Part shown: positions 1-64,000 of the stretch, piece after piece
Numbering within the stretch: the stretch's first letter is position 1
Layout of the letters: every line of letters begins with the position of its first letter
Origin: Corallium rubrum
Lineage: Eukaryota > Cnidaria > Anthozoa > Scleralcyonacea > Coralliidae
Assembly (NCBI GenBank): GCA_964035015.1
Contig: OZ036010.1
Coordinates: forward strand, 8,580,173 to 8,644,172
Direction: 5' to 3'
DNA: 64,000 nucleotides
Program-made: the position numbers and the translations under genes
Notes under the pieces: model-generated
The model's input: the letters and a program-made list of their open reading frames with translations, nothing else
Told to the model about the DNA's origin: nothing
The model's database searches: none

Positions 1-132
1 GCAAGAAGCATTGTGTAATTTTTATATTGTATAAAACAAATAGATTCCATTTTTTTGTTGTCTGTTCAGTTATAGATGCACATATAAATATGCACGTTAA
101 AAAAGGAAAAACAAAAATAACATAACAAACAC

Positions 133-182
133 CCCACCCCCCCCCCCCCCCCCGAAAAAAAAAAAAAAAAAAGAAAAAAAGA
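133..182. repeat. poly-C / poly-A low-complexity tract
   Basis: A run of C is followed directly by a run of A, with more A/C-rich sequence to about 235. No coding signal is present. Homopolymers of this kind are prone to sequencing length error. Confidence 0.9.
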
Positions 183-436
183 CAACCCCCAAAACCCCCC
201 CAAAAAAACAAAAAACAAAACAAAACAAAAAGGATCACAAAGAAATTCTATTAACAAAGGTTTTTAAAAAGACTGTTTAACGTCCATGAAAATTAATAAC
301 CTAGTTCTGGCCAGAGTAATCGCGTCCATCGAATTTCCGGGATGCACGAGGCGACCTGCGCGAGGACGAAACTTCAAAGGTTCCGACGCGAGTGCCTGTT
401 CATTTCCTATTCTGTGACAATGGTACGTAATTGCAA

Positions 437-571
437 TTAACACCTACTGTCACTATACTTACCCGTATGGATGGTTACTGTAGGCGCAGACATGCATGTT
501 TAAGAGTTTCCAGCCGTTGTTCGGTTACTTGGATACAGGTCTAGGGCCATGTAATGATCCGCCTTGACCTG
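437..571 (+). repeat. dispersed direct repeat, copy 1
   Basis: About 135 bp beginning TTAACACCTACTGT and ending GCCTTGACCTG recur almost unchanged 360 bp downstream (797-930). Copy 1 carries a short extra CATG. There is no ORF of note. The 225 bp between the copies (572-796) and the sequence from 183 to 436 show no recognisable gene. Confidence 0.85.
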
Positions 572-796
572 ATCACAACGATTATTTCGGTGGAAGTTAG
601 ATTAATGGGTGGGATGGAGGGCACAGATTTTCCTCTCTTGCTGTCTTCTTTAGTTATCGACTACGCAGAATAACGGCTCTATCAAGCTGGCTCTCCAGAG
701 CGTACATCTGAGAGTTCTCGTCTCTTTAATAGACTTGCTATCGCCCCATGCCCTGCGCGTTTCTTTGTTGTTAATCTTCGTTATGAGTAACCTCAT

Positions 797-930
797 TTAA
801 CACCTACTGTTACTATACTTACCCGTATGGATGGTTACTGTAGGCGCAGACATGTTTAAGAGTTTCCAGCCATTGTTCGGTTACTTGGATACAGGCGTAG
901 GGCCATGTAATGGTCCCCAGCCTTGACCTG
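797..930 (+). repeat. dispersed direct repeat, copy 2
   Basis: Second copy of the 437-571 repeat in the same orientation, with a few substitutions and one 4-bp indel. It could be a tandemly duplicated fragment of a mobile element; no TIR or tail is visible. Confidence 0.85.
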
Positions 931-1152
931 TCCACCAAACGTGATATCCACCACACAAAATCAGAAGCTTCAAAACATTTTCCAGGACGCATTTTTTCAA
1001 CGTGTCATTCTTCAATACCGCTTTTTAGTAATTAGCTATTTCCCAAAAGAGCAGGTTACTGGGTTAGAGTTGAGACCGCAAAGCATGTTGGGAACGTTTG
1101 GAAGGACAACAATGGCTGCAATGCAAATGGGCTGTCGGAGTGTCGGTGTCCT

Positions 1153-1442
1153 CTAATTTATTAAATGAATAATGTCCATATCAACAGAAAGTATTTCACT
1201 GAGTGAGGAAGACATTCCACGAGCTAAAATTCCACGGGAATCAGTAGAAGAATGCACTGTTGTCCAGTTAAGAAGATGCCGACATGCCGTGTCGTATCTT
1301 GCCTTTTTCTTCGGTGAAGCTATCGCATCTTCAACTGAACGTTGTGTGAGTTCTCTTTTAGGTGTCTTATTGATCCAAGGAAATATCGTAGGTAAATGAT
1401 TACGACTCAATTTTTCTCCTCCTTCGAAGTGAGCCGAACAAA
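1153..1442 (-). CDS. terminal exon of a THAP-domain protein (partial)
   Basis: The minus-strand exon follows an acceptor at 1443-1444 (ATTCAAG). It opens with VCSAHFEGG and continues to LPTIFPW, the second half of a THAP zinc finger: the CxxH pair (C-S-A-H) and the closing P-TIFPW block. A basic tail (SPKKKARY) and a stop follow. The first half of the finger, with the CxxC, must lie on an upstream exon that I cannot place. THAP domains bind DNA and occur in host transcription regulators and in P-element-type transposases; the sequence does not decide between these. The reading frame stays open beyond 1442, but only as an antisense shadow of the plus-strand exon at 1520-1915. Confidence 0.6.
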
Positions 1443-1519
1443 CTTGAATGACGTCTGACTTCTTAAGTGTTTTGTTCCTTAGAATATGTTCATATGTTTT
1501 TCTATTAATTATATTGCAG

Positions 1520-1915
1520 GAAGTTGTAGACAAGTGGTTAACGTACACTGGATATCGTCTGGGAGAAGTGTCCGCACTCGCAAAATGGGTGCGGGACACC
1601 CCGGGTGAGGATTTCATTGCCAAATTAGATACATTCAAAGGTGACCGAGAAACAGCGTTTGGAGAAGCGCTTGCAGTCGACCAAAGATCATTCCCTGAGC
1701 ATACGAAAGATATTTTTGTCAAATGCGTGACCCTTTGTATTGGCGGTTCTGGTGTTCCGAAGAAAGCCCTGTTTCGCATGTATAAGATGCCACTCGAGCG
1801 GCTGCCTTGGACCCTTCTCAAGATGACATCTGATTGCATAGAGGCAGTGTCACCACAAGCCCAGTTTGTTTTAACCGAGTTCGTGAGAGGCGATGTGTCT
1901 CTATTGGTGGAGGTG
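1520..1915 (+). CDS. internal coding exon, unidentified protein
   Basis: A 396-nt block (132 codons) is bounded by an acceptor (ATTATATTGCAG) and a strong donor (GTAAGT), both in phase 0. It begins EVVDKWLTYTG and ends near GDVSLLVEV, with a hydrophilic, mixed-helix composition typical of a globular domain. Frame continuity and consensus splice sites make a real exon likely. I do not recognise the family. Flanking exons are not evident, and downstream sequence is a hairpin repeat. It lies 77 bp from the oppositely oriented THAP exon, so the two genes are convergent or interleaved, or one is a relic. Confidence 0.55.
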
Positions 1916-1965
1916 GTAAGTTCATCCTTGTTTGTTCTTTCAATTTTAATCGTTAAGGATGTAAT

Positions 1966-2090
1966 ATATCATACACGAGGAAGAGGATATCCAAACACCG
2001 AGACTTTTGTTGAAAACCGAGGCGAAGCCGAGCTTTTTGAACAAATTTTGAAGTGTTTGGAATCCTGATGAAACACCGAGTGTATGATAT
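1966..2090. mobile_element. hairpin MITE with GAGGCGAAGCCGAG core
   Basis: ATATCATACAC at the left is mirrored by GTGTATGATAT at the right, with an inner inverted pair around GAGGCGAAGCCGAG. The same core and following sequence recur at 36484-36780, and a decayed form lies near 42770. Non-coding fold-back element. Confidence 0.6.
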
Positions 2091-2273
2091 AGCTTCTCAA
2101 ACAAATAGTATTTTAAGAGAAAATCGAGGCGAAAGTTGGCTTAATATATGTAATTTCTAAATTTTATTTGTCCAAACCGCCGTCTCGGTATATTTCCTTT
2201 GTTTTCGGCTCGTGGATTATTAATGAATTATTAAAGAGTTTGAGAAGATTCGTTGAAATATCCAACATGTAGA

Positions 2274-2376
2274 AGATATGGATTTTATGTTCGAGTGGCA
2301 AGGACAATATCTCACGAGTGAGCACAGCGAACGAGTGAGATATTGCTCTTGCCACGAGAACATAAATTCCATATCT
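2274..2376. repeat. 103-nt near-perfect hairpin
   Basis: AGATATGG...GTGGCAA...ATATCTCAC pairs with GTGAGATAT...TTGCCAC...CCATATCT around a short loop. It sits in a repeat stretch (2091-2910) with another small hairpin near 2678-2725 (GTGAAATA...TATTTCAC). No gene is seen in that stretch. Confidence 0.65.
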
Positions 2377-2910
2377 TTGAGCGACCGTGTAATGTTCTAT
2401 TTGTTATATGGACAATGAAATTATGCGCGGAAGTGATGTTGATAAACTGAGTTTAATGCAAAAACTACAACCGCTTGACCTAAAGCTTTTAGAAAATACA
2501 AATGAAAAATACGACAGCTTCTTCGAATACGTCATTTTACGTTAATAAACGGAATGAAGAGAAGTTACTGGCTCAAATTTACTAGATTCGAAACTTAAGG
2601 CGTAAATTTTGACTTGTCGATATGTCACTCGCGAGCGTTACATACGAGAAATAACGCCACTTGGTTCCCGTATGTAGTGAAATATGGATTCTACGAGGGA
2701 TAGAATCTTATTTCACCAAAATACTCACCGCGCGCTCAATTTTTGAGTTTTGTCTCTCACATTTGGCAAGCACAATGATAGCCTAAATCACTGCAGAAGC
2801 TAATAATTTAACAAAAATTCTACACACTTAAACGCCAAGAGATAGCGACGGTTCTGGTTTCACTCAGAAGCTTCCAAAACATCATATTTCTCATCTCAAA
2901 TGATCAAAGA

Positions 2911-3699
2911 CCAAAACCGTGTTCGCATTTTTTGACAGGTAGTATCACAGGGAGCCCATTTTGGCAGAGCGTGGGCACCTGTGGCACACTCGATCGTGGT
3001 GTGTTTAGGAAAATAATAAAGCGATGAAACACGAATTCTTCCTTGTTTTGAACATCGTTTTAAGCGCCTATAGGTATTAAAATTGTAAGACAATTGAGCG
3101 AAGTAGTTGTGATAATGATTCATTTATCAAAATATAATCAAAATGAGGCAAAATCTCACCTTTTAGCCGTGATTTTGCAGCTAAATTACATATCGTATTT
3201 TCGAGAGATGTGTTCCGCAAGTAGCTAGGACACTACATCATCGTTGAAGCTTTCGGATAAAGCGGAAAGTCTCAGGATTATTGATTTATTGCACATTGAT
3301 CTGACTCTGAGTTTCAGTCGGTTTCAGTATTCCAACGGTGGCTCCCGACGATACGACCTGGCTACTTGCGGAACACATTCCACGTTGAACGTTTGGTGTT
3401 TCATCCCTTATATTTTTTCCTCTCCCTCCCCCCTTTCCCCCCGTTTTTTCCCTTTTTTCCGCCTTATTCCCGCTTCCGGTAACCGTTTTTCGTTTTTCTA
3501 AATCCCCTGCCACAGTCCCCCGCGCGTCTTTCGAGTCTGCCACAGGTGCCCACGCGCTGCCAAGATGGGCTCCCTGTGGTAGTATTTGCTTTGATATTAA
3601 GCAGGCAAGTTGACTCATCTTGATTTGGTAAAAACGATAGAAGATATGCATATTATTGGGAAAATATTGCACTAAATCTAAAATGCGAACACGGTTTTA
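2911..3699. mobile_element. imperfect fold-back element
   Basis: AAAACCGTGTTCGCATTT (2913-) and its complement near 3680-3697 form the outer ends. Inside them, the block TGGGCACCTGTGGCA (about 2970) is mirrored at 3536-3590, and GTGTTCCGCAAGTAGCTAGG (3209-) is mirrored at 3357-3380. All pairs share a centre near 3275. The right arm has about 90 bp extra. No transposase ORF was seen; long reading frames here are fortuitous. Confidence 0.6.
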
Positions 3700-4710
3700 T
3701 TCCTTTACTGTTGTTCAACATTGTGGCAAAGTTTGGAAAGAATTGGATAAAACGCAAGCCGCCGATATCTATTTTTGTAGAGGGAATTGGCAAAATTTCT
3801 TTCTCTGTAAAAGAGGATAAAAGATTTGGCGGGGTTTTGCCCTTTTCTGTCATTTCCCCCTTGGACCGTAAACCAATCAGACACAACTCTACCTTATAAT
3901 GTTTTCTCCCCGATCAAATGATGAGAGAAACCTGATAGGAACGCTTCTTTTCAGATTTCTTGCTTCTTGCAGCTTTTCGTTACATGTAAATTGAAGCGAT
4001 ACCCGTGGGGGTTTTTTAAATAAAGATGATGATGATGATGTTGTTCCTGAACCAATGTCATTATCCGCCAGCGCTTGTCTTTCGTTCGCAAGTTCGCAGC
4101 GAAATCCTTTTTCTTCAAAACAACAAACCACGACAAGATATTCAAAGATTATTAGGAGCGTGACTAGTTATAAACTAAAAATTGTGTTAACGTGATGATC
4201 AGGCCTATTGATGCGTAAGGCTTCTTTAAGTTTAAGTGAAAACACAGATTTAGCGGAGTCAAAAGTTTTGAAACATGATTGACACCTTGCAAATAATTGA
4301 TAAACTTGTGGCCCTCAATTAAAACTAGGTTACAAGCTAATAAGAATATGGTATAAATAAGTTAAATACTGAATTAAATATTAATAGAGAGAAATTGTCA
4401 ACAATAAAAAGTACTATTTCGCATTAAATTTTAGCGCTAGCTTTGCGTAAAGTTATAGGTAGAGCATTCCAAATCTCTCGTTTTTCCTTTTAGTGTCTGG
4501 TTGTCGAATTAAAAAATTACTGTATCTAGTGGTTCTTTGATTTAATTAAGGTTACATTATATGATTTCTGATTTCATCATATTTTATCAATTTACATTAA
4601 GAAACTGGAAATCTCTCGATTGCCGTAATTTTTTTTCGAAAATATTAAAAAGCGACCAAGATATAGCCAAAAATGTTCTTCGCGGGTATCGGTAATTAAT
4701 TACCATGTTA
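3700..4710. other. non-genic AT-rich stretch
   Basis: No exon with supported splice sites was found. Only a short GAT microsatellite (about 4027-4041) and AT-rich sequence are visible before the target-site copy at 4711-4716. Confidence 0.6.
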
Positions 4711-4716
4711 TGTATG
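4711..4716 (+). repeat. target-site duplication of palindrome A, left copy
   Basis: TGTATG abuts the first base of the inverted repeat and recurs at 10701-10706 directly after its last base. Confidence 0.75.
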
Positions 4717-4799
4717 AGTAGTAATACCCCCCCATCGAGACTACAAAGGGATGCCGCCTCATTAAATATTCAACTTATTATTTATTCATTCTCCTTTGT

Positions 4800-5095
4800 G
4801 ACGTTCAAACCTTAATCTCATTACGTCATTATGGCTCATGCTCCTATACGACCCTCTAACCCTAATCTCATTACGTCATTATGTCTCGTGCTCCTATATG
4901 ACCCCCTAACCCTAATCTCACTCAACCCCCCGTTATTCACTACGTCATATTCACCCTATTACTTATTCATTCTCAGACTCCTTTAGGATAGTCTAACCCT
5001 AATCTCATTACGTCATTATTTCTCAGACTCCTTTGGGACGTAGTAACCCTAACTTTCCCCCCTAACCCTAGATGTTGCTCAACCCCCCCCCCCCG
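4800..5095 (+). repeat. telomere-like CCCTAA interspersed block (left arm A)
   Basis: Units of about 58 bp combine TAACCCTAATCTCATTACG with a CTCCTATA-type segment. The CCCTAA strand reads 5'->3' inward from the element's left end. Mirrored as TTAGGG at about 10325-10640. Confidence 0.75.
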
Positions 5096-5747
5096 TCATT
5101 CCCGATTGGTCTCCGACTGATTTCCGAAGTTACGTAAAAGGCACTGGACTTATCTCTTTATAACTAATAGAAACCAACTTTCATTTAAACCCTTAACCCT
5201 ACTTATAGTCAACAGTTGTGGGACACGTATACGTACAGAGCATGCGTACAGTAAACTTTAACAAAATAGACGTTCTTTACAAGGAACTAAAGAGAAATTG
5301 ATAGAGACACTTTATATTTTTTTATCTGAAACCTTGTCTCGATGAGTATAGAGAGTTTTGAGCAGCCGAAGTGTCTGAATTGGCAGAGCTCGTATGGACT
5401 TAAATCAATAGCATATGATGAATATTATATTAGGTTTAGAGCCTAAACATTCAATCATCCTAGAATCATTGCTAGCTAAACCCTTCGTTTGTAAGTGAAG
5501 AAATCGTAAGAAGATAGAATGAGGAGTCAATTCTAAAAGCCATAAGAACGTTTTTAAGTGTCGATATATAAACGAAATATTATTTGGCTGCGGGACGGCT
5601 GAGTATCGACTTGAATTAATAGCAACATGAATATTATATTAATTAGAACTTAAACGGCCAAACAGCTCTTTACCCATTTACTTGGAGATATGTGCCGAAT
5701 TGTCGCTTATTTGGCTTTAGTTTATAAGTAAACGATGCCTTGAATGA

Positions 5748-5893
5748 AGAAATCGTTCGGCAAACTGTTCGAAAGACATTGAATCATTTTCTTCAGAGGG
5801 GTTTGCCAGAATATAAACCAAGAAACCGTTCGGCAAGCTGTTCGAAAGACATTGAATCATTTTCTTCAGAGGGGTTTGCCAGAATATAAACTG
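5748..5893 (+). repeat. 73-bp tandem duplication in arm A
   Basis: The block from CCGTTCGGCAAGCTG to GGGGTTTGCCAGAATATA occurs twice in tandem. It is mirrored at about 9525-9670 and duplicated likewise in both arms of element B (about 44215-44352 and 46720-46860). Confidence 0.8.
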
Positions 5894-6159
5894 TCAAGGG
5901 TTAAACGGCTGACTCGGCTATTTTATTAACGTCGTCAAGCATCTTGTTAATGTTGCTACGGCTGATATTTGCGTATTTATGCTCAGTGCACGTGCAGGAG
6001 ACAAAAGAGAAAACTCATTAAAGTTACTAATGACCAAAACATAACCGGATTTGCATATAAGTAGAATATTTAATTCATTTTAGGGGTGATCATGAGTTTT
6101 TTGGGAATAATAAGGGGCCTGAAGAGGTATTAATATATGGGCAAGTTTAGGCGAAAAAG

Positions 6160-6452
6160 TTAGTCTTAGGACTATAGTCTTAGTTTTAGGACTATATAGT
6201 CTTAGTCTTAGGACTATATAGTCTTAGTCTTAGCACTATATAGTCTTAGTATTAGGACTATAGTCTTAGTCTTAGGAATATATAGTCTTAGTCTTAGGAC
6301 TATATAGTCTTAGTTTTAGGACTATAGTCTTAGTCTTACGGACTATAGTCTTAGTCTTTGTCTAAGTCTTAGGACTATAGTCTTAGTCTTAGGACTATAG
6401 TCTTAGTCTTAGGACTATATACTCTTTGGACTATATAGTCTTAGTCTTATAA
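6160..6452 (+). repeat. CTTAGTCTTAGGACTATA minisatellite (left arm A)
   Basis: Short tandem units of TTAGTCTTAGGACTATAtag in variable spacing; CTATATAG cores are self-complementary. Mirror copy at about 8965-9260. Confidence 0.9.
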
Positions 6453-7160
6453 TCACCGCAGGGGTAATCCCCAATCACCCCTGGGGCAACCTCCAAACAC
6501 CCCCGGGACACCCCATGGGGTAGCCCCCAAATTCCCCCGGGGTAACCCTAAACACCCCCTGGGATACCCCCAATCACCACCGGGATACCCCAAACACCCC
6601 TGGGGTAACCGCCAAACACCCCGGGGTGCCCCCAATCACCCCTGGGGTAACCCCCAAACACCCCCGGGATACCCCAATCACCCCAGGGGTAACCCCCAAA
6701 CACCCCTGGGGTAACCCCCAAACACCCCCGGGATACCCCAATCACCCCAGGGGTAACCCCCAAACACCCCAGGGGTAACCTCCAAACACCCCCGGGTACC
6801 CCCAATCACCCATGGGGTAACCCCCAAACACCCCTGGGGTAACCCCCAAACACCCCCGGGATACCCCAATCACCCCAGGGGTAACCCCCAAACACCCCCG
6901 GGGTACCCCCAATCACCCCTGGGGTAACCCCCAAACACCCCCGGGTACCCCCAATCACCCCAGGGGTAACCCCAAACACCCCCGGGGTACCCCCAATCAC
7001 CCCTGGGGTAACCCCCAAACACCCCCGGGTACCCCCAATCACCCCAGGGGTAACCCCAAACACCCCCGGGATACCCCAACCACCCCGGGGGTAACCCCAA
7101 ACACCCCCTGGGGTACCCCATTCACCCCTGGCGTAACCCCAAACACCCCCGAGGATGCTC
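6453..7160 (+). repeat. GGGGTAACCCCCAAACACCCC minisatellite (left arm A)
   Basis: A tandem array of about 40-bp units: CAATCACCCC, then GGGGTAACCCCCAAACACC, then CCGGGATACCCC. It is rich in small palindromes (GGGGTACCCC, CCCGGG, CCCCTGGGG), and one strand has frequent runs of four to five G. Reading frames through it give only Gly/Pro/Val/Trp repeats and are not genes. Confidence 0.9.
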
Positions 7161-7200
7161 CAAACTCCCCCTATCAAGCAGTCATATAGTCATGTAGTCA

Positions 7201-7645
7201 TAATACTAACTAAGAGTATAGTCCTTATCTTCCCATTATCTTCCATTTATCTTTCTTGTCTTCCTTATCTTCCTCTTATCTTCCCATTATCTTCCTCCTC
7301 CTCCTCTTTCTCCTCCTCCTCCTCTTTCTCCTCTTGCTCCTCCTCTTCCCCCCTTCTTTCTTCTCCTCCTCCTCCTCCTCTTCCCCCTCTTTCTTCTCCT
7401 CCTCCTCTTGCTCCTCCTCCTCCTCTTGCTCCTCCTCCTCCTCATTCTCCTCCTCTTGCTCCTCCTCCTCCTCCTCCTCCTCCTCCTCATTCTCCTCCTC
7501 CTCTTCCCCCTCTTTCTTCTCCTCCTCCTCTTGCTCTTCCTCCTCCTCCTCTTGCTCCGCCTCCTCCTCCTCCTCCTCCTCATTCTCCTCCTCCTCTTCC
7601 TCTTCTTCTCCTCCTCCTCTTGCTCCTCCTCCTCCTCCTCACTTG
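7201..7645 (+). repeat. TCC-rich pyrimidine tract (left arm A)
   Basis: TTATCTTCC repeats grade into a long (TCC)n array broken by TTGCTCC, TTTCT and CATTCT. Predicted poly-Ser/Leu/Pro or poly-Arg peptides are low-complexity artefacts. Confidence 0.9.
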
Positions 7646-7775
7646 GACGTTACTTAGACGCCGCCTCTAAATGAATAACTCATGAGTAACTCGTGAGTTG
7701 CTCATTTACTCATGAGTAACTCATTTATTCATGAGTAACTCATGAGTTATTCATTTAGAGGCGGCGTCTAAGTAA
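7646..7775. repeat. central hairpin of palindrome A
   Basis: GACGCCGCCTCTAAATGAA and its complement flank a spacer of about 50 bp made of ATGAGTAACTC repeats. This is the symmetry axis (about 7708). Confidence 0.85.
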
Positions 7776-8225
7776 CGTCCAAGTGAGGAGGAGGAGGAGG
7801 AGCAAGAGGAGGAGGAGAAGAAAGAGGGGGAAGAGGAGGAGGAGAATGAGGAGGAGGAGGCGGAGCAAGAGGAGGAGGAGGAAGAGCAAGAGGAGGAGGA
7901 GAAGAAGGAGGGGGAAGAGGAGGAGGAGAATGAGGAGGAGGAGGAGGAGGAGGAGGAGGAGCAAGAGGAGGAGAATGAGGAGGAGGAGGAGCAAGAGGAG
8001 GAGGAGGAGCAAGAGGAGGAGGAGAAGAAAGAGGGGGAAGAGGAGGAGGAGGAGGAGAAGAAAGAAGGGGGAAGAGGAGGAGCAAGAGGAGAAAGAGGAG
8101 GAGGAGGAGAAAGAGGAGGAGGAGGAAGATAATGGGAAGATAAGAGGAAGATAAGGAAGACAAGAAAGATAAATGGAAGATAATGGGAAGATAAGGACTA
8201 TACTCTTAGTTAGTATTATGACTAC
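7776..8225 (+). repeat. GGA-rich purine tract (right arm A)
   Basis: Mirror of the TCC tract, with slightly different repeat numbers. Confidence 0.9.
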
Positions 8226-8248
8226 ATGACTATATGACTGCTTGATAG

Positions 8249-8962
8249 GGGGAGTTTGGAGCATCCTCGGGGGTGTTTGGGGTTACGCCAGGGGTGAATG
8301 GGGTACCCCAGGGGGTGTTTGGGGTTACCCCCGGGGTGGTTGGGGTATCCCGGGGGTGTTTGGGGTTACCCCTGGGGTGATTGGGGGTACCCGGGGGTGT
8401 TTGGGGGTTACCCCAGGGGTGATTGGGGGTACCCTGGGGGTGTTTGGGGTTACCCCTGGGGTGATTGGGGGTACCCGGGGGTGTTTGGGGGTTACCCCAG
8501 GGGTGATTGGGGGTACCCCGGGGGTGTTTGGGGGTTACCCCTGGGGTGATTGGGGTATCCTGGGGTGTTTGGGGGTTACCCCAGGGGTGTTTGGGGGTTA
8601 CCCCATGGGTGATTGGGGGTACCCGGGGGTGTTTGGAGGTTACCCCTGGGGTGTTTGGGGGTTACCCCTGGGGTGATTGGGGTATCCCGGGGGTGTTTGG
8701 GGGTTACCCCAGGGGTGTTTGGGGGTTACCCCTGGGGTGATTGGGGTATCCCGGGGTGTTTGGGGGTTACCCCAGGGGTGATTGGGGGCACCCCGGGGTG
8801 TTTGGAGGTTACCCCAGGGGTGTTTGGGGTATCCCAGTGGTGATTGGGGGTATCCCAGGGGGTGTTTAGGGTTACCCCGGGGGAATTTGGGGGCTACCCC
8901 ATGGGGTGTCCCGGGGGTGTTTGGAGGTTGCCCCAGGGGTGATTGGGGATTACCCCTGCGGT
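8249..8962 (+). repeat. G-rich minisatellite (right arm A)
   Basis: Mirror of 6453-7160: GGGGTGATTGGGGGTACC and GGGGGTGTTTGGGG units. The plus strand here has dense G-runs compatible with G-quadruplexes. Confidence 0.9.
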
Positions 8963-8964
8963 GA

Positions 8965-9260
8965 TTATAAGACTAAGACTATATAGTCCAAAGAGTATAT
9001 AGTCCTAAGACTAAGACTATAGTCCTAAGACTAAGACTATAGTCCTAAGACTTAGACAAAGACTAAGACTATAGTCCGTAAGACTAAGACTATAGTCCTA
9101 AAACTAAGACTATATAGTCCTAAGACTAAGACTATATATTCCTAAGACTAAGACTATAGTCCTAATACTAAGACTATATAGTGCTAAGACTAAGACTATA
9201 TAGTCCTAAGACTAAGACTATATAGTCCTAAAACTAAGACTATAGTCCTAAGACTAACTT
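8965..9260 (+). repeat. CTAAGACTAAGACTATA minisatellite (right arm A)
   Basis: Mirror of 6160-6452. Confidence 0.9.
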
Positions 9261-10324
9261 TTTCGCCTAAACTTGCCCATATATTAATACCTCTTCAGGC
9301 CCCTTATTATTCCCAAAAACTCATGATCACCCCTAAAATGAATTAAATATTCTACTTATATGCAAATCCGGTTATGTTTTGGTCATTAGTAACTTTAATG
9401 AGTTTTCTCTTTTGTCTCCTGCACGTGCACTGAGCATAAATACGCAAATATCAGCCGTAGCAACATTAACAAGATGCTTGACGACGTTAATAAAATAGCC
9501 GAGTCAGCCGTTTAACCCTTGACAGTTTATATTCTGGCAAACCCCTCTGAAGAAAATGATTCAATGTCTTTCGAACAGCTTGCCGAACGGTTTCTTGGTT
9601 TATATTCTGGCAAACCCCTCTGAAGAAAATGATTCAATGTCTTTCGAACAGTTTGCCGAACGATTTCTTCATTCAAGGCATCGTTTACTTATAAACTAAA
9701 GCCAAATAAGCGACAATTCGGCACATATCTCCAAGTAAATGGGTAAAGAGCTGTTTGGCCGTTTAAGTTCTAATTAATATAATATTCATGTTGCTATTAA
9801 TTCAAGTCGATACTCAGCCGTCCCGCAGCCAAATAATATTTCGTTTATATATCGACACTTAAAAACGTTCTTATGGCTTTTAGAATTGACTCCTCATTCT
9901 ATCTTCTTACGATTTCTTCACTTACAAACGAAGGGTTTAGCTAGCAATGATTCTAGGATGATTGAATGTTTAGGCTCTAAACCTAATATAATATTCATCA
10001 TATGCTATTGATTTAAGTCCATACGAGCTCTGCCAATTCAGACACTTCGGCTGCTCAAAACTCTCTATACTCATCGAGACAAGGTTTCAGATAAAAAAAT
10101 ATAAAGTGTCTCTATCAATTTCTCTTTAGTTCCTTGTAAAGAACGTCTATTTTGTTAAAGTTTACTGTACGCATGCTCTGTACGTATACGTGTCCCACAA
10201 CTGTTGACTATAAGTAGGGTTAAGGGTTTAAATGAAAGTTGGTTTCTATTAGTTATAAAGAGATAAGTCCAGTGCCTTTTACGTAACTTCGGAAATCAGT
10301 CGGAGACCAATCGGGAATGACGGG

Positions 10325-10640
10325 GGGGGGGGGGTTGAGCAACATCTAGGGTTAGGGGGGAAAGTTAGGGTTACTACGTCCCAACGGAGTCTGAGAAATA
10401 ATGACGTAATGAGATTAGGGTTAGACTATCCTAAAGGAGTCTGAGAATGAATAAGTAATAGGGTGAATATGACGTAGTGAATAACGGGGGGTTGAGTGAG
10501 ATTAGGGTTAGGGGGTCATATAGGAGCACGAGACATAATGACGTAATGAGATTAGGGTTAGAGGGTCGTATAGGAGCATGAGCCATAATGACGTAATGAG
10601 ATTAGGGTTTGAACGTCACAAAGGAGAATGAATAAATAAT
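10325..10640 (+). repeat. telomere-like TTAGGG interspersed block (right arm A)
   Basis: ATTAGGGTTAG units alternate with TCATATAGGAGC-type segments; the TTAGGG strand reads 5'->3' towards the right end of the element. Confidence 0.75.
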
Positions 10641-10700
10641 AAGTTGAATATTTAATGAGGCGGCATCCCTTTGTAGTCTCGATGGGGGGGTATTACTACT

Positions 10701-10706
10701 TGTATG
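10701..10706 (+). repeat. target-site duplication of palindrome A, right copy
   Basis: TGTATG, identical to 4711-4716. Confidence 0.75.
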
Positions 10707-11482
10707 CCTTGCAATTAGCTTGATTTCTGACTGTTCATACTGTAGAATGTCCAGTTCTTTATTAGATGCAATAACATCTCACTAAGGGCTGTTTACATGA
10801 GGCGGGCTAAATTCTTTCCTTGGCGCAAAAGGAGATTTTAATCATCGTTAGGATTTGTTTACATCTAAACTAAACCAATTCTTCTTTGCATATTTAGTTT
10901 ATGCGAGTTTTAAAACTACAGTAAGATCCTAATCAATCGCGTGAGCCTGGTTAACCGGGCTAGCCCCTTACGTGCCACATGGTTAGGCCTTTATAGGCTT
11001 TACCTTACATAATTTACATACATTACAATATATATATATATATATATATCTTTATTATACGGCTGGGTTTGATTTCCGGTCCTTACGCAAAACGACGCAC
11101 GCTGATTGGTTCCCGAGAGGTCGGGATTTTACGATATTGACCTCGGGGTCAATACCCTTTTTTCTCGGCCCTGTAAGTTTTGGCGAGAAGATTCTGAGTT
11201 GATTTGAATACAAATAAAAGAGTACTGGGTATCTTTATTCAAATATTCTGAACAATAAAATGTGTTGGAACATTACTGCTGATTTTCTTTAAAGCTGTTT
11301 ATCGAGAAATACGACAATATAAGCCAAACTGGTGTAAACAAGAAGGCCAAGAAGCGACACGTACAAAAGTTAACAAGTATTAAGGTAAACAGCATGCTCC
11401 GAAGGCGAAAACAACGCTCGAAACTTAAAAATAAAATGAACCAATAGCCATATAATAAATTCCTCATTAACTTCGTTTGCTT
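10707..11482. other. non-genic stretch with TA microsatellite
   Basis: Contains a (TA)n tract at about 11027-11049, then a block (11080-11200: ACGCACGCTGATTGG, CGGGATTTTACGATATTGAC) that looks like a dispersed repeat. No supported gene. Confidence 0.55.
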
Positions 11483-11556
11483 GGTCTGTACGGGAAAGTA
11501 TTTGCCCTCGGTTTTATCGCACGAAAACCTCAGGCAAATACTTTCCCGTACAGACC
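11483..11556. repeat. 74-nt hairpin with 24-bp perfect stem
   Basis: GGTCTGTACGGGAAAGTATT and its exact complement enclose a loop of about 26 nt that is itself partly self-complementary (TCGGTTTT / AAAACC). Possibly the end or a remnant of a fold-back element. Confidence 0.75.
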
Positions 11557-11587
11557 TCGCTTAATAAATCAAATAAACAAGCAATCA

Positions 11588-12298
11588 AACCACCCACCTA
11601 GCATTTTAAAACAGCTACCAACATCAATCAGCAAACGCATTTGTTTTCTCTCATCGGACAACACAACATTTAAGGGATCTGCCCCATTTACCAAAATGCA
11701 TTAAGACACAGTAATTTCAATCAGGAATTAAATTACACACAACAAAATCCACAACAACCACGCAAAAACCGACATGGCAATATTCATTCGGTTCAATCCC
11801 CACCCTACAACAAAAATGTAAGATCAAACATAAGACGCAGCTTTCTGAACCTAATCGACAAACATTTCCCACCAGAAAACAAACTCCATAAATGAACATC
11901 GTCAAGTCCACAATCATGAAGAACGCACACATACTTAGAAAAACCGGGGTACAAAATGAAAACACAGCCAGTTGCAACTGCAGGGATAAAAGCAAGTGCC
12001 CACTTCATGGACAGTGCCTGACAAATAGCATAGTATACAAAGCAACTGTTTCCACAAGCGACATAACACCAAACACTACATTGGCATGACAAACAATTTC
12101 AAAGAGCGATACAGAAATCACACTAAATCTTTCCAAAACACTGCTGAAACAGAACGTAAGTGGTCTAACGTTTCGGGCGAAACAAACACTTTACTCAATA
12201 AAAGATCAGAAATCATTTCGACATGCAGGCATGAAAATAAATTTAATGTCAACAATCTAAACAACAATCAAAACAAGGAAAGGAATTTGAGGAATTAA
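11588..12298 (+). pseudogene. Penelope-like retroelement relic (C-terminal part with GIY-YIG region)
   Basis: Broken frames read PPSILKQLPTSISKRICFLS, then PPYNKNVRSNIRRSFLNLID and HFPPENKLHK (stop), then CNCRDKSKCPLHGQCLTNSI with VYKATV, then FKERYRNHTKSF and a final STCRHENKF block. In Penelope-like elements this order is the end of the reverse-transcriptase region, a CxC..C..C linker and the GIY-YIG endonuclease. The YIG segment itself is lost at the frameshift near 12088, and several stops interrupt the copy. The upstream reverse transcriptase is absent. It is a dead, 5'-truncated copy. Confidence 0.8.
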
Positions 12299-12478
12299 CC
12301 GCCCACACGCCCACCTTTCAACCAAAACCATTTGAGGAATGCATTCATTGTCTCAGTCATCGTTCTTATCGGAGGTATTGGCCACCTATCCACATTTTAC
12401 TAACACCCGTCTTTATCCGACTTCTAGAATTAGGGATGCCTTGATTGTTTTTCAGTCGTTTCTTTTCTTTTCCTTCAG

Positions 12479-12994
12479 TGCGATCTAGCCAACGCAATAT
12501 GTGCCCCTAATTTGCGTCCTTGGCTAGGCAGTTTGTTTGAAAAACTTGTCTTCTATGGGTTGTGTTCATCATCACCGTTAACGATAACAGAGTACCAGGG
12601 CAAGGAAGAAACAGTGCAGTTCGTTGTCGGCGAACCGAACTTCGAGAGTAGGAAAAAACTTGACCCATTTACACCAAAGGACAATTGTTGTTATTTTACC
12701 CCCAACATGGAAGGTGCAGACATTATCGCAAATGTCAATAAAGAGAATTATTTTATTCAATGTTCTGTTGCAAAGGAAATCACCGTGAAGAAAGGATTCT
12801 GGAAAACTGCCCCAGACGACTGGAAGCCGGTTCTTCTTGTACCAAAAATAGATGCAGTAAAAAAGTCACTTGAAGAGGGAAACAGCGAGCTTGCTTCCGA
12901 ATACAAAAAAAAGAAATTTGCATTAGCAGACGCCCGTGGTATTTTGCACAAGACGGCCATTGACAAGTTCATGCCAAAAAGAGAAGATATATAA
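12479..12994 (+). CDS. terminal exon of an unidentified protein, possible nuclease-like fold
   Basis: A pyrimidine-rich acceptor (TTTTCTTTTCCTTCAG) opens a 171-codon frame reading CDLANAICAPNLRPWLGSLF and onward to a TAA, with no ATG at the usual place, so this is a last exon. The middle, GADIIANVNKENYFIQCSVAKE, has the D...(I/F)-x-Q-x-x-x-x-K spacing seen in some PD-(D/E)XK-like cores, but this is only a suggestion. The C-terminus is Lys/Glu-rich. Upstream exons are not identifiable. It follows the Penelope relic directly, so it could also be a fragment carried by a mobile element. Confidence 0.5.
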   Translation, partial: CDLANAICAPNLRPWLGSLFEKLVFYGLCSSSPLTITEYQGKEETVQFVVGEPNFESRKKLDPFTPKDNCCYFTPNMEGADIIANVNKENYFIQCSVAKEITVKKGFWKTAPDDWKPVLLVPKIDAVKKSLEEGNSELASEYKKKKFALADARGILHKTAIDKFMPKREDI

Positions 12995-13219
12995 TAATCA
13001 TTGTCTAAGGGTACTGTCAAATTGTAATTTTGACATACCATAATAATGTATAAGGTCTTGAAAGCGAGAAAGTAATAAATGATTTTCTTATAAATATTGT
13101 GTTTTATCTTAATATGGCTAATAATTGTAGACTTCGAAAAGCCATGAAAAGAACGATTTTAAATGTCGAAATAATAACTAAAGGCAAAGCGATTTATTAC
13201 TTTGAATGCGTTGCTACGA
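12995..13219. other. AT-rich spacer
   Basis: 3' flank of the preceding exon, with two AATAAA-like sites (about 13073 AATAAATG). Nothing else recognised. Confidence 0.4.
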
Positions 13220-13227
13220 TTTCTGTT

Positions 13228-13515
13228 ACTAAGTGTGATATTTGAATATTTATCCTCAGTGCACGTGCAGGAGACAAAAGAGAAACTCATTAGGGGTCAT
13301 TAAGAGGATTAAGCGCTTGGGCAAGTCTAGTCGAGAAGAAACCGCGTCGCGTCCTTCATTCGTCTCAGGCTCCTTAGAGAGTCCCTTAACCCTAACTTTT
13401 ATCCATCCCCCCAACCCTGATTCTTAAACCAGCCCCCCCCCCCCCCCCCCCCCCGTGTAATAAATACGTCATTCCCGATAGCTCTCTGACTGATTTCCGA
13501 AGCTCCAAATGTTTG
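13228..13515 (+). mobile_element. decayed fragment of the palindrome-A/B family
   Basis: CTCAGTGCACGTGCAGGAGAC matches the inner arm of elements A and B. About 150 bp later, TAACCCTAAC, a run of 20 or more C, then CGTCATTCCCGAT and GACTGATTTCCGAAG match the outer arm. In A and B the outer block precedes the inner one; here the order is reversed in the same orientation. That looks like a junction between two copies or a related element with another layout. Confidence 0.65.
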
Positions 13516-13847
13516 ACAAACGGTGTCTTTCACGTGGGATTTCTGGAGTATACACCTCCTATTTTAAGTCTTTAGGCATGAGAATATCTCGTTTGTATTC
13601 TTTCAATAATGGTATCTTAAAAGATTGTAATTTTTAAAATGTGATTTGTTTAAAGAAACGTTTTTTATAATAAAGACTAAATAACGAGATCAAGTTTCAA
13701 AAATATATAATTTCATAATTTACCATCGCAGAATTAATGGAGAAAGTCTTTAGCGTTGGGCGTCTCTGCGCGTAGAGGATTATTTGTAATGTTCGCAGAT
13801 TAACTGCTTAGTCCCCATAGGCAGTACGTTTACTCAATCACAACTTT

Positions 13848-14323
13848 TCAAAAGTTTGTATAAGCACTAATGTTACATCTAAAACTGCTTTGTCTCTTCG
13901 TATAACATATCCCTTGACTGTTCGAATAACCGCTATAAGCCTTGGGAATTCGTACTAGCGTAGTTTCTCTTCTTTTCCTTCTTTTCTCCAACTGCATATT
14001 AGCATAAATTGTTAAACAATATGATATTTTATCGTTACGATAAGAGCACCGTTTTTCAAATGTCTGCTTTTCATTCAGACACTGTAGTCTCTTTCTTTTC
14101 TTTAGTTTTAAGATTGTATATGCTCGAAGTATATTGTGTTTAAATCTTCGGCCCTGCGGTTTTCTATAAGCTGATGATCCCGTAGGTAAAGTCGAAGGTT
14201 TATCGCTCGTCTCCATTCTTCATTTTCTTGTTCGTACTTTTCTTCACTCATCATGAAGAAAATCACCGCAACGACTAAACCTTTAACCAAAACGTATAGG
14301 CGTCTATTACGGTTGTATACCAT
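13848..14323 (-). pseudogene. two small overlapping minus-strand ORFs, one membrane-like
   Basis: The upstream frame (14108-14323, 71 aa) starts at an ATG and has one hydrophobic stretch (LVKGLVVAVIFFMM) followed by a charged helix. A second frame (13848-14216) overlaps it. I do not recognise either. They lie in a cluster of small ORFs beside palindrome-family sequence and may be remnants of the same mobile element. The stretch between 13516 and 13847 shows nothing further. Confidence 0.25.
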
Positions 14324-14487
14324 TATATGCTGAGTGCAATGTTGCTAATGTTTGTATAAGTCCATGTACAACACTATTGAACGTCAGAGTTTAGACAAAC
14401 AAATCCTAATTAATATGCTTATTCACGGCGTCGGTTTTCTCGGCGTATCATTTGCTTACTATTTGCTGTTGGAGTAAGACCGCAGAG

Positions 14488-14986
14488 ATGGAGGGTTTAT
14501 ATGAAAAATTGTTTTCAATGTTCGAAGCTATTTACAATGAAACTTTGTGCTTTGTGGGAAGAATATTCGAAGCTTTGTCGTGAAAAGTGCAATGGTTGTA
14601 GGACTAACCATCCTAGTCAGAAACAACATAGTTGCCTAACAGATGATGAGCAACGGAGATGGCGCTACGAAGAGACCAGGACAAACGTCGACGAACGAAT
14701 CTGGATGGAGTTCAACGAAGCGGGAGAGGCGTTGAAATTACAAAAGAGACTCTCTCAAAAAACGTCAGAGACAATTGTCGAGCCGAAGGAAATTGACGAC
14801 TCGCCAAATGTTCTTTCTATATCTGTTCTGTTTAGCTGTCCATTAAAGTATCTGTACGAAGTGAAAGACACTGGTGTAAAATTTACGAGTATGATAAAGA
14901 ATCCTCGGGAGGCTTACGAGGAGTATCTTCTTGAAAAGTCTAGAAACTTAACGACGAAAAGCAATCTAATGCTATATGTGTTCTGA
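14488..14986 (+). pseudogene. Cys/His-rich small protein gene with frameshift
   Basis: An ATG at 14488 opens MEGLYEKLFSMFEAIYNETL and stops near 14581. The neighbouring frame continues with CREKCNGCRTNHPSQKQHSC (two CxxC-like pairs and H...HxC), then a charged helical region to 14986. One frameshift near 14570 reconciles both. The Cys/His pattern suggests a zinc-binding module. From memory, similar short proteins occur in cnidarian virus-like or self-synthesising transposons, but I cannot confirm that here. Its neighbours are the C2H2 ORF and the broken ORF at 15715-16065. Confidence 0.45.
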
Positions 14987-15046
14987 GAACATTATCGAGT
15001 TAATCCAAAGTTAAATTATGTTTTAAGTTTAAAAAAATTACTTGGA

Positions 15047-15403
15047 CTATATAGTGTGTAAGAAAGATGTGTAATTTACGGACTCCCCATGCTGCTCTCT
15101 TAGATAATTATTGAAGTTTGTTGCCATTTCCTCTTGTCTCGTTATAATGCTTTTCAAAGTTTTCTCCATATTTAGTTCTGTGCTGTCTGCGATAGTTTCT
15201 TTACTCTGTAAAGGAACACATATTCCAATTTTACTCCAGTTTAGCCATTTAGCGCGTTCTTTGATATCCATGTGATGTACTTGATCAAGATGATTTGCTA
15301 GCCTTGCAAGATTAGTGCTTCCGCAACCGATGACAGGACAGTTTCTACGTGTGCGACTCATGTTTAGTTGTGTACTCGAGCAATGACAGAAAGCATTTGA
15401 CAT
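15047..15403 (-). CDS. C2H2 zinc-finger small protein
   Basis: Intact frame of 118 codons; a better start may be the internal ATG at 15361 (MSRTRRN). The N-terminal part has CPVIGCGS...LANHLDQVHH, a C-x4-C...H-x4-H finger, followed by KERAKWLNWSKIG and a helical tail. It is convergent with the Cys/His ORF to its left. A regulatory or nucleic-acid-binding role is plausible. The family is not identified with certainty. Confidence 0.5.
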   Translation of the reverse strand: MSNAFCHCSSTQLNMSRTRRNCPVIGCGSTNLARLANHLDQVHHMDIKERAKWLNWSKIGICVPLQSKETIADSTELNMEKTLKSIITRQEEMATNFNNYLREQHGESVNYTSFLHTI

Positions 15404-15414
15404 TTTTTGGCGTG

Positions 15415-15585
15415 TTAGGTGCTTTCATTAGGCCCTTTTAGGCCCTGCTTGGCCTTTTCTGACCCGTTTAGGCCTTTTGGCCCGTTCAAAGATACCCCCT
15501 CACCCTGGGGGCACTCCCAAAGATACTGCCAATACCCCTGGGGTGCCTCAAAAGATATCCCCATCACCCCTGTACCAAAGGAATA
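15415..15585 (+). repeat. TTTAGGCCC repeats and G/C minisatellite-like block
   Basis: TTTTAGGCCCTGCTTGGCC-type units are followed by GATACCCCCTCACCCTGGGG and ATACCCCTGGGGTGCC, similar in character to the G/C minisatellite of palindromes A and B. Confidence 0.55.
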
Positions 15586-15714
15586 TCAGAGAGACATTAT
15601 TTGTTAGAAAAGCTCTTTCCGCAAATATTACAAGCGCTAGGCATGTTCACACAACTCTCAAATTACTTGTGAAAATGTCGGGGAGAAAAGTAAGATATCC
15701 TTGAGTTTCTTCTC

Positions 15715-16065
15715 TAATGCATGTGGGATCAGAACGAACCAAATTCACGATTAGATTGAATCACACGCTCAATTTCAGCTAGCACACGTTCAGTGGTGAG
15801 GCAGTGGTGAGGCGTTGATGAGGCATAAACGGCAGCGAAATAGGGTATTCAAGCTGAGGCGATTGCAATACAAAACGAACTTGATCGTGCTCAGGGATCT
15901 CGAGTGACCGTATCTAACACGTTTTGAAATATCTCGTGGAGACGGTCATAGAACTGGGAAAGCTCCAAATGGGCAAACGTGTCCGTAAATTGAATAGTAT
16001 AGTCGACACCCGTTATGCTGAGCTTGTTCACTCTCACTTGCTTCACATCGGTCACGGTAAAAAAG
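15715..16065 (-). pseudogene. fragment of a larger ORF (possible DNA-polymerase-associated protein)
   Basis: Minus-strand frames join to read GVDYTIQFTDTFAHLELSQF, then IPEHDQVRFVLQSPQLEYPI and SLPFMPHQRLTT, then ERVLAEIERVIQSN. The frame is lost once near 15895 and again at a short CTCACCACTG duplication near 15795. I recall this type of sequence as the N-terminal region of long predicted proteins with a B-family DNA-polymerase-like part in cnidarians, from memory only. No polymerase motif is present here. It adjoins the C2H2 ORF in the same orientation. Confidence 0.4.
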
Positions 16066-16089
16066 GTATCGCTAATGCGTCAATCAATT

Positions 16090-16225
16090 TATACTGTTAA
16101 CATCCCCCCCGGGCATACCCCCGGGCATTTGAACTTTTCGATATTTTGCGCCAAAAAAGCTGTTCAAATGCCCCACATAGAAGGCAAATTGATGGTCAAA
16201 TGCCCCAACCCTCGGGTCATTCTTA
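16090..16225 (+). repeat. CAAATGCCCC repeat cluster
   Basis: Several (T)CAAATGCCCC and CCCCCGGGCAT motifs; related motifs recur at 18170-18215. They bracket the hAT-like element, so it probably landed inside a repeat patch. Confidence 0.5.
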
Positions 16226-16370
16226 AGGCGGTTTTCCACTGGGCGAAAAATGTCGCGCGAAGCGACATTTTCTTTTGTCTCGCAAGCTCTCGAGTGGAAC
16301 TAATTAGCCAAGACAAAAGAAAAATGTCGAGTCGGTCGACAAAATAATGTCGCCTAGTGGAAAACCGCCT
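16226..16370. mobile_element. Harbinger-like MITE
   Basis: A 145-bp element with near-perfect terminal inverted repeats, AGGCGGTTTTCCACTGGGC versus GCCTAGTGGAAAACCGCCT (one mismatch), flanked by the trinucleotide TTA on both sides (16223-16225 and 16371-16373). A 3-bp TWA duplication is characteristic of PIF/Harbinger transposons. No coding capacity. Confidence 0.75.
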
Positions 16371-16585
16371 TTACTGTAATTGTGTCAGTTCGAGTTTCAG
16401 GGGCGGATCTAGCGTTAGTCAAATAAGTCAGACGACTAAGGTAAAAAAAATAGCGATTGCAAAAAAAAGTCCGGTTAAAAACGACGTAATAGCAGGGAGA
16501 ACAATCGCGGAAAATCTAATTCGTCACCAGGACCACTTGCGGGAAGGCGCGCGGACATTTTATGCCTCCTGGTGGCACTGATTAG

Positions 16586-16800
16586 GTTTGCCGAATTTGG
16601 CAGCCATTTTGACTTATTTACCCCGTTTTAGCCACTCTGATTGGTCAAAACAAGGTAAATTCTGACCATTGATTGGTTTGCCGTATCTGGCAGCCATTTT
16701 GACTTATTTGACCCGATTTAGCCATTCTCATTGGTTGAACACGGCTTGCTCCAAATCTTGCCTGATTTACCTCAAGTTGAGCAATCTGATTGGCTATGCA
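16586..16800 (+). promoter_or_regulatory. CCAAT-box-rich tandem repeat, possible promoter
   Basis: Two diverged units of about 89 bp, GGTTTGCCG...GGCAGCCATTTTGACTTATT followed by an ATTGG motif. At least five ATTGG (inverted CCAAT) motifs lie within about 250 bp upstream of the ATG at 16854. A promoter role is inference. Confidence 0.35.
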
Positions 16801-16853
16801 GAACCTTGACTAACTTCCCAGCCACCAAGTGTGCGATCTGTTTACCTTGATCA

Positions 16854-17085
16854 TGGCTTCTACAAGCATATTTGATCGCGCGCGATCAGCTTTAAAAAGC
16901 AACAACAAGGTGTTATTACGACAAATATATGCATCGATTTCATCTGAAAGGCGTCATGGTTTGTCGAGTTCTCGGTAACTAAAGAAGAATATTTTCTCAA
17001 GGCTGCTTTACCTAATATAAATACCTCAACACGTGAAGCCGTGAAGGGCATTCTATCGCTCAAAAAGTCCAAGGCAAGTTTAATT
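16854..17085 (+). pseudogene. broken N-terminal exon inside hAT-like element
   Basis: ATG opens MASTSIFDRARSALKSNNKV and stops at 16977. A one-frame shift continues as EFSVTKEEYFLKAALPNINT and ILSLKKSKAS, after which a possible GC-type donor (AAG|GCAAGT) follows. The composition is protein-like, but the family is unknown. It could be a degraded first exon of a transposase or of a captured gene. Confidence 0.4.
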
Positions 17086-17926
17086 TAAAATGTTTTCATA
17101 TATTCATCATGATTGGCGTTTATGTAGCTGTCCGAGGCAATAGTGCTGTATTGCTTTCAATTCTTGAGGTCATAACTGCATGATCTCGGAGCGCGAAAAT
17201 GTTTATGAATTTATCAGCCTATAAAGGTTTATCGAAATTACAAGCTGACAGCTATTTTGTTGCGCTTTCGAAAGGAAGCTTGAGATACGTGCCCGTGTTT
17301 ATGGTCGTTCTACGATATAAAAGATTGCTAGAATTGTTAAATTTATTCAGGGTTTTGGTTTCAATCTCAAAATACGTCTGGCTGCGGGCATGCAAGTTAG
17401 GGTTTTCCCTGTATTTGTGTAAAATCTGTGTGCTCATTTGAACTCGGTAAACAGTCGTAATTTATAAGTTTTAGAGTATATAATGAGCACCACACTGGTG
17501 TTAAAGTAGCGTGATAGCAGATATAAGGGAGTAAATCGTCGACGGAGATATTTGATTTTATACTAACAAAGCGCAAATGAATATTAGCTCATTAGCCTGT
17601 GGCTATGTTGCGTATCAAATGACGCGAACCAAGGCTGTTTGTTAGACATGCAGTATAAAATTACATAAAGAATTATAGATAGGTTTCAGAAACAAGAATG
17701 ATGCCTATACGTAACGTAGCAATGTGCATCATACTTTGGGACACAAGGTGCCCTTAAAAACATGTTTTAAGACTTTTAAAATTGTGCTCAAAATTGCTGT
17801 CAGAGTGCGGGAAACGCCGTTTACAGAGACCCAAATTTTAAAGATTTTCCAGGGGGGGCGCATGCCCTAAAAATGTGGACTTCAACAAATTTGACTAAGG
17901 TTTAAAAATTCCTAGATCCGCCCCTG

Positions 17927-18230
17927 AGTTTGGAAAAACAGAGACGTTTTTAAAAAACAGCCACTCAAAGAAGCACGGCCTGCTTGATATGAGTATGAAA
18001 AATGAAGGTACTCACGCTCAAAACTGTCAATCAGCTTCTGCATTCCATTTGTCAGACGTAGCTGTTGTTTTGGCCTTTAAAATCTTTTAAAGCGTACTCC
18101 ATTGCGCGATTAAGAAGTTTAGGCACGCGTGCGATCAAGAAAATTTAGTCCCGGACCTCCCGCGGTCTGGTGTCAAATGCCCCACGTCTCGCGGCTCGGT
18201 GTCAAATGCCCTACCCCTACAGCGGTTTAA
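17927..18230. other. non-genic repeat patch
   Basis: CAAATGCCC motifs at 18170-18215; no gene seen. Confidence 0.4.
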
Positions 18231-18323
18231 CTCTTTCTTGTCCGAATTGGTCTTTAGTATTTTATTCCGGCTAACGCCAGACGATTTTATTCACCTCTGG
18301 GGAAGCCCCCGGACAGGAATGAG
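18231..18323. mobile_element. 93-bp TTAA-flanked MITE (piggyBac-like), copy 1
   Basis: CTCTTTCTTGTCCG at one end, CGGACAGGAATGAG at the other, TTAA on both flanks (18227-18230 and 18324-18327). The same 93-bp element occurs twice in the LINE at 50 kb, in the opposite orientation. TTAA duplication is the hallmark of piggyBac-type transposition. Confidence 0.8.
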
Positions 18324-18327
18324 TTAA

Positions 18328-18952
18328 GACCCGGTTCACACGAGTCCGGAGCGAGTTGAAAACGGCGCTAAAAAGTCACAAAACGCCGTTGCGTTCACAC
18401 GGCACCGGATCGAAATTGTGTGAAAACGGCTCACATGCAAGATGTGGACATTTTTCGCGGTTCCCCAAGAACCACTTTTGGCCCCGATATCTTTTAAAAT
18501 TGAGCACTGAATTAAGAAGATTGTGTTATCGATAACACGATAAAACTCATAATAACAGTGGAGTAGAAGTAGACATTAGTCACGTTGGGAACGGTTATTA
18601 TTTTACAAGAAAGATAATTTTTCCATGTACTCTATAAAAGATATGTATACATGTATATTTAGTCATTTAGATGTCTTTGATGGTCTTAGACGACTGTCCA
18701 TTTGCTTTCCTAATACAAACTTCATTTATTTTTGCGTGATCCATATATAATTACAGTATACATTATATTCTGGCCAGCAATTACGTGCTTTTTTACATTT
18801 TCATGAAATTTGCAAAATTTTACTGTTATGTGAAATTTTTTACTGTTACTGTTAAATTACTAAAAAATGTAATTTTTTAGTGCACTTCTATCCTCATATA
18901 ATTATAAACTCATAAATAGTGGCATGAGTCGCTAAAAGTTTCGGTAGGAAAC
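18328..18952. other. non-genic AT-rich stretch
   Basis: Includes a GTTCACACG repeat pair (18337, 18390) that may be the end of another MITE. No gene seen. Confidence 0.4.
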
Positions 18953-18968
18953 TATTCACGATATTAGT
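18953..18968 (+). repeat. 16-bp direct repeat flanking the tRNA array, left
   Basis: TATTCACGATATTAGT, identical to 29717-29732 at the far end of the array. Confidence 0.75.
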
Positions 18969-21900
18969 GTAGAATATATACATTTTAAGACCAAACCGGG
19001 AGCAGTTGCGAAAAATGCAACTACACAGGCCCTCCGGCAGGAATTGAACCCACGACCTTGCGATTCTAGTGCAATGCTCTGACCACTGAGCCACGGAGGC
19101 CGTTGCCGAGAGCTCGATCGCGAGTTCTGTATATATAATAAGGTGGTAATGCCAGGAGAGAATTGGGTATATTATAAATGATATTGGGCATTTCACTCGA
19201 TTACACAGCATGTTCTAAGGATTTAGGGTGAAGGAAAATTCGAGTGTAGAATATATACATTTTAAGACCAAACCGGGAGCAGTTGCGAAAAATGCAACTA
19301 CACAGGCCCTCCGGCAGGAATTGAACCCACGACCTTGCGATTCTAGTGCAATGCTCTGACCACTGAGCCACGGAGGCCGTTGCCGAGAGCTCGATCGCGA
19401 GTTCTGTATATATAATAAGGTGGTAATGCCAGGAGAGAATTGGGTATATTATAAATGATATTGGGCATTTCACTCGATTACACAGCATGTTCTAAGGATT
19501 TAGGGTGAAGGAAAATTCGAGTGTAGAATATATACATTTTAAGACCAAACCGGGAGCAGTTGCGAAAAATGCAACTACACAGGCCCTCCGGCAGGAATTG
19601 AACCCACGACCTTGCGATTCTAGTGCAATGCTCTGACCACTGAGCCACGGAGGCCGTTGCCGAGAGCTCGATCGCGAGTTCTGTATATATAATAAGGTGG
19701 TAATGCCAGGAGAGAATTGGGTATATTATAAATGATATTGGGCATTTCACTCGATTACACAGCATGTTCTAAGGATTTAGGGTGAAGGAAAATTCGAGTG
19801 TAGAATATATACATTTTAAGACCAAACCGGGAGCAGTTGCGAAAAATGCAACTACACAGGCCCTCCGGCAGGAATTGAACCCACGACCTTGCGATTCTAG
19901 TGCAATGCTCTGACCACTGAGCCACGGAGGCCGTTGCCGAGAGCTCGATCGCGAGTTCTGTATATATAATAAGGTGGTAATGCCAGGAGAGAATTGGGTA
20001 TATTATAAATGATATTGGGCATTTCACTCGATTACACAGCATGTTCTAAGGATTTAGGGTGAAGGAAAATTCGAGTGTAGAATATATACATTTTAAGACC
20101 AAACCGGGAGCAGTTGCGAAAAATGCAACTACACAGGCCCTCCGGCAGGAATTGAACCCACGACCTTGCGATTCTAGTGCAATGCTCTGACCACTGAGCC
20201 ACGGAGGCCGTTGCCGAGAGCTCGATCGCGAGTTCTGTATATATAATAAGGTGGTAATGCCAGGAGAGAATTGGGTATATTATAAATGATATTGGGCATT
20301 TCACTCGATTACACAGCATGTTCTAAGGATTTAGGGTGAAGGAAAATTCGAGTGTAGAATATATACATTTTAAGACCAAACCGGGAGCAGTTGCGAAAAA
20401 TGCAACTACACAGGCCCTCCGGCAGGAATTGAACCCACGACCTTGCGATTCTAGTGCAATGCTCTGACCACTGAGCCACGGAGGCCGTTGCCGAGAGCTC
20501 GATCGCGAGTTCTGTATATATAATAAGGTGGTAATGCCAGGAGAGAATTGGGTATATTATAAATGATATTGGGCATTTCACTCGATTACACAGCATGTTC
20601 TAAGGATTTAGGGTGAAGGAAAATTCGAGTGTAGAATATATACATTTTAAGACCAAACCGGGAGCAGTTGCGAAAAATGCAACTACACAGGCCCTCCGGC
20701 AGGAATTGAACCCACGACCTTGCGATTCTAGTGCAATGCTCTGACCACTGAGCCACGGAGGCCGTTGCCGAGAGCTCGATCGCGAGTTCTGTATATATAA
20801 TAAGGTGGTAATGCCAGGAGAGAATTGGGTATATTATAAATGATATTGGGCATTTCACTCGATTACACAGCATGTTCTAAGGATTTAGGGTGAAGGAAAA
20901 TTCGAGTGTAGAATATATACATTTTAAGACCAAACCGGGAGCAGTTGCGAAAAATGCAACTACACAGGCCCTCCGGCAGGAATTGAACCCACGACCTTGC
21001 GATTCTAGTGCAATGCTCTGACCACTGAGCCACGGAGGCCGTTGCCGAGAGCTCGATCGCGAGTTCTGTATATATAATAAGGTGGTAATGCCAGGAGAGA
21101 ATTGGGTATATTATAAATGATATTGGGCATTTCACTCGATTACACAGCATGTTCTAAGGATTTAGGGTGAAGGAAAATTCGAGTGTAGAATATATACATT
21201 TTAAGACCAAACCGGGAGCAGTTGCGAAAAATGCAACTACACAGGCCCTCCGGCAGGAATTGAACCCACGACCTTGCGATTCTAGTGCAATGCTCTGACC
21301 ACTGAGCCACGGAGGCCGTTGCCGAGAGCTTGATCGCGAGTTCTGTATATATAATAAGGTGGTAATGCCAGGAGAGAATTGGGTATATTATAAATGATAT
21401 TGGGCATTTCACTCGATTACACAGCATGTTCTAAGGATTTAGGGTGAAGGAAAATTCGAGTGTAGAATATATACATTTTAAGACCAAACCGGGAGCAGTT
21501 GCGAAAAATGCAACTACACAGGCCCTCCGGCAGGAATTGAACCCACGACCTTGCGATTCTAGTGCAATGCTCTGACCACTGAGCCACGGAGGCCGTTGCC
21601 GAGAGCTCGATCGCGAGTTCTGTATATATAATAAGGTGGTAATGCCAGGAGAGAATTGGGTATATTATAAATGATATTGGGCATTTCACTCGATTACACA
21701 GCATGTTCTAAGGATTTAGGGTGAAGGAAAATTCGAGTGTAGAATATATACATTTTAAGACCAAACCGGGAGCAGTTGCGAAAAATGCAACTACACAGGC
21801 CCTCCGGCAGGAATTGAACCCACGACCTTGCGATTCTAGTGCAATGCTCTGACCACTGAGCCACGGAGGCCGTTGCCGAGAGCTCGATCGCGAGTTCTGT

Positions 21901-24900
21901 ATATATAATAAGGTGGTAATGCCAGGAGAGAATTGGGTATATTATAAATGATATTGGGCATTTCACTCGATTACACAGCATGTTCTAAGGATTTAGGGTG
22001 AAGGAAAATTCGAGTGTAGAATATATACATTTTAAGACCAAACCGGGAGCAGTTGCGAAAAATGCAACTACACAGGCCCTCCGGCAGGAATTGAACCCAC
22101 GACCTTGCGATTCTAGTGCAATGCTCTGACCACTGAGCCACGGAGGCCGTTGCCGAGAGCTCGATCGCGAGTTCTGTATATATAATAAGGTGGTAATGCC
22201 AGGAGAGAATTGGGTATATTATAAATGATATTGGGCATTTCACTCGATTACACAGCATGTTCTAAGGATTTAGGGTGAAGGAAAATTCGAGTGTAGAATA
22301 TATACATTTTAAGACCAAACCGGGAGCAGTTGCGAAAAATGCAACTACACAGGCCCTCCGGCAGGAATTGAACCCACGACCTTGCGATTCTAGTGCAATG
22401 CTCTGACCACTGAGCCACGGAGGCCGTTGCCGAGAGCTTGATCGCGAGTTCTGTATATATAATAAGGTGGTAATGCCAGGAGAGAATTGGGTATATTATA
22501 AATGATATTGGGCATTTCACTCGATTACACAGCATGTTCTAAGGATTTAGGGTGAAGGAAAATTCGAGTGTAGAATATATACATTTTAAGACCAAACCGG
22601 AGCAGTTGCGAAAAATGCAACTACACAGGCCCTCCGGCAGGAATTGAACCCACGACCTTGCGATTCTAGTGCAATGCTCTGACCACTGAGCCACGGAGGC
22701 CGTTGCCGAGAGCTTGATCGCGAGTTCTGTATATATAATAAGGTGGTAATGCCAGGAGAGAATTGGGTATATTATAAATGATATTGGGCATTTCACTCGA
22801 TTACACAGCATGTTCTAAGGATTTAGGGTGAAGGAAAATTCGAGTGTAGAATATATACATTTTAAGACCAAACCGGGAGCAGTTGCGAAAAATGCAACTA
22901 CACAGGCCCTCCGGCAGGAATTGAACCCACGACCTTGCGATTCTAGTGCAATGCTCTGACCACTGAGCCACGGAGGCCGTTGCCGAGAGCTTGATCGCGA
23001 GTTCTGTATATATAATAAGGTGGTAATGCCAGGAGAGAATTGGGTATATTATAAATGATATTGGGCATTTCACTCGATTACACAGCATGTTCTAAGGATT
23101 TAGGGTGAAGGAAAATTCGAGTGTAGAATATATACATTTTAAGACCAAACCGGGAGCAGTTGCGAAAAATGCAACTACACAGGCCCTCCGGCAGGAATTG
23201 AACCCACGACCTTGCGATTCTAGTGCAATGCTCTGACCACTGAGCCACGGAGGCCGTTGCCGAGAGCTCGATCGCGAGTTCTGTATATATAATAAGGTGG
23301 TAATGCCAGGAGAGAATTGGGTATATTATAAATGATATTGGGCATTTCACTCGATTACACAGCATGTTCTAAGGATTTAGGTGAAGGAAAATTCGAGTGT
23401 AGAATATATACATTTTAAGACCAAACCGGGAGCAGTTGCGAAAAATGCAACTACACAGGCCCTCCGGCAGGAATTGAACCCACGACCTTGCGATTCTAGT
23501 GCAATGCTCTGACCACTGAGCCACGGAGGCCGTTGCCGAGAGCTCGATCGCGAGTTCTGTATATATAATAAGGTGGTAATGCCAGGAGAGAATTGGGTAT
23601 ATTATAAATGATATTGGGCATTTCACTCGATTACACAGCATGTTCTAAGGATTTAGGGTGAAGGAAAATTCGAGTGTAGAATATATACATTTTAAGACCA
23701 AACCGGGAGCAGTTGCGAAAAATGCAACTACACAGGCCCTCCGGCAGGAATTGAACCCACGACCTTGCGATTCTAGTGCAATGCTCTGACCACTGAGCCA
23801 CGGAGGCCGTTGCCGAGAGCTTGATCGCGAGTTCTGTATATATAATAAGGTGGTAATGCCAGGAGAGAATTGGGTATATTATAAATGATATTGGGCATTT
23901 CACTCGATTACACAGCATGTTCTAAGGATTTAGGGTGAAGGAAAATTCGAGTGTAGAATATATACATTTTAAGACCAAACCGGGAGCAGTTGCGAAAAAT
24001 GCAACTACACAGGCCCTCCGGCAGGAATTGAACCCACGACCTTGCGATTCTAGTGCAATGCTCTGACCACTGAGCCACGGAGGCCGTTGCCGAGAGCTTG
24101 ATCGCGAGTTCTGTATATATAATAAGGTGGTAATGCCAGGAGAGAATTGGGTATATTATAAATGATATTGGGCATTTCACTCGATTACACAGCATGTTCT
24201 AAGGATTTAGGGTGAAGGAAAATTCGAGTGTAGAATATATACATTTTAAGACCAAACCGGGAGCAGTTGCGAAAAATGCAACTACACAGGCCCTCCGGCA
24301 GGAATTGAACCCACGACCTTGCGATTCTAGTGCAATGCTCTGACCACTGAGCCACGGAGGCCGTTGCCGAGAGCTTGATCGCGAGTTCTGTATATATAAT
24401 AAGGTGGTAATGCCAGGAGAGAATTGGGTATATTATAAATGATATTGGGCATTTCACTCGATTACACAGCATGTTCTAAGGATTTAGGGTGAAGGAAAAT
24501 TCGAGTGTAGAATATATACATTTTAAGACCAAACCGGGAGCAGTTGCGAAAAATGCAACTACACAGGCCCTCCGGCAGGAATTGAACCCACGACCTTGCG
24601 ATTCTAGTGCAATGCTCTGACCACTGAGCCACGGAGGCTGTTGCCGAGAGCTCGATCGCGAGTTCTGTATATATAATAAGGTGGTAATGCCAGGAGAGAA
24701 TTGGGTATATTATAAATGATATTGGGCATTTCACTCGATTACACAGCATGTTCTAAGGATTTAGGGTGAAGGAAAATTCGAGTGTAGAATATATACATTT
24801 TAAGACCAAACCGGGAGCAGTTGTGAAAAATGCAACTACACAGGCCCTCCGGCAGGAATTGAACCCACGACCTTGCGATTCTAGTGCAATGCTCTGACCA

Positions 24901-25113
24901 CTGAGCCACGGAGGCCGTTGCCGAGAGCTCGATCGCGAGTTCTGTATATATAATAAGGTGGTAATGCCAGGAGAGAATTGGGTATATTATAAATGATATT
25001 GGGCATTTCACTCGATTACACAGCATGTTCTAAGGATTTAGGGTGAAGGAAAATTCGAGTGTAGAATATATACATTTTAAGACCAAACCGGGAGCAGTTG
25101 CGAAAAATGCAAC
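18969..25113 (-). repeat. 277-bp satellite array with tRNA-like genes, minus-oriented half
   Basis: Twenty-two head-to-tail units, nearly all 277 bp (two are 276 through single-G losses near 22595 and 23380), about 99% or more identical. Each carries one tRNA-like gene on the minus strand; left ends are at 19030, 19307, 19584, 19861, 20138, 20415, 20692, 20969, 21246, 21523, 21800, 22077, 22354, 22630, 22907, 23184, 23460, 23737, 24014, 24291, 24568 and 24845. The commonest variant is GAGCTCGATCG versus GAGCTTGATCG just upstream of the tRNA-like gene, shared by seven units. A frame of about 95 codons spans each unit only because no stop occurs; it is not a protein gene. Confidence 0.95.
19030..19100 (-). 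tRNA. tRNA-like gene (anticodon position AGA), representative of minus-strand copies
   Basis: The 71-nt cloverleaf has acceptor GCCTCCG/CGGAGGG, D-arm GCTC...GAGC, anticodon stem TTGCA/CGCAA (last pair A-C) with loop CTAGAAT, a 4-nt variable loop, and T-arm GTGGG-TTCAATT-CCTGC. The A box (TGGCTCAGTGG) and B box (GGTTCAATTCC) match pol III consensus. TATATATA lies about 30 nt upstream, and a TTTTT run in a GTTGC...GCAAC hairpin lies shortly downstream as a possible terminator. The loop gives anticodon AGA (Ser), but true tRNA-Ser has a long variable arm, which is absent, and G1 faces G72. A tRNA-derived repeat or pseudo-tRNA is more likely than a working decoder. Confidence 0.65.
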
Positions 25114-25161
25114 GCAAAAACGCAAGGTCGTGGGTTCAATTCCTGCCGGAGGGCCTGTGTA
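25114..25161. repeat. axis of the tRNA-array palindrome
   Basis: The minus-oriented array stops at GTTGCGAAAAATGCAAC and the plus-oriented one resumes inside a tRNA-like gene (GCAAGGTCGTGGG...), after a few foreign bases (GCAAAAA). The 48-nt spacer therefore holds a 5'-truncated tRNA-like gene with only the T-arm and acceptor 3' half. Confidence 0.85.
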
Positions 25162-28100
25162 GTTGCATTTTTCGCAACTGCTCCCGGTTTGGTCTTAAAA
25201 TGTATATATTCTACACTCGAATTTTCCTTCACCCTAAATCCTTAGAACATGCTGTGTAATCGAGTGAAATGCCCAATATCATTTATAATATACCCAATTC
25301 TCTCCTGGCATTACCACCTTATTATATATACAGAACTCGCGATCGAGCTCTCGGCAACGGCCTCCGTGGCTCAGTGGTCAGAGCATTGCACTAGAATCGC
25401 AAGGTCGTGGGTTCAATTCCTGCCGGAGGGCCTGTGTAGTTGCATTTTTCGCAACTGCTCCCGGTTTGGTCTTAAAATGTATATATTCTACACTCGAATT
25501 TTCCTTCACCCTAAATCCTTAGAACATGCTGTGTAATCGAGTGAAATGCCCAATATCATTTATAATATACCCAATTCTCTCCTGGCATTACCACCTTATT
25601 ATATATACAGAACTCGCGATCGAGCTCTCGGCAACGGCCTCCGTGGCTCAGTGGTCAGAGCATTGCACTAGAATCGCAAGGTCGTGGGTTCACTTCCTGC
25701 CGGAGGGCCTGTGTAGTTGCATTTTTCGCAACTGCTCCCGGTTTGGTCTTAAAATGTATATATTCTACACTCGAATTTTCCTTCACCCTAAATCCTTAGA
25801 ACATGCTGTGTAATCGAGTGAAATGCCCAATATCATTTATAATATACCCAATTCTCTCCTGGCATTACCACCTTATTATATATACAGAACTCGCGATCGA
25901 GCTCTCGGCAACGGCCTCCGTGGCTCAGTGGTCAGAGCATTGCACTAGAATCGCAAGGTCGTGGGTTCAATTCCTGCCGGAGGGCCTGTGTAGTTGCATT
26001 TTTCGCAACTGCTCCCGGTTTGGTCTTAAAATGTATATATTCTACACTCGAATTTTCCTTCACCCTAAATCCTTAGAACATGCTGTGTAATCGAGTGAAA
26101 TGCCCAATATCATTTATAATATACCCAATTCTCTCCTGGCATTACCACCTTATTATATATACAGAACTCGCGATCGAGCTCTCGGCAACGGCCTCCGTGG
26201 CTCAGTGGTCAGAGCATTGCACTAGAATCGCAAGGTCGTGGGTTCAATTCCTGCCGGAGGGCCTGTGTAGTTGCATTTTTCGCAACTGCTCCCGGTTTGG
26301 TCTTAAAATGTATATATTCTACACTCGAATTTTCCTTCACCCTAAATCCTTAGAACATGCTGTGTAATCGAGTGAAATGCCCAATATCATTTATAATATA
26401 CCCAATTCTCTCCTGGCATTACCACCTTATTATATATACAGAACTCGCGATCGAGCTCTCGGCAACGGCCTCCGTGGCTCAGTGGTCAGAGCATTGCACT
26501 AGAATCGCAAGGTCGTGGGTTCAATTCCTGCCGGAGGGCCTGTGTAGTTGCATTTTTCGCAACTGCTCCCGGTTTGGTCTTAAAATGTATATATTCTACA
26601 CTCGAATTTTCCTTCACCCTAAATCCTTAGAACATGCTGTGTAATCGAGTGAAATGCCCAATATCATTTATAATATACCCAATTCTCTCCTGGCATTACC
26701 ACCTTATTATATATACAGAACTCGCGATCGAGCTCTCGGCAACGGCCTCCGTGGCTCAGTGGTCAGAGCATTGCACTAGAATCGCAAGGTCGTGGGTTCA
26801 ATTCCTGCCGGAGGGCCTGTGTAGTTGCATTTTTCGCAACTGCTCCCGGTTTGGTCTTAAAATGTATATATTCTACACTCGAATTTTCCTTCACCCTAAA
26901 TCCTTAGAACATGCTGTGTAATCGAGTGAAATGCCCAATATCATTTATAATATACCCAATTCTCTCCTGGCATTACCACCTTATTATATATACAGAACTC
27001 GCGATCGAGCTCTCGGCAACGGCCTCCGTGGCTCAGTGGTCAGAGCATTGCACTAGAATCGCAAGGTCGTGGGTTCACCCTGCCGGAGGGCCTGTGTAGT
27101 TGCATTTTTCGCAACTGCTCCCGGTTTGGTCTTAAAATGTATATATTCTACACTCGAATTTTCCTTCACCCTAAATCCTTAGAACATGCTGTGTAATCGA
27201 GTGAAATGCCCAATATCATTTATAATATACCCAATTCTCTCCTGGCATTACCACCTTATTATATATACAGAACTCGCGATCGAGCTCTCGGCAACGGCCT
27301 CCGTGGCTCAGTGGTCAGAGCATTGCACTAGAATCGCAAGGTCGTGGGTTCAATTCCTGCCGGAGGGCCTGTGTAGTTGCATTTTTCGCAACTGCTCCCG
27401 GTTTGGTCTTAAAATGTATATATTCTACACTCGAATTTTCCTTCACCCTAAATCCTTAGAACATGCTGTGTAATCGAGTGAAATGCCCAATATCATTTAT
27501 AATATACCCAATTCTCTCCTGGCATTACCACCTTATTATATATACAGAACTCGCGATCGAGCTCTCGGCAACGGCCTCCGTGGCTCAGTGGTCAGAGCAT
27601 TGCACTAGAATCGCAAGGTCGTGGGTTCAATTCCTGCCGGAGGGCCTGTGTAGTTGCATTTTTCGCAACTGCTCCCGGTTTGGTCTTAAAATGTATATAT
27701 TCTACACTCGAATTTTCCTTCACCCTAAATCCTTAGAACATGCTGTGTAATCGAGTGAAATGCCCAATATCATTTATAATATACCCAATTCTCTCCTGGC
27801 ATTACCACCTTATTATATATACAGAACTCGCGATCGAGCTCTCGGCAACGGCCTCCGTGGCTCAGTGGTCAGAGCATTGCACTAGAATCGCAAGGTCGTG
27901 GGTTCAATTCCTGCCGGAGGGCCTGTGTAGTTGCATTTTTCGCAACTGCTCCCGGTTTGGTCTTAAAATGTATATATTCTACACTCGAATTTTCCTTCAC
28001 CCTAAATCCTTAGAACATGCTGTGTAATCGAGTGAAATGCCCAATATCATTTATAATATACCCAATTCTCTCCTGGCATTACCACCTTATTATATATACA

Positions 28101-29716
28101 GAACTCGCGATCGAGCTCTCGGCAACGGCCTCCGTGGCTCAGTGGTCAGAGCATTGCACTAGAATCGCAAGGTCGTGGGTTCAATTCCTGCCGGAGGGCC
28201 TGTGTAGTTGCATTTTTCGCAACTGCTCCCGGTTTGGTCTTAAAATGTATATATTCTACACTCGAATTTTCCTTCACCCTAAATCCTTAGAACATGCTGT
28301 GTAATCGAGTGAAATGCCCAATATCATTTATAATATACCCAATTCTCTCCTGGCATTACCACCTTATTATATATACAGAACTCGCGATCGAGCTCTCGGC
28401 AACGGCCTCCGTGGCTCAGTGGTCAGAGCATTGCACTAGAATCGCAAGGTCGTGGGTTCACCCTGCCGGAGGGCCTGTGTAGTTGCATTTTTCGCAACTG
28501 CTCCCGGTTTGGTCTTAAAATGTATATATTCTACACTCGAATTTTCCTTCACCCTAAATCCTTAGAACATGCTGTGTAATCGAGTGAAATGCCCAATATC
28601 ATTTATAATATACCCAATTCTCTCCTGGCATTACCACCTTATTATATATACAGAACTCGCGATCGAGCTCTCGGCAACGGCCTCCGTGGCTCAGTGGTCA
28701 GAGCATTGCACTAGAATCGCAAGGTCGTGGGTTCAATTCCTGCCGGAGGGCCTGTGTAGTTGCATTTTTCGCAACTGCTCCCGGTTTGGTCTTAAAATGT
28801 ATATATTCTACACTCGAATTTTCCTTCACCCTAAATCCTTAGAACATGCTGTGTAATCGAGTGAAATGCCCAATATCATTTATAATATACCCAATTCTCT
28901 CCTGGCATTACCACCTTATTATATATACAGAACTCGCGATCGAGCTCTCGGCAACGGCCTCCGTGGCTCAGTGGTCAGAGCATTGCACTAGAATCGCAAG
29001 GTCGTGGGTTCAATTCCTGCCGGAGGGCCTGTGTAGTTGCATTTTTCGCAACTGCTCCCGGTTTGGTCTTAAAATGTATATATTCTACACTCGAATTTTC
29101 CTTCACCCTAAATCCTTAGAACATGCTGTGTAATCGAGTGAAATGCCCAATATCATTTATAATATACCCAATTCTCTCCTGGCATTACCACCTTATTATA
29201 TATACAGAACTCGCGATCGAGCTCTCGGCAACGGCCTCCGTGGCTCAGTGGTCAGAGCATTGCACTAGAATCGCAAGGTCGTGGGTTCAATTCCTGCCGG
29301 AGGGCCTGTGTAGTTGCATTTTTCGCAACTGCTCCCGGTTTGGTCTTAAAATGTATATATTCTACACTCGAATTTTCCTTCACCCTAAATCCTTAGAACA
29401 TGCTGTGTAATCGAGTGAAATGCCCAATATCATTTATAATATACCCAATTCTCTCCTGGCATTACCACCTTATTATATATACAGAACTCGCGATCGAGCT
29501 CTCGGCAACGGCCTCCGTGGCTCAGTGGTCAGAGCATTGCACTAGAATCGCAAGGTCGTGGGTTCAATTCCTGCCGGAGGGCCTGTGTAGTTGCATTTTT
29601 CGCAACTGCTCCCGGTTTGGTCTTAAAATGTATATATTCTACACTCGAATTTTCCTTCACCCTAAATCCTTAGAACATGCTGTGTAATCGAGTGAAATGC
29701 CCAATATCATTTATAA
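25162..29716 (+). repeat. 277-bp satellite array with tRNA-like genes, plus-oriented half
   Basis: Sixteen complete tRNA-like genes on the plus strand start at 25360, 25637, 25914, 26191, 26468, 26745, 27022, 27297, 27574, 27851, 28128, 28405, 28680, 28957, 29234 and 29511. The copies at 27022 and 28405 share an identical 2-nt loss in the T-loop (GGTTCACCCTGCC), which destroys the B box; they are five units apart, so part of the array was duplicated as a block. The array ends at ATTTATAATAT, mid-unit, against the right flanking repeat. Confidence 0.95.
25360..25430 (+). tRNA. tRNA-like gene (anticodon position AGA), representative of plus-strand copies
   Basis: Same 71-nt sequence as the minus-strand copies, in a unit of identical layout. 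It is the first complete copy right of the axis. The copy at 25637 has one T-loop substitution (TTCACTTCC). Confidence 0.65.
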
Positions 29717-29732
29717 TATTCACGATATTAGT
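29717..29732 (+). repeat. 16-bp direct repeat flanking the tRNA array, right
   Basis: TATTCACGATATTAGT, identical to 18953-18968; consistent with a target-site duplication. Confidence 0.75.
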
Positions 29733-30727
29733 TAGCATTGACTATTAGCTATACTATAGCCTATACATTTAGCAAAAGTTTGAGTTTTCTATTGTTGCTA
29801 CCGAGCGTAGCGAGGCAACCAGTCCTTTCTCGGACGTATTTATCTTTCCAGGCAGAATCTCGATTTTGTGAGTATTTTTTCAAGATGTTGGCGAGTTTGT
29901 ACACCACTTGAGCGATGAGATCCAGAAAAAACAAGAAGAACCGGAAAAAACGAGATAAAAAAGGCTAATGTCTGCGCAGTCAGCGTACTCATTTCATGCC
30001 AAGTTCGAACAATATCAAGCCGCATATCCTCAACTGATTCACTGGCCTGAGGGAAACAGTGTTCCTTATGAATGCAGGAACGAATGTTTCAAAATATTGA
30101 ATGGACTTTGAACTTTCAGTAGTTGCGCACAACCACACTATCGATTTGTACAGCGTGACCAGCAGGAAAACAAAATGAGACTTTGACACCAACCTCGTCC
30201 CCAGGGCATTTTGCCTGACAACCAGAATTTTGGGGTGTTTTGGCAAGAAAATTTATGCGGTCTTTGTGTTTCGTTTTTGTATACGTATACATGAATAATA
30301 AATAAGAAATATTTAACGCTCTGCCGAGTCACTCTTGTGAACCTTTATCATAAATGCAACTGGCTAGCATTATTCATCATGATACCCCCCACGATTATCC
30401 AGGATACATTTAAATGTCGGGAAGAAACATATATCTAATGTTCTTCTTGACTTTAACCAAAGCTATCGTTACAATTCTTTGGATGAACTTCGCAGAGTGG
30501 ATTTATTGCAATTCATATTTTGATGAATAAATTACACTGTATCTGAATTAATCAAGTTTTTAAACCGGCCAATCCGATTATAGAATCGACCAGCCGATGC
30601 CAGGGCCATTTTCGCCGACCTCCCAACGTGGAGGCAAAATGCCCTGGGGACGAGGTTGACTTTGACACTTGATTTTTAACAACACTTATTTGCTGGTCAT
30701 TGTTTAGAGTAATATAACATTTCATAC
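29733..30727. other. dispersed-repeat stretch, no gene recognised
   Basis: Contains GCTACCGAGCGTAGCGAGGC (a hairpin tip also seen at 61552) and two inverted fragments sharing ACCTCGTCCCCAGGGCATTT (30190-30215, mirrored at 30640-30660). The next exon of the PWWP gene should lie in or beyond this stretch but was not found. Confidence 0.5.
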
Positions 30728-30801
30728 GTTTCAAGTGTGCCATAAAAAAATATTGGGAGCTTGTTTTTTGGAATCATTTTTCCAGGTGTCACCTCATCAA
30801 T
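30728..30801 (-). CDS. HDGF/LEDGF-type PWWP protein, exon with second half of PWWP core
   Basis: A 74-nt exon between acceptor CTTGTTTCAG and donor GTATGA encodes IDEVTPGKMIPKNKLPIFFY then GTLET. HDGF-family proteins continue WPARIDE...PIFFFGTHET at this point, so the match is specific to that family. PWWP modules bind methylated H3K36 nucleosomes; HDGF/LEDGF proteins act on chromatin in the nucleus. The phase matches the exon at 31144-31193. Confidence 0.8.
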
Positions 30802-31143
30802 CTGAAACAAGAAAAAGACTGAATGAGTCATTGCCACCCAAGATGTCTGAGCATTCTCTCTTTGATGAGTATCATCCGATTTAGTGAATTTACTTACGAT
30901 ATTTCCGACAACAATATTTGGTAATATTACACTCGTGAGTCATCCGATCAAAATCACTCGTGTATTAAAACTGGCCATGACACGATGACTCAGCATTTCA
31001 AAATCAAGTTGTCGGAGATATCGTCAGCGAGTTTTATACCAAATCATATACGTTTTACTGAAAGCAAGTTGAGAAAGGAAATTCACCAAATCACATACGT
31101 TCACGTAAATCACAATAAAAAAGCCAACAAACAAGCAACTTAC

Positions 31144-31193
31144 TCTGGCTGGCCAGTGAGGATATCCTTTCATTTTAGCCCAAACCAGGTCTC
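31144..31193 (-). CDS. HDGF/LEDGF-type PWWP protein, exon with PHWP signature
   Basis: A 50-nt exon between acceptor CTTTTCTTCCAG and donor GTAAGT encodes [17 protein letters not shown], the first strands and the P-x-W-P motif of a PWWP domain. It ends on a complete codon and joins in frame to the exon at 30728-30801. It begins with two bases of a Gly codon, so the upstream exon must end in G. Confidence 0.85.
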
Positions 31194-31702
31194 CTGGAAG
31201 AAAAGACATTTCCAGAGAAATGAGAGAATGTTCTTTCCACAGAGTTGTTCCTGTCTGAACTGCAAAAGTAGTTATCGACGTTTCGAGCTAAGGTCCTTTG
31301 TCATGGAAAATGTTCTACTAAAATGTTCTCCATGGGCCTTTGCTCGAAATGTTGAGAACTGCTTTTGTATCTTATAGGCTTGCAGTTATTAAAATGTTAT
31401 TGTCTATGTTATTGTCCAGGTTTATGCAAGAATAATTAACTCTGTGAGTAACACTTTGTACCAACAGAATATTTAATGAGGCAGCACCTCTTTGAATGGT
31501 AATGGGGAGAGGAGCTTATCTACAGTGTGTATAAAAAAAAAGGCTAGTCTTTGAAATTTAAATAAGATATAACCTATTGTAGTAATTTGACAGTTCTATA
31601 CTTCTATTCATTGAGGATCATTATAGAAAATTGCGTGTAGTCTGTGCATCATCGAGAGGTGGACTCGTGAAATTGAGAAAGAAAAAAAACTCGGCTTAAA
31701 CC

Positions 31703-31996
31703 ATAGATAATGGAAGGGGAACTGGATAGGAAACTTCAAACGAGGTTAAAGAACCGGAAACGTTGTTTGCACAACTTGCTATGGTAATTACACACTTGTA
31801 AGCAGCTAATGCACCTATTGCTGAAATTGGACAAAAGTGTAATATCACTTAAGTTCAGCAGTGTCTGATTTTAGCCATGTGGGACCACCCGTTAGGTGCA
31901 TTGCCCGCTTATAAGCGTAGAATTACCATAGCAAGTTGTGCAAACATCGTTTCCGGTTTCGTAAGTTTCCTATCCAGTTCCCCTTCCATTATCTAT
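31703..31996. mobile_element. MULE-like MITE with 9-bp target duplication
   Basis: ATAGATAATGGAAGGGGAAC is mirrored by GTTCCCCTTCCATTATCTAT. The arms extend about 110 bp each (AAACCGGAAACG, GTTTGCACAACTTGC). The 9 bp GCTTAAACC flank it on both sides (31694-31702 and 31997-32005). Long TIRs with 9-bp duplications are typical of Mutator-like elements. No ORF. The stretch 31210-31690 holds nothing else recognisable. Confidence 0.8.
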
Positions 31997-32274
31997 GCTT
32001 AAACCATGGCGATTTTCACGCGGTATTTATAAAAATCCAGAAGAAAAGGTTACCATAGAAGTAATGAAACAGGTACATCTGCTATGAATTTAACAAGACT
32101 AGTGTTCTGGGCGGTTTTGATTAAATTAAAAACCGTTAAACCACCGGACTCTAAACCGGTTAAACCACGGGCTGTAGGACAAACGCGATTTGAGGGTTTA
32201 AAAGTGTCCAAGAACTTCTTGAATGCGTATTAGTATTGCTTATCTATAATACAAATTATACGGTACCTTTACTA

Positions 32275-32953
32275 AAGCTTCTTTAAAGTCTTCGAAATTC
32301 TCTCAATAAAAATATAAGCTAGAACGAAGCTGCCATATTTACTCGACCCTCATTCGCACTATCACACGGCCTTACGTCACACGGGTACGAAATAAGAAAA
32401 TTGAGGGTAGGATCTTCGCATCATTCCATCCTCACTAGATCGAGGAAACGACACTTCCATATATGGTATAAACGTGTCCCAAACTTCCTTATATGGAAAC
32501 AACCTGTCCCCGTTGTCCAGAGACGGTTTTTCTCTGACGTCAGAAGCTTCGTGGTACATGGTCCGATTATCTCATTGGATTAGCAGGGTACCACGCCCAC
32601 TTTGATCCTACCCTCTCAATTTTCTTATTTCAACTGGGCGATGACGTATCGTGTGACGTACGGCCGTGTGATAGTGTGAAAGATTGGGTCGAGTAAATAT
32701 GTTTTAAAGCAGATTGAGAGAATTTCGAAGACTTTAACCCTTTGAGCCCCAGTATCAGAATACAAATTCTCCTTATTGACCTCCAAACATTTCATATAGT
32801 ACTGGTTGGGAGAATTTGTTTTAAAAACATCTTAGTTTAACTTTGGTGATCATTTCCTTTATTCTCATCACTTGTATGCTTGGTTAACCATCGATATTAT
32901 CAGGAGAAGATAGATGCTGATCACTCCTGGGGCTTAAAGGGTTAAAGAAGCTT
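32275..32953. mobile_element. fold-back element interrupted by a TTAA MITE
   Basis: AAGCTTCTTTAAAGTCTTCG at the left is mirrored by CGAAGAC...TTAAAGAAGCTT at the right once the MITE at 32738-32941 is set aside. Inner blocks (ACTATCACACGGCC, TTGAGGGTAGGATC) are mirrored too. Arms are about 140 bp around a core of about 180 bp. No convincing target duplication. Confidence 0.65.
32738..32941. mobile_element. piggyBac-like MITE nested in the fold-back element
   Basis: CCCTTTGAGCCCCAG versus CTGGGGCTTAAAGGG (one mismatch), flanked by TTAA at 32734-32737 and 32942-32945. Inserted in the right TIR of the surrounding fold-back element, so it is younger than that element. Confidence 0.8.
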
Positions 32954-32993
32954 GGCTCTCGGTCGAGTCTCCCCCTCCCCCGAGAGCCAAGCT
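32947..32993. repeat. hairpin
   Basis: AGCTTGGCTCTCGG pairs with CCGAGAGCCAAGCT around a C/T-rich loop. Confidence 0.7.
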
Positions 32994-33292
32994 ACGCAGG
33001 CTAGGTATAAAAAGGTGAGTTTGATGTTTGTTATCACTTTCTGAATAAAATTTTTGAAGCCAGTGTGATTGTGAAAATGTGAAGGTCTGAAGGAGCTCAA
33101 TCTAAATCAGTCAGATGGAGATTTAAAAAAAAGCCCTGCTATGGACAAAAATCTCCCAATTCCCCCCTCCCTTCATATGAAGAAGAACTTGTTCAGAAAA
33201 ATATTTCTGGTAATTGTAGTGTTGTAAAGAATGTAAATGAACTTTATTCCTCAAAATTTCAAAAGTATTCTGTGAGAAACTTTGAAATCAAA

Positions 33293-33293
<1 letters not shown>

Positions 33294-33346
<53 letters not shown>
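33294..33346. repeat. (TA)n microsatellite
   Basis: About 26 TA repeats. Flanking sequence from 32994 to 33615 has no supported gene. Confidence 0.95.
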
Positions 33347-33349
<3 letters not shown>

Positions 33350-33616
33350 TTAATATTGCGAGAGGGGAGATTGTTATTGATTGATGTGTGATAAGAGTCC
33401 GGGGATGTAATTGGTCATAATTTGGTCTCGGGTTGTTCCACAGCTTTTACTACAGAGTTGTTTTGCTTTAGAAATCTTCGCTTTTAAAAGCTTTTGCTAA
33501 GAAAATTGTAGGCAGTTATTTGTATAGTTATTCAGAAGACAATTTCCAAGGTACACACAGGAAGGATTATTAGTTACTGTTGATATTCAAAAAGTTAAGT
33601 CCCGGTCAAACGAGGA

Positions 33617-33785
33617 TGATCGACTCGTGATGGTGATGATGGTAATGGTGATGATAGTGCTGGTGGTGATGGTGATAACAGTGGTGGTGATGATGGTGGT
33701 TGTGATAATGGTGATGGTGGTGCATGATGTTGATGATGGTGGTGATTGTGATGATGGTGACAGTGGTGGTAGTAGTGGCAATGTC
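33617..33785 (+). repeat. GATGGTGAT-type minisatellite
   Basis: Imperfect repeats of GATGGTGATGATGGTGG. Peptides read from it are Thr/Ile/Pro/His low complexity. Confidence 0.85.
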
Positions 33786-33873
33786 TGACCTGACTCAACC
33801 CAAGCCACTTGACAGTGCACCAGAACATATAAATAATTACCTTAATATTGTAGTACAGTAATTAAAAGTATAC

Positions 33874-34103
33874 CTTCTAGCCTACCAATGGCAGCGTCAC
33901 ACTGGGCTTCCAACTTTTTTGTACCTGTCCTCCCATGCTTTGAATTATTATGCACAAACATGTTATCAGAATAGTCTAGTACTTCAGTTCCTGTAGAGAC
34001 CAGGATTTGAAACCTCCTCATAGCTCTAGGATTGCCTGCATTCTTCAGGCAGTTTTGATTGCATTTCATAAAGAACTTGAGATAATTTCTATGAGCAGAA
34101 CTC
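33874..34103 (-). CDS. coding exon, possibly upstream exon of the PWWP gene
   Basis: A 230-nt exon between acceptor ATTTTATCTAG and donor GTATAC encodes [40 protein letters not shown] and a closing [12 protein letters not shown] do not recognise the domain. It ends with a lone G, exactly what the PWWP exon at 31193 needs to complete its first Gly codon, so a splice to ...[12 protein letters not shown] is phase-compatible. That linkage is inference; HDGF proteins normally have PWWP at the very N-terminus. Confidence 0.5.
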
Positions 34104-34228
34104 CTAGATAAAATGATAATAAAACCTTAAAATATGAAAAATTAGAGAACACATAGACTGCAACCAGCACCAGATAATGGTGTTTACCATATCCAACTTA
34201 CCAGCCTAGCTCGCCAGATCTCAGGGGT

Positions 34229-34268
34229 GTATAGGAACGGGGGGGTGGGGGGGGGGGCAGAGGGGGCA
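34229..34268 (+). repeat. G-tract
   Basis: Runs of 7 and 11 G with GGGGGC following; G-quadruplex-compatible and prone to length error. Confidence 0.85.
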
Positions 34269-34458
34269 TGTGTCCCCCAAACATTGTTGTGAAATGTTCT
34301 TTTTGTAACAAAAATTAAATGCCCTTTTCTCAGTACAACATGTGCCTCAAGTGTCCTGTTGAAGCTTCACCCCCTGAACAAAGTGAAGGGGTGTTGTGGC
34401 TCTGAGATTTTAGGGTTGGCCAAGCAGAGCACAATTTTTCCAACGACAAACTTTTTCC

Positions 34459-34460
<2 letters not shown>

Positions 34461-34502
<42 letters not shown>
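34461..34502. repeat. (TA)n microsatellite
   Basis: About 21 TA repeats. Nothing else recognised from 34269 to 35010. Confidence 0.95.
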
Positions 34503-34506
<4 letters not shown>

Positions 34507-35010
34507 CATCTTCATAAAATGAGGTAAAAATACATATAATAAATTTAATTCCAAAGAAAAACTGTTATCACAGAGCTTTAGAAGGAATTTATATGCATGG
34601 AAATTCACAAGCCAAAAAAATTAGTGCACGCATGCAAGTTTACACCCAGCATAGATATCAGACCTTGTCCTACAGAGCAGTGCTACATGTGCCTATTGAC
34701 ACGTACTGCACGAACAAACTAACCAATGCTCCCCAGCCACGACACCTCTGACAAAGTGCCCTATTTACTCTTTCATGCTTGAAGTAACTTTATTATGTTT
34801 TTTGCCCATGCACTTTCAGATCAATTTATTCATCTTAGGGAGGCATGTTTTAAACACACAAGATGGAAGCTAGTTTGACAGTACATGAGGTTAAATTACA
34901 TATTATTTTCTGTCAGTGATAAATTAACATTATTTACTATGTGTACCTGTCAATGATTGGATTTGAGGGGGTCTCATTCCTGTTCCCACACGACTTGTTT
35001 TCACAGCATC

Positions 35011-35130
35011 TAGTTTAGTTTAGTTTAGTTTAATAAAATTCGTCGCAAAGTACATTACATACACAAAAACATAAATACATACATATAAATACATTGATTA
35101 ATTAATACATACATACATACATAAATAAAT
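35011..35130 (-). repeat. TTTAG and ACATACAT-type tandem repeats
   Basis: (TTTAG)n at 35012-35030, then ACATACATACAT/AAATAAAT repeats. On the minus strand this would be a 3' tail of (TAAAC)n type behind the exon at 35233-35394. Confidence 0.6.
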
Positions 35131-35232
35131 ATGACTAATACGCGACAGGGGGGGAAACAGGAAAAACATCCCAATTGATAACCTCCCCTGCTATGTATTA
35201 CCAAATAAAATTAGAAAAATGTTAAATAATAA

Positions 35233-35394
35233 TTATTTGCTAATCTGTCTAACGTCAGATATGATTTTACTTCTGAGAAGAACCCAGTCAGAGCTATTTA
35301 TACTAATTTTACTCCAGTACCTGCACATAACTTCATGCGTAAGAAGAACTCTTCTCAGTTCGGGATTTTTATCTTGTCCCTCATACAGAATGAC
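35233..35394 (-). CDS. terminal exon, unidentified protein
   Basis: After acceptor TTGTGATTATAG the frame reads [20 protein letters not shown], then [20 protein letters not shown] and ends DVRQISK-stop (53 aa). The composition is protein-like. An in-frame stop directly precedes the acceptor, so splicing would be required. It could be a host gene's last exon or the C-terminus of a LINE ORF, given the TAAAC-type tail downstream. Family not recognised. Confidence 0.45.
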
Positions 35395-36041
35395 CTATAA
35401 TCACAATTAAAGTGACATGATAAGTTGTACAATGTCATTAATACATGTAGTGCATGTGGTACATTTGCAATCTTGGTGTAATGTACAAACAGAATGAACA
35501 AACGTCCACCGAATGTCCATTACATTACACCAAGCTCGCAAACATACCACATGCACTACATGTATATGTACAACTTATCATGCAGGTTCAAACCCTGTCT
35601 GGGGCTCAGAAATCTTTTCTGAGTAATTGAGTTTGATGAACATCCACCAAACTCTAGCTGTTAAATTACAATTAAGGTAACAATACTAGTCATACTATAT
35701 GGTACTGTGCATTACAATGGATATCCCAAGACACCCCCTGGAAGTATGTCATGGCTTTTAGATAAATCAAGATATTTTTATTGTTTTAATATCCCATAAA
35801 ATAAGTATTAAGCTCTTTGTAAAAAGTATAAAAGATAAAAAGAAAAACAAGGACCTCCTTTGAAATTGAGTCCACGAGTCTCACATCCAGTTGCTGTTTA
35901 GCTCTTTCACCTAAAAGACAAGCTTTATAAGATGGCATTCAGAGATTGGATATACTGACTGGACCATTAGTGGGTTAATTATTAGAGAGATGTTTAAAAA
36001 AAACAAGTCATCCCACTAACCAGGCTAGCTCACAAGCCTAA
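35395..36041. other. non-genic stretch
   Basis: A pair of inverted fragments (GCATGTGGTACATTTGC at about 35451, mirrored near 35535-35555). No gene seen. Confidence 0.4.
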
Positions 36042-36240
36042 AGGCGGATTTCCAGTCCTCGCACGAAGCAACTCGCAGCTCGCTGCGAGTACTCGCAAGC
36101 TCGCTGCGAGTGTTTCAGCGCTCGTGGGAGATAGTTGAAAATTTTGAACTATTTTTCACTCGCAGCAAATTCGCGCAGTAAATAAACCAATCAAAAGACA
36201 GTTTCCAGTCACATGCTTCTGTTTTCAAAAATCAAAATGC
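36042..36240. mobile_element. Harbinger-like terminal sequence, one end only
   Basis: AGGCGGATTTCCAGTCCTCG resembles the TIR of the MITE at 16226 and follows TAA (36039-36041). Inner CTCGCTGCGAGT repeats form hairpins. The opposite end was not found in the next few kilobases. Confidence 0.45.
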
Positions 36241-36253
36241 TTCTGTTTTCAAA

Positions 36254-36407
36254 ATGGCCGACAGGTGGAGTGATGAGAAGGTCGAAGTTCTTATAGAAAC
36301 TGTAAGAAAATATTCTGCATTGTACATGATAAAGAGCAGAAGCTATAGAGACAAAACACAAAAGGAAAATGCGTGGAAAGCGGTTGCAATGGAGGTTGAT
36401 ATGCCTG
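36254..36407 (+). CDS. first exon of a MADF-domain protein
   Basis: ATG at 36254 opens MADRWSDEKVEVLIETVRKY, then SALYMIKSRSYRDKTQKENA and WKAVAMEVDMPG, stopping at a GTAAGT donor at 36408. The order W...LI..V...LY......Y.D...K..AW..VA is the MADF (Myb/SANT-like in Adf-1) helix pattern. MADF proteins are DNA binders; many invertebrate copies accompany Harbinger transposases as their DNA-binding partner. It sits about 200 bp inside a Harbinger-like end, so a transposon origin is likely. Later exons were not found. Confidence 0.7.
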
Positions 36408-36483
36408 GTAAGTCAAGTGTACGGAGTATTTAAAACATTTATATATTATTATGTCAGACATTCAGCTAGTCTTTGATGTAATA

Positions 36484-36619
36484 GTTCAAACACGAGTGGG
36501 ACTTTACAGGGATTTCAAAACACCGAGGGGAGTTGAAAATACGAGGCGAAGCCGAGTATTTTTAACGAACTTCGAGGTGTTTTGAAATCCCTGTAAAGTC
36601 CTCCTACTCGTGTTTGAAC
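36484..36619. mobile_element. 136-nt hairpin MITE with GAGGCGAAGCCGAG core
   Basis: GTTCAAACACGAGTGGGACT pairs with AGTCCTCCTACTCGTGTTTGAAC, and AGGGATTTCAAAACACCGAG is mirrored inside. The loop holds GAGGCGAAGCCGAG. Sequence after it (36640-36780) matches 2090-2260, so both belong to a longer repeat family. Confidence 0.75.
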
Positions 36620-36780
36620 ACAGTTGTTTGAACGAACTTCTAAAACTCGCGTGTATTTTGAGAGAAAATCAAGGTGAAAGTTCGCTTAATTTATGTAATT
36701 TCTCTCGCTGATTTCAAACGTCCTCTACGGTACTGATTTCCTTTGTCTTTTCTCATGAATTATTAATGAGTTTTTGAATT

Positions 36781-37819
36781 ACAAATTAGATGTAGTTTCT
36801 TGTCTACTCAACATGCACAATAGGATTTAGGTAAAATAAAGACTTTTTATTAATGTCGACTCTTCAGCAATTATGGGATATGGTTTAGTCGACAGCACTC
36901 AGCAGTGTTTCATTAGGATATCCAAACACCACACTGAGAAATTTCGTTAAAAACATGGTTTTTTGAGCAAACTTCGAAGTATATTTTCTTTGAAGCTTTT
37001 CATGGTGTACTTATAAAATTCTGACACAATTGTGGGTTTTCACCACGTATTTTATTTAACTTATCATCTAGTATTTCGACTATCTGTCACAGGCACAATC
37101 ATTGTCCCTGCATGCGCGCAGCCATTCTTTAATATCACTCTGAAGAACTCTGGTCAAGACAGACTGACGTGTGCACTACAGACTACCGGAGCCGACGATT
37201 TGATACTAAAGATTTAGTAAATATAGCCTATGTTTTATCAATTACCAGCTAGTATTAACAAAAATTACCCTACCGTCGTTGAAAGTAACTCCAATCCGAT
37301 AGCGAAGGCCGTTACAGCTTATTTGGTCGTCCTAAATTTATCGAAGGGAAATACACAGCACGTGTTTTGATATTAACTTATTACTTACGAGTATTAATTT
37401 AATCTGTTTTCTGTCATTCAAAATAAACATGTACAGTCTAACAATTCCCCGCACAGCTTTACCTGCTTAATAAAATCTACGAACTCCGCTGTTCCGACTT
37501 GTATTGGTGAGTAAAATTGGTCGAATAAAGCTAGGACAAAGCTAAAGAAATTGCTTTTTCGAATGTCTCCGGGGGGCTGCTTTTCAAAGCGTACGCGAAA
37601 AACAGAACTTGTTTGCTGAAGCCTGAAAAACACGGAAGACAAAAAGGATTAAAAATTATACAAATACTATCCCAAAGGAACAAAACCAGTGCAGACAAAT
37701 ACACAAGAGAAGGTCGAATGCGACCCTTTGAGACCAACGTGTATACCTTTGAAGCGAGCAGAGCGACAGCTCTTTTTCGAAAACATACCGGAAAATCATT
37801 TCGATTTCTTTTTACGTAC
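36781..37819. other. stretch without a firm gene
   Basis: A possible minus-strand exon between TTTCTTTAG and GTAAAG (about 37464-37544) would read PIQVGTAEFVDFIKQ; it is weakly supported and unidentified. The rest shows no coding signal. Confidence 0.3.
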
Positions 37820-37932
37820 CTCTTGCCGTTTTCTGGCTTTTGAGACCAGTCAGTTGGAGTTTTGTCTTCTGTTAAGGGCAGTTTGCCCACAGCTGCTTGG
37901 CTCTGCATTCCACCACTGAGGCTAGTCTTCAA
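37820..37932 (-). CDS. possible first coding exon, unidentified
   Basis: ATG at 37932 opens MKTSLSGGMQSQAAVGKLPL and continues polar to a GTACGT donor at 37819. It is hydrophilic and disordered-looking. It lies divergently just upstream of the plus-strand ATG at 38069, so the two could share a promoter region, which has a TATAAAAAAAA at about 37995. Low certainty. Confidence 0.3.
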
Positions 37933-38068
37933 AATATGATAAATAGCTGTGGTGCGGTCGAGTGTCAGACTACAGTATACTAACTACAGGGTGTATAAAA
38001 AAAAGGCTACCCTTAGAAAATATAATATAATATATATAATAACCATATCCAAAGGTTCATACTCGAAG

Positions 38069-38610
38069 ATGTATTTTAACACCTTCTTTGCCGTATTAAT
38101 ATTACTACTCGTGGGCTCACTAATAGCACATACAGAATCCAAAAGAACTGCGAGTTCACCCAAATATCTGTTCAGTTCGGAGTCAAATATCCCATATGGC
38201 ATACCCGAAGGAGCTTTCGTTGTTTCTCAACATCAACAAGAACGTCCTGGCAGTTCAAACGAGGAAGAAAACGAAGGCCATTTGAGATTCAGACGTCGAA
38301 GTGAGCCGCGGCTCTCCACCCCTCCTCCACCTACTGTAATTCCTTCTCAAGAACTGCTCATTCGATGGACCGAAGACGAAGGATTCACTTCGACTGGCTC
38401 GATTGTAGCTTCGTGTCGAAAATCGGAAAACGGGGTCGACAGACCTCCTTTGATATTCGTCTCCTGCGATTGCGGTTCGAGTTGGAGTAACGTTACGGAC
38501 GAATTTGTTACGGAAAAGGGCAATACTTTTTGGTTGAAGGCCTACTACAACGTGCCAAAGAAACTGAATTTTATATTGGCGATGAAGTCTACCGATTATT
38601 GTTATCAACG
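38069..38610 (+). CDS. sortilin-like secreted N-terminus (partial), fused to LINE
   Basis: ATG 38069 begins MYFNTFFAVLILLLVGSLIA, a good signal peptide, followed by an acidic propeptide-like stretch, a basic furin-type site (RFRRRSE) and LLIRWTEDEG...IFVSCDCGSSWSNVTDEF...LNFILAMKST. Signal peptide, furin-cleaved propeptide, then an aspartate/glycine-tryptophan repeat start is the order in VPS10/sortilin receptors. The similarity is weak and judged by eye. The frame runs straight into the LINE ORF with no stop. Either a LINE inserted in a host exon, or the element captured this N-terminus. Confidence 0.4.
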
Positions 38611-41600
38611 GCGAAGGCGAACTCGGCGGGGACTACATTCGTGTGCCTCTGTGTTTGTCAAGCATGGTTACCTTTGCATTGCTTTGGATTGGGAAAGAAA
38701 TTTTTTGCTTCAATGCGGAGACGTGTCATCAAATCCTGGACCTCAATCGAACTTTTCTAATACATATTATGGAGGAAGAAATGCTTCGTATAATTGTTTA
38801 AATTGCTTTCTACAAAATGCCCGAAGTCTAAAGGCGATTGTTCGTGTTGGAAATTCACGCGAAGCTAAATATTCCACATTGCAGGATATTGCCTACAGTT
38901 GTGATTTAGATATTATATGCATAACAGAAACATGGTTAAATGATTCAATTGAAAACTGTGAACTGCTTCCACGTGGTTATAATATATATCGTCAAGACAG
39001 AAAAGATCGAATTGGTGGTGGAGTATTGATTGCAGTGAAAAGTATTTTTGCTTCCAGGGAACTTCCTAAACCTGTTGAACTTGAAGCAGTCGTGGTTGAA
39101 TTAGATCTATCTCAAAATCGTAAGTTGTTGTTCGTAAATTGCTATCGGCCGCCAAATGATACGGGTTCATTTCTTACGACATTTTCATTATTGTTAAACT
39201 CCATACACTTGTATTCTTATTATGGAGTATTTATTACTGGTGATTTTAATTATCCAAAACTTGAATGGCTTGAGGGTTCAGGTTTTTCAAGCAGTAGCGA
39301 AAATGAGGAACACCAATTTGCCAATATCTTATTGGACAAATGTTTTCTCCGGATGGTTGATACTCCAACTCGGGGTGAAAATCTTTTGGATTTGGTCTGT
39401 GTAAATTCTCCCGAACTATTGACTTATATTGAGACTGGGATTGAAGTTTCAAACGTTGGTCTTACTTCAGATCATTACCCAATATTATTTAATATAAACA
39501 CTCTCCTCAAATTTGACAAGACTGTCAGAAGTAAATATAATTTTGGAAAAGCAGATTTTGCCTCATTAAATAAGACTCTATTTCTGCTGCCGTTAAGTAG
39601 TGGAATAGAAAACATTACAGACCAAAAGGAATTAGATGCACAGTGGGAAATATGGACTGATATGGTTCTTGGAGCTGTTCAAGTAAATATTCCTAAGATT
39701 AAAATTCTAAATTCAAACAAACCGCCTTGGATAAAGAATGATTTACTTCATGCTATTAAGCGAAAGAGAACATTATGGCGTAAATTTAGAAGAAGTAAAG
39801 ATCCCAAACTATTCGAAAAGTTCCGAAAGGAAAGGCAGAGAATAAAAAATTGGGTCCGAGCAGAAAGAAAATCATATCTTACTCAAATTGCAAATGAGAT
39901 AAATTCAAATCCTAAGAGATTTTGGTCGTTTTTCTCCTTCAAGAACAAAAGAAAATCAATTCCAGCTGCTGTTACCTATAAAAATGTCACTATAACGGAA
40001 AATAAATCCAAAGCTGAAGCTTTTAATCATTTTTTTCAATCTGTTTTTAAAGATCATTCTTGTTGTGAGGCTTCTGATGAACATTTCGATGAAATGACTA
40101 CTGATTGTCTTGAGATTATACAAACTTCAGTTGACGAGATTATTAATTTATTGACTTCACTTGATTGCAGTAAAGCGTCTGGACCAGATAATATTCCCAC
40201 GAGAGTCCTTAAAGAATGTGCAACTTCATTAGCACCATCAATTACAGCATTTATAAACTGTTCTTTACAAAACGGTTTATGTTTATCGGCGTGGAAAAAA
40301 GCTAACATCTCTCCCATTTATAAGAAAAACAAACGAGAGGAAGTTGTTAATTATCGTCAAATTTCCCTCTTACCAATTGTCTCAAAGATACAAGAAAAGT
40401 GTGTTGCCCTTCGTTTTATCCAACATATTTGTGCTTTTATTCGGAGATCTCAACATGGCTTTCGGAAAGGGTTATCTTGTGTTACCCAATTGTTACAAGT
40501 TTTACATGAAATTGGTGCAACACTTGATAAGGGAGTGGAAACTGATGTGATTTACTTGGATTTTGCGAAAGCTTTTGACTCGGTATGCCATCAGCGTTTA
40601 CTGATCAAGATTAAATCTTTTGGTATTCGCGGTGCGCTGTTAAAGTGGTTTGAAAATTATTTATCTGGGAGAAAACAAAGGGTTGTTATAAATGGAGAAA
40701 ATTCGCAGTGGGCTGATGTTATGTCAGGAGTACCCCAAGGCTCGATTCTTGGGCCGATATTGTTTATAGTGTATATAAACGACATGCCGGATGTTATAAA
40801 TCATTGTAAATTAGTGATGTTTGCTGACGATTCAAAGTGTTTTAAAGCCGTTGGCAAAATCAGCGACAGCGTTGCCCTACAGGACGATTTAAATGCCTTA
40901 ACCAGTTGGTCGAAAACAAACGAACTATCTTTCCAGCCATCTAAATGTAAAAATCTTCGTGTTAGTCGAAAAAAGCGTAAATTAAACTGTACCTATAATG
41001 TTGATGGTGTGAATATCGATTTGGTAAATTCGGAGAAAGATCTTGGAGTTATGGTTACAAGTGATCTTACGTGGAATGAACATATAAAGATGATATTGGC
41101 TAAAGCAAACAAAATGTTAGCTTTCCTAAAACGTAAATGTGCGAAGGATCTAAAACCAGATATACTTAAACTATTGTATATGTCACTGGTTAGATCAAAC
41201 CTATCTTATTGTTCTCAAGTTTGGGCTCCTCAATCATCTATCAATCAGCTGATTCTGGTGGAAAGCATACAGCGACGAGCTACCAAATATATGTGTAAAC
41301 GGTCGGAGCTTTCTTATAAAGAACGTTTAATTTATTTAAAGTTATTGCCTATAAATTATTGGTTAGAATTCTTAGATCTTGTTGTTTTTTTTAAATGTAA
41401 ATTAGGCCTAATTTTGATGAATTTAGATGATTACTTATATTATTGTAATACTCGTACTCGTCGAGGTAAAACTGGTTTAGCTTTAAACGTTAAACACTGT
41501 AAAACATCACTCTATCGTGATTCATACTTTAATAGAATAGTCCATTTGTGGAATGCTATCCCCAGCACTATTCAAACTTGTGAGACAATTTCAAGTTTTA

Positions 41601-41728
41601 AAAAGCAACTTAAGGCTTTTTATGTTGAAAGACTAAATTCGTTATTTGATGGGGACAATATTCGTACTTATAAACTTGTGTGTCCTAAATGTCGTCGTAT
41701 AAATGTTATGTCTGTTTGTTCTTGTTAA
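38611..41728 (+). CDS. LINE ORF2, CR1/L2-like: AP endonuclease and reverse transcriptase
   Basis: Uninterrupted from the junction to TAA at 41726. A 2A-like motif (LLQCGDVSSNPGP, nt about 38703-38744) precedes the endonuclease: QNARSL, ICITETWL, FITGDFNYPKL, TSDHYPI. The reverse transcriptase follows: NISPIYKK...VVNYRQISLLPIVSK (usual YRPISL has Q for P), QHGFRKG, DVIYLDFAKAFDSV (motif A), SGVPQGSILGP (motif B), and LVMFADDSK (motif C, the FADD aspartates) near nt 40818. The C-terminal part ends CPKCRR...SVCSC. With key aspartates intact this copy could still be active or was so recently. ORF1 is not present upstream. Confidence 0.9.
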
Positions 41729-41892
41729 TTATACATTTTGTGTAATATAATGTCATTATTATCATGTATTAGGTTATTTTATTTTTATTTTGAGTGATGA
41801 TTAGGTGTACTATCTAGTATGGGACCTCGTGTCCTTTTGTAGTTGCACCTGCCTCTTGGCAAATTTTTTAAAATAAAAAATAAAAAAAAATA
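41729..41892 (+). repeat. LINE 3' UTR and A-rich tail
   Basis: A short UTR ends in AAAATAAAAAATAAAAAAAA and marks the 3' end of the element. Beyond it the sequence matches 54309 onward. Confidence 0.75.
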
Positions 41893-42535
41893 ACGATGTT
41901 GGTCCGATACTACAAAATGTTTTAGATGGTAACATCTGTAAAACAACTCACATGAGGGGAAGGGACCCCTTCTACGTTTCTACCATTGGTACCAATCGTA
42001 CCAATGGTAAATGATTGGCGCCAATGGTATCCGCAAAGGCCAAGTTTACGTATTTCATCCGGTAGTAATGGCCAACATATCGCTCCACATTTCTCAACAA
42101 AATCTTAAAATCAAACGCGAAGCCTCCATGCGCGCACAATACTAAAAAAGACAAAATCACACATGATAGCTTTTCGCACTCACACACAGTTGATCTTAAT
42201 GTTTGCCCAGTGAACTCACTGAATACGCCGCCGAAAAGGTCTCTTTTTGACCACTAAATAGCTGTATTTCAACAAAGATAAACTCAAGGCTTTTAAAGTT
42301 TTTAAACTTTGAATGATACTCGAAATACTGAACTTGGACTTATCGGCCCACTTCATCTAGAGCGCATGATTGCCATCAACGCTATTCCGTTACTTCGTTA
42401 TGCGCGTGTTTGCCATCGAGGCTATTCCGCAACAGCCATACCTGGGCGAACTTTCTCCAGTATACCATGTTTCTTATTCTTCTCATGCACCTTCTTTCTC
42501 AGGTTTTTAACCCACTTCGCAAAACAAAATACAAA
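41893..42535 (+). repeat. duplicated genomic segment, copy 1
   Basis: Begins ACGATGTTGGTCCGATACTA and matches 54309-54962 in three collinear blocks, then 58508-58690. In the second copy a 3.5-kb insertion separates the last two blocks. The upstream limit coincides with the LINE tail. Confidence 0.85.
42030..42141 (-). pseudogene. duplicated exonuclease exon, truncated
   Basis: Same as the exon at 54616-54749 from its acceptor to LAFADT, then diverges before the donor, so the copy lacks the VLCKQ end and a splice site. A partner exon (42442-42514) is also present, matching 58614-58686. Confidence 0.7.
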
Positions 42536-43151
42536 AATATGGAACTAGGTCAAGTGGTCAAGTATTTTGCTGAAAACTCACCATAACGCAGCAATTTCTT
42601 TGTTTCTAAGGAAGGAGCTTTCCAGCTATGCTTCCTCAGCAACTTTCACAGCAAAGTTCGTATCTAAAGTGGCAAATTATAACGCAAAATCAGATACCGT
42701 GTGAAACGACAAACAATATTTCAAACACAAGCAAGCGTTCTTGAAGTGAATTTCGAAATACAGACAAGCTGGTTGAAAATACGAGGCGCAGCCGACTTTT
42801 TGTGACTAAGCCTAGTACGCCACAATGTCATCATCCTGATGGGAGATTCACTTGAAGAACATTTACGAGTGCTTGAAATAGCTTCTCAAAAGGGTAGGCC
42901 ACCATGATTTAACATAAGTAACATACATTGTTTTTCTGTCTTTAACTCATCTGGTTACTTACCTTGTTATTTTCATGCTCGCTACCTTTTTGGCGTCAGC
43001 CTAATAAACACAAAATCGTAATTCCATATAAAAAAACACAAATTCATAATTCCATCCCCACGGCTTTTTTGTATCGTTCTTCAGTCAAGCAACTGAATGT
43101 CGGAAAAGCAAATATTTGGCCAACAATGTTTAATCCCTAACCTACAACCGA
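42536..43151. other. non-genic stretch
   Basis: Contains a decayed GAGGCGCAGCCGA-type repeat near 42783. No gene seen. Confidence 0.45.
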
Positions 43152-45096
43152 AGTAGTAATAGACCCCACTCTGGCGGATTCATAATTAATTAGGTAAACT
43201 GAATTTTTAATGAGGATTGAAATTACGTCATTATTTCTCAGGCTCCTATGGGACACTCTAACCCTGATCTCATTATGCATACGTCATTATTTCTCAGGCT
43301 CCTTTGCGACCCTCTAACCCAAATCTCGTTACGTCATTATGTCTCGTGCTCCTATATGACCCCCTAACCCTAATCTCACTCAACCCCCCGTTATTCACTA
43401 CGTCATATTCACCTTATTATTTATTCATTCTCAGACTCCTTTAGGATAGTCTAACCCTAACCCCCTTACCCTGACTTGTTGCTGAACCCCCGGTTTTTAT
43501 TACGTCATAACTGACTCGCGCTCTTCCGAAACCCCCTAGCCCTAGATGTTACTTAACCCCCCGTCATTCCCGATTGGTCTCCGACTGATTTCCGAAGTTA
43601 CGTAAAAGGCACTGGACTTATCTCTTTATAACTAATAGAAACCAACTTTCATTTAAACCCTTAACCCTACTTTCATTTAAACCCTGTAACCCTACTTATA
43701 GTCAACAGTTGTGTAAACTTTAACAAAATAGACGTTCTTTACAAGGAACTAAAGAGAAATTGATAGAGGCACTTTATATTTTTTTATCTGAAACCTTGTC
43801 TCGATGAGTATAGAGAGGTTTGAGCAGCCGAAGTGTCTGAATTGGCAGAGCTCGTATGGACTTAAATCAATAGCATATGATGAATATTATATTAGGTTTA
43901 AAGCCTAAACATTCAATCATCCTAGAATCATTGCTAGCTAAACCCTTCGTTTGTAAGTGAAGAAATCGTAAGAAGATAGAATGAGGAGTCAATTCTAAAA
44001 GCCATAAGAACGTTTTTAAGTGTCGATATATAAACGAAATATTTTTTGGCTGCGGGACGGCTGAGTATCGACTTGAATTAATAGCAACATGAATATTATA
44101 TTAGTTAGAACTTAAACGGCCAAACAGCTCTTTACCCATTTACTTGGAGATATGTGCCGAATTGTCGCTTATTTGGCTTTAGTTTATAAGTAAACGATGC
44201 CTTGAATGAAGAAATCGTTCGGCAAGCTGTTCGAAAGACATTGAATCATTTTCTTCAGAGGGGTTTGCCAGAATATAAACCGAGAAACCGTTCGGCAAGC
44301 TGTTCGAAAGACATTGAATCATTTTCTTCAGAGGGGTTTGCCAGAATATAAACTGTCAAGGGTTAAACGGCTGACTCGGCTATTTTATTAACGTCGTCAA
44401 GCATCTTGTTAATGTTGCTACGGCTGATATTTGCGTATTTATGCTCAGTGCACGTGCAGGAGACAAAAGAGAAAACTCATTAAAGTTACTAATGACCAAA
44501 ACATAACCGGATTTGCATATAAGTAGAATATTTAATTCATTTTAGGGGTGATCATGAGTTTTTTTGGGAATAATAAGGAGCCTGAAGAGGTATTAATATA
44601 TGGGCAAGTTTAGGCGAAAAAGTTAGTCTTAGGACTATAGTCTTAGTTTTAGGACTATATAGTCTTAGTCTTAGGACTATATAGTCTTAGTCTTAGCACT
44701 ATATAGTCTTAGTATTAGGACTATAGTCTTAGTCTTAGGACTATAGTCTTAGTCTTAGGAATATATAGTCTTAGTCTTAGGACTATATAGTCTTAGTTTT
44801 AGGACTATAGTCTTAGTCTTACGGACTATAGTCTTAGTCTTTGTCTTAGTCTTAGGACTATAGTCTTAGTCTTAGGACTATAGTCTTAGGACTATATACT
44901 CTTTGGACTATATAGTCTTAGTCTTATAATCACCCCAGGGGTAACCCCCAAACACCCCCGGGGTACCCCAATCACCCCTGGGGTAACCTCCAAACACCCC
45001 CGGGACACCCCATGGGGTAGCCCCCAAATTCCCCCGGGGTAACCCCAAACACCCTAGGGGTACCCTAAACACCCCAGGGGGTAATCCCAAACACCC

Positions 45097-45416
45097 CCTT
45101 TCTCCTCCTCCTCCTCCTCTTCCTCCTCCTCCTCCTCCTCCTCCTCCTCCTCCTCTTTCTCCTCCTCCTCCTCCTCCTCCTCCTCCTCCTCCTACTCCTC
45201 CTCCTCCTCCTCTTTCTCCCCTCCTCCTCCTCCTCTTTCTCCACCTCCTCCTCCTCTTTCTTCTCCTCCCTCCTCCTCCTCCTCCTCCTCCTCTCTCTCC
45301 TCTCTCCTCTCTCCCCCTTCTCCTCCTCCTCCTCCTCCTCCTCCTCCTCCTCCTCCTCCTCCTCCTCCTCCTCCTCCTCCTCCTCTTTCTCCTCTTTCTC
45401 CTCCTCCTCCTCCTCT
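45097..45416 (+). repeat. TCC tract (left arm B)
   Basis: Nearly pure (TCC)n with TTTCTCC interruptions; pyrimidine-only. Confidence 0.9.
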
Positions 45417-45538
45417 TAAAATGTGTATTTAGACACTGACTGTCAAACAGAGAATGAATAAATAATAAATGTATATTTTGGTAGCGTTTTCGTCAACATC
45501 TCTATTTGATAGTCAGTGTCTAAATACACATTTTAAGA
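45414..45538. repeat. central hairpin of palindrome B
   Basis: TCTTAAAATGTGTATTTAGA and GACACTGACTGTCAAACAGAG pair with the mirrored sequences around an AT-rich spacer of about 45 bp. It is unrelated in sequence to the axis of A. Confidence 0.85.
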
Positions 45539-45965
45539 GGAGGAGGAGGAGGAGAAAGAGGAGAAAGAGGAGGAGGAGGATGAGGAGGAGGAGAAAGAGG
45601 AGGAGGAGGAGGAGGAGAAAAGGAGGAGGAGGAGAAAGAGGAAGGGGGAGGAGAAAGAGGAGGAGGAGGAGTAGAAAGAGGAGGAGGAGGTGGAGAAAGA
45701 GGAGGAGGAGGAGGAGAAAGAGGAGGAGGAGGAGGAGGAGGAGGAGGAGGAAGAGGAGGAGGAGGAGAAAGAGGAGGAGGAGGAGGAGGAGAAAGAGGAG
45801 GAGGAGGAGGAGGAGGAGGAGGAGGAGGAGAAAGAGGAGGAGGAGGAGGAGGAGAAAGAGGAGGAGGAGGAGGAGGAGGAGAAAGAGGAGGAGGAGGAGG
45901 AGAAAGAGGAGGAGGAGGAGGAGGAGAAAGAGGAGGAGGAGAAAGAGGAGGAGGAGGAGGAGAAA
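45539..45965 (+). repeat. GGA tract (right arm B)
   Basis: (GGA)n with AAAGAGG interruptions, longer than its left counterpart. Predicted poly-Arg or poly-Glu peptides are artefacts. Confidence 0.9.
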
Positions 45966-47852
45966 GGGGGTGTTTGGGGTTACCCCCTGGGGTGTTTAGG
46001 GTACCCCTAGGGTGTTTGGGGTTACCCAGGGGGAATTTGGGGGCTACCCCATGGGGTGTCCCGGGGGTGTTTGGAGGTTACCCCAGGGGTGATTGGGGTA
46101 CCCCGGGGGTGTTTGGGGGTTACCCCTGGGGTGATTATAAGACTAAGACTATATAGTCCAAAGAGTATATAGTCCTAAGACTAAGACTATAGTCCTAAGA
46201 CTAAGACTATAGTCCTAAGACTAAGACAAAGACTAAGACTATAGTCCGTAAGACTAAGACTATAGTCCTAAAACTAAGACTATATAGTCCTAAGACTAAG
46301 ACTATATATTCCTAAGACTAAGACTATAGTCCTAAGACTAAGACTATAGTCCTAATACTAAGACTATATAGTGCTAAGACTAAGACTATATAGTCCTAAG
46401 ACTAAGACTATATAGTCCTAAAACTAAGACTATAGTCCTAAGACTAACTTTTTCGCCTAAACTTGCCCATATATTAATACCTCTTCAGGCCCCTTATTAT
46501 TCCCAAAAAACTCATGATCACCCCTAAAATGAATTAAATATTCTACTTATATGCAAATCCGGTTATGTTTTGGTCATTAGTAACTTTAATGAGTTTTCTC
46601 TTTTGTCTCCTGCACGTGCACTGAGCATAAATACGCAAATATCAGCCGTAGCAACATTAACAAGATGCTTGACGACGTTAATAAAATAGCCGAGTCAGCC
46701 GTTTAACCCTTGACAGTTTATATTCTGGCAAACCCCTCTGAAGAAAATGATTCAATGTCTTTCGAACAGCTTGCCGAACGGTTTCTCGGTTTATATTCTG
46801 GCAAACCCCTCTGAAGAAAATGATTCAATGTCTTTCGAACAGCTTGCCGAACGATTTCTTCATTCAAGGCATCGTTTACTTATAAACTAAAGCCAAATAA
46901 GCGACAATTCGGCACATATCTCCAAGTAAATGGGTAAAGAGCTGTTTGGCCGTTTAAGTTCTAACTAATATAATATTCATGTTGCTATTAATTCAAGTCG
47001 ATACTCAGCCGTCCCGCAGCCAAAAAATATTTCGTTTATATATCGACACTTAAAAATACAAACGAAGGGTTTAGCTAGCAATGATTCTAGGATGATTGAA
47101 TGTTTAGGCTTTAAACCTAATATAATATTCATCATATGCTATTGATTTAAGTCCATACGAGCTCTGCCAATTCAGACACTTCGGCTGCTCAAACCTCTCT
47201 ATACTCATCGAGACAAGGTTTCAGATAAAAAAATATAAAGTGCCTCTATCAATTTCTCTTTAGTTCCTTGTAAAGAACGTCTATTTTGTTAAAGTTTACT
47301 GTACGCATGCTCTGTACGTATACGTGTCCCACAACTGTTGACTATAAGTAGGGTTAAGGGTTCAAATGAAAGTTGGTTTCTATTAGTTATAAAGAGATAA
47401 GTCCAGTGCCTTTTACGTAACTTCGGAAATCAGTCGGAGACCAATCGGGAATGACGGGGGGTTAAGTAACATCTAGGGCTAGGGGGTTTCGGAAGAGCGC
47501 GAGTCAGTTATGACGTAATAAAAACCGGGGGTTCAGCAACAAGCCAGGGTAAGGGGGTTAGGGTTAGACTATCCTAAAGGAGTCTGAGATTGAATAAATA
47601 ATAAGGTGAATATGACGTAGTGAATAACGGGGGGTTGAGTGAGATTAGGGTTAGGGGGTCATATAGGAGCACGAGACATAATGACGTAACGAGATTAGGG
47701 TTAGAGGGTCGCAAAGGAGCCTGAGAAATAATGACGTATGCATAATGAGATCAGGGTTAGAGTGTCCCATAGGAGCCTGAGAAATAATGACGTAATTTCA
47801 ATCCTCATTAAAAATTCAGTTTACCTAATTAATTATGAATCCGCCAGAGTGG

Positions 47853-48299
47853 TCTCTGTCCTGTGTATTTCAGACGTTTAAATCCTTCTGTTCCTCAAGA
47901 AATACGTGACATGAAACACATGGCTTTCTGGTTAAGTAGTTCATATTTCTAAAAGGTTTCGATGGAGACAGAGTGTGATGATGCAGTGATGGTGACAAAC
48001 ATCATTACAATACTGATGGTAAATTAGAATGGATTCTGTCTCAATTCAATTCAACGATATTCACACTTTTCTAAATCTCATTGGTATACGTTGAGAAATT
48101 AAAACTACGTCACAACCTGCCTAATTTGCATATTCTGAAACGGTGAATATTTTGCAAACGAGAGAAAATATCGAGAAACCGAAGACGCCTTGAGGTTTAT
48201 TCTACGGTTATTTCAATGATATGTGATCAAAACCAAAATCTGATCGACGAGTTTTTCATCGTAGTGGCACTTTAATAAAAAAACCCCGTATAATTGAAG
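47853..48299. other. flank / possible LINE 5' UTR
   Basis: No ORF; the 5' limit of the downstream LINE cannot be set. TAATAAAAAAACCCCGTAT lies just before the ORF1a start. Confidence 0.4.
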
Positions 48300-49022
48300 A
48301 TGGCGGGTGGTGACAGTGCTGACTTAGATAGTACCCTATTGAGTGAAAGTAGAGATCCCGATGATTCCAGTTCTATACAGAGTTCGCTTTCTACAACTGA
48401 GAGGGGCAGTCTTAAATGGTATGGAACGTTTGAAGCCCTTCAACAACTAATTAACGACCTACTAAAGGTAAAGTCGAAGTGGTCTTCGCCTGGTGGAGGG
48501 AGTCGATTGTTTGAAGGCGAAGAAGTGGCTATTCGTTGGTATTCCAATAATGGTTCGCTAACACTAAAAGGTGAGAAAGCAGATGATTTAAAGTCACAGC
48601 TTCTGCTGTGGGTAGATAAGGATAAGGAAAGATTGATCGATCATACAGTTCTTGAAAATAATGTTGGAATGAACTGCGATATAAATAATGATTTGAACAA
48701 CAACATGACAAGTGGCTTTGTTTCGTCCTCGAAAAATTGTTGCTCAACCAAGCAGAACCTTGACGATTTAACAAGATCTGTGAATAAACTTAATGACTAT
48801 GTTGAAAGTAAATTTAATCTCATCACTAAGGAAATTGATGAAATGAAGGGTAAAGTAGACGGTGATTATAACGAATCGTCTATGATGCAATCTTTACAAG
48901 AGGAGAATCGTGAATTGAAAGTCGCTAATGAAGCTTTGCAAGAGAGAATTAACACCTTATTGTTTGTATCTTCTGATTTAAAAGCTAGCCTTCTGGCTTG
49001 TGAAAACGAAAAAAAAGCCTAA
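48300..49022 (+). CDS. LINE ORF1a, coiled-coil protein
   Basis: ATG at 48300 opens MAGGDSADLDSTLLSESRDP, followed by a small globular region (LKWYGTFEALQQLINDLLKV...GEEVAIRWYSNNGSLTLKG) and a coiled coil (LTRSVNKLNDYVESKFNLIT; LQEENRELKVANEALQERIN). Coiled coils mediate ORF1p trimer formation in LINEs. The TAA at 49020-49022 overlaps the next start codon as TAATG. Confidence 0.75.
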   Translation: MAGGDSADLDSTLLSESRDPDDSSSIQSSLSTTERGSLKWYGTFEALQQLINDLLKVKSKWSSPGGGSRLFEGEEVAIRWYSNNGSLTLKGEKADDLKSQLLLWVDKDKERLIDHTVLENNVGMNCDINNDLNNNMTSGFVSSSKNCCSTKQNLDDLTRSVNKLNDYVESKFNLITKEIDEMKGKVDGDYNESSMMQSLQEENRELKVANEALQERINTLLFVSSDLKASLLACENEKKA

Positions 49023-49987
49023 TGACTGTACTGCAGCTGCTCAAAACGGAAACTGACAATTCTCAACGTGTCCCCTCAAAGTCAACGCACGACGATCAAA
49101 CGTGGAAGGTTGCAGGTAACAGGAGAGGAAGAGATAAACCCACTAGAGGAGACTTCCGATGCAGTTCTAACCCAATTAATGTAGGAAATAATGCGGGTAA
49201 TTTACCATCTTTCCAATCTCTTAACAAGTTTGATATTTTGGCGGATGAACCAATCCTAATCTCTGATGGAGATCAGGTCGACTTGGGCATGCCAAAGCAA
49301 GATGGTCAGCGCCATCACGCAACTAATAAATCTAACAAAGGAAGCCAAGCTGATTTCAGCGTGAAACAAGATGGACAACGCGATGGTCAACGCCATGGGC
49401 AACCAAATGGAGCTAATGTTCATCAACAACGTCAGGATAGCTTGACGACATCTGAAAGTGATATGCCTGATAGTTCCCAGAAAACGAAGGAAACCATCAT
49501 TGTATTGGGCGATTCTATAATTAAAGGATTACGGGCTGACCGAATTCGGAAATCAGTACAGAAGAGAGTTATCACTCGTTCTTTTCCCGGGGCGACATCG
49601 AAGGATATGCTTGATTATGTAAAACCAGAAACCCGAAAGTCACCAGAGCATATTATTATGCATGTTGGTACGAATGATCTGAAATTCAATGAAGCAGAAT
49701 CTGTAGAAAACAACATAATAAAGGTATGTGAGCAAATTTCACAAATCAGCCCCAGGACCAGAATAACTCTTTCCCAAGTCACGCAGAGAAAGGATGTGCC
49801 TGGTATTGAAAACAAAGTTAATGATCTAAATGACCGCCTTAGTAATCTTTGCAGGCGGAAAAATTGGACCCTGATTAACAACTCTAACATTAATGAAAAG
49901 GGCCTAGATCGATTTGGATTACATTTGAACAGACCTGGTGCAGCTATTTTAGCCAAGAATGTAATTAACTGTATAAAGGGTTTTTAA
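49022..49987 (+). CDS. LINE ORF1b with SGNH/GDSL esterase domain
   Basis: A polar, Gln/Asp-rich N-terminal half (QDGQRHG repeats) is followed by IIVLGDSIIKGL (block I nucleophile Ser), SFPGATSKDM (block II Gly), MHVGTNDLKFNE (block III Asn) and GLDRFGLHLNRPG (block V, D-x-x-H type). This esterase domain is characteristic of CR1/L2-group ORF1 proteins. All catalytic residues are visible. In relatives the coiled coil and esterase are usually one protein; here they are split by the TAATG overlap. Confidence 0.85.
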   Translation: MTVLQLLKTETDNSQRVPSKSTHDDQTWKVAGNRRGRDKPTRGDFRCSSNPINVGNNAGNLPSFQSLNKFDILADEPILISDGDQVDLGMPKQDGQRHHATNKSNKGSQADFSVKQDGQRDGQRHGQPNGANVHQQRQDSLTTSESDMPDSSQKTKETIIVLGDSIIKGLRADRIRKSVQKRVITRSFPGATSKDMLDYVKPETRKSPEHIIMHVGTNDLKFNEAESVENNIIKVCEQISQISPRTRITLSQVTQRKDVPGIENKVNDLNDRLSNLCRRKNWTLINNSNINEKGLDRFGLHLNRPGAAILAKNVINCIKGF

Positions 49988-50362
49988 CACCCCTATCATT
50001 GGGCCTACCTCTAATAATGATCTTTTGCAGGGCCCTCTACAAATCAGTTCTGTTAGAGATGACGTGAATCCATTCAATATAATACCGAAAGTCGGTTTAA
50101 CCTTATTTCATATTAATATACAGGCAATCTCTAATAAAGTAGACCTCATCAAGCTTATGATAGCCAATTCCTCCTTGGATAGACCAAAAGATAATATTGT
50201 ATTCTGTTTTTCTGAAACTCACTTAAATTCGGTATGGCCTAATTCAGAACTCCAAATTGATGGTTATACCATCATTAGAAAGGATAGGACATATGCAAAA
50301 GGTGGTGGCCTTTTGCTTTACGTACCTATCGGACTAAAGTTTACGTACAGAAGTGATGTTAA

Positions 50363-50455
50363 CTCATTCCTGTCCGGGGGCTTCCCCAGAGGTGAATAAA
50401 ATCGTCTGGCGTTAGCCAGAATAAAATACTAAAGACCGATTCGGACAAGAAAGAG
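50363..50455. mobile_element. 93-bp TTAA MITE inside LINE, copy 2
   Basis: CTCATTCCTGTCCG to CGGACAAGAAAGAG, flanked by TTAA at 50359-50362 and 50456-50459. Reverse orientation to the copy at 18231. Confidence 0.85.
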
Positions 50456-50474
50456 TTAAAGAGATAGTTTATAA

Positions 50475-50567
50475 CTCATTCCTGTCCGGGGGCTTCCCCA
50501 GAGGTGAATAAAATCGTCTGGCGTTAGCCAGAATAAAATACTAAAGACCGATTCGGACAAGAAAGAG
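50475..50567. mobile_element. 93-bp TTAA MITE inside LINE, copy 3
   Basis: Identical or nearly so to copy 2, with TTAA on the right (50568-50571) and ATAA on the left. Nineteen bases separate the two, so the pair probably arose by duplication or by transposition of a pair. Confidence 0.85.
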
Positions 50568-53214
50568 TTAAAGTACCTAATGCAAACTCACATCTTGAGT
50601 ATATTTGGCTTGAATTCCAATTTCCTAAAACCAAGTCTTTTCTTGTTTGTTTCATATACCAACCAGGTAATACTAATTCCTGGAGGGATGAACTAAATTG
50701 TATGCTTGATGAGGTCGACAACGAGCATAAAGAAATTATAATGCTTGGAGATTTTAATACAAATTACCTTAATAAGAAAGATTACAAACCTTTATATAAC
50801 ATTACATCCCAATACCAACTTAATCAGGTCATTGAATCAGTTACTAGACCTGTGTCAGGAACTATTATTGATCATATTTACATGTCACGTGATGATTTAG
50901 TCCTTAAATCTGGTGTCTTACCAATTGGTTTAAGTGACCACTTACCTATATTTATAACTAGGAAAGTTAATGCGGAAAATCTTAAGCCACGTGTCTGCCA
51001 TAATATTATAAAGTATCGTAGCAAAAAAAACATAGACATTAATAGTTTCTGTCGGGATCTTGAATCAATTTCCTCTGATGTTTGGAATAGGTTTGATAAC
51101 CCTAACAACATGTTGGAATTTTGGCATAAGCACTTTTTGTTAGTGCTAGAAAAACATGCTCCAATACATAGTAAACGAGTGCGAGTAAAACGCCTGCCAG
51201 GGTGGTTTAACAACTCAATTCGAGATGCACGTCAATTGAGAGATAAATTTCTAAAGGAAGCTAGACGGACGAATAACAACGAAAAATGGCTTCAATTTAG
51301 AAAATGGAGAAATAGGACAGTTCACCTCATTAAAAACTCTAAGAATGCACATTATAAGAAACTCTTAACCGATAATATCACTAATCCACGTCAATTGTGG
51401 AGTATCTTTAAAAATCTTATGCCGTCTAATGCCAGGCCATCACCTACTGCTTTGGTTATTGATGGTAAAACTATAGAAAATCCTAAAGAAATTGCGAACC
51501 TTTTCAATTCATATTATGCTTCGATAGCAGTAAATCTTTTCTCATCATCAGCACAATCAAATCTAAATTATCATGATATACAGGGTAAAGCGGATGAGAC
51601 CAAGTTTTCAATTCCACATATGACTCTTGATAATGTTCATAATCATCTTAATAAACTTGATATAACCAAAGCAACTGGTGCTTGATGGTATTGCTGCATA
51701 CTTTATAAAAATTTGTAAAACATCCATAGCCCCTGTTCTACTGCGTTTATGTAATTTAAGTATCAAAACTGAAATCTATCCCGATATGTGGAAGAAAGCT
51801 AAACTTATACCTGTGTATAAAAGCGATAGCCAATTGGAAAGAGCCAATTATAGGCCTCTTTCTATTTTAGCCATTGTTTCAAAAATCCTTGAGCGACACG
51901 TGTCTGTTTCATATACGTATTATCTTACAACAAACAATATTCTATCTGGTCACCAACATGGTTTTAGGGCTTATCACTCCTGTGAAACATCGTTAATTAC
52001 AATTTTTGAATCTCTTTTAACGACCATCGAGCAAGGTGAAATGAATGGAATGCTCTTAATTGATTTCTCTAAAGCTTTCGATCTAGTTGATCACACAATT
52101 CTTCTACAGAAATTAGCTAATTACGGCATTTCCTTAGCAGCCCTGAATTGGTTTAGATCATATCTAAGTGAACGCACCCAACAGGTGCAAATAAAAGGTT
52201 TTCTATCAGAGCCTAAGCAAATCATTGCCGGTGTACCTCAAGGTTCCATTCTTGGACCTCTTTTATTTCTTGTATTTATAAATGATTTGCCACTAAGTTT
52301 AGGGATATGTAGTCCATTTCTATTTGCTGACGACTCTACCCTTCTTACTCATGGGTATAATGAAAGTACCACTAGTAATAATCTAGAATTAGAGTTAAAT
52401 CATGTTTCTCAATGGGCAAATTATAATAATATGATTCTAAATTCCAAGAAAACGAAATCTATTAAAATATATTCAAAGCATAAATTTCAAGCTACTTCTT
52501 CCCTTATGGTACAACATAATAACATGGTTATTGAGGAGGTAAAGACGGCAAAACTTCTTGGTATTACATTTGACTGTAATTTAAAATGGGATTGTCAAGT
52601 CAATTTAATTTATAATACGATTAACTCGAGACTTTATTTGTTTAAAAGAATCCGACCAAGCCTTCCTCTTAGCTTTCGCATCCAATTCTACTATTCTTTA
52701 ATTTATCCTCACTTGTTATACTGTTGTACCATATGGGGTAATGCAAGAAATGAGTTACTCAATGATTTATTACTACTACAAAAAAGAGCAGCCAGGCTAA
52801 TACTTGAACAGGATACTAGAGCTCATTCCATTGAATTATTTCGCCAACTTGAATGGATTCCAGTTCATAATATCATTAAAATGCGGAAAATCCTGCTAAC
52901 GTTTAACACCTTGAAAACATCACTACCTAGTGATATAAGAAATATGTTTATCTTCTGCTGCGAGACATCCAGTGTCAACACACGATCATCCCTAACAGAT
53001 CTGAAAATTCCTGCTATTAAAACTGAGTTTGCTAAGTCTAAATTTTCATACAGTGGAGCAAGTCTTTTCAACTCATTGCCTGATGATCTGAAGGATATTG
53101 CTAATCACACTGTTATTTCATATAAGAAAAAAATTTAAAAATTCTTTATTACCTTAAATCACAAAGTTGATCATGTTAGTAAATTTAGCTGCAATGTTTG
53201 TAAGCATATTGTTC

Positions 53215-53273
53215 TTTGTCGCTGTATCACCTACCAATCCTAATTTTGGTTGGTGATGCGGCGACAAATAGCT
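53215..53273 (+). promoter_or_regulatory. LINE 3' UTR stem-loop
   Basis: TTTGTCGCTGTATCACC pairs with GGTGATGCGGCGACAAA, with a smaller inner helix (CCAA/TTGG). Conserved 3' stem-loops serve as reverse-transcriptase recognition sites in several LINE clades; that role is inferred here. Confidence 0.55.
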
Positions 53274-53353
53274 ACATGTCTGTAGAGGGCCATTAGGTAG
53301 AATACCGTTGAAAAACTGTAATAATGTAGAAAATACCCTCTCAAAATAAAGTT

Positions 53354-53354
<1 letters not shown>

Positions 53355-53386
<32 letters not shown>
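53355..53386 (+). repeat. (TAA)n tail of the second LINE
   Basis: About ten AAT/TAA repeats following AAAATAAAGTTT; the usual short tandem 3' terminus of CR1/L2-group elements. Confidence 0.85.
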
Positions 53387-53388
<2 letters not shown>

Positions 53389-53496
53389 CAAGCACGTTAT
53401 TTGCTACAGGCAAACTCTGGACGGCACAAGACCGACGATTTTGATGAAATTGAAAAATAGTTTGCGCAGGAAATGGTAAAATTTCAAAAATCTTAC

Positions 53497-53555
53497 CTCT
53501 GTCCACTTCGTCTAGTAACTCCTTCCAACTGTGAAGTTTACGACCACCAGAGCAG
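53497..53555 (-). CDS. DEDDh exonuclease-like gene, exon 5
   Basis: A 59-nt exon from acceptor GTGAATAG to donor GTAAGA; with two bases from the previous exon it reads FCSGGRKLHSWKELLDEVDR. The phase fits exon 4. Further exons would lie beyond the LINE that fills 48.3-53.4 kb. Confidence 0.5.
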
Positions 53556-53726
53556 CTATTCACAAAAACAGCCATACTTAACATGTTTTTTTATAAACGT
53601 GTATACGAGTTTTCTAAAATCTGAGAACATGCATGAAACCATGTGCGTAGCTGTGGCCTGATATATTTTACTATTTCTGCGAGAACCAAAACAATTAAGA
53701 ACTCGCTTCGCAAAACAAATACTTAC

Positions 53727-53829
53727 AACGATTTGTAAGATAGGATCTCTAATTTTGACAAATGTTCCCACAGTTGATAGCCAAAAATTTCCACCATGAC
53801 ATTTACGTCTCCTAAAGCTCTGTGACGAC
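53727..53829 (-). CDS. DEDDh exonuclease-like gene, exon 4 (Exo III motif)
   Basis: A 103-nt exon from acceptor ATTTTTAG to donor GTAAGT encodes GRHRALGDVNVMVEIFGYQL and WEHLSKLEILSYKS. H-R-A-L-x-D is the Exo III motif of DnaQ-type 3'-5' exonucleases and supplies the catalytic His and last Asp. Confidence 0.75.
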
Positions 53830-54016
53830 CTAAAAATTATAAAATTTCTGTATACCAAGAATGTATTTAAAAACTTATTCCAATCACATGGACTTCAACT
53901 GTGAGTAAAACAGTTTTTTCACTAAACTAACAATTACTTTTAATCTTACGGTAGCATGATTTTCTTATCGCCCACTTCGCTTCACAGCAAATGTCTTCTA
54001 TCCTTGTCTTACCTAC

Positions 54017-54110
54017 CTGCAAATTTTTTCCCAGGAAAAAAATGGTTATGCAGCCCATCCATACCCAACTTTGTTGTGTTCTGGAGTTCTTCCAAACCCT
54101 GGTCTTGTAG
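54017..54110 (-). CDS. DEDDh exonuclease-like gene, exon 3
   Basis: A 94-nt exon from acceptor TTTTTCAG to donor GTAGGT encodes LQDQGLEELQNTTKLGMDGL and HNHFFPGKKFAG. It joins in phase to both neighbours and fills the segment between the Exo II and Exo III motifs. Confidence 0.7.
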
Positions 54111-54308
54111 CTGAAAAAAATATGAAAAATACATCATTGAGAATAAATGGACTTTTGCCTTGCCTGAAATCACAGTTTTCGTTCATTTTGTAAAATAATC
54201 TTTTGTCTGTCAGGTTTTTTTTATTGTGTACTGCGCCTTGAAACACGGTACATATAACATTGGTTTTGGCAACGATTGAAGATTTACGGATCCTTTATTA
54301 ACGCACAA

Positions 54309-54962
54309 AACGATGTTGGTCCGATACTACAAAAAGTTTTAGATGGTGACATCTGTAAAACAACTCACATGAGGGGAAGGGACCCCTTCTACGTTTCTAC
54401 CATTGGTACCAATCGTACCAATGGTAAATGTGCTTTGCTGATGGTAAATTGTCCTTTACGATCCGTAAAACATCTCACATGGGGGAAGGGGGGCCCTTAT
54501 TATTACTCTTATTATACATTACTCTTAATCGCCTTATTCACGGATGGTAAATACGGTTCGTAAAACGAATCTTACCATCTGTAACATTTCGTAATATTGG
54601 ACATGTATAACTCACTTGTTTGCACAACACAAATGTATCCGCAAAGGCCAAGTTTACGTATTTCATCCGGTAGTAATGGCCAACATATCGCTCCACATTT
54701 CTCAACAAAATCTTAAAATCAAACGCGAAGCCTCCATGCGCGCACAATACTAAAAAAGACAAAATCACACATGATAGCTTTTCGCACTCACACATAACAA
54801 CACACACAATTGAACTGGCTTTGTTGGCAGTTGATCTTAATGTTTGTCCAGTGAACTCACTGAATACGCCGCCGAAAAGGTCTCTTTTTGACCACTAAAT
54901 AGCTGTATTTCAACAAAGATAAAGGTTTTTAAAGTTTTTAAACTTTGAATGATACTCGAAAT
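54309..54962 (+). repeat. duplicated genomic segment, copy 2
   Basis: Partner of 41893-42340. It includes local GATGGTAAA/ACCATCTGTAA repeats (54345-54590) that are partly missing from copy 1. Carries exon 2 of the exonuclease-like gene on the minus strand. Confidence 0.85.
54616..54749 (-). CDS. DEDDh exonuclease-like gene, exon 2 (Exo II motif)
   Basis: A 134-nt exon from acceptor GTCTTTTTTAG to donor GTGAGT encodes LCAHGGFAFDFKILLRNVER, YVGHYYRMKYVNLAFADTFV and LCKQ. AH-G-G-F-x-F-D-x-x-I-L-L is the Exo II block with its catalytic Asp. Family members trim 3' ends of DNA or RNA; the Exo I (D-x-E) exon was not found, so whether the gene is complete is unknown. Confidence 0.75.
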
Positions 54963-55445
54963 TTAATACAAAACATGTCACCGGAGTACAGTAATTTTAG
55001 TAGAATAATTGTCGTACAGTAAGTGCAAAGCCTTTTTCTAGGCAATTTTCGCTCAAAAACAAACTTTTGACTGAATTTCCCGTTCCTCGAAACTCCCCCT
55101 AGTCCTTTTGAAAGTTAAATAATCCCGCGCGGCTCCCCCTAGCCTGCGAAGCAGACGGTTTTGGGGGAGGGTTTATATTTGGGGTCGTGGAATACCGGAG
55201 GCGGAAAACCCGCAAAGGCAGAATTACCCGCCAGGCGGAAAACACGCGAGGCGGAAAACCCGCGGGGCGAAGCTGAAAGACCGTCTGCCGGGTTTCGATA
55301 TGTTTTTCGATATACCAGTCCACTGGTGGACTGGAAAAACTGATTGGCTAATAAACCATTAACATGTCATCAGGGATTAACTTGTCATCATGTAATTACT
55401 GTAAATCTTTAATATATTATCCTATACATAGACTACATAGTTGCG

Positions 55446-55822
55446 ATGGCGTCGACTGAATATAGTGAATGTGTTGACGAAGCTCTTCGTTTGCTGAACT
55501 TGCTTGCAAGTCCCAGTGTCCCACACGGGAATTTATATTGAAGAAGGAACAAGAAATAGCAGTTAACGAGTTGCTGCAAGGGAAAGATGTTTTGGCAGTT
55601 TTACCGACTGGATTCGGGAAGAGTTTTATTTTTATCGTGTATTTGTTGGCACGAAATGAGATGTCAAAACGAACCCAGGGAAATGTTCGTAGCTGCGTTC
55701 TTGTTGTGTCTCCTCTAAAGAGCATTATCTGATCAGATATCAGAAGTGACTTCATTTAATTGCACTGCGGCGGAGCTTTCAAAGGAAACTTTGTCTGAAA
55801 TAATGGAATCTCCACCGCAAGG
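55446..55822 (+). pseudogene. truncated RecQ-type SF2 helicase
   Basis: ATG 55446 opens MASTEYSECVDEALRLLNLL. After one frameshift the sequence reads FILKKEQEIAVNELLQGKDV, LAVLPTGFGKSFIF (Q motif and Walker A) and CVLVVSPLKSII (motif Ia). A second frameshift leads to DQISEVTSFNC...MESPPQG, where it stops against the antisense ORF. The DEAH and later motifs are missing, so this is about the first quarter of a helicase. Confidence 0.75.
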
Positions 55823-56550
55823 TTTATTAACAAGGATTTTGTCATGTTATCAAACCATTGGTACGTTACTACATGTCCTTTGTGATTTACGACAACAACT
55901 TTTGCCTGGGTGGTAGTTTTCTTGACAAGCTGTTCAACGTTCAGCGCAGACAACGCGAAATCCGCGAATAAACAGTCGTTTTGGATTCCCTGTTCTTCTT
56001 CGTTGGCTAATGTCGTAGTACTATTAGTTCCAAAAAGTGATTTTTTAGCTGCTTCTGTTTTGTCCTTTGCCTTTCTGATTACGTCTACTTTTCTCGCTTG
56101 AGGACTTCGCTCAGGAGAACATACAGTGGTCGGTAGAAGGCGCTTTATCCTGTCAGTTGCTTTCACTTCAGCCTCGACTTTATAGTTGACCAGATTAATT
56201 GAGGTTGATATGAATGTGTAAAGCTGGTTGGTATTTCTTATTTTACGCGCGCAAGACTTACAAACCCGTTCCGACAACTCGGAATTTCTGTGAACAGCAA
56301 TACCAAACTCCACGCAAAGTGCGCCCAAAGTTTTTTCGTTGAGGTCTTTCTTGTTCGATGTTTTGAACAGATTTTCCGAAGACACGTAGGACGTTTTTTC
56401 AAAATTTCCAAACTTAACCTTTAGTGGACACTTGCCCAGTCTGCAAAAGTCGTTGACACTTTCCGCTTTGGGTTTCCTTCCTTTGGGTACAGTTTTTGTT
56501 GGGGTAGCGCTCTTACTCATGCCATGTACATCAGCATAAACATGATTCAC
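55756..56550 (-). CDS. Cys-rich transposase-like N-terminal ORF
   Basis: 264 codons from ATG 56550 (or MSKSATP at 56520). FCRLGKCPLKVKFGNFE...SENLFKTS...LGALCVEFGIAV...SERVCKSCARKIRNTNQLYT resembles a ZAD-like zinc-binding dimer module: two CxxC-type pairs separated by about 60 residues. A basic linker and VVVNHKGHVVTYQWFDN follow. I recall such modules at the N-terminus of cnidarian transposases. No catalytic DDE part follows; the 3' end runs antisense through the helicase remnant, so the gene is probably a deletion product. Confidence 0.55.
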   Translation of the reverse strand: MNHVYADVHGMSKSATPTKTVPKGRKPKAESVNDFCRLGKCPLKVKFGNFEKTSYVSSENLFKTSNKKDLNEKTLGALCVEFGIAVHRNSELSERVCKSCARKIRNTNQLYTFISTSINLVNYKVEAEVKATDRIKRLLPTTVCSPERSPQARKVDVIRKAKDKTEAAKKSLFGTNSTTTLANEEEQGIQNDCLFADFALSALNVEQLVKKTTTQAKVVVVNHKGHVVTYQWFDNMTKSLLINLAVEIPLFQTKFPLKAPPQCN

Positions 56551-57008
56551 AAAAACGGTAACGGAATATATAATTATACTAGGAGTTACTATCGCAAGGG
56601 AAGTGCTGCCTTGCCACGGGAATCGTCACACTTTGCATCATCAATGGGAAAATGTGTCGAGTGAAATTGAACGTGGTGTTTTTGATATGAAATATTTAAT
56701 TATCATAGATTTTAAAGTTACAAAATTATGGTATAATGTACCTAGTACAATTTTGCAATATATTGGCAAGGCTATTGGCGGAATCTAAAGTATGCACTAC
56801 AGACTACAGTAGATGCACTGTGTTATTATTTGATTGGTTGAAAGATGCGCTTGGTTAGTTGTAAAAGCAATTCTTGATACCCAGAACGATGAAAGATGTT
56901 AGAAGTTTTTGCGATTTTTCAAGAGCAAACGAGTAAAAAAAAAACATAGAGAACTGTCCGTGGATTATAACATGCAGTCGCGGCGAAAAACTTGCTTTTT
57001 ACGAAGGA

Positions 57009-57026
57009 TATATATATATATATATC
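57009..57026. repeat. (TA)n microsatellite
   Basis: Nine TA repeats before TCTACTGCC. Between 56551 and 57960 no gene is recognised. Confidence 0.85.
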
Positions 57027-57988
57027 TACTGCCTTTGTTTTACCCGTTGACGTAGTCTAAAAGTATAACCTCTTAATATCCTCAGTTACAGCTATAGTAA
57101 AGAACACCTTATTTAAAATTATAAATAAAAATGGTTTGCTGTATTGGCCCGGCGTAATATATTTTACGCGTAGACAAAAGAAGTGCCGCGTGGGTATCAT
57201 ATGACATGTGTTGATGTGCACTATGCTGCATAATATGATGATTGATATATAATATTTCAAACGAAAGTGAGGTGTTTACTTACTAAAGATATTTAGTATT
57301 TTTGTGCGCTTTCTAAGTATCGACGCGTTGGTATTAAGACGCTCATTGAATCTAGTAAGTTGAACGTGAAAGAGCAAAATATTTGCCTTCCATTTTACTG
57401 CTTGTCGGTGCCTTTTGCCAGTCTAGTTTCTATTTTAAGCGATTTTAAGTGCGCTACTTTGAGCGCACTTTGAAGTATTAAAGATAATCATGGGCATCAT
57501 GCGTGTAGACAATACTGATTTAAAATTTCGAATAGCTTTTCTGCACTGGCAGAACTGTAGCTGATTTTAGGTTAGAGGTTTCATTGTTGGTCCATATTAA
57601 CGTATATAATGAAGGCTGTAGATATAGCTATCTTGTACAAAGCAACTCTGTTGTCGCGAACGCACGCGGCTGCCATGGTCCACTTTATACGTTTCTCTCT
57701 GACTCTGCTTTTGGTATTTTTGCGGCTGAATAATCATAAAAACTTGTAGCAGTTCCGTCTAACATATTTGATCGTTCTGGGTATCCAAAATTGCTCTTAT
57801 AACTACCCAGGCGCACATTTCAACCATTTTTATAGCGTCATTTCCTCAGTGTCTGTCTATGTTGTCGGAGTTTGTTTGTCCGAAAATTTGGCGTTGAGAA
57901 CCATCTTACGTACCTTACCAAGTATGTTTCCAAGTTCAAATGTGTTTCCAAGTTCGAATGAAAAGGCGAGGCTGGCGAACGCCGACGA

Positions 57989-58177
57989 ATGATCGAAGTT
58001 GTCAACTGGCGACACAAAAATCGCGCAGAAATCACGTACAACGCGTGGGACTACGTCATAAAACTGGATGGACATCCAAACATACATCCCATGATCGAGC
58101 TGCCGTCTGCTTTACATAGTTCGGCGAAGAGGTCTGGACGCAAGACACAGGTGTCCCAAGACCGAAGTCAAGATTAG
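57989..58177 (+). pseudogene. C-terminal protein fragment near transposon right end
   Basis: Reads MIEVVNWRHKNRAEITYNAW, HPMIELPSALHSSAKRSGRK and ends VSQDRSQD-stop. On the same strand as the helicase remnant, so it may be the retained C-terminus of the same gene. A diverged, stop-containing relative lies inverted in the spacer of palindrome D (61551-61815). A hairpin (GCTGCCTC...GAGGCAGC, 58181-58204) follows the stop in both. Confidence 0.35.
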
Positions 58178-58613
58178 TGTGCTGCCTCCCTGAGGGGAGG
58201 CAGCAATTATTAGCATGTGGTGGGGTTCAAAACATCAACATGTCAGGTATCATGTTCCATTTATAATTGGCTTTCGAAATAATCCGATTTAAAGTAGCAA
58301 AGGGACATATATCGAAAAACATATCGAAACCCGGCAGACGGTCTTTCAGCTTCGCCCCGCGGGTTTTCCGCCTCGCGTGTTTTCCGCCTGGCGGGTAATT
58401 CTGCCTTTGCGGGTTTTCCGCCTCCGGTATTCCACGACCCCAAATATAAACCCTCCCCCAAAACAACCGTCTGCTTCGCAGGCTAGGCTCCCCCATGACC
58501 TGAACTTGGAGTTATCGGCCCACTTCATCTAGAGCGCATGATTGCCATCAACGCTATTCCGTTACTTCGTTATGCGCGTGTTTGCCATCGAGGCTATTCC
58601 GCAACAGCCATAC

Positions 58614-58686
58614 CTGGGCGAACTTTCTCTGGTATACCATGTTTCTTATTCTTCTCATGCACCTTCTTTCTCAGGTTTTTAACCCA
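58614..58686 (-). CDS. DEDDh exonuclease-like gene, exon 1 of those seen
   Basis: Exon before donor GTATGG encodes WVKNLRKKVHEKNKKHG...EKVRP; its last G plus the two first bases of exon 2 give Val, so the join reads RPVLCAHGG, matching the spacing before Exo II in this family. The acceptor is less certain (TGATGAAG here, TTTTGCGAAG in the 42-kb copy). The TIR transposon sits in the intron between this and exon 2. Confidence 0.45.
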
Positions 58687-58719
58687 CTTCATCATACGGG
58701 AAAAAACAGCGGGAAAATA

Positions 58720-59373
58720 ATCTTGATCACTCAGTACCGCCTTTGTTATACCAGACTTCGTAGCTATAAAGAAACTAAAATTATATTTTATAATAAAATT
58801 CTATAAAAAGTTGGATTAGTCTCGCTTTTTACAGAAACGTTTCACTTAAAGGACATTGGCGACGAAAGAAAAGCTAGGGCCCTAGGCCTCAAACGCACGA
58901 GACCGCATAAAATGCTACGTCACAAAACGTCATAAAATGACGTATAAGAAAAAACAGGTGTTTGAGGTTCACAAAATTTGTTAGGGTTAGTGCTAGTGTA
59001 AGGACTAGAAATTACTATCGCAAGTGAAATGCTGCCTCAAATGGGACAAAAAGTTTTAGTCTACTCCACAGGCAACTCTACACAGTCTGTGGCCAAAGTG
59101 ACACCCCCCTTGCCCTACCTGAGACTGCACAATGCACTGATTAGTTTCCTGATATTTTACAAAATTCTTGAAATAAGTCCTTTAATTTTAAGTGCAACAG
59201 ACAGAGAACATTTACACGTTTATTTTTAATTATAAGATTTAAAATTATACATTACTATAAAACTTATCTCTTAATATAATTGGCAAGGGTTTTGACGGGA
59301 TAAACATTAAACACTACAACATGTATTGATATAATATACAAATAATAGATCATTATGCCTCTTGCTGTGGCAC
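58720..59373. other. non-genic stretch
   Basis: The segment 58985-59320 is loosely similar to 56583-56810 (ATTACTATCGCAAG, GCTGCCT...AATATA.TTGGCAAGG), suggesting a shared dispersed repeat. No gene seen. Confidence 0.4.
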
Positions 59374-61550
59374 AGCTGTCAATGCAATTCAAAGTGTTTC
59401 GTGTTATGACAAATGTATAGCTGAAACACTATACAGCAATACACCAACCTTGGAGAATTTGTATAACTATAATAATTATATTCCAAACTGTGCATGCTAG
59501 CATTTTAGAGTTGCGCATTGTTTATAATCTCTGATTTTTATAAGTTCTTGGTAAAACTTTCAAGGCGATTTACTATAGTCATTGATGACAATCCATTACT
59601 TTCAAGATGTCTCACTCTGCATAATTATTGTGTTGCAATCCATCATTGAAACGTAGTTTATTTTCTAAGAGAACATGTAATACTGTATTTACTTTCCAGG
59701 AAACATGACTATCCAGGAGTAGGACTGATTAATACTTGATTTGTGCTATAAGTGAATCATACTTTTCTTTTTTTGAGTGAAATGATAATCCATTTCTTGT
59801 CAGACTTCAATGTACAGTCACTGCATCACATGTTAGTTTATTACAGTCTACAAAAAGATACACATGCAGTGTATCCAGATACTGTTAAGTTTTTGTGATG
59901 AAATCCACATAAATCAGATGTACTGTATGGAATAGCATCTTGTAGATATACAGCAGTTCCAAAGGTCCGCAAACACATGGTATTTTGTACACTTCCATCC
60001 CCAATGGTAGTCAACAGTTAACAGATCCATTGTGGTTAGTGAATCAAGTTTCTTAGTTTCCCATGAAGAAGAACAGTTTGATAATTCATTTCTTTGAGAA
60101 GTCTTTGACACTTTAAAGAACAAAATTGTTTGTTAGCATGCATATGTACAGTTCACAAAGAACACAGGGAATTGGGTTAGGTTACAGTTGAGGGGTGATT
60201 AATAGGTTTTACTGTATAAGAGATAAAGACTTACCATTGACCTTGCCAATCATCTTAATAATCTTATAATACAAAAATAAAAATAGGCATGTCTAGACAT
60301 GCATGTATCTACTGCCTTCAATCATGCCTATAGCTACTATGGTAAAAACAATGCTGTAATTACTGTATGTACTTGTAGTGACCTTGTATTCAGAGCTGAA
60401 CAAGATTTTTGTCAAGATTGTCAATGCTAGCCATGCTGTGTTTTTACCTTAATTAATTTGATGACCTAACCCAAACAACAAAAACCCTACTATATTATAC
60501 GCTTACCGATCTACTAACGTGTTTATTGCCTAGCTTTATACGCTAACCTGACACAGTGATGTGATTCGGGTACGGTAAAGTGTACACTACCCGACTGCTG
60601 AATACATGTCAACATGTTGGTCATATAAATTGCCTCGTCTGAATATGAAATTGTCCAGAGACTATTTTAAAGAGGCTTTCAAAAACGTATCATCATTCCA
60701 ACATCGTCTATAGTACATCACATTTAAAAATTGACAACGATTCATACTTAAAGTACTTACTAAGCTTGTAAAAACTTCTATTCTTGAAATAAATATCTCG
60801 CTCCCTGAATATCTCACTCTCGAGCAACTCCATGCTGCCATAGCATTGACTTACATGAAGTACTTCGTTTACAATTTTGGCTTCGGTGGTTTGTCGTGAG
60901 TCAATCGTTGAATTCTATGTTTTGATTGGCTCCGAAGGCATTCTATTGTTAACTTAACTTAACTTAACTTAACTTAACTTAACTTAACTTAACTTGACAG
61001 AGCGACAACATTACATCTACTGCTTCGCAGTAGATATAAAAATATATTAAAGTAGATCTAATTTATGAGTTAAACCTGAAAGGGATACACATTTCATGCA
61101 CATAACAGTACATGTGGATCTAACTGAGATTCGTTGGTTAAATTGAATAAACTAAAGAGTCAAAATGACTCATAAATGATCAAAGTTTAAGTTGTTTATA
61201 CTGTATTATGTTATTAATCTTTGTCATGTTTAAATTAAGCCCAATTTTGATACTAATATTGCATTGTGTTACTATCTGCAACACTTTTCAACACACTGGT
61301 GTTGAATTTGGCTAGTATTAGTTGGCAAGGGAAGTAATAAAATTGACAAGCATTGTACGGTGTATTTCAAAATAGTTCGGTGACACTCACCATGGCATCC
61401 ATGCTTCAGAACCTAAAAGAAAGGTAGTAGGTACTGCATTAGTAGAGCAAAATAGAAGTTTATTAGTTCATGAACTGTTAAACAGAGCGAAGGTTTCAGG
61501 CTTTGAAAGCATTTACAAAAACCGCATGCCACCATGCCACTGTCTATTTG
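59374..61550. repeat. palindrome D, left arm
   Basis: From AGCTGTCAATGCAATTCAAA to GCCACTGTCTATTTG, mirrored by 61816-64000 with rare substitutions. Includes an (AACTT)n tract at 60952-60996 and a hairpin CTGCTTCGCAGTAG at about 61019. A 69-codon frame present in both arms has no recognisable features. The outer limit may lie left of 59374, because the partner arm leaves the window. Confidence 0.9.
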
Positions 61551-61815
61551 CTGCCGAGCGTAGCGAGGCAGTTGACTAATCTTGGCTTGGGTACTTGGGT
61601 GGCCTGTTACTCGTGCCCAGACCTTTTGCCGACGTATATATAGTCGACACAGAAACTCGATCTGATCGAATTCAAGGATATCTGTCGGATGACGTAGATA
61701 TTTTTATGACGTTTTGTGACGTAGAATTTGGAGCGCGAAACAAGAGGTCAGTGGGCCAAACGAGAATTGAAGTTTTTTAGCACGGAGTTTAGACGGTGAG
61801 TATTACAAATTCTTA
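61551..61815. repeat. palindrome D spacer
   Basis: Begins with the hairpin CTGCCGAGCGTAGCGAGGCAG; its body is a diverged inverted relative of 57990-58204 (shared AATCTTGRCTT, CCAGACCT, TTTTATGACGT). The in-frame 61-codon reading is not convincing as a gene. Confidence 0.7.
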
Positions 61816-64000
61816 CAAATAGACAGTGGCATGGTGGCATGCGGTTTTTGTAAATGCTTTCAAAGCCTGAAACCTTCGCTCTGTTTAACAGTTCATGAAC
61901 TAATAAACTTCTATTTTGCTCTACTAATGCAGTACCTACTACCTTTCTTTTAGGTTCTGAAGCATGGATGCCATGGTGAGTGTCACCGAACTATTTTGAA
62001 ATACACCGTACAATGCTTGTCAATTTTATTACTTCCCTTGCCAACTAATACTAGCCAAATTCAACACCAGTGTGTTGAAAAGTGTTGCAGATAGTAACAC
62101 AATGCAATATTAGTATCAAAATTGGGCTTAATTTAAACATGACAAAGATTAATAACATAATACAGTATAAACAACTTAAACTTTGATCATTTATGAGTCA
62201 TTTTGACTCTTTAGTTTATTCAATTTAACCAACGAATCTCAGTTAGATCCACATGTACTGTTATGTGCATGAAATGTGTATCCCTTTCAGGTTTAACTCA
62301 TAAATTAGATCTACTTTAATATATTTTTGTATCTACTGCGAAGCAGTAGATATAATGTTGTCGCGCTGTTAAGTTAAGTTAAGTTAAGTTAAGTTAAGTT
62401 AAGTTAAGTTAAGTTAAGTTAAGTTAACAATAGAATGCCTTCGGAGCCAATCAAAACATAGAATTCAACGATTGACTCACGACAAACCACCGAAGCCAAA
62501 ATTGTAAACGAAGTACTTCATGTAAGTCAATGCTATGGCAGCATGGAGTTGCTCGAGAGTGAGATATTCAGGGAGCGAGATATTTATTTCAAGAATAGAA
62601 GTTTTTACAAGCTTAGTAAGTACTTTAAGTATGAATCGTTGTCAATTTTTAAATGTGATGTACTATAGACGATGTTGGAATGATGATACGTTTTTGAAAG
62701 CCTCTTTAAAATAGTCTTTGGACAATTTCATATTCAGACGAGGCAATTTATATAACCAACATGTTGACATGTATTCAGCAGTCGGGTAGTTTACACTTTA
62801 CCGTACCCGAATCACATCACTGTGTCAGGTTAGCGTATAAAGCTAGGCAATAAACACGTTAGTAGATCGGTAAGCGTATAATATAGTAGGGTTTTTGTTG
62901 TTTGGGTTAGGTCATCAAATTAATTAAGGTAAAAACACAGCATGGCTAGCATTGACAATCTTGACAAAAATCTTGTTCAGCTCTGAATACAAGGTCACTA
63001 CAAGTACATACAGTAATTACAGCATTGTTTTTACCATAGTAGCTATAGGCATGATTGAAGGCAGTAGATACATGCATGTCTAGACATGCCTATTTTTATT
63101 TTTGTATTATAAGATTATTAAGATGATTGGCAAGGTCAATGGTAAGTCTTTATCTCTTATACAGTAAAACCTATTAATCACCCCTCAACTGTAACCTAAC
63201 CCAATTCCCTGTGTTCTTTGTGAACTGTACATATGCATGCTAACAAACAATTTTGTTCTTTAAAGTGTCAAAGACTTCTCAAAGAAATGAATTATCAAAC
63301 TGTTCTTCTTCATGGGAAACTAAGAAACTTGATTCACTAACCACAATGGATCTGTTAACTGTTGACTACCATTGGGGATGGAAGTGTACAAAATACCATG
63401 TGTTTGCGGACCTTTGGAACTGCTGTATATCTACAAGATGCTATTCCATACAGTACATCTGATTTATGTGGATTTCATCACAAAAACTTAACAGTATCTG
63501 GATACACTGCATGTGTATCTTTTTGTAGACTGTAATAAACTAACATGTGATGCAGTGACTGTACATTGAAGTCTGACAAGAAATGGATTATCATTTCACT
63601 CAAAAAAAGAAAAGTATGATTCACTTATAGCACAAATCAAGTATTAATCAGTCCTACTCCTGGATAGTCATGTTTCCTGGAAAGTAAATACAGTATTACA
63701 TGTTCTCTTAGAAAATAAACTACGTTTCAATGATGGATTGCAACACAATAATTATGCAGAGTGAGACATCTTGAAAGTAATGGATTGTCATCAATGACTA
63801 GTAAATCGCCTTGAAAGTTTTACCAAGAACTTATAAAAATCAGAGATTATAAACAATGCGCAACTCTAAAATGCTAGCATGCACAGTTTGGAATATAATT
63901 ATTATAGTTATACAAATTCTCCAAGGTTGGTGTATTGCTGTATAGTGTTTCAGCTATACATTTGTCATAACACGAAACACTTTGAATTGCATTGACAGCT
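61816..64000. repeat. palindrome D, right arm (runs off window)
   Basis: Reverse complement of the left arm; its (AAGTT)n tract is longer (62372-62425), showing that the arms have drifted apart. No coding sequence recognised. Confidence 0.9.

Follow-up and report, generated by a model that had tools for sequence, protein, structure and literature searches.

We identified a head-to-head inverted array of 38 near-identical tRNA-like genes whose two outer edges carry a perfect 16-bp direct repeat, and we read this repeat as a target-site duplication enclosing both arms. The window analyzed, a stretch of 64,000 nucleotides from Corallium rubrum, contains 38 tRNA-type genes as predicted by ARAGORN, all of them within 19028-29583 and arranged as 22 genes on the minus strand followed by 16 on the plus strand. 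The gathering score of the Rfam tRNA model (RF00005) was likewise reached 38 times, 35 times at 48.2 bits and otherwise at 43.9, 38.2, and 38.2 bits, and Tandem Repeats Finder resolved a 277-bp period with 99% matches on either side of the axis (Table 1). Over 23380-25113 and 25162-26895 the two arms are perfectly complementary, with 48 nt between them, while a short-word BLAST search found no further copy of the 277-bp unit in the rest of the window. Chance cannot be the source of such an array. These results agree with an earlier note, made from the letters of the sequence, that had described near-identical 277-bp units, 22 minus and 16 plus, meeting head to head at a 48-nt axis. That note had also called the pol III units convergent, which is wrong; with minus units on the left and plus units on the right (<- ->), the units point outward, and transcription would proceed from the axis toward either edge.

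Table 1. Features of the inverted array, with positions counted from the first nucleotide of the window
Feature	Position	Strand	Description
Left copy of 16-bp repeat	18953..18968	+	last 3 nt (AGT) also unit sequence
Left arm	18966..25113	-	22.2 units of 277 bp; 22 tRNA-like genes at 19028-24915
Axis	25114..25161	.	48 nt; 25114-25120 in register with neither arm, right arm from 25121
Right arm	25121..29719	+	16.6 units of 277 bp; 16 tRNA-like genes at 25360-29583
Example unit P01	25360..25432	+	73-nt tRNA-like gene, anticodon AGA, A and B boxes, T5 hairpin downstream
Right copy of 16-bp repeat	29717..29732	+	first 3 nt (TAT) also unit sequence

The edge repeat, TATTCACGATATTAGT, is found nowhere else in the window, and the 277-bp unit contains neither the repeat nor its 10-nt core, TCACGATATT. 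Its exact outer ends are the limits that the earlier note had given for the array, 18953-29732, and the repeat itself had been omitted there. At each edge 3 nt are shared between repeat and unit, so the duplication that we read from the sequence would be 10-16 bp long. When pairs of 32-nt stretches were drawn at random from the remainder of the window, 28 of 20,000 had at least 16 nt in common; this null includes transposon repeats that the window carries and sets no condition of lying at the array edges, and is thus generous to chance, but it is not zero and counts against the origin that we favor below. The left and right flanks are otherwise different from each other, and the sole second match of either flank in the window is a 30-nt piece of the right flank at 90%. 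If both flanks belong to a single target site, unit orientation has to change at some point between them. The array, or an inverted seed that later grew, thus probably entered the chromosome as one insertion, and the inversion itself is probably real.

The inversion had earlier been flagged as a possible assembly join. The 16-bp repeat weakens that doubt for the inversion, and the doubt stands for the copy number and the exact position of the axis. An assembly artefact, in which the inversion is a false join or a fold-back read, seems to us quite improbable: long near-identical arrays are hard to assemble, and single-base deletions in C runs are present in units M06 and M09, yet the flanks differ while having the 16-bp repeat in common exactly at the array edges. 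The fold-back read was rejected, as it would repeat one flank. Rejected as well was a simple inversion within one array, which would leave two changes of orientation where only one is present. The assembled copy number of the array could still be wrong.

The signals expected of a pol III gene were said by the earlier note to be present in every unit, and this holds for the A box, the TATA-like element, and the T5 run, each of which occurs in 38 of 38 units. The B box is canonical in 35 (altered in units P02, P07, and P12), and the hairpin, whose loop contains the T5 run, has an intact GTTGC/GCAAC core in 37. The TATA-like element lies ~35 nt upstream of the tRNA-like gene, a distance taken from unit P16, and the GC content of the unit is 44.8%. 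The anticodon, AGA, would read serine. Nuclear tRNA-Ser has a long variable arm and a paired acceptor stem, whereas the Rfam alignment shows a variable loop of just 4-5 nt in this gene, with a non-standard pair at the first acceptor position and another in the anticodon stem. On the short loop and mismatched acceptor pair, a functional tRNA-Ser cluster was rejected; the gene is best termed tRNA-like, and as tRNA-Ser it is not credible. Folding of the RNA from 25359-25453 (95 nt) was no better than that of shuffled sequence, with 164 of 200 shuffles at least as stable (z 0.98). No convincing primer-binding site or polypurine tract was seen in the unit on reading by eye, and 1 kb taken from the right flank, when scanned for bacterial promoters and terminators, gave nothing above shuffles.

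To judge from translated sequence, the unit is apparently one member of a dispersed family of cassettes whose flanks are both conserved and whose core differs. A chance open frame of 96 codons (25246-25536) crosses the unit and, as a query, retrieved three proteins at E up to 0.001 among four candidates; these relatives sit on contigs of 37.8, 8.7, and 18.8 kb. Their similarity to the unit falls in two parts, IYTELA..LSATASVAQ on the TATA side, with the frame changing farther upstream, and SCIFRN.SR..LKMYIF on the terminator side; the stretch between these diverges and implies a different tRNA-like core. Beyond the terminator side the relatives leave the unit, and no second copy begins within the frame. 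Pattern scans for the unit in prokaryote and viral contig collections gave 0 stretches, and of 70 stretches of viral contigs that matched the protein alignment none was confirmed, which is unsurprising because the sequence is animal. Frames like the 96-codon one are annotated as proteins in other assemblies, which calls for care in annotation and offers a way to look for relatives.

We tentatively favor an origin in which head-to-head array DNA was captured at a staggered break, with each arm then growing further. A dispersed tRNA-like cassette, consisting of the TATA-like element, the A and B boxes, and the T5 hairpin, would first have turned into a tandem array. Two stretches of array DNA, putatively derived from extrachromosomal circular or linear forms, would then have been end-joined head to head and inserted at the break, whose filled-in ends would be the 10-16 bp direct repeat, and block duplications would afterwards have extended each arm separately. 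The copies may give a pol III tRNA-like RNA of roughly 90-100 nt, unlikely to act as tRNA-Ser. Against this origin, neither a source array nor a circle was seen in the sequence covered, the window.

The junctions bear on this scenario. Counted within the unit, the left arm ends at position 136 on its outer side and at 81 at the axis, and the right arm at 40 at the axis and at 210 on its outer side, so that no fixed element boundary is visible, as expected of random fragment ends. At the axis, the 7 nt GCAAAAA that are out of register with both arms adjoin a similar GCGAAAAATGCAAC of the left arm and may, on one reading, be locally copied filler; together with the 3-nt overlaps at the edges they would fit end joining. 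The edge overlaps, the length of the repeat, and the inversion would also fit twin-primed reverse transcription. The 156 nt around the axis form a near-perfect hairpin as single-stranded DNA (z -17.8), as expected of any palindrome.

Variation among the copies is sparse and specific to each arm. The consensus is matched exactly by 24 of the 36 full-length units, and no variant is common to both arms. On the left, G264A occurs in 7 of 21 full units (M02-M04, M07-M09, M13) and in none of the 15 on the right; single changes there are G93A (M01), deletion of C151 (M06), deletion of C102 (M09), and, in M02, a G-to-A change immediately before the gene. On the right, the B box carries A58C in P02, and in P07 and P12 it appears to carry A58C together with a deletion of TT. 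These three units lie five apart and their changes are nested, pointing to the copying of five units as a block. The statistical case for block growth from spacing is weak: the three right-arm variants would be equally spaced by chance with a probability of 0.10, and the spacing of left-arm variants gives P 0.02 at lag 5 and 0.11 over lags 3-10. Arm-specific variants and overall identity fit a homogeneous start followed by separate growth of the arms. The arm-specific variants can also be accommodated by growth in place, in which a short inverted seed (two partial units, for example) was inserted with the duplication and the arms were lengthened by unequal exchange or slippage. We consider this rather unlikely: it accounts for the arm-specific variants and for the nesting of the P02 change and the TT loss in units five apart, but the statistics of spacing lend it little, and with two thirds of the full-length units identical the growth would need to be very recent.

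Another route to an inverted array, likewise rather unlikely but the leading rival to capture at a break, is retrozyme-like. A LINE or Penelope-type enzyme would copy circular or tandem unit RNA into tandem cDNA at the target, and twin priming from both target strands would give the opposite arms and the target-site duplication. By analogy, the 277-bp unit, its GC content, and a duplication of 10-16 bp resemble features of metazoan retrozymes as given in the available part of that report (PMC7229834). In human L1 insertions the target-site duplications are of similar length, with a median of 13 bp and quartiles of 10-15, and 5' inversions arise through twin priming, according to the available part of the L1 study (PMC12016303); the window, moreover, holds two LINE reading frames. 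Against this, the exact hammerhead core (CTGANGA) is absent from both strands of the unit, none of the Rfam ribozymes matched about two units of sequence at E up to 10, and the T5 stop within the unit should block a unit-length pol III RNA. Of the features of a twin-primed LINE-type insertion, the duplication and internal inversion are present and the tail is absent, with none at either array edge, and neither a cut motif nor duplications of the window's LINEs were found in the stretches compared. A ribozyme-free counterpart, in which a tRNA-like pol III cassette spreads by rolling-circle, twin-primed reverse transcription at the target, we regard as improbable; if it were true, single integrations would create ready-made palindromic arrays of dozens of pol III genes.

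Several other elements lie in the window. A LINE-type frame (37943-41728) encodes endonuclease and reverse transcriptase domains and has a 2A-like motif, GDVSSNPGP, near its start; such motifs occur in LINE-type elements. Among the 120 matches listed for the LINE frame are proteins of the octocoral Paramuricea clavata (41% identity, with 63% of the query covered) and of the stork Mycteria americana (32%, with 72% covered), and the top matches reach 54%. A second LINE (48294-53387) has a broken frame, with a GDSL-lipase-type first frame, a reverse transcriptase, and a (TAA)11 tail at 53355-53387. No target-site duplication of either LINE was found in the stretches compared. Within the span of the second, a 112-bp perfect tandem duplication at 50360-50573 holds a short repeat that is also present at 18231-18328, 97.9% alike on the opposite strand and about 0.6 kb left of the array. 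A 289-residue frame (55759-56625) is related to uncharacterized Paramuricea clavata proteins, which account for at least 3 of its 19 matches (best 53% over 81%; top match overall 96% over 57%). This frame lies inside a palindromic element at 55138-58487, the outer parts of which recur at 42023-42518.

The window also contains further inverted structures. A palindrome at 4711-10706 has arms about 99% alike and many internal tandem repeats; AGTAGTAATA forms the ends of the part at 4717-10700, and TGTATG stands as a 6-bp direct repeat at 4711 and 10701. It looks like a non-autonomous Polinton-like foldback element, ends and 6-bp repeat of this kind being a Polinton signature. A related palindrome at 43152-47852 is about 92-94% like it over long stretches and has AGTAGTAATA only at its left end. 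An inverted repeat at 59374-64000, about 2.2 kb and 99.1% alike, runs to the end of the window and holds (TTAAC)n at 60949-60995 and (GTTAA)n at 62368-62427. The tRNA-like array was considered as a Polinton-like foldback element of the same kind as the window's other palindromes and rejected as such, having neither AGTAGTAATA ends nor the TGTATG repeat.

It had been proposed that the array could act as a boundary, produce abundant small RNAs, or form a replication barrier. That it is selected for any of these functions appears very improbable. Pol III signals are retained in nearly all copies, and a human tRNA tandem repeat has been implicated as a boundary element, an analogy drawn from the available text of that study (PMC4041453); however, the units are near-identical throughout, such that intact signals reflect youth rather than selection, and the recurrent right-arm changes hit the B box. 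Both arms would give same-sense RNA, and pol III transcripts would therefore not pair into dsRNA, which by geometry could arise only through read-through across the axis. A replication fork arriving from either side would be expected to meet the first arm head-on.

Some cnidarian genomes carry large numbers of tRNA-type tandem arrays. The presence of opposite arms within one apparent target-site duplication suggests that an array or inverted seed can arrive by insertion, and not only by growth in place. If the same type of duplication flanks other arrays of this unit, the mechanism would be testable by comparing filled and empty sites.

A tRNA-derived SINE has a tRNA-like head at its 5' end, a tail at its 3' end, and one copy per duplication, whereas here conserved sequence also lies upstream of the tRNA-like part, and 38 copies stand within one duplication with no tail at the edges. 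Helenus, a TRIM with a tRNA-like LTR, is alike in having a tRNA-like promoter with conserved surroundings, and its anticodon often disagrees with its tRNA type; in the available text, its animal members make 4-bp duplications, compared with at least 10 bp here, and the six animal phyla given for it exclude Cnidaria (PMC10886601). An LTR-type TRIM was rejected on the length of the duplication, which is too long. Metazoan retrozymes, those of cnidarians included, are described in the accessible part of the report cited above as low-GC units of 150-450 bp in tandem, whose duplications, where they exist, are >4 bp (PMC7229834). The array resembles them in its short, low-GC tandem unit and a duplication >4 bp, and differs in that they carry a type I hammerhead, while here neither a hammerhead core nor an Rfam ribozyme was found and the unit instead has a tRNA-like pol III gene, in inverted arms.

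Tandem tRNA arrays are already known, and the target-site-flanked inverted form was not met in the literature searched (titles and the starts of abstracts, mostly of papers available without subscription), where the most specific query retrieved no paper at all. The comparisons that follow draw on the available parts of each paper. In Entamoeba, tRNA genes likewise lie in tandem arrays, but almost all of them do so, with up to 5 genes per unit rather than the one tRNA-like gene here (PMC2652664). The human repeat at 1q23.3 also consists of tandem tRNA genes, with 9-43 units per allele, and its unit is 7.3 kb, GC-rich, and CTCF-binding (PMC4041453), in contrast to an inverted 277-bp unit of 44.8% GC. 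Among cnidarians, tandem tRNA arrays have been published for Hydractinia (PMC11067881) and Nematostella (PMC2888827), and none turned up among the other cnidarian genomes that the Hydractinia study compared (PMC11067881). In Nematostella 89% of tRNA-type loci lie in clusters and most pairs combine different types, whereas a single type with a 277-bp unit is found here; the same eukaryote survey reports clusters with fifty or more members, defines head-to-head as <- ->, and finds that parallel pairs of tRNA genes prevail in some genomes (PMC2888827). The Corallium array, with 22 minus units and then 16 plus, is not all head to tail, an order that the text available on such cnidarian arrays does not give as defining. 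It shares with the Hydractinia and Nematostella arrays its evenly spaced, near-identical tRNA-type copies, 38 of them at a 277-bp period; the available text on those arrays mentions neither an inversion nor an edge duplication, while the copies described here are inverted between direct repeats.
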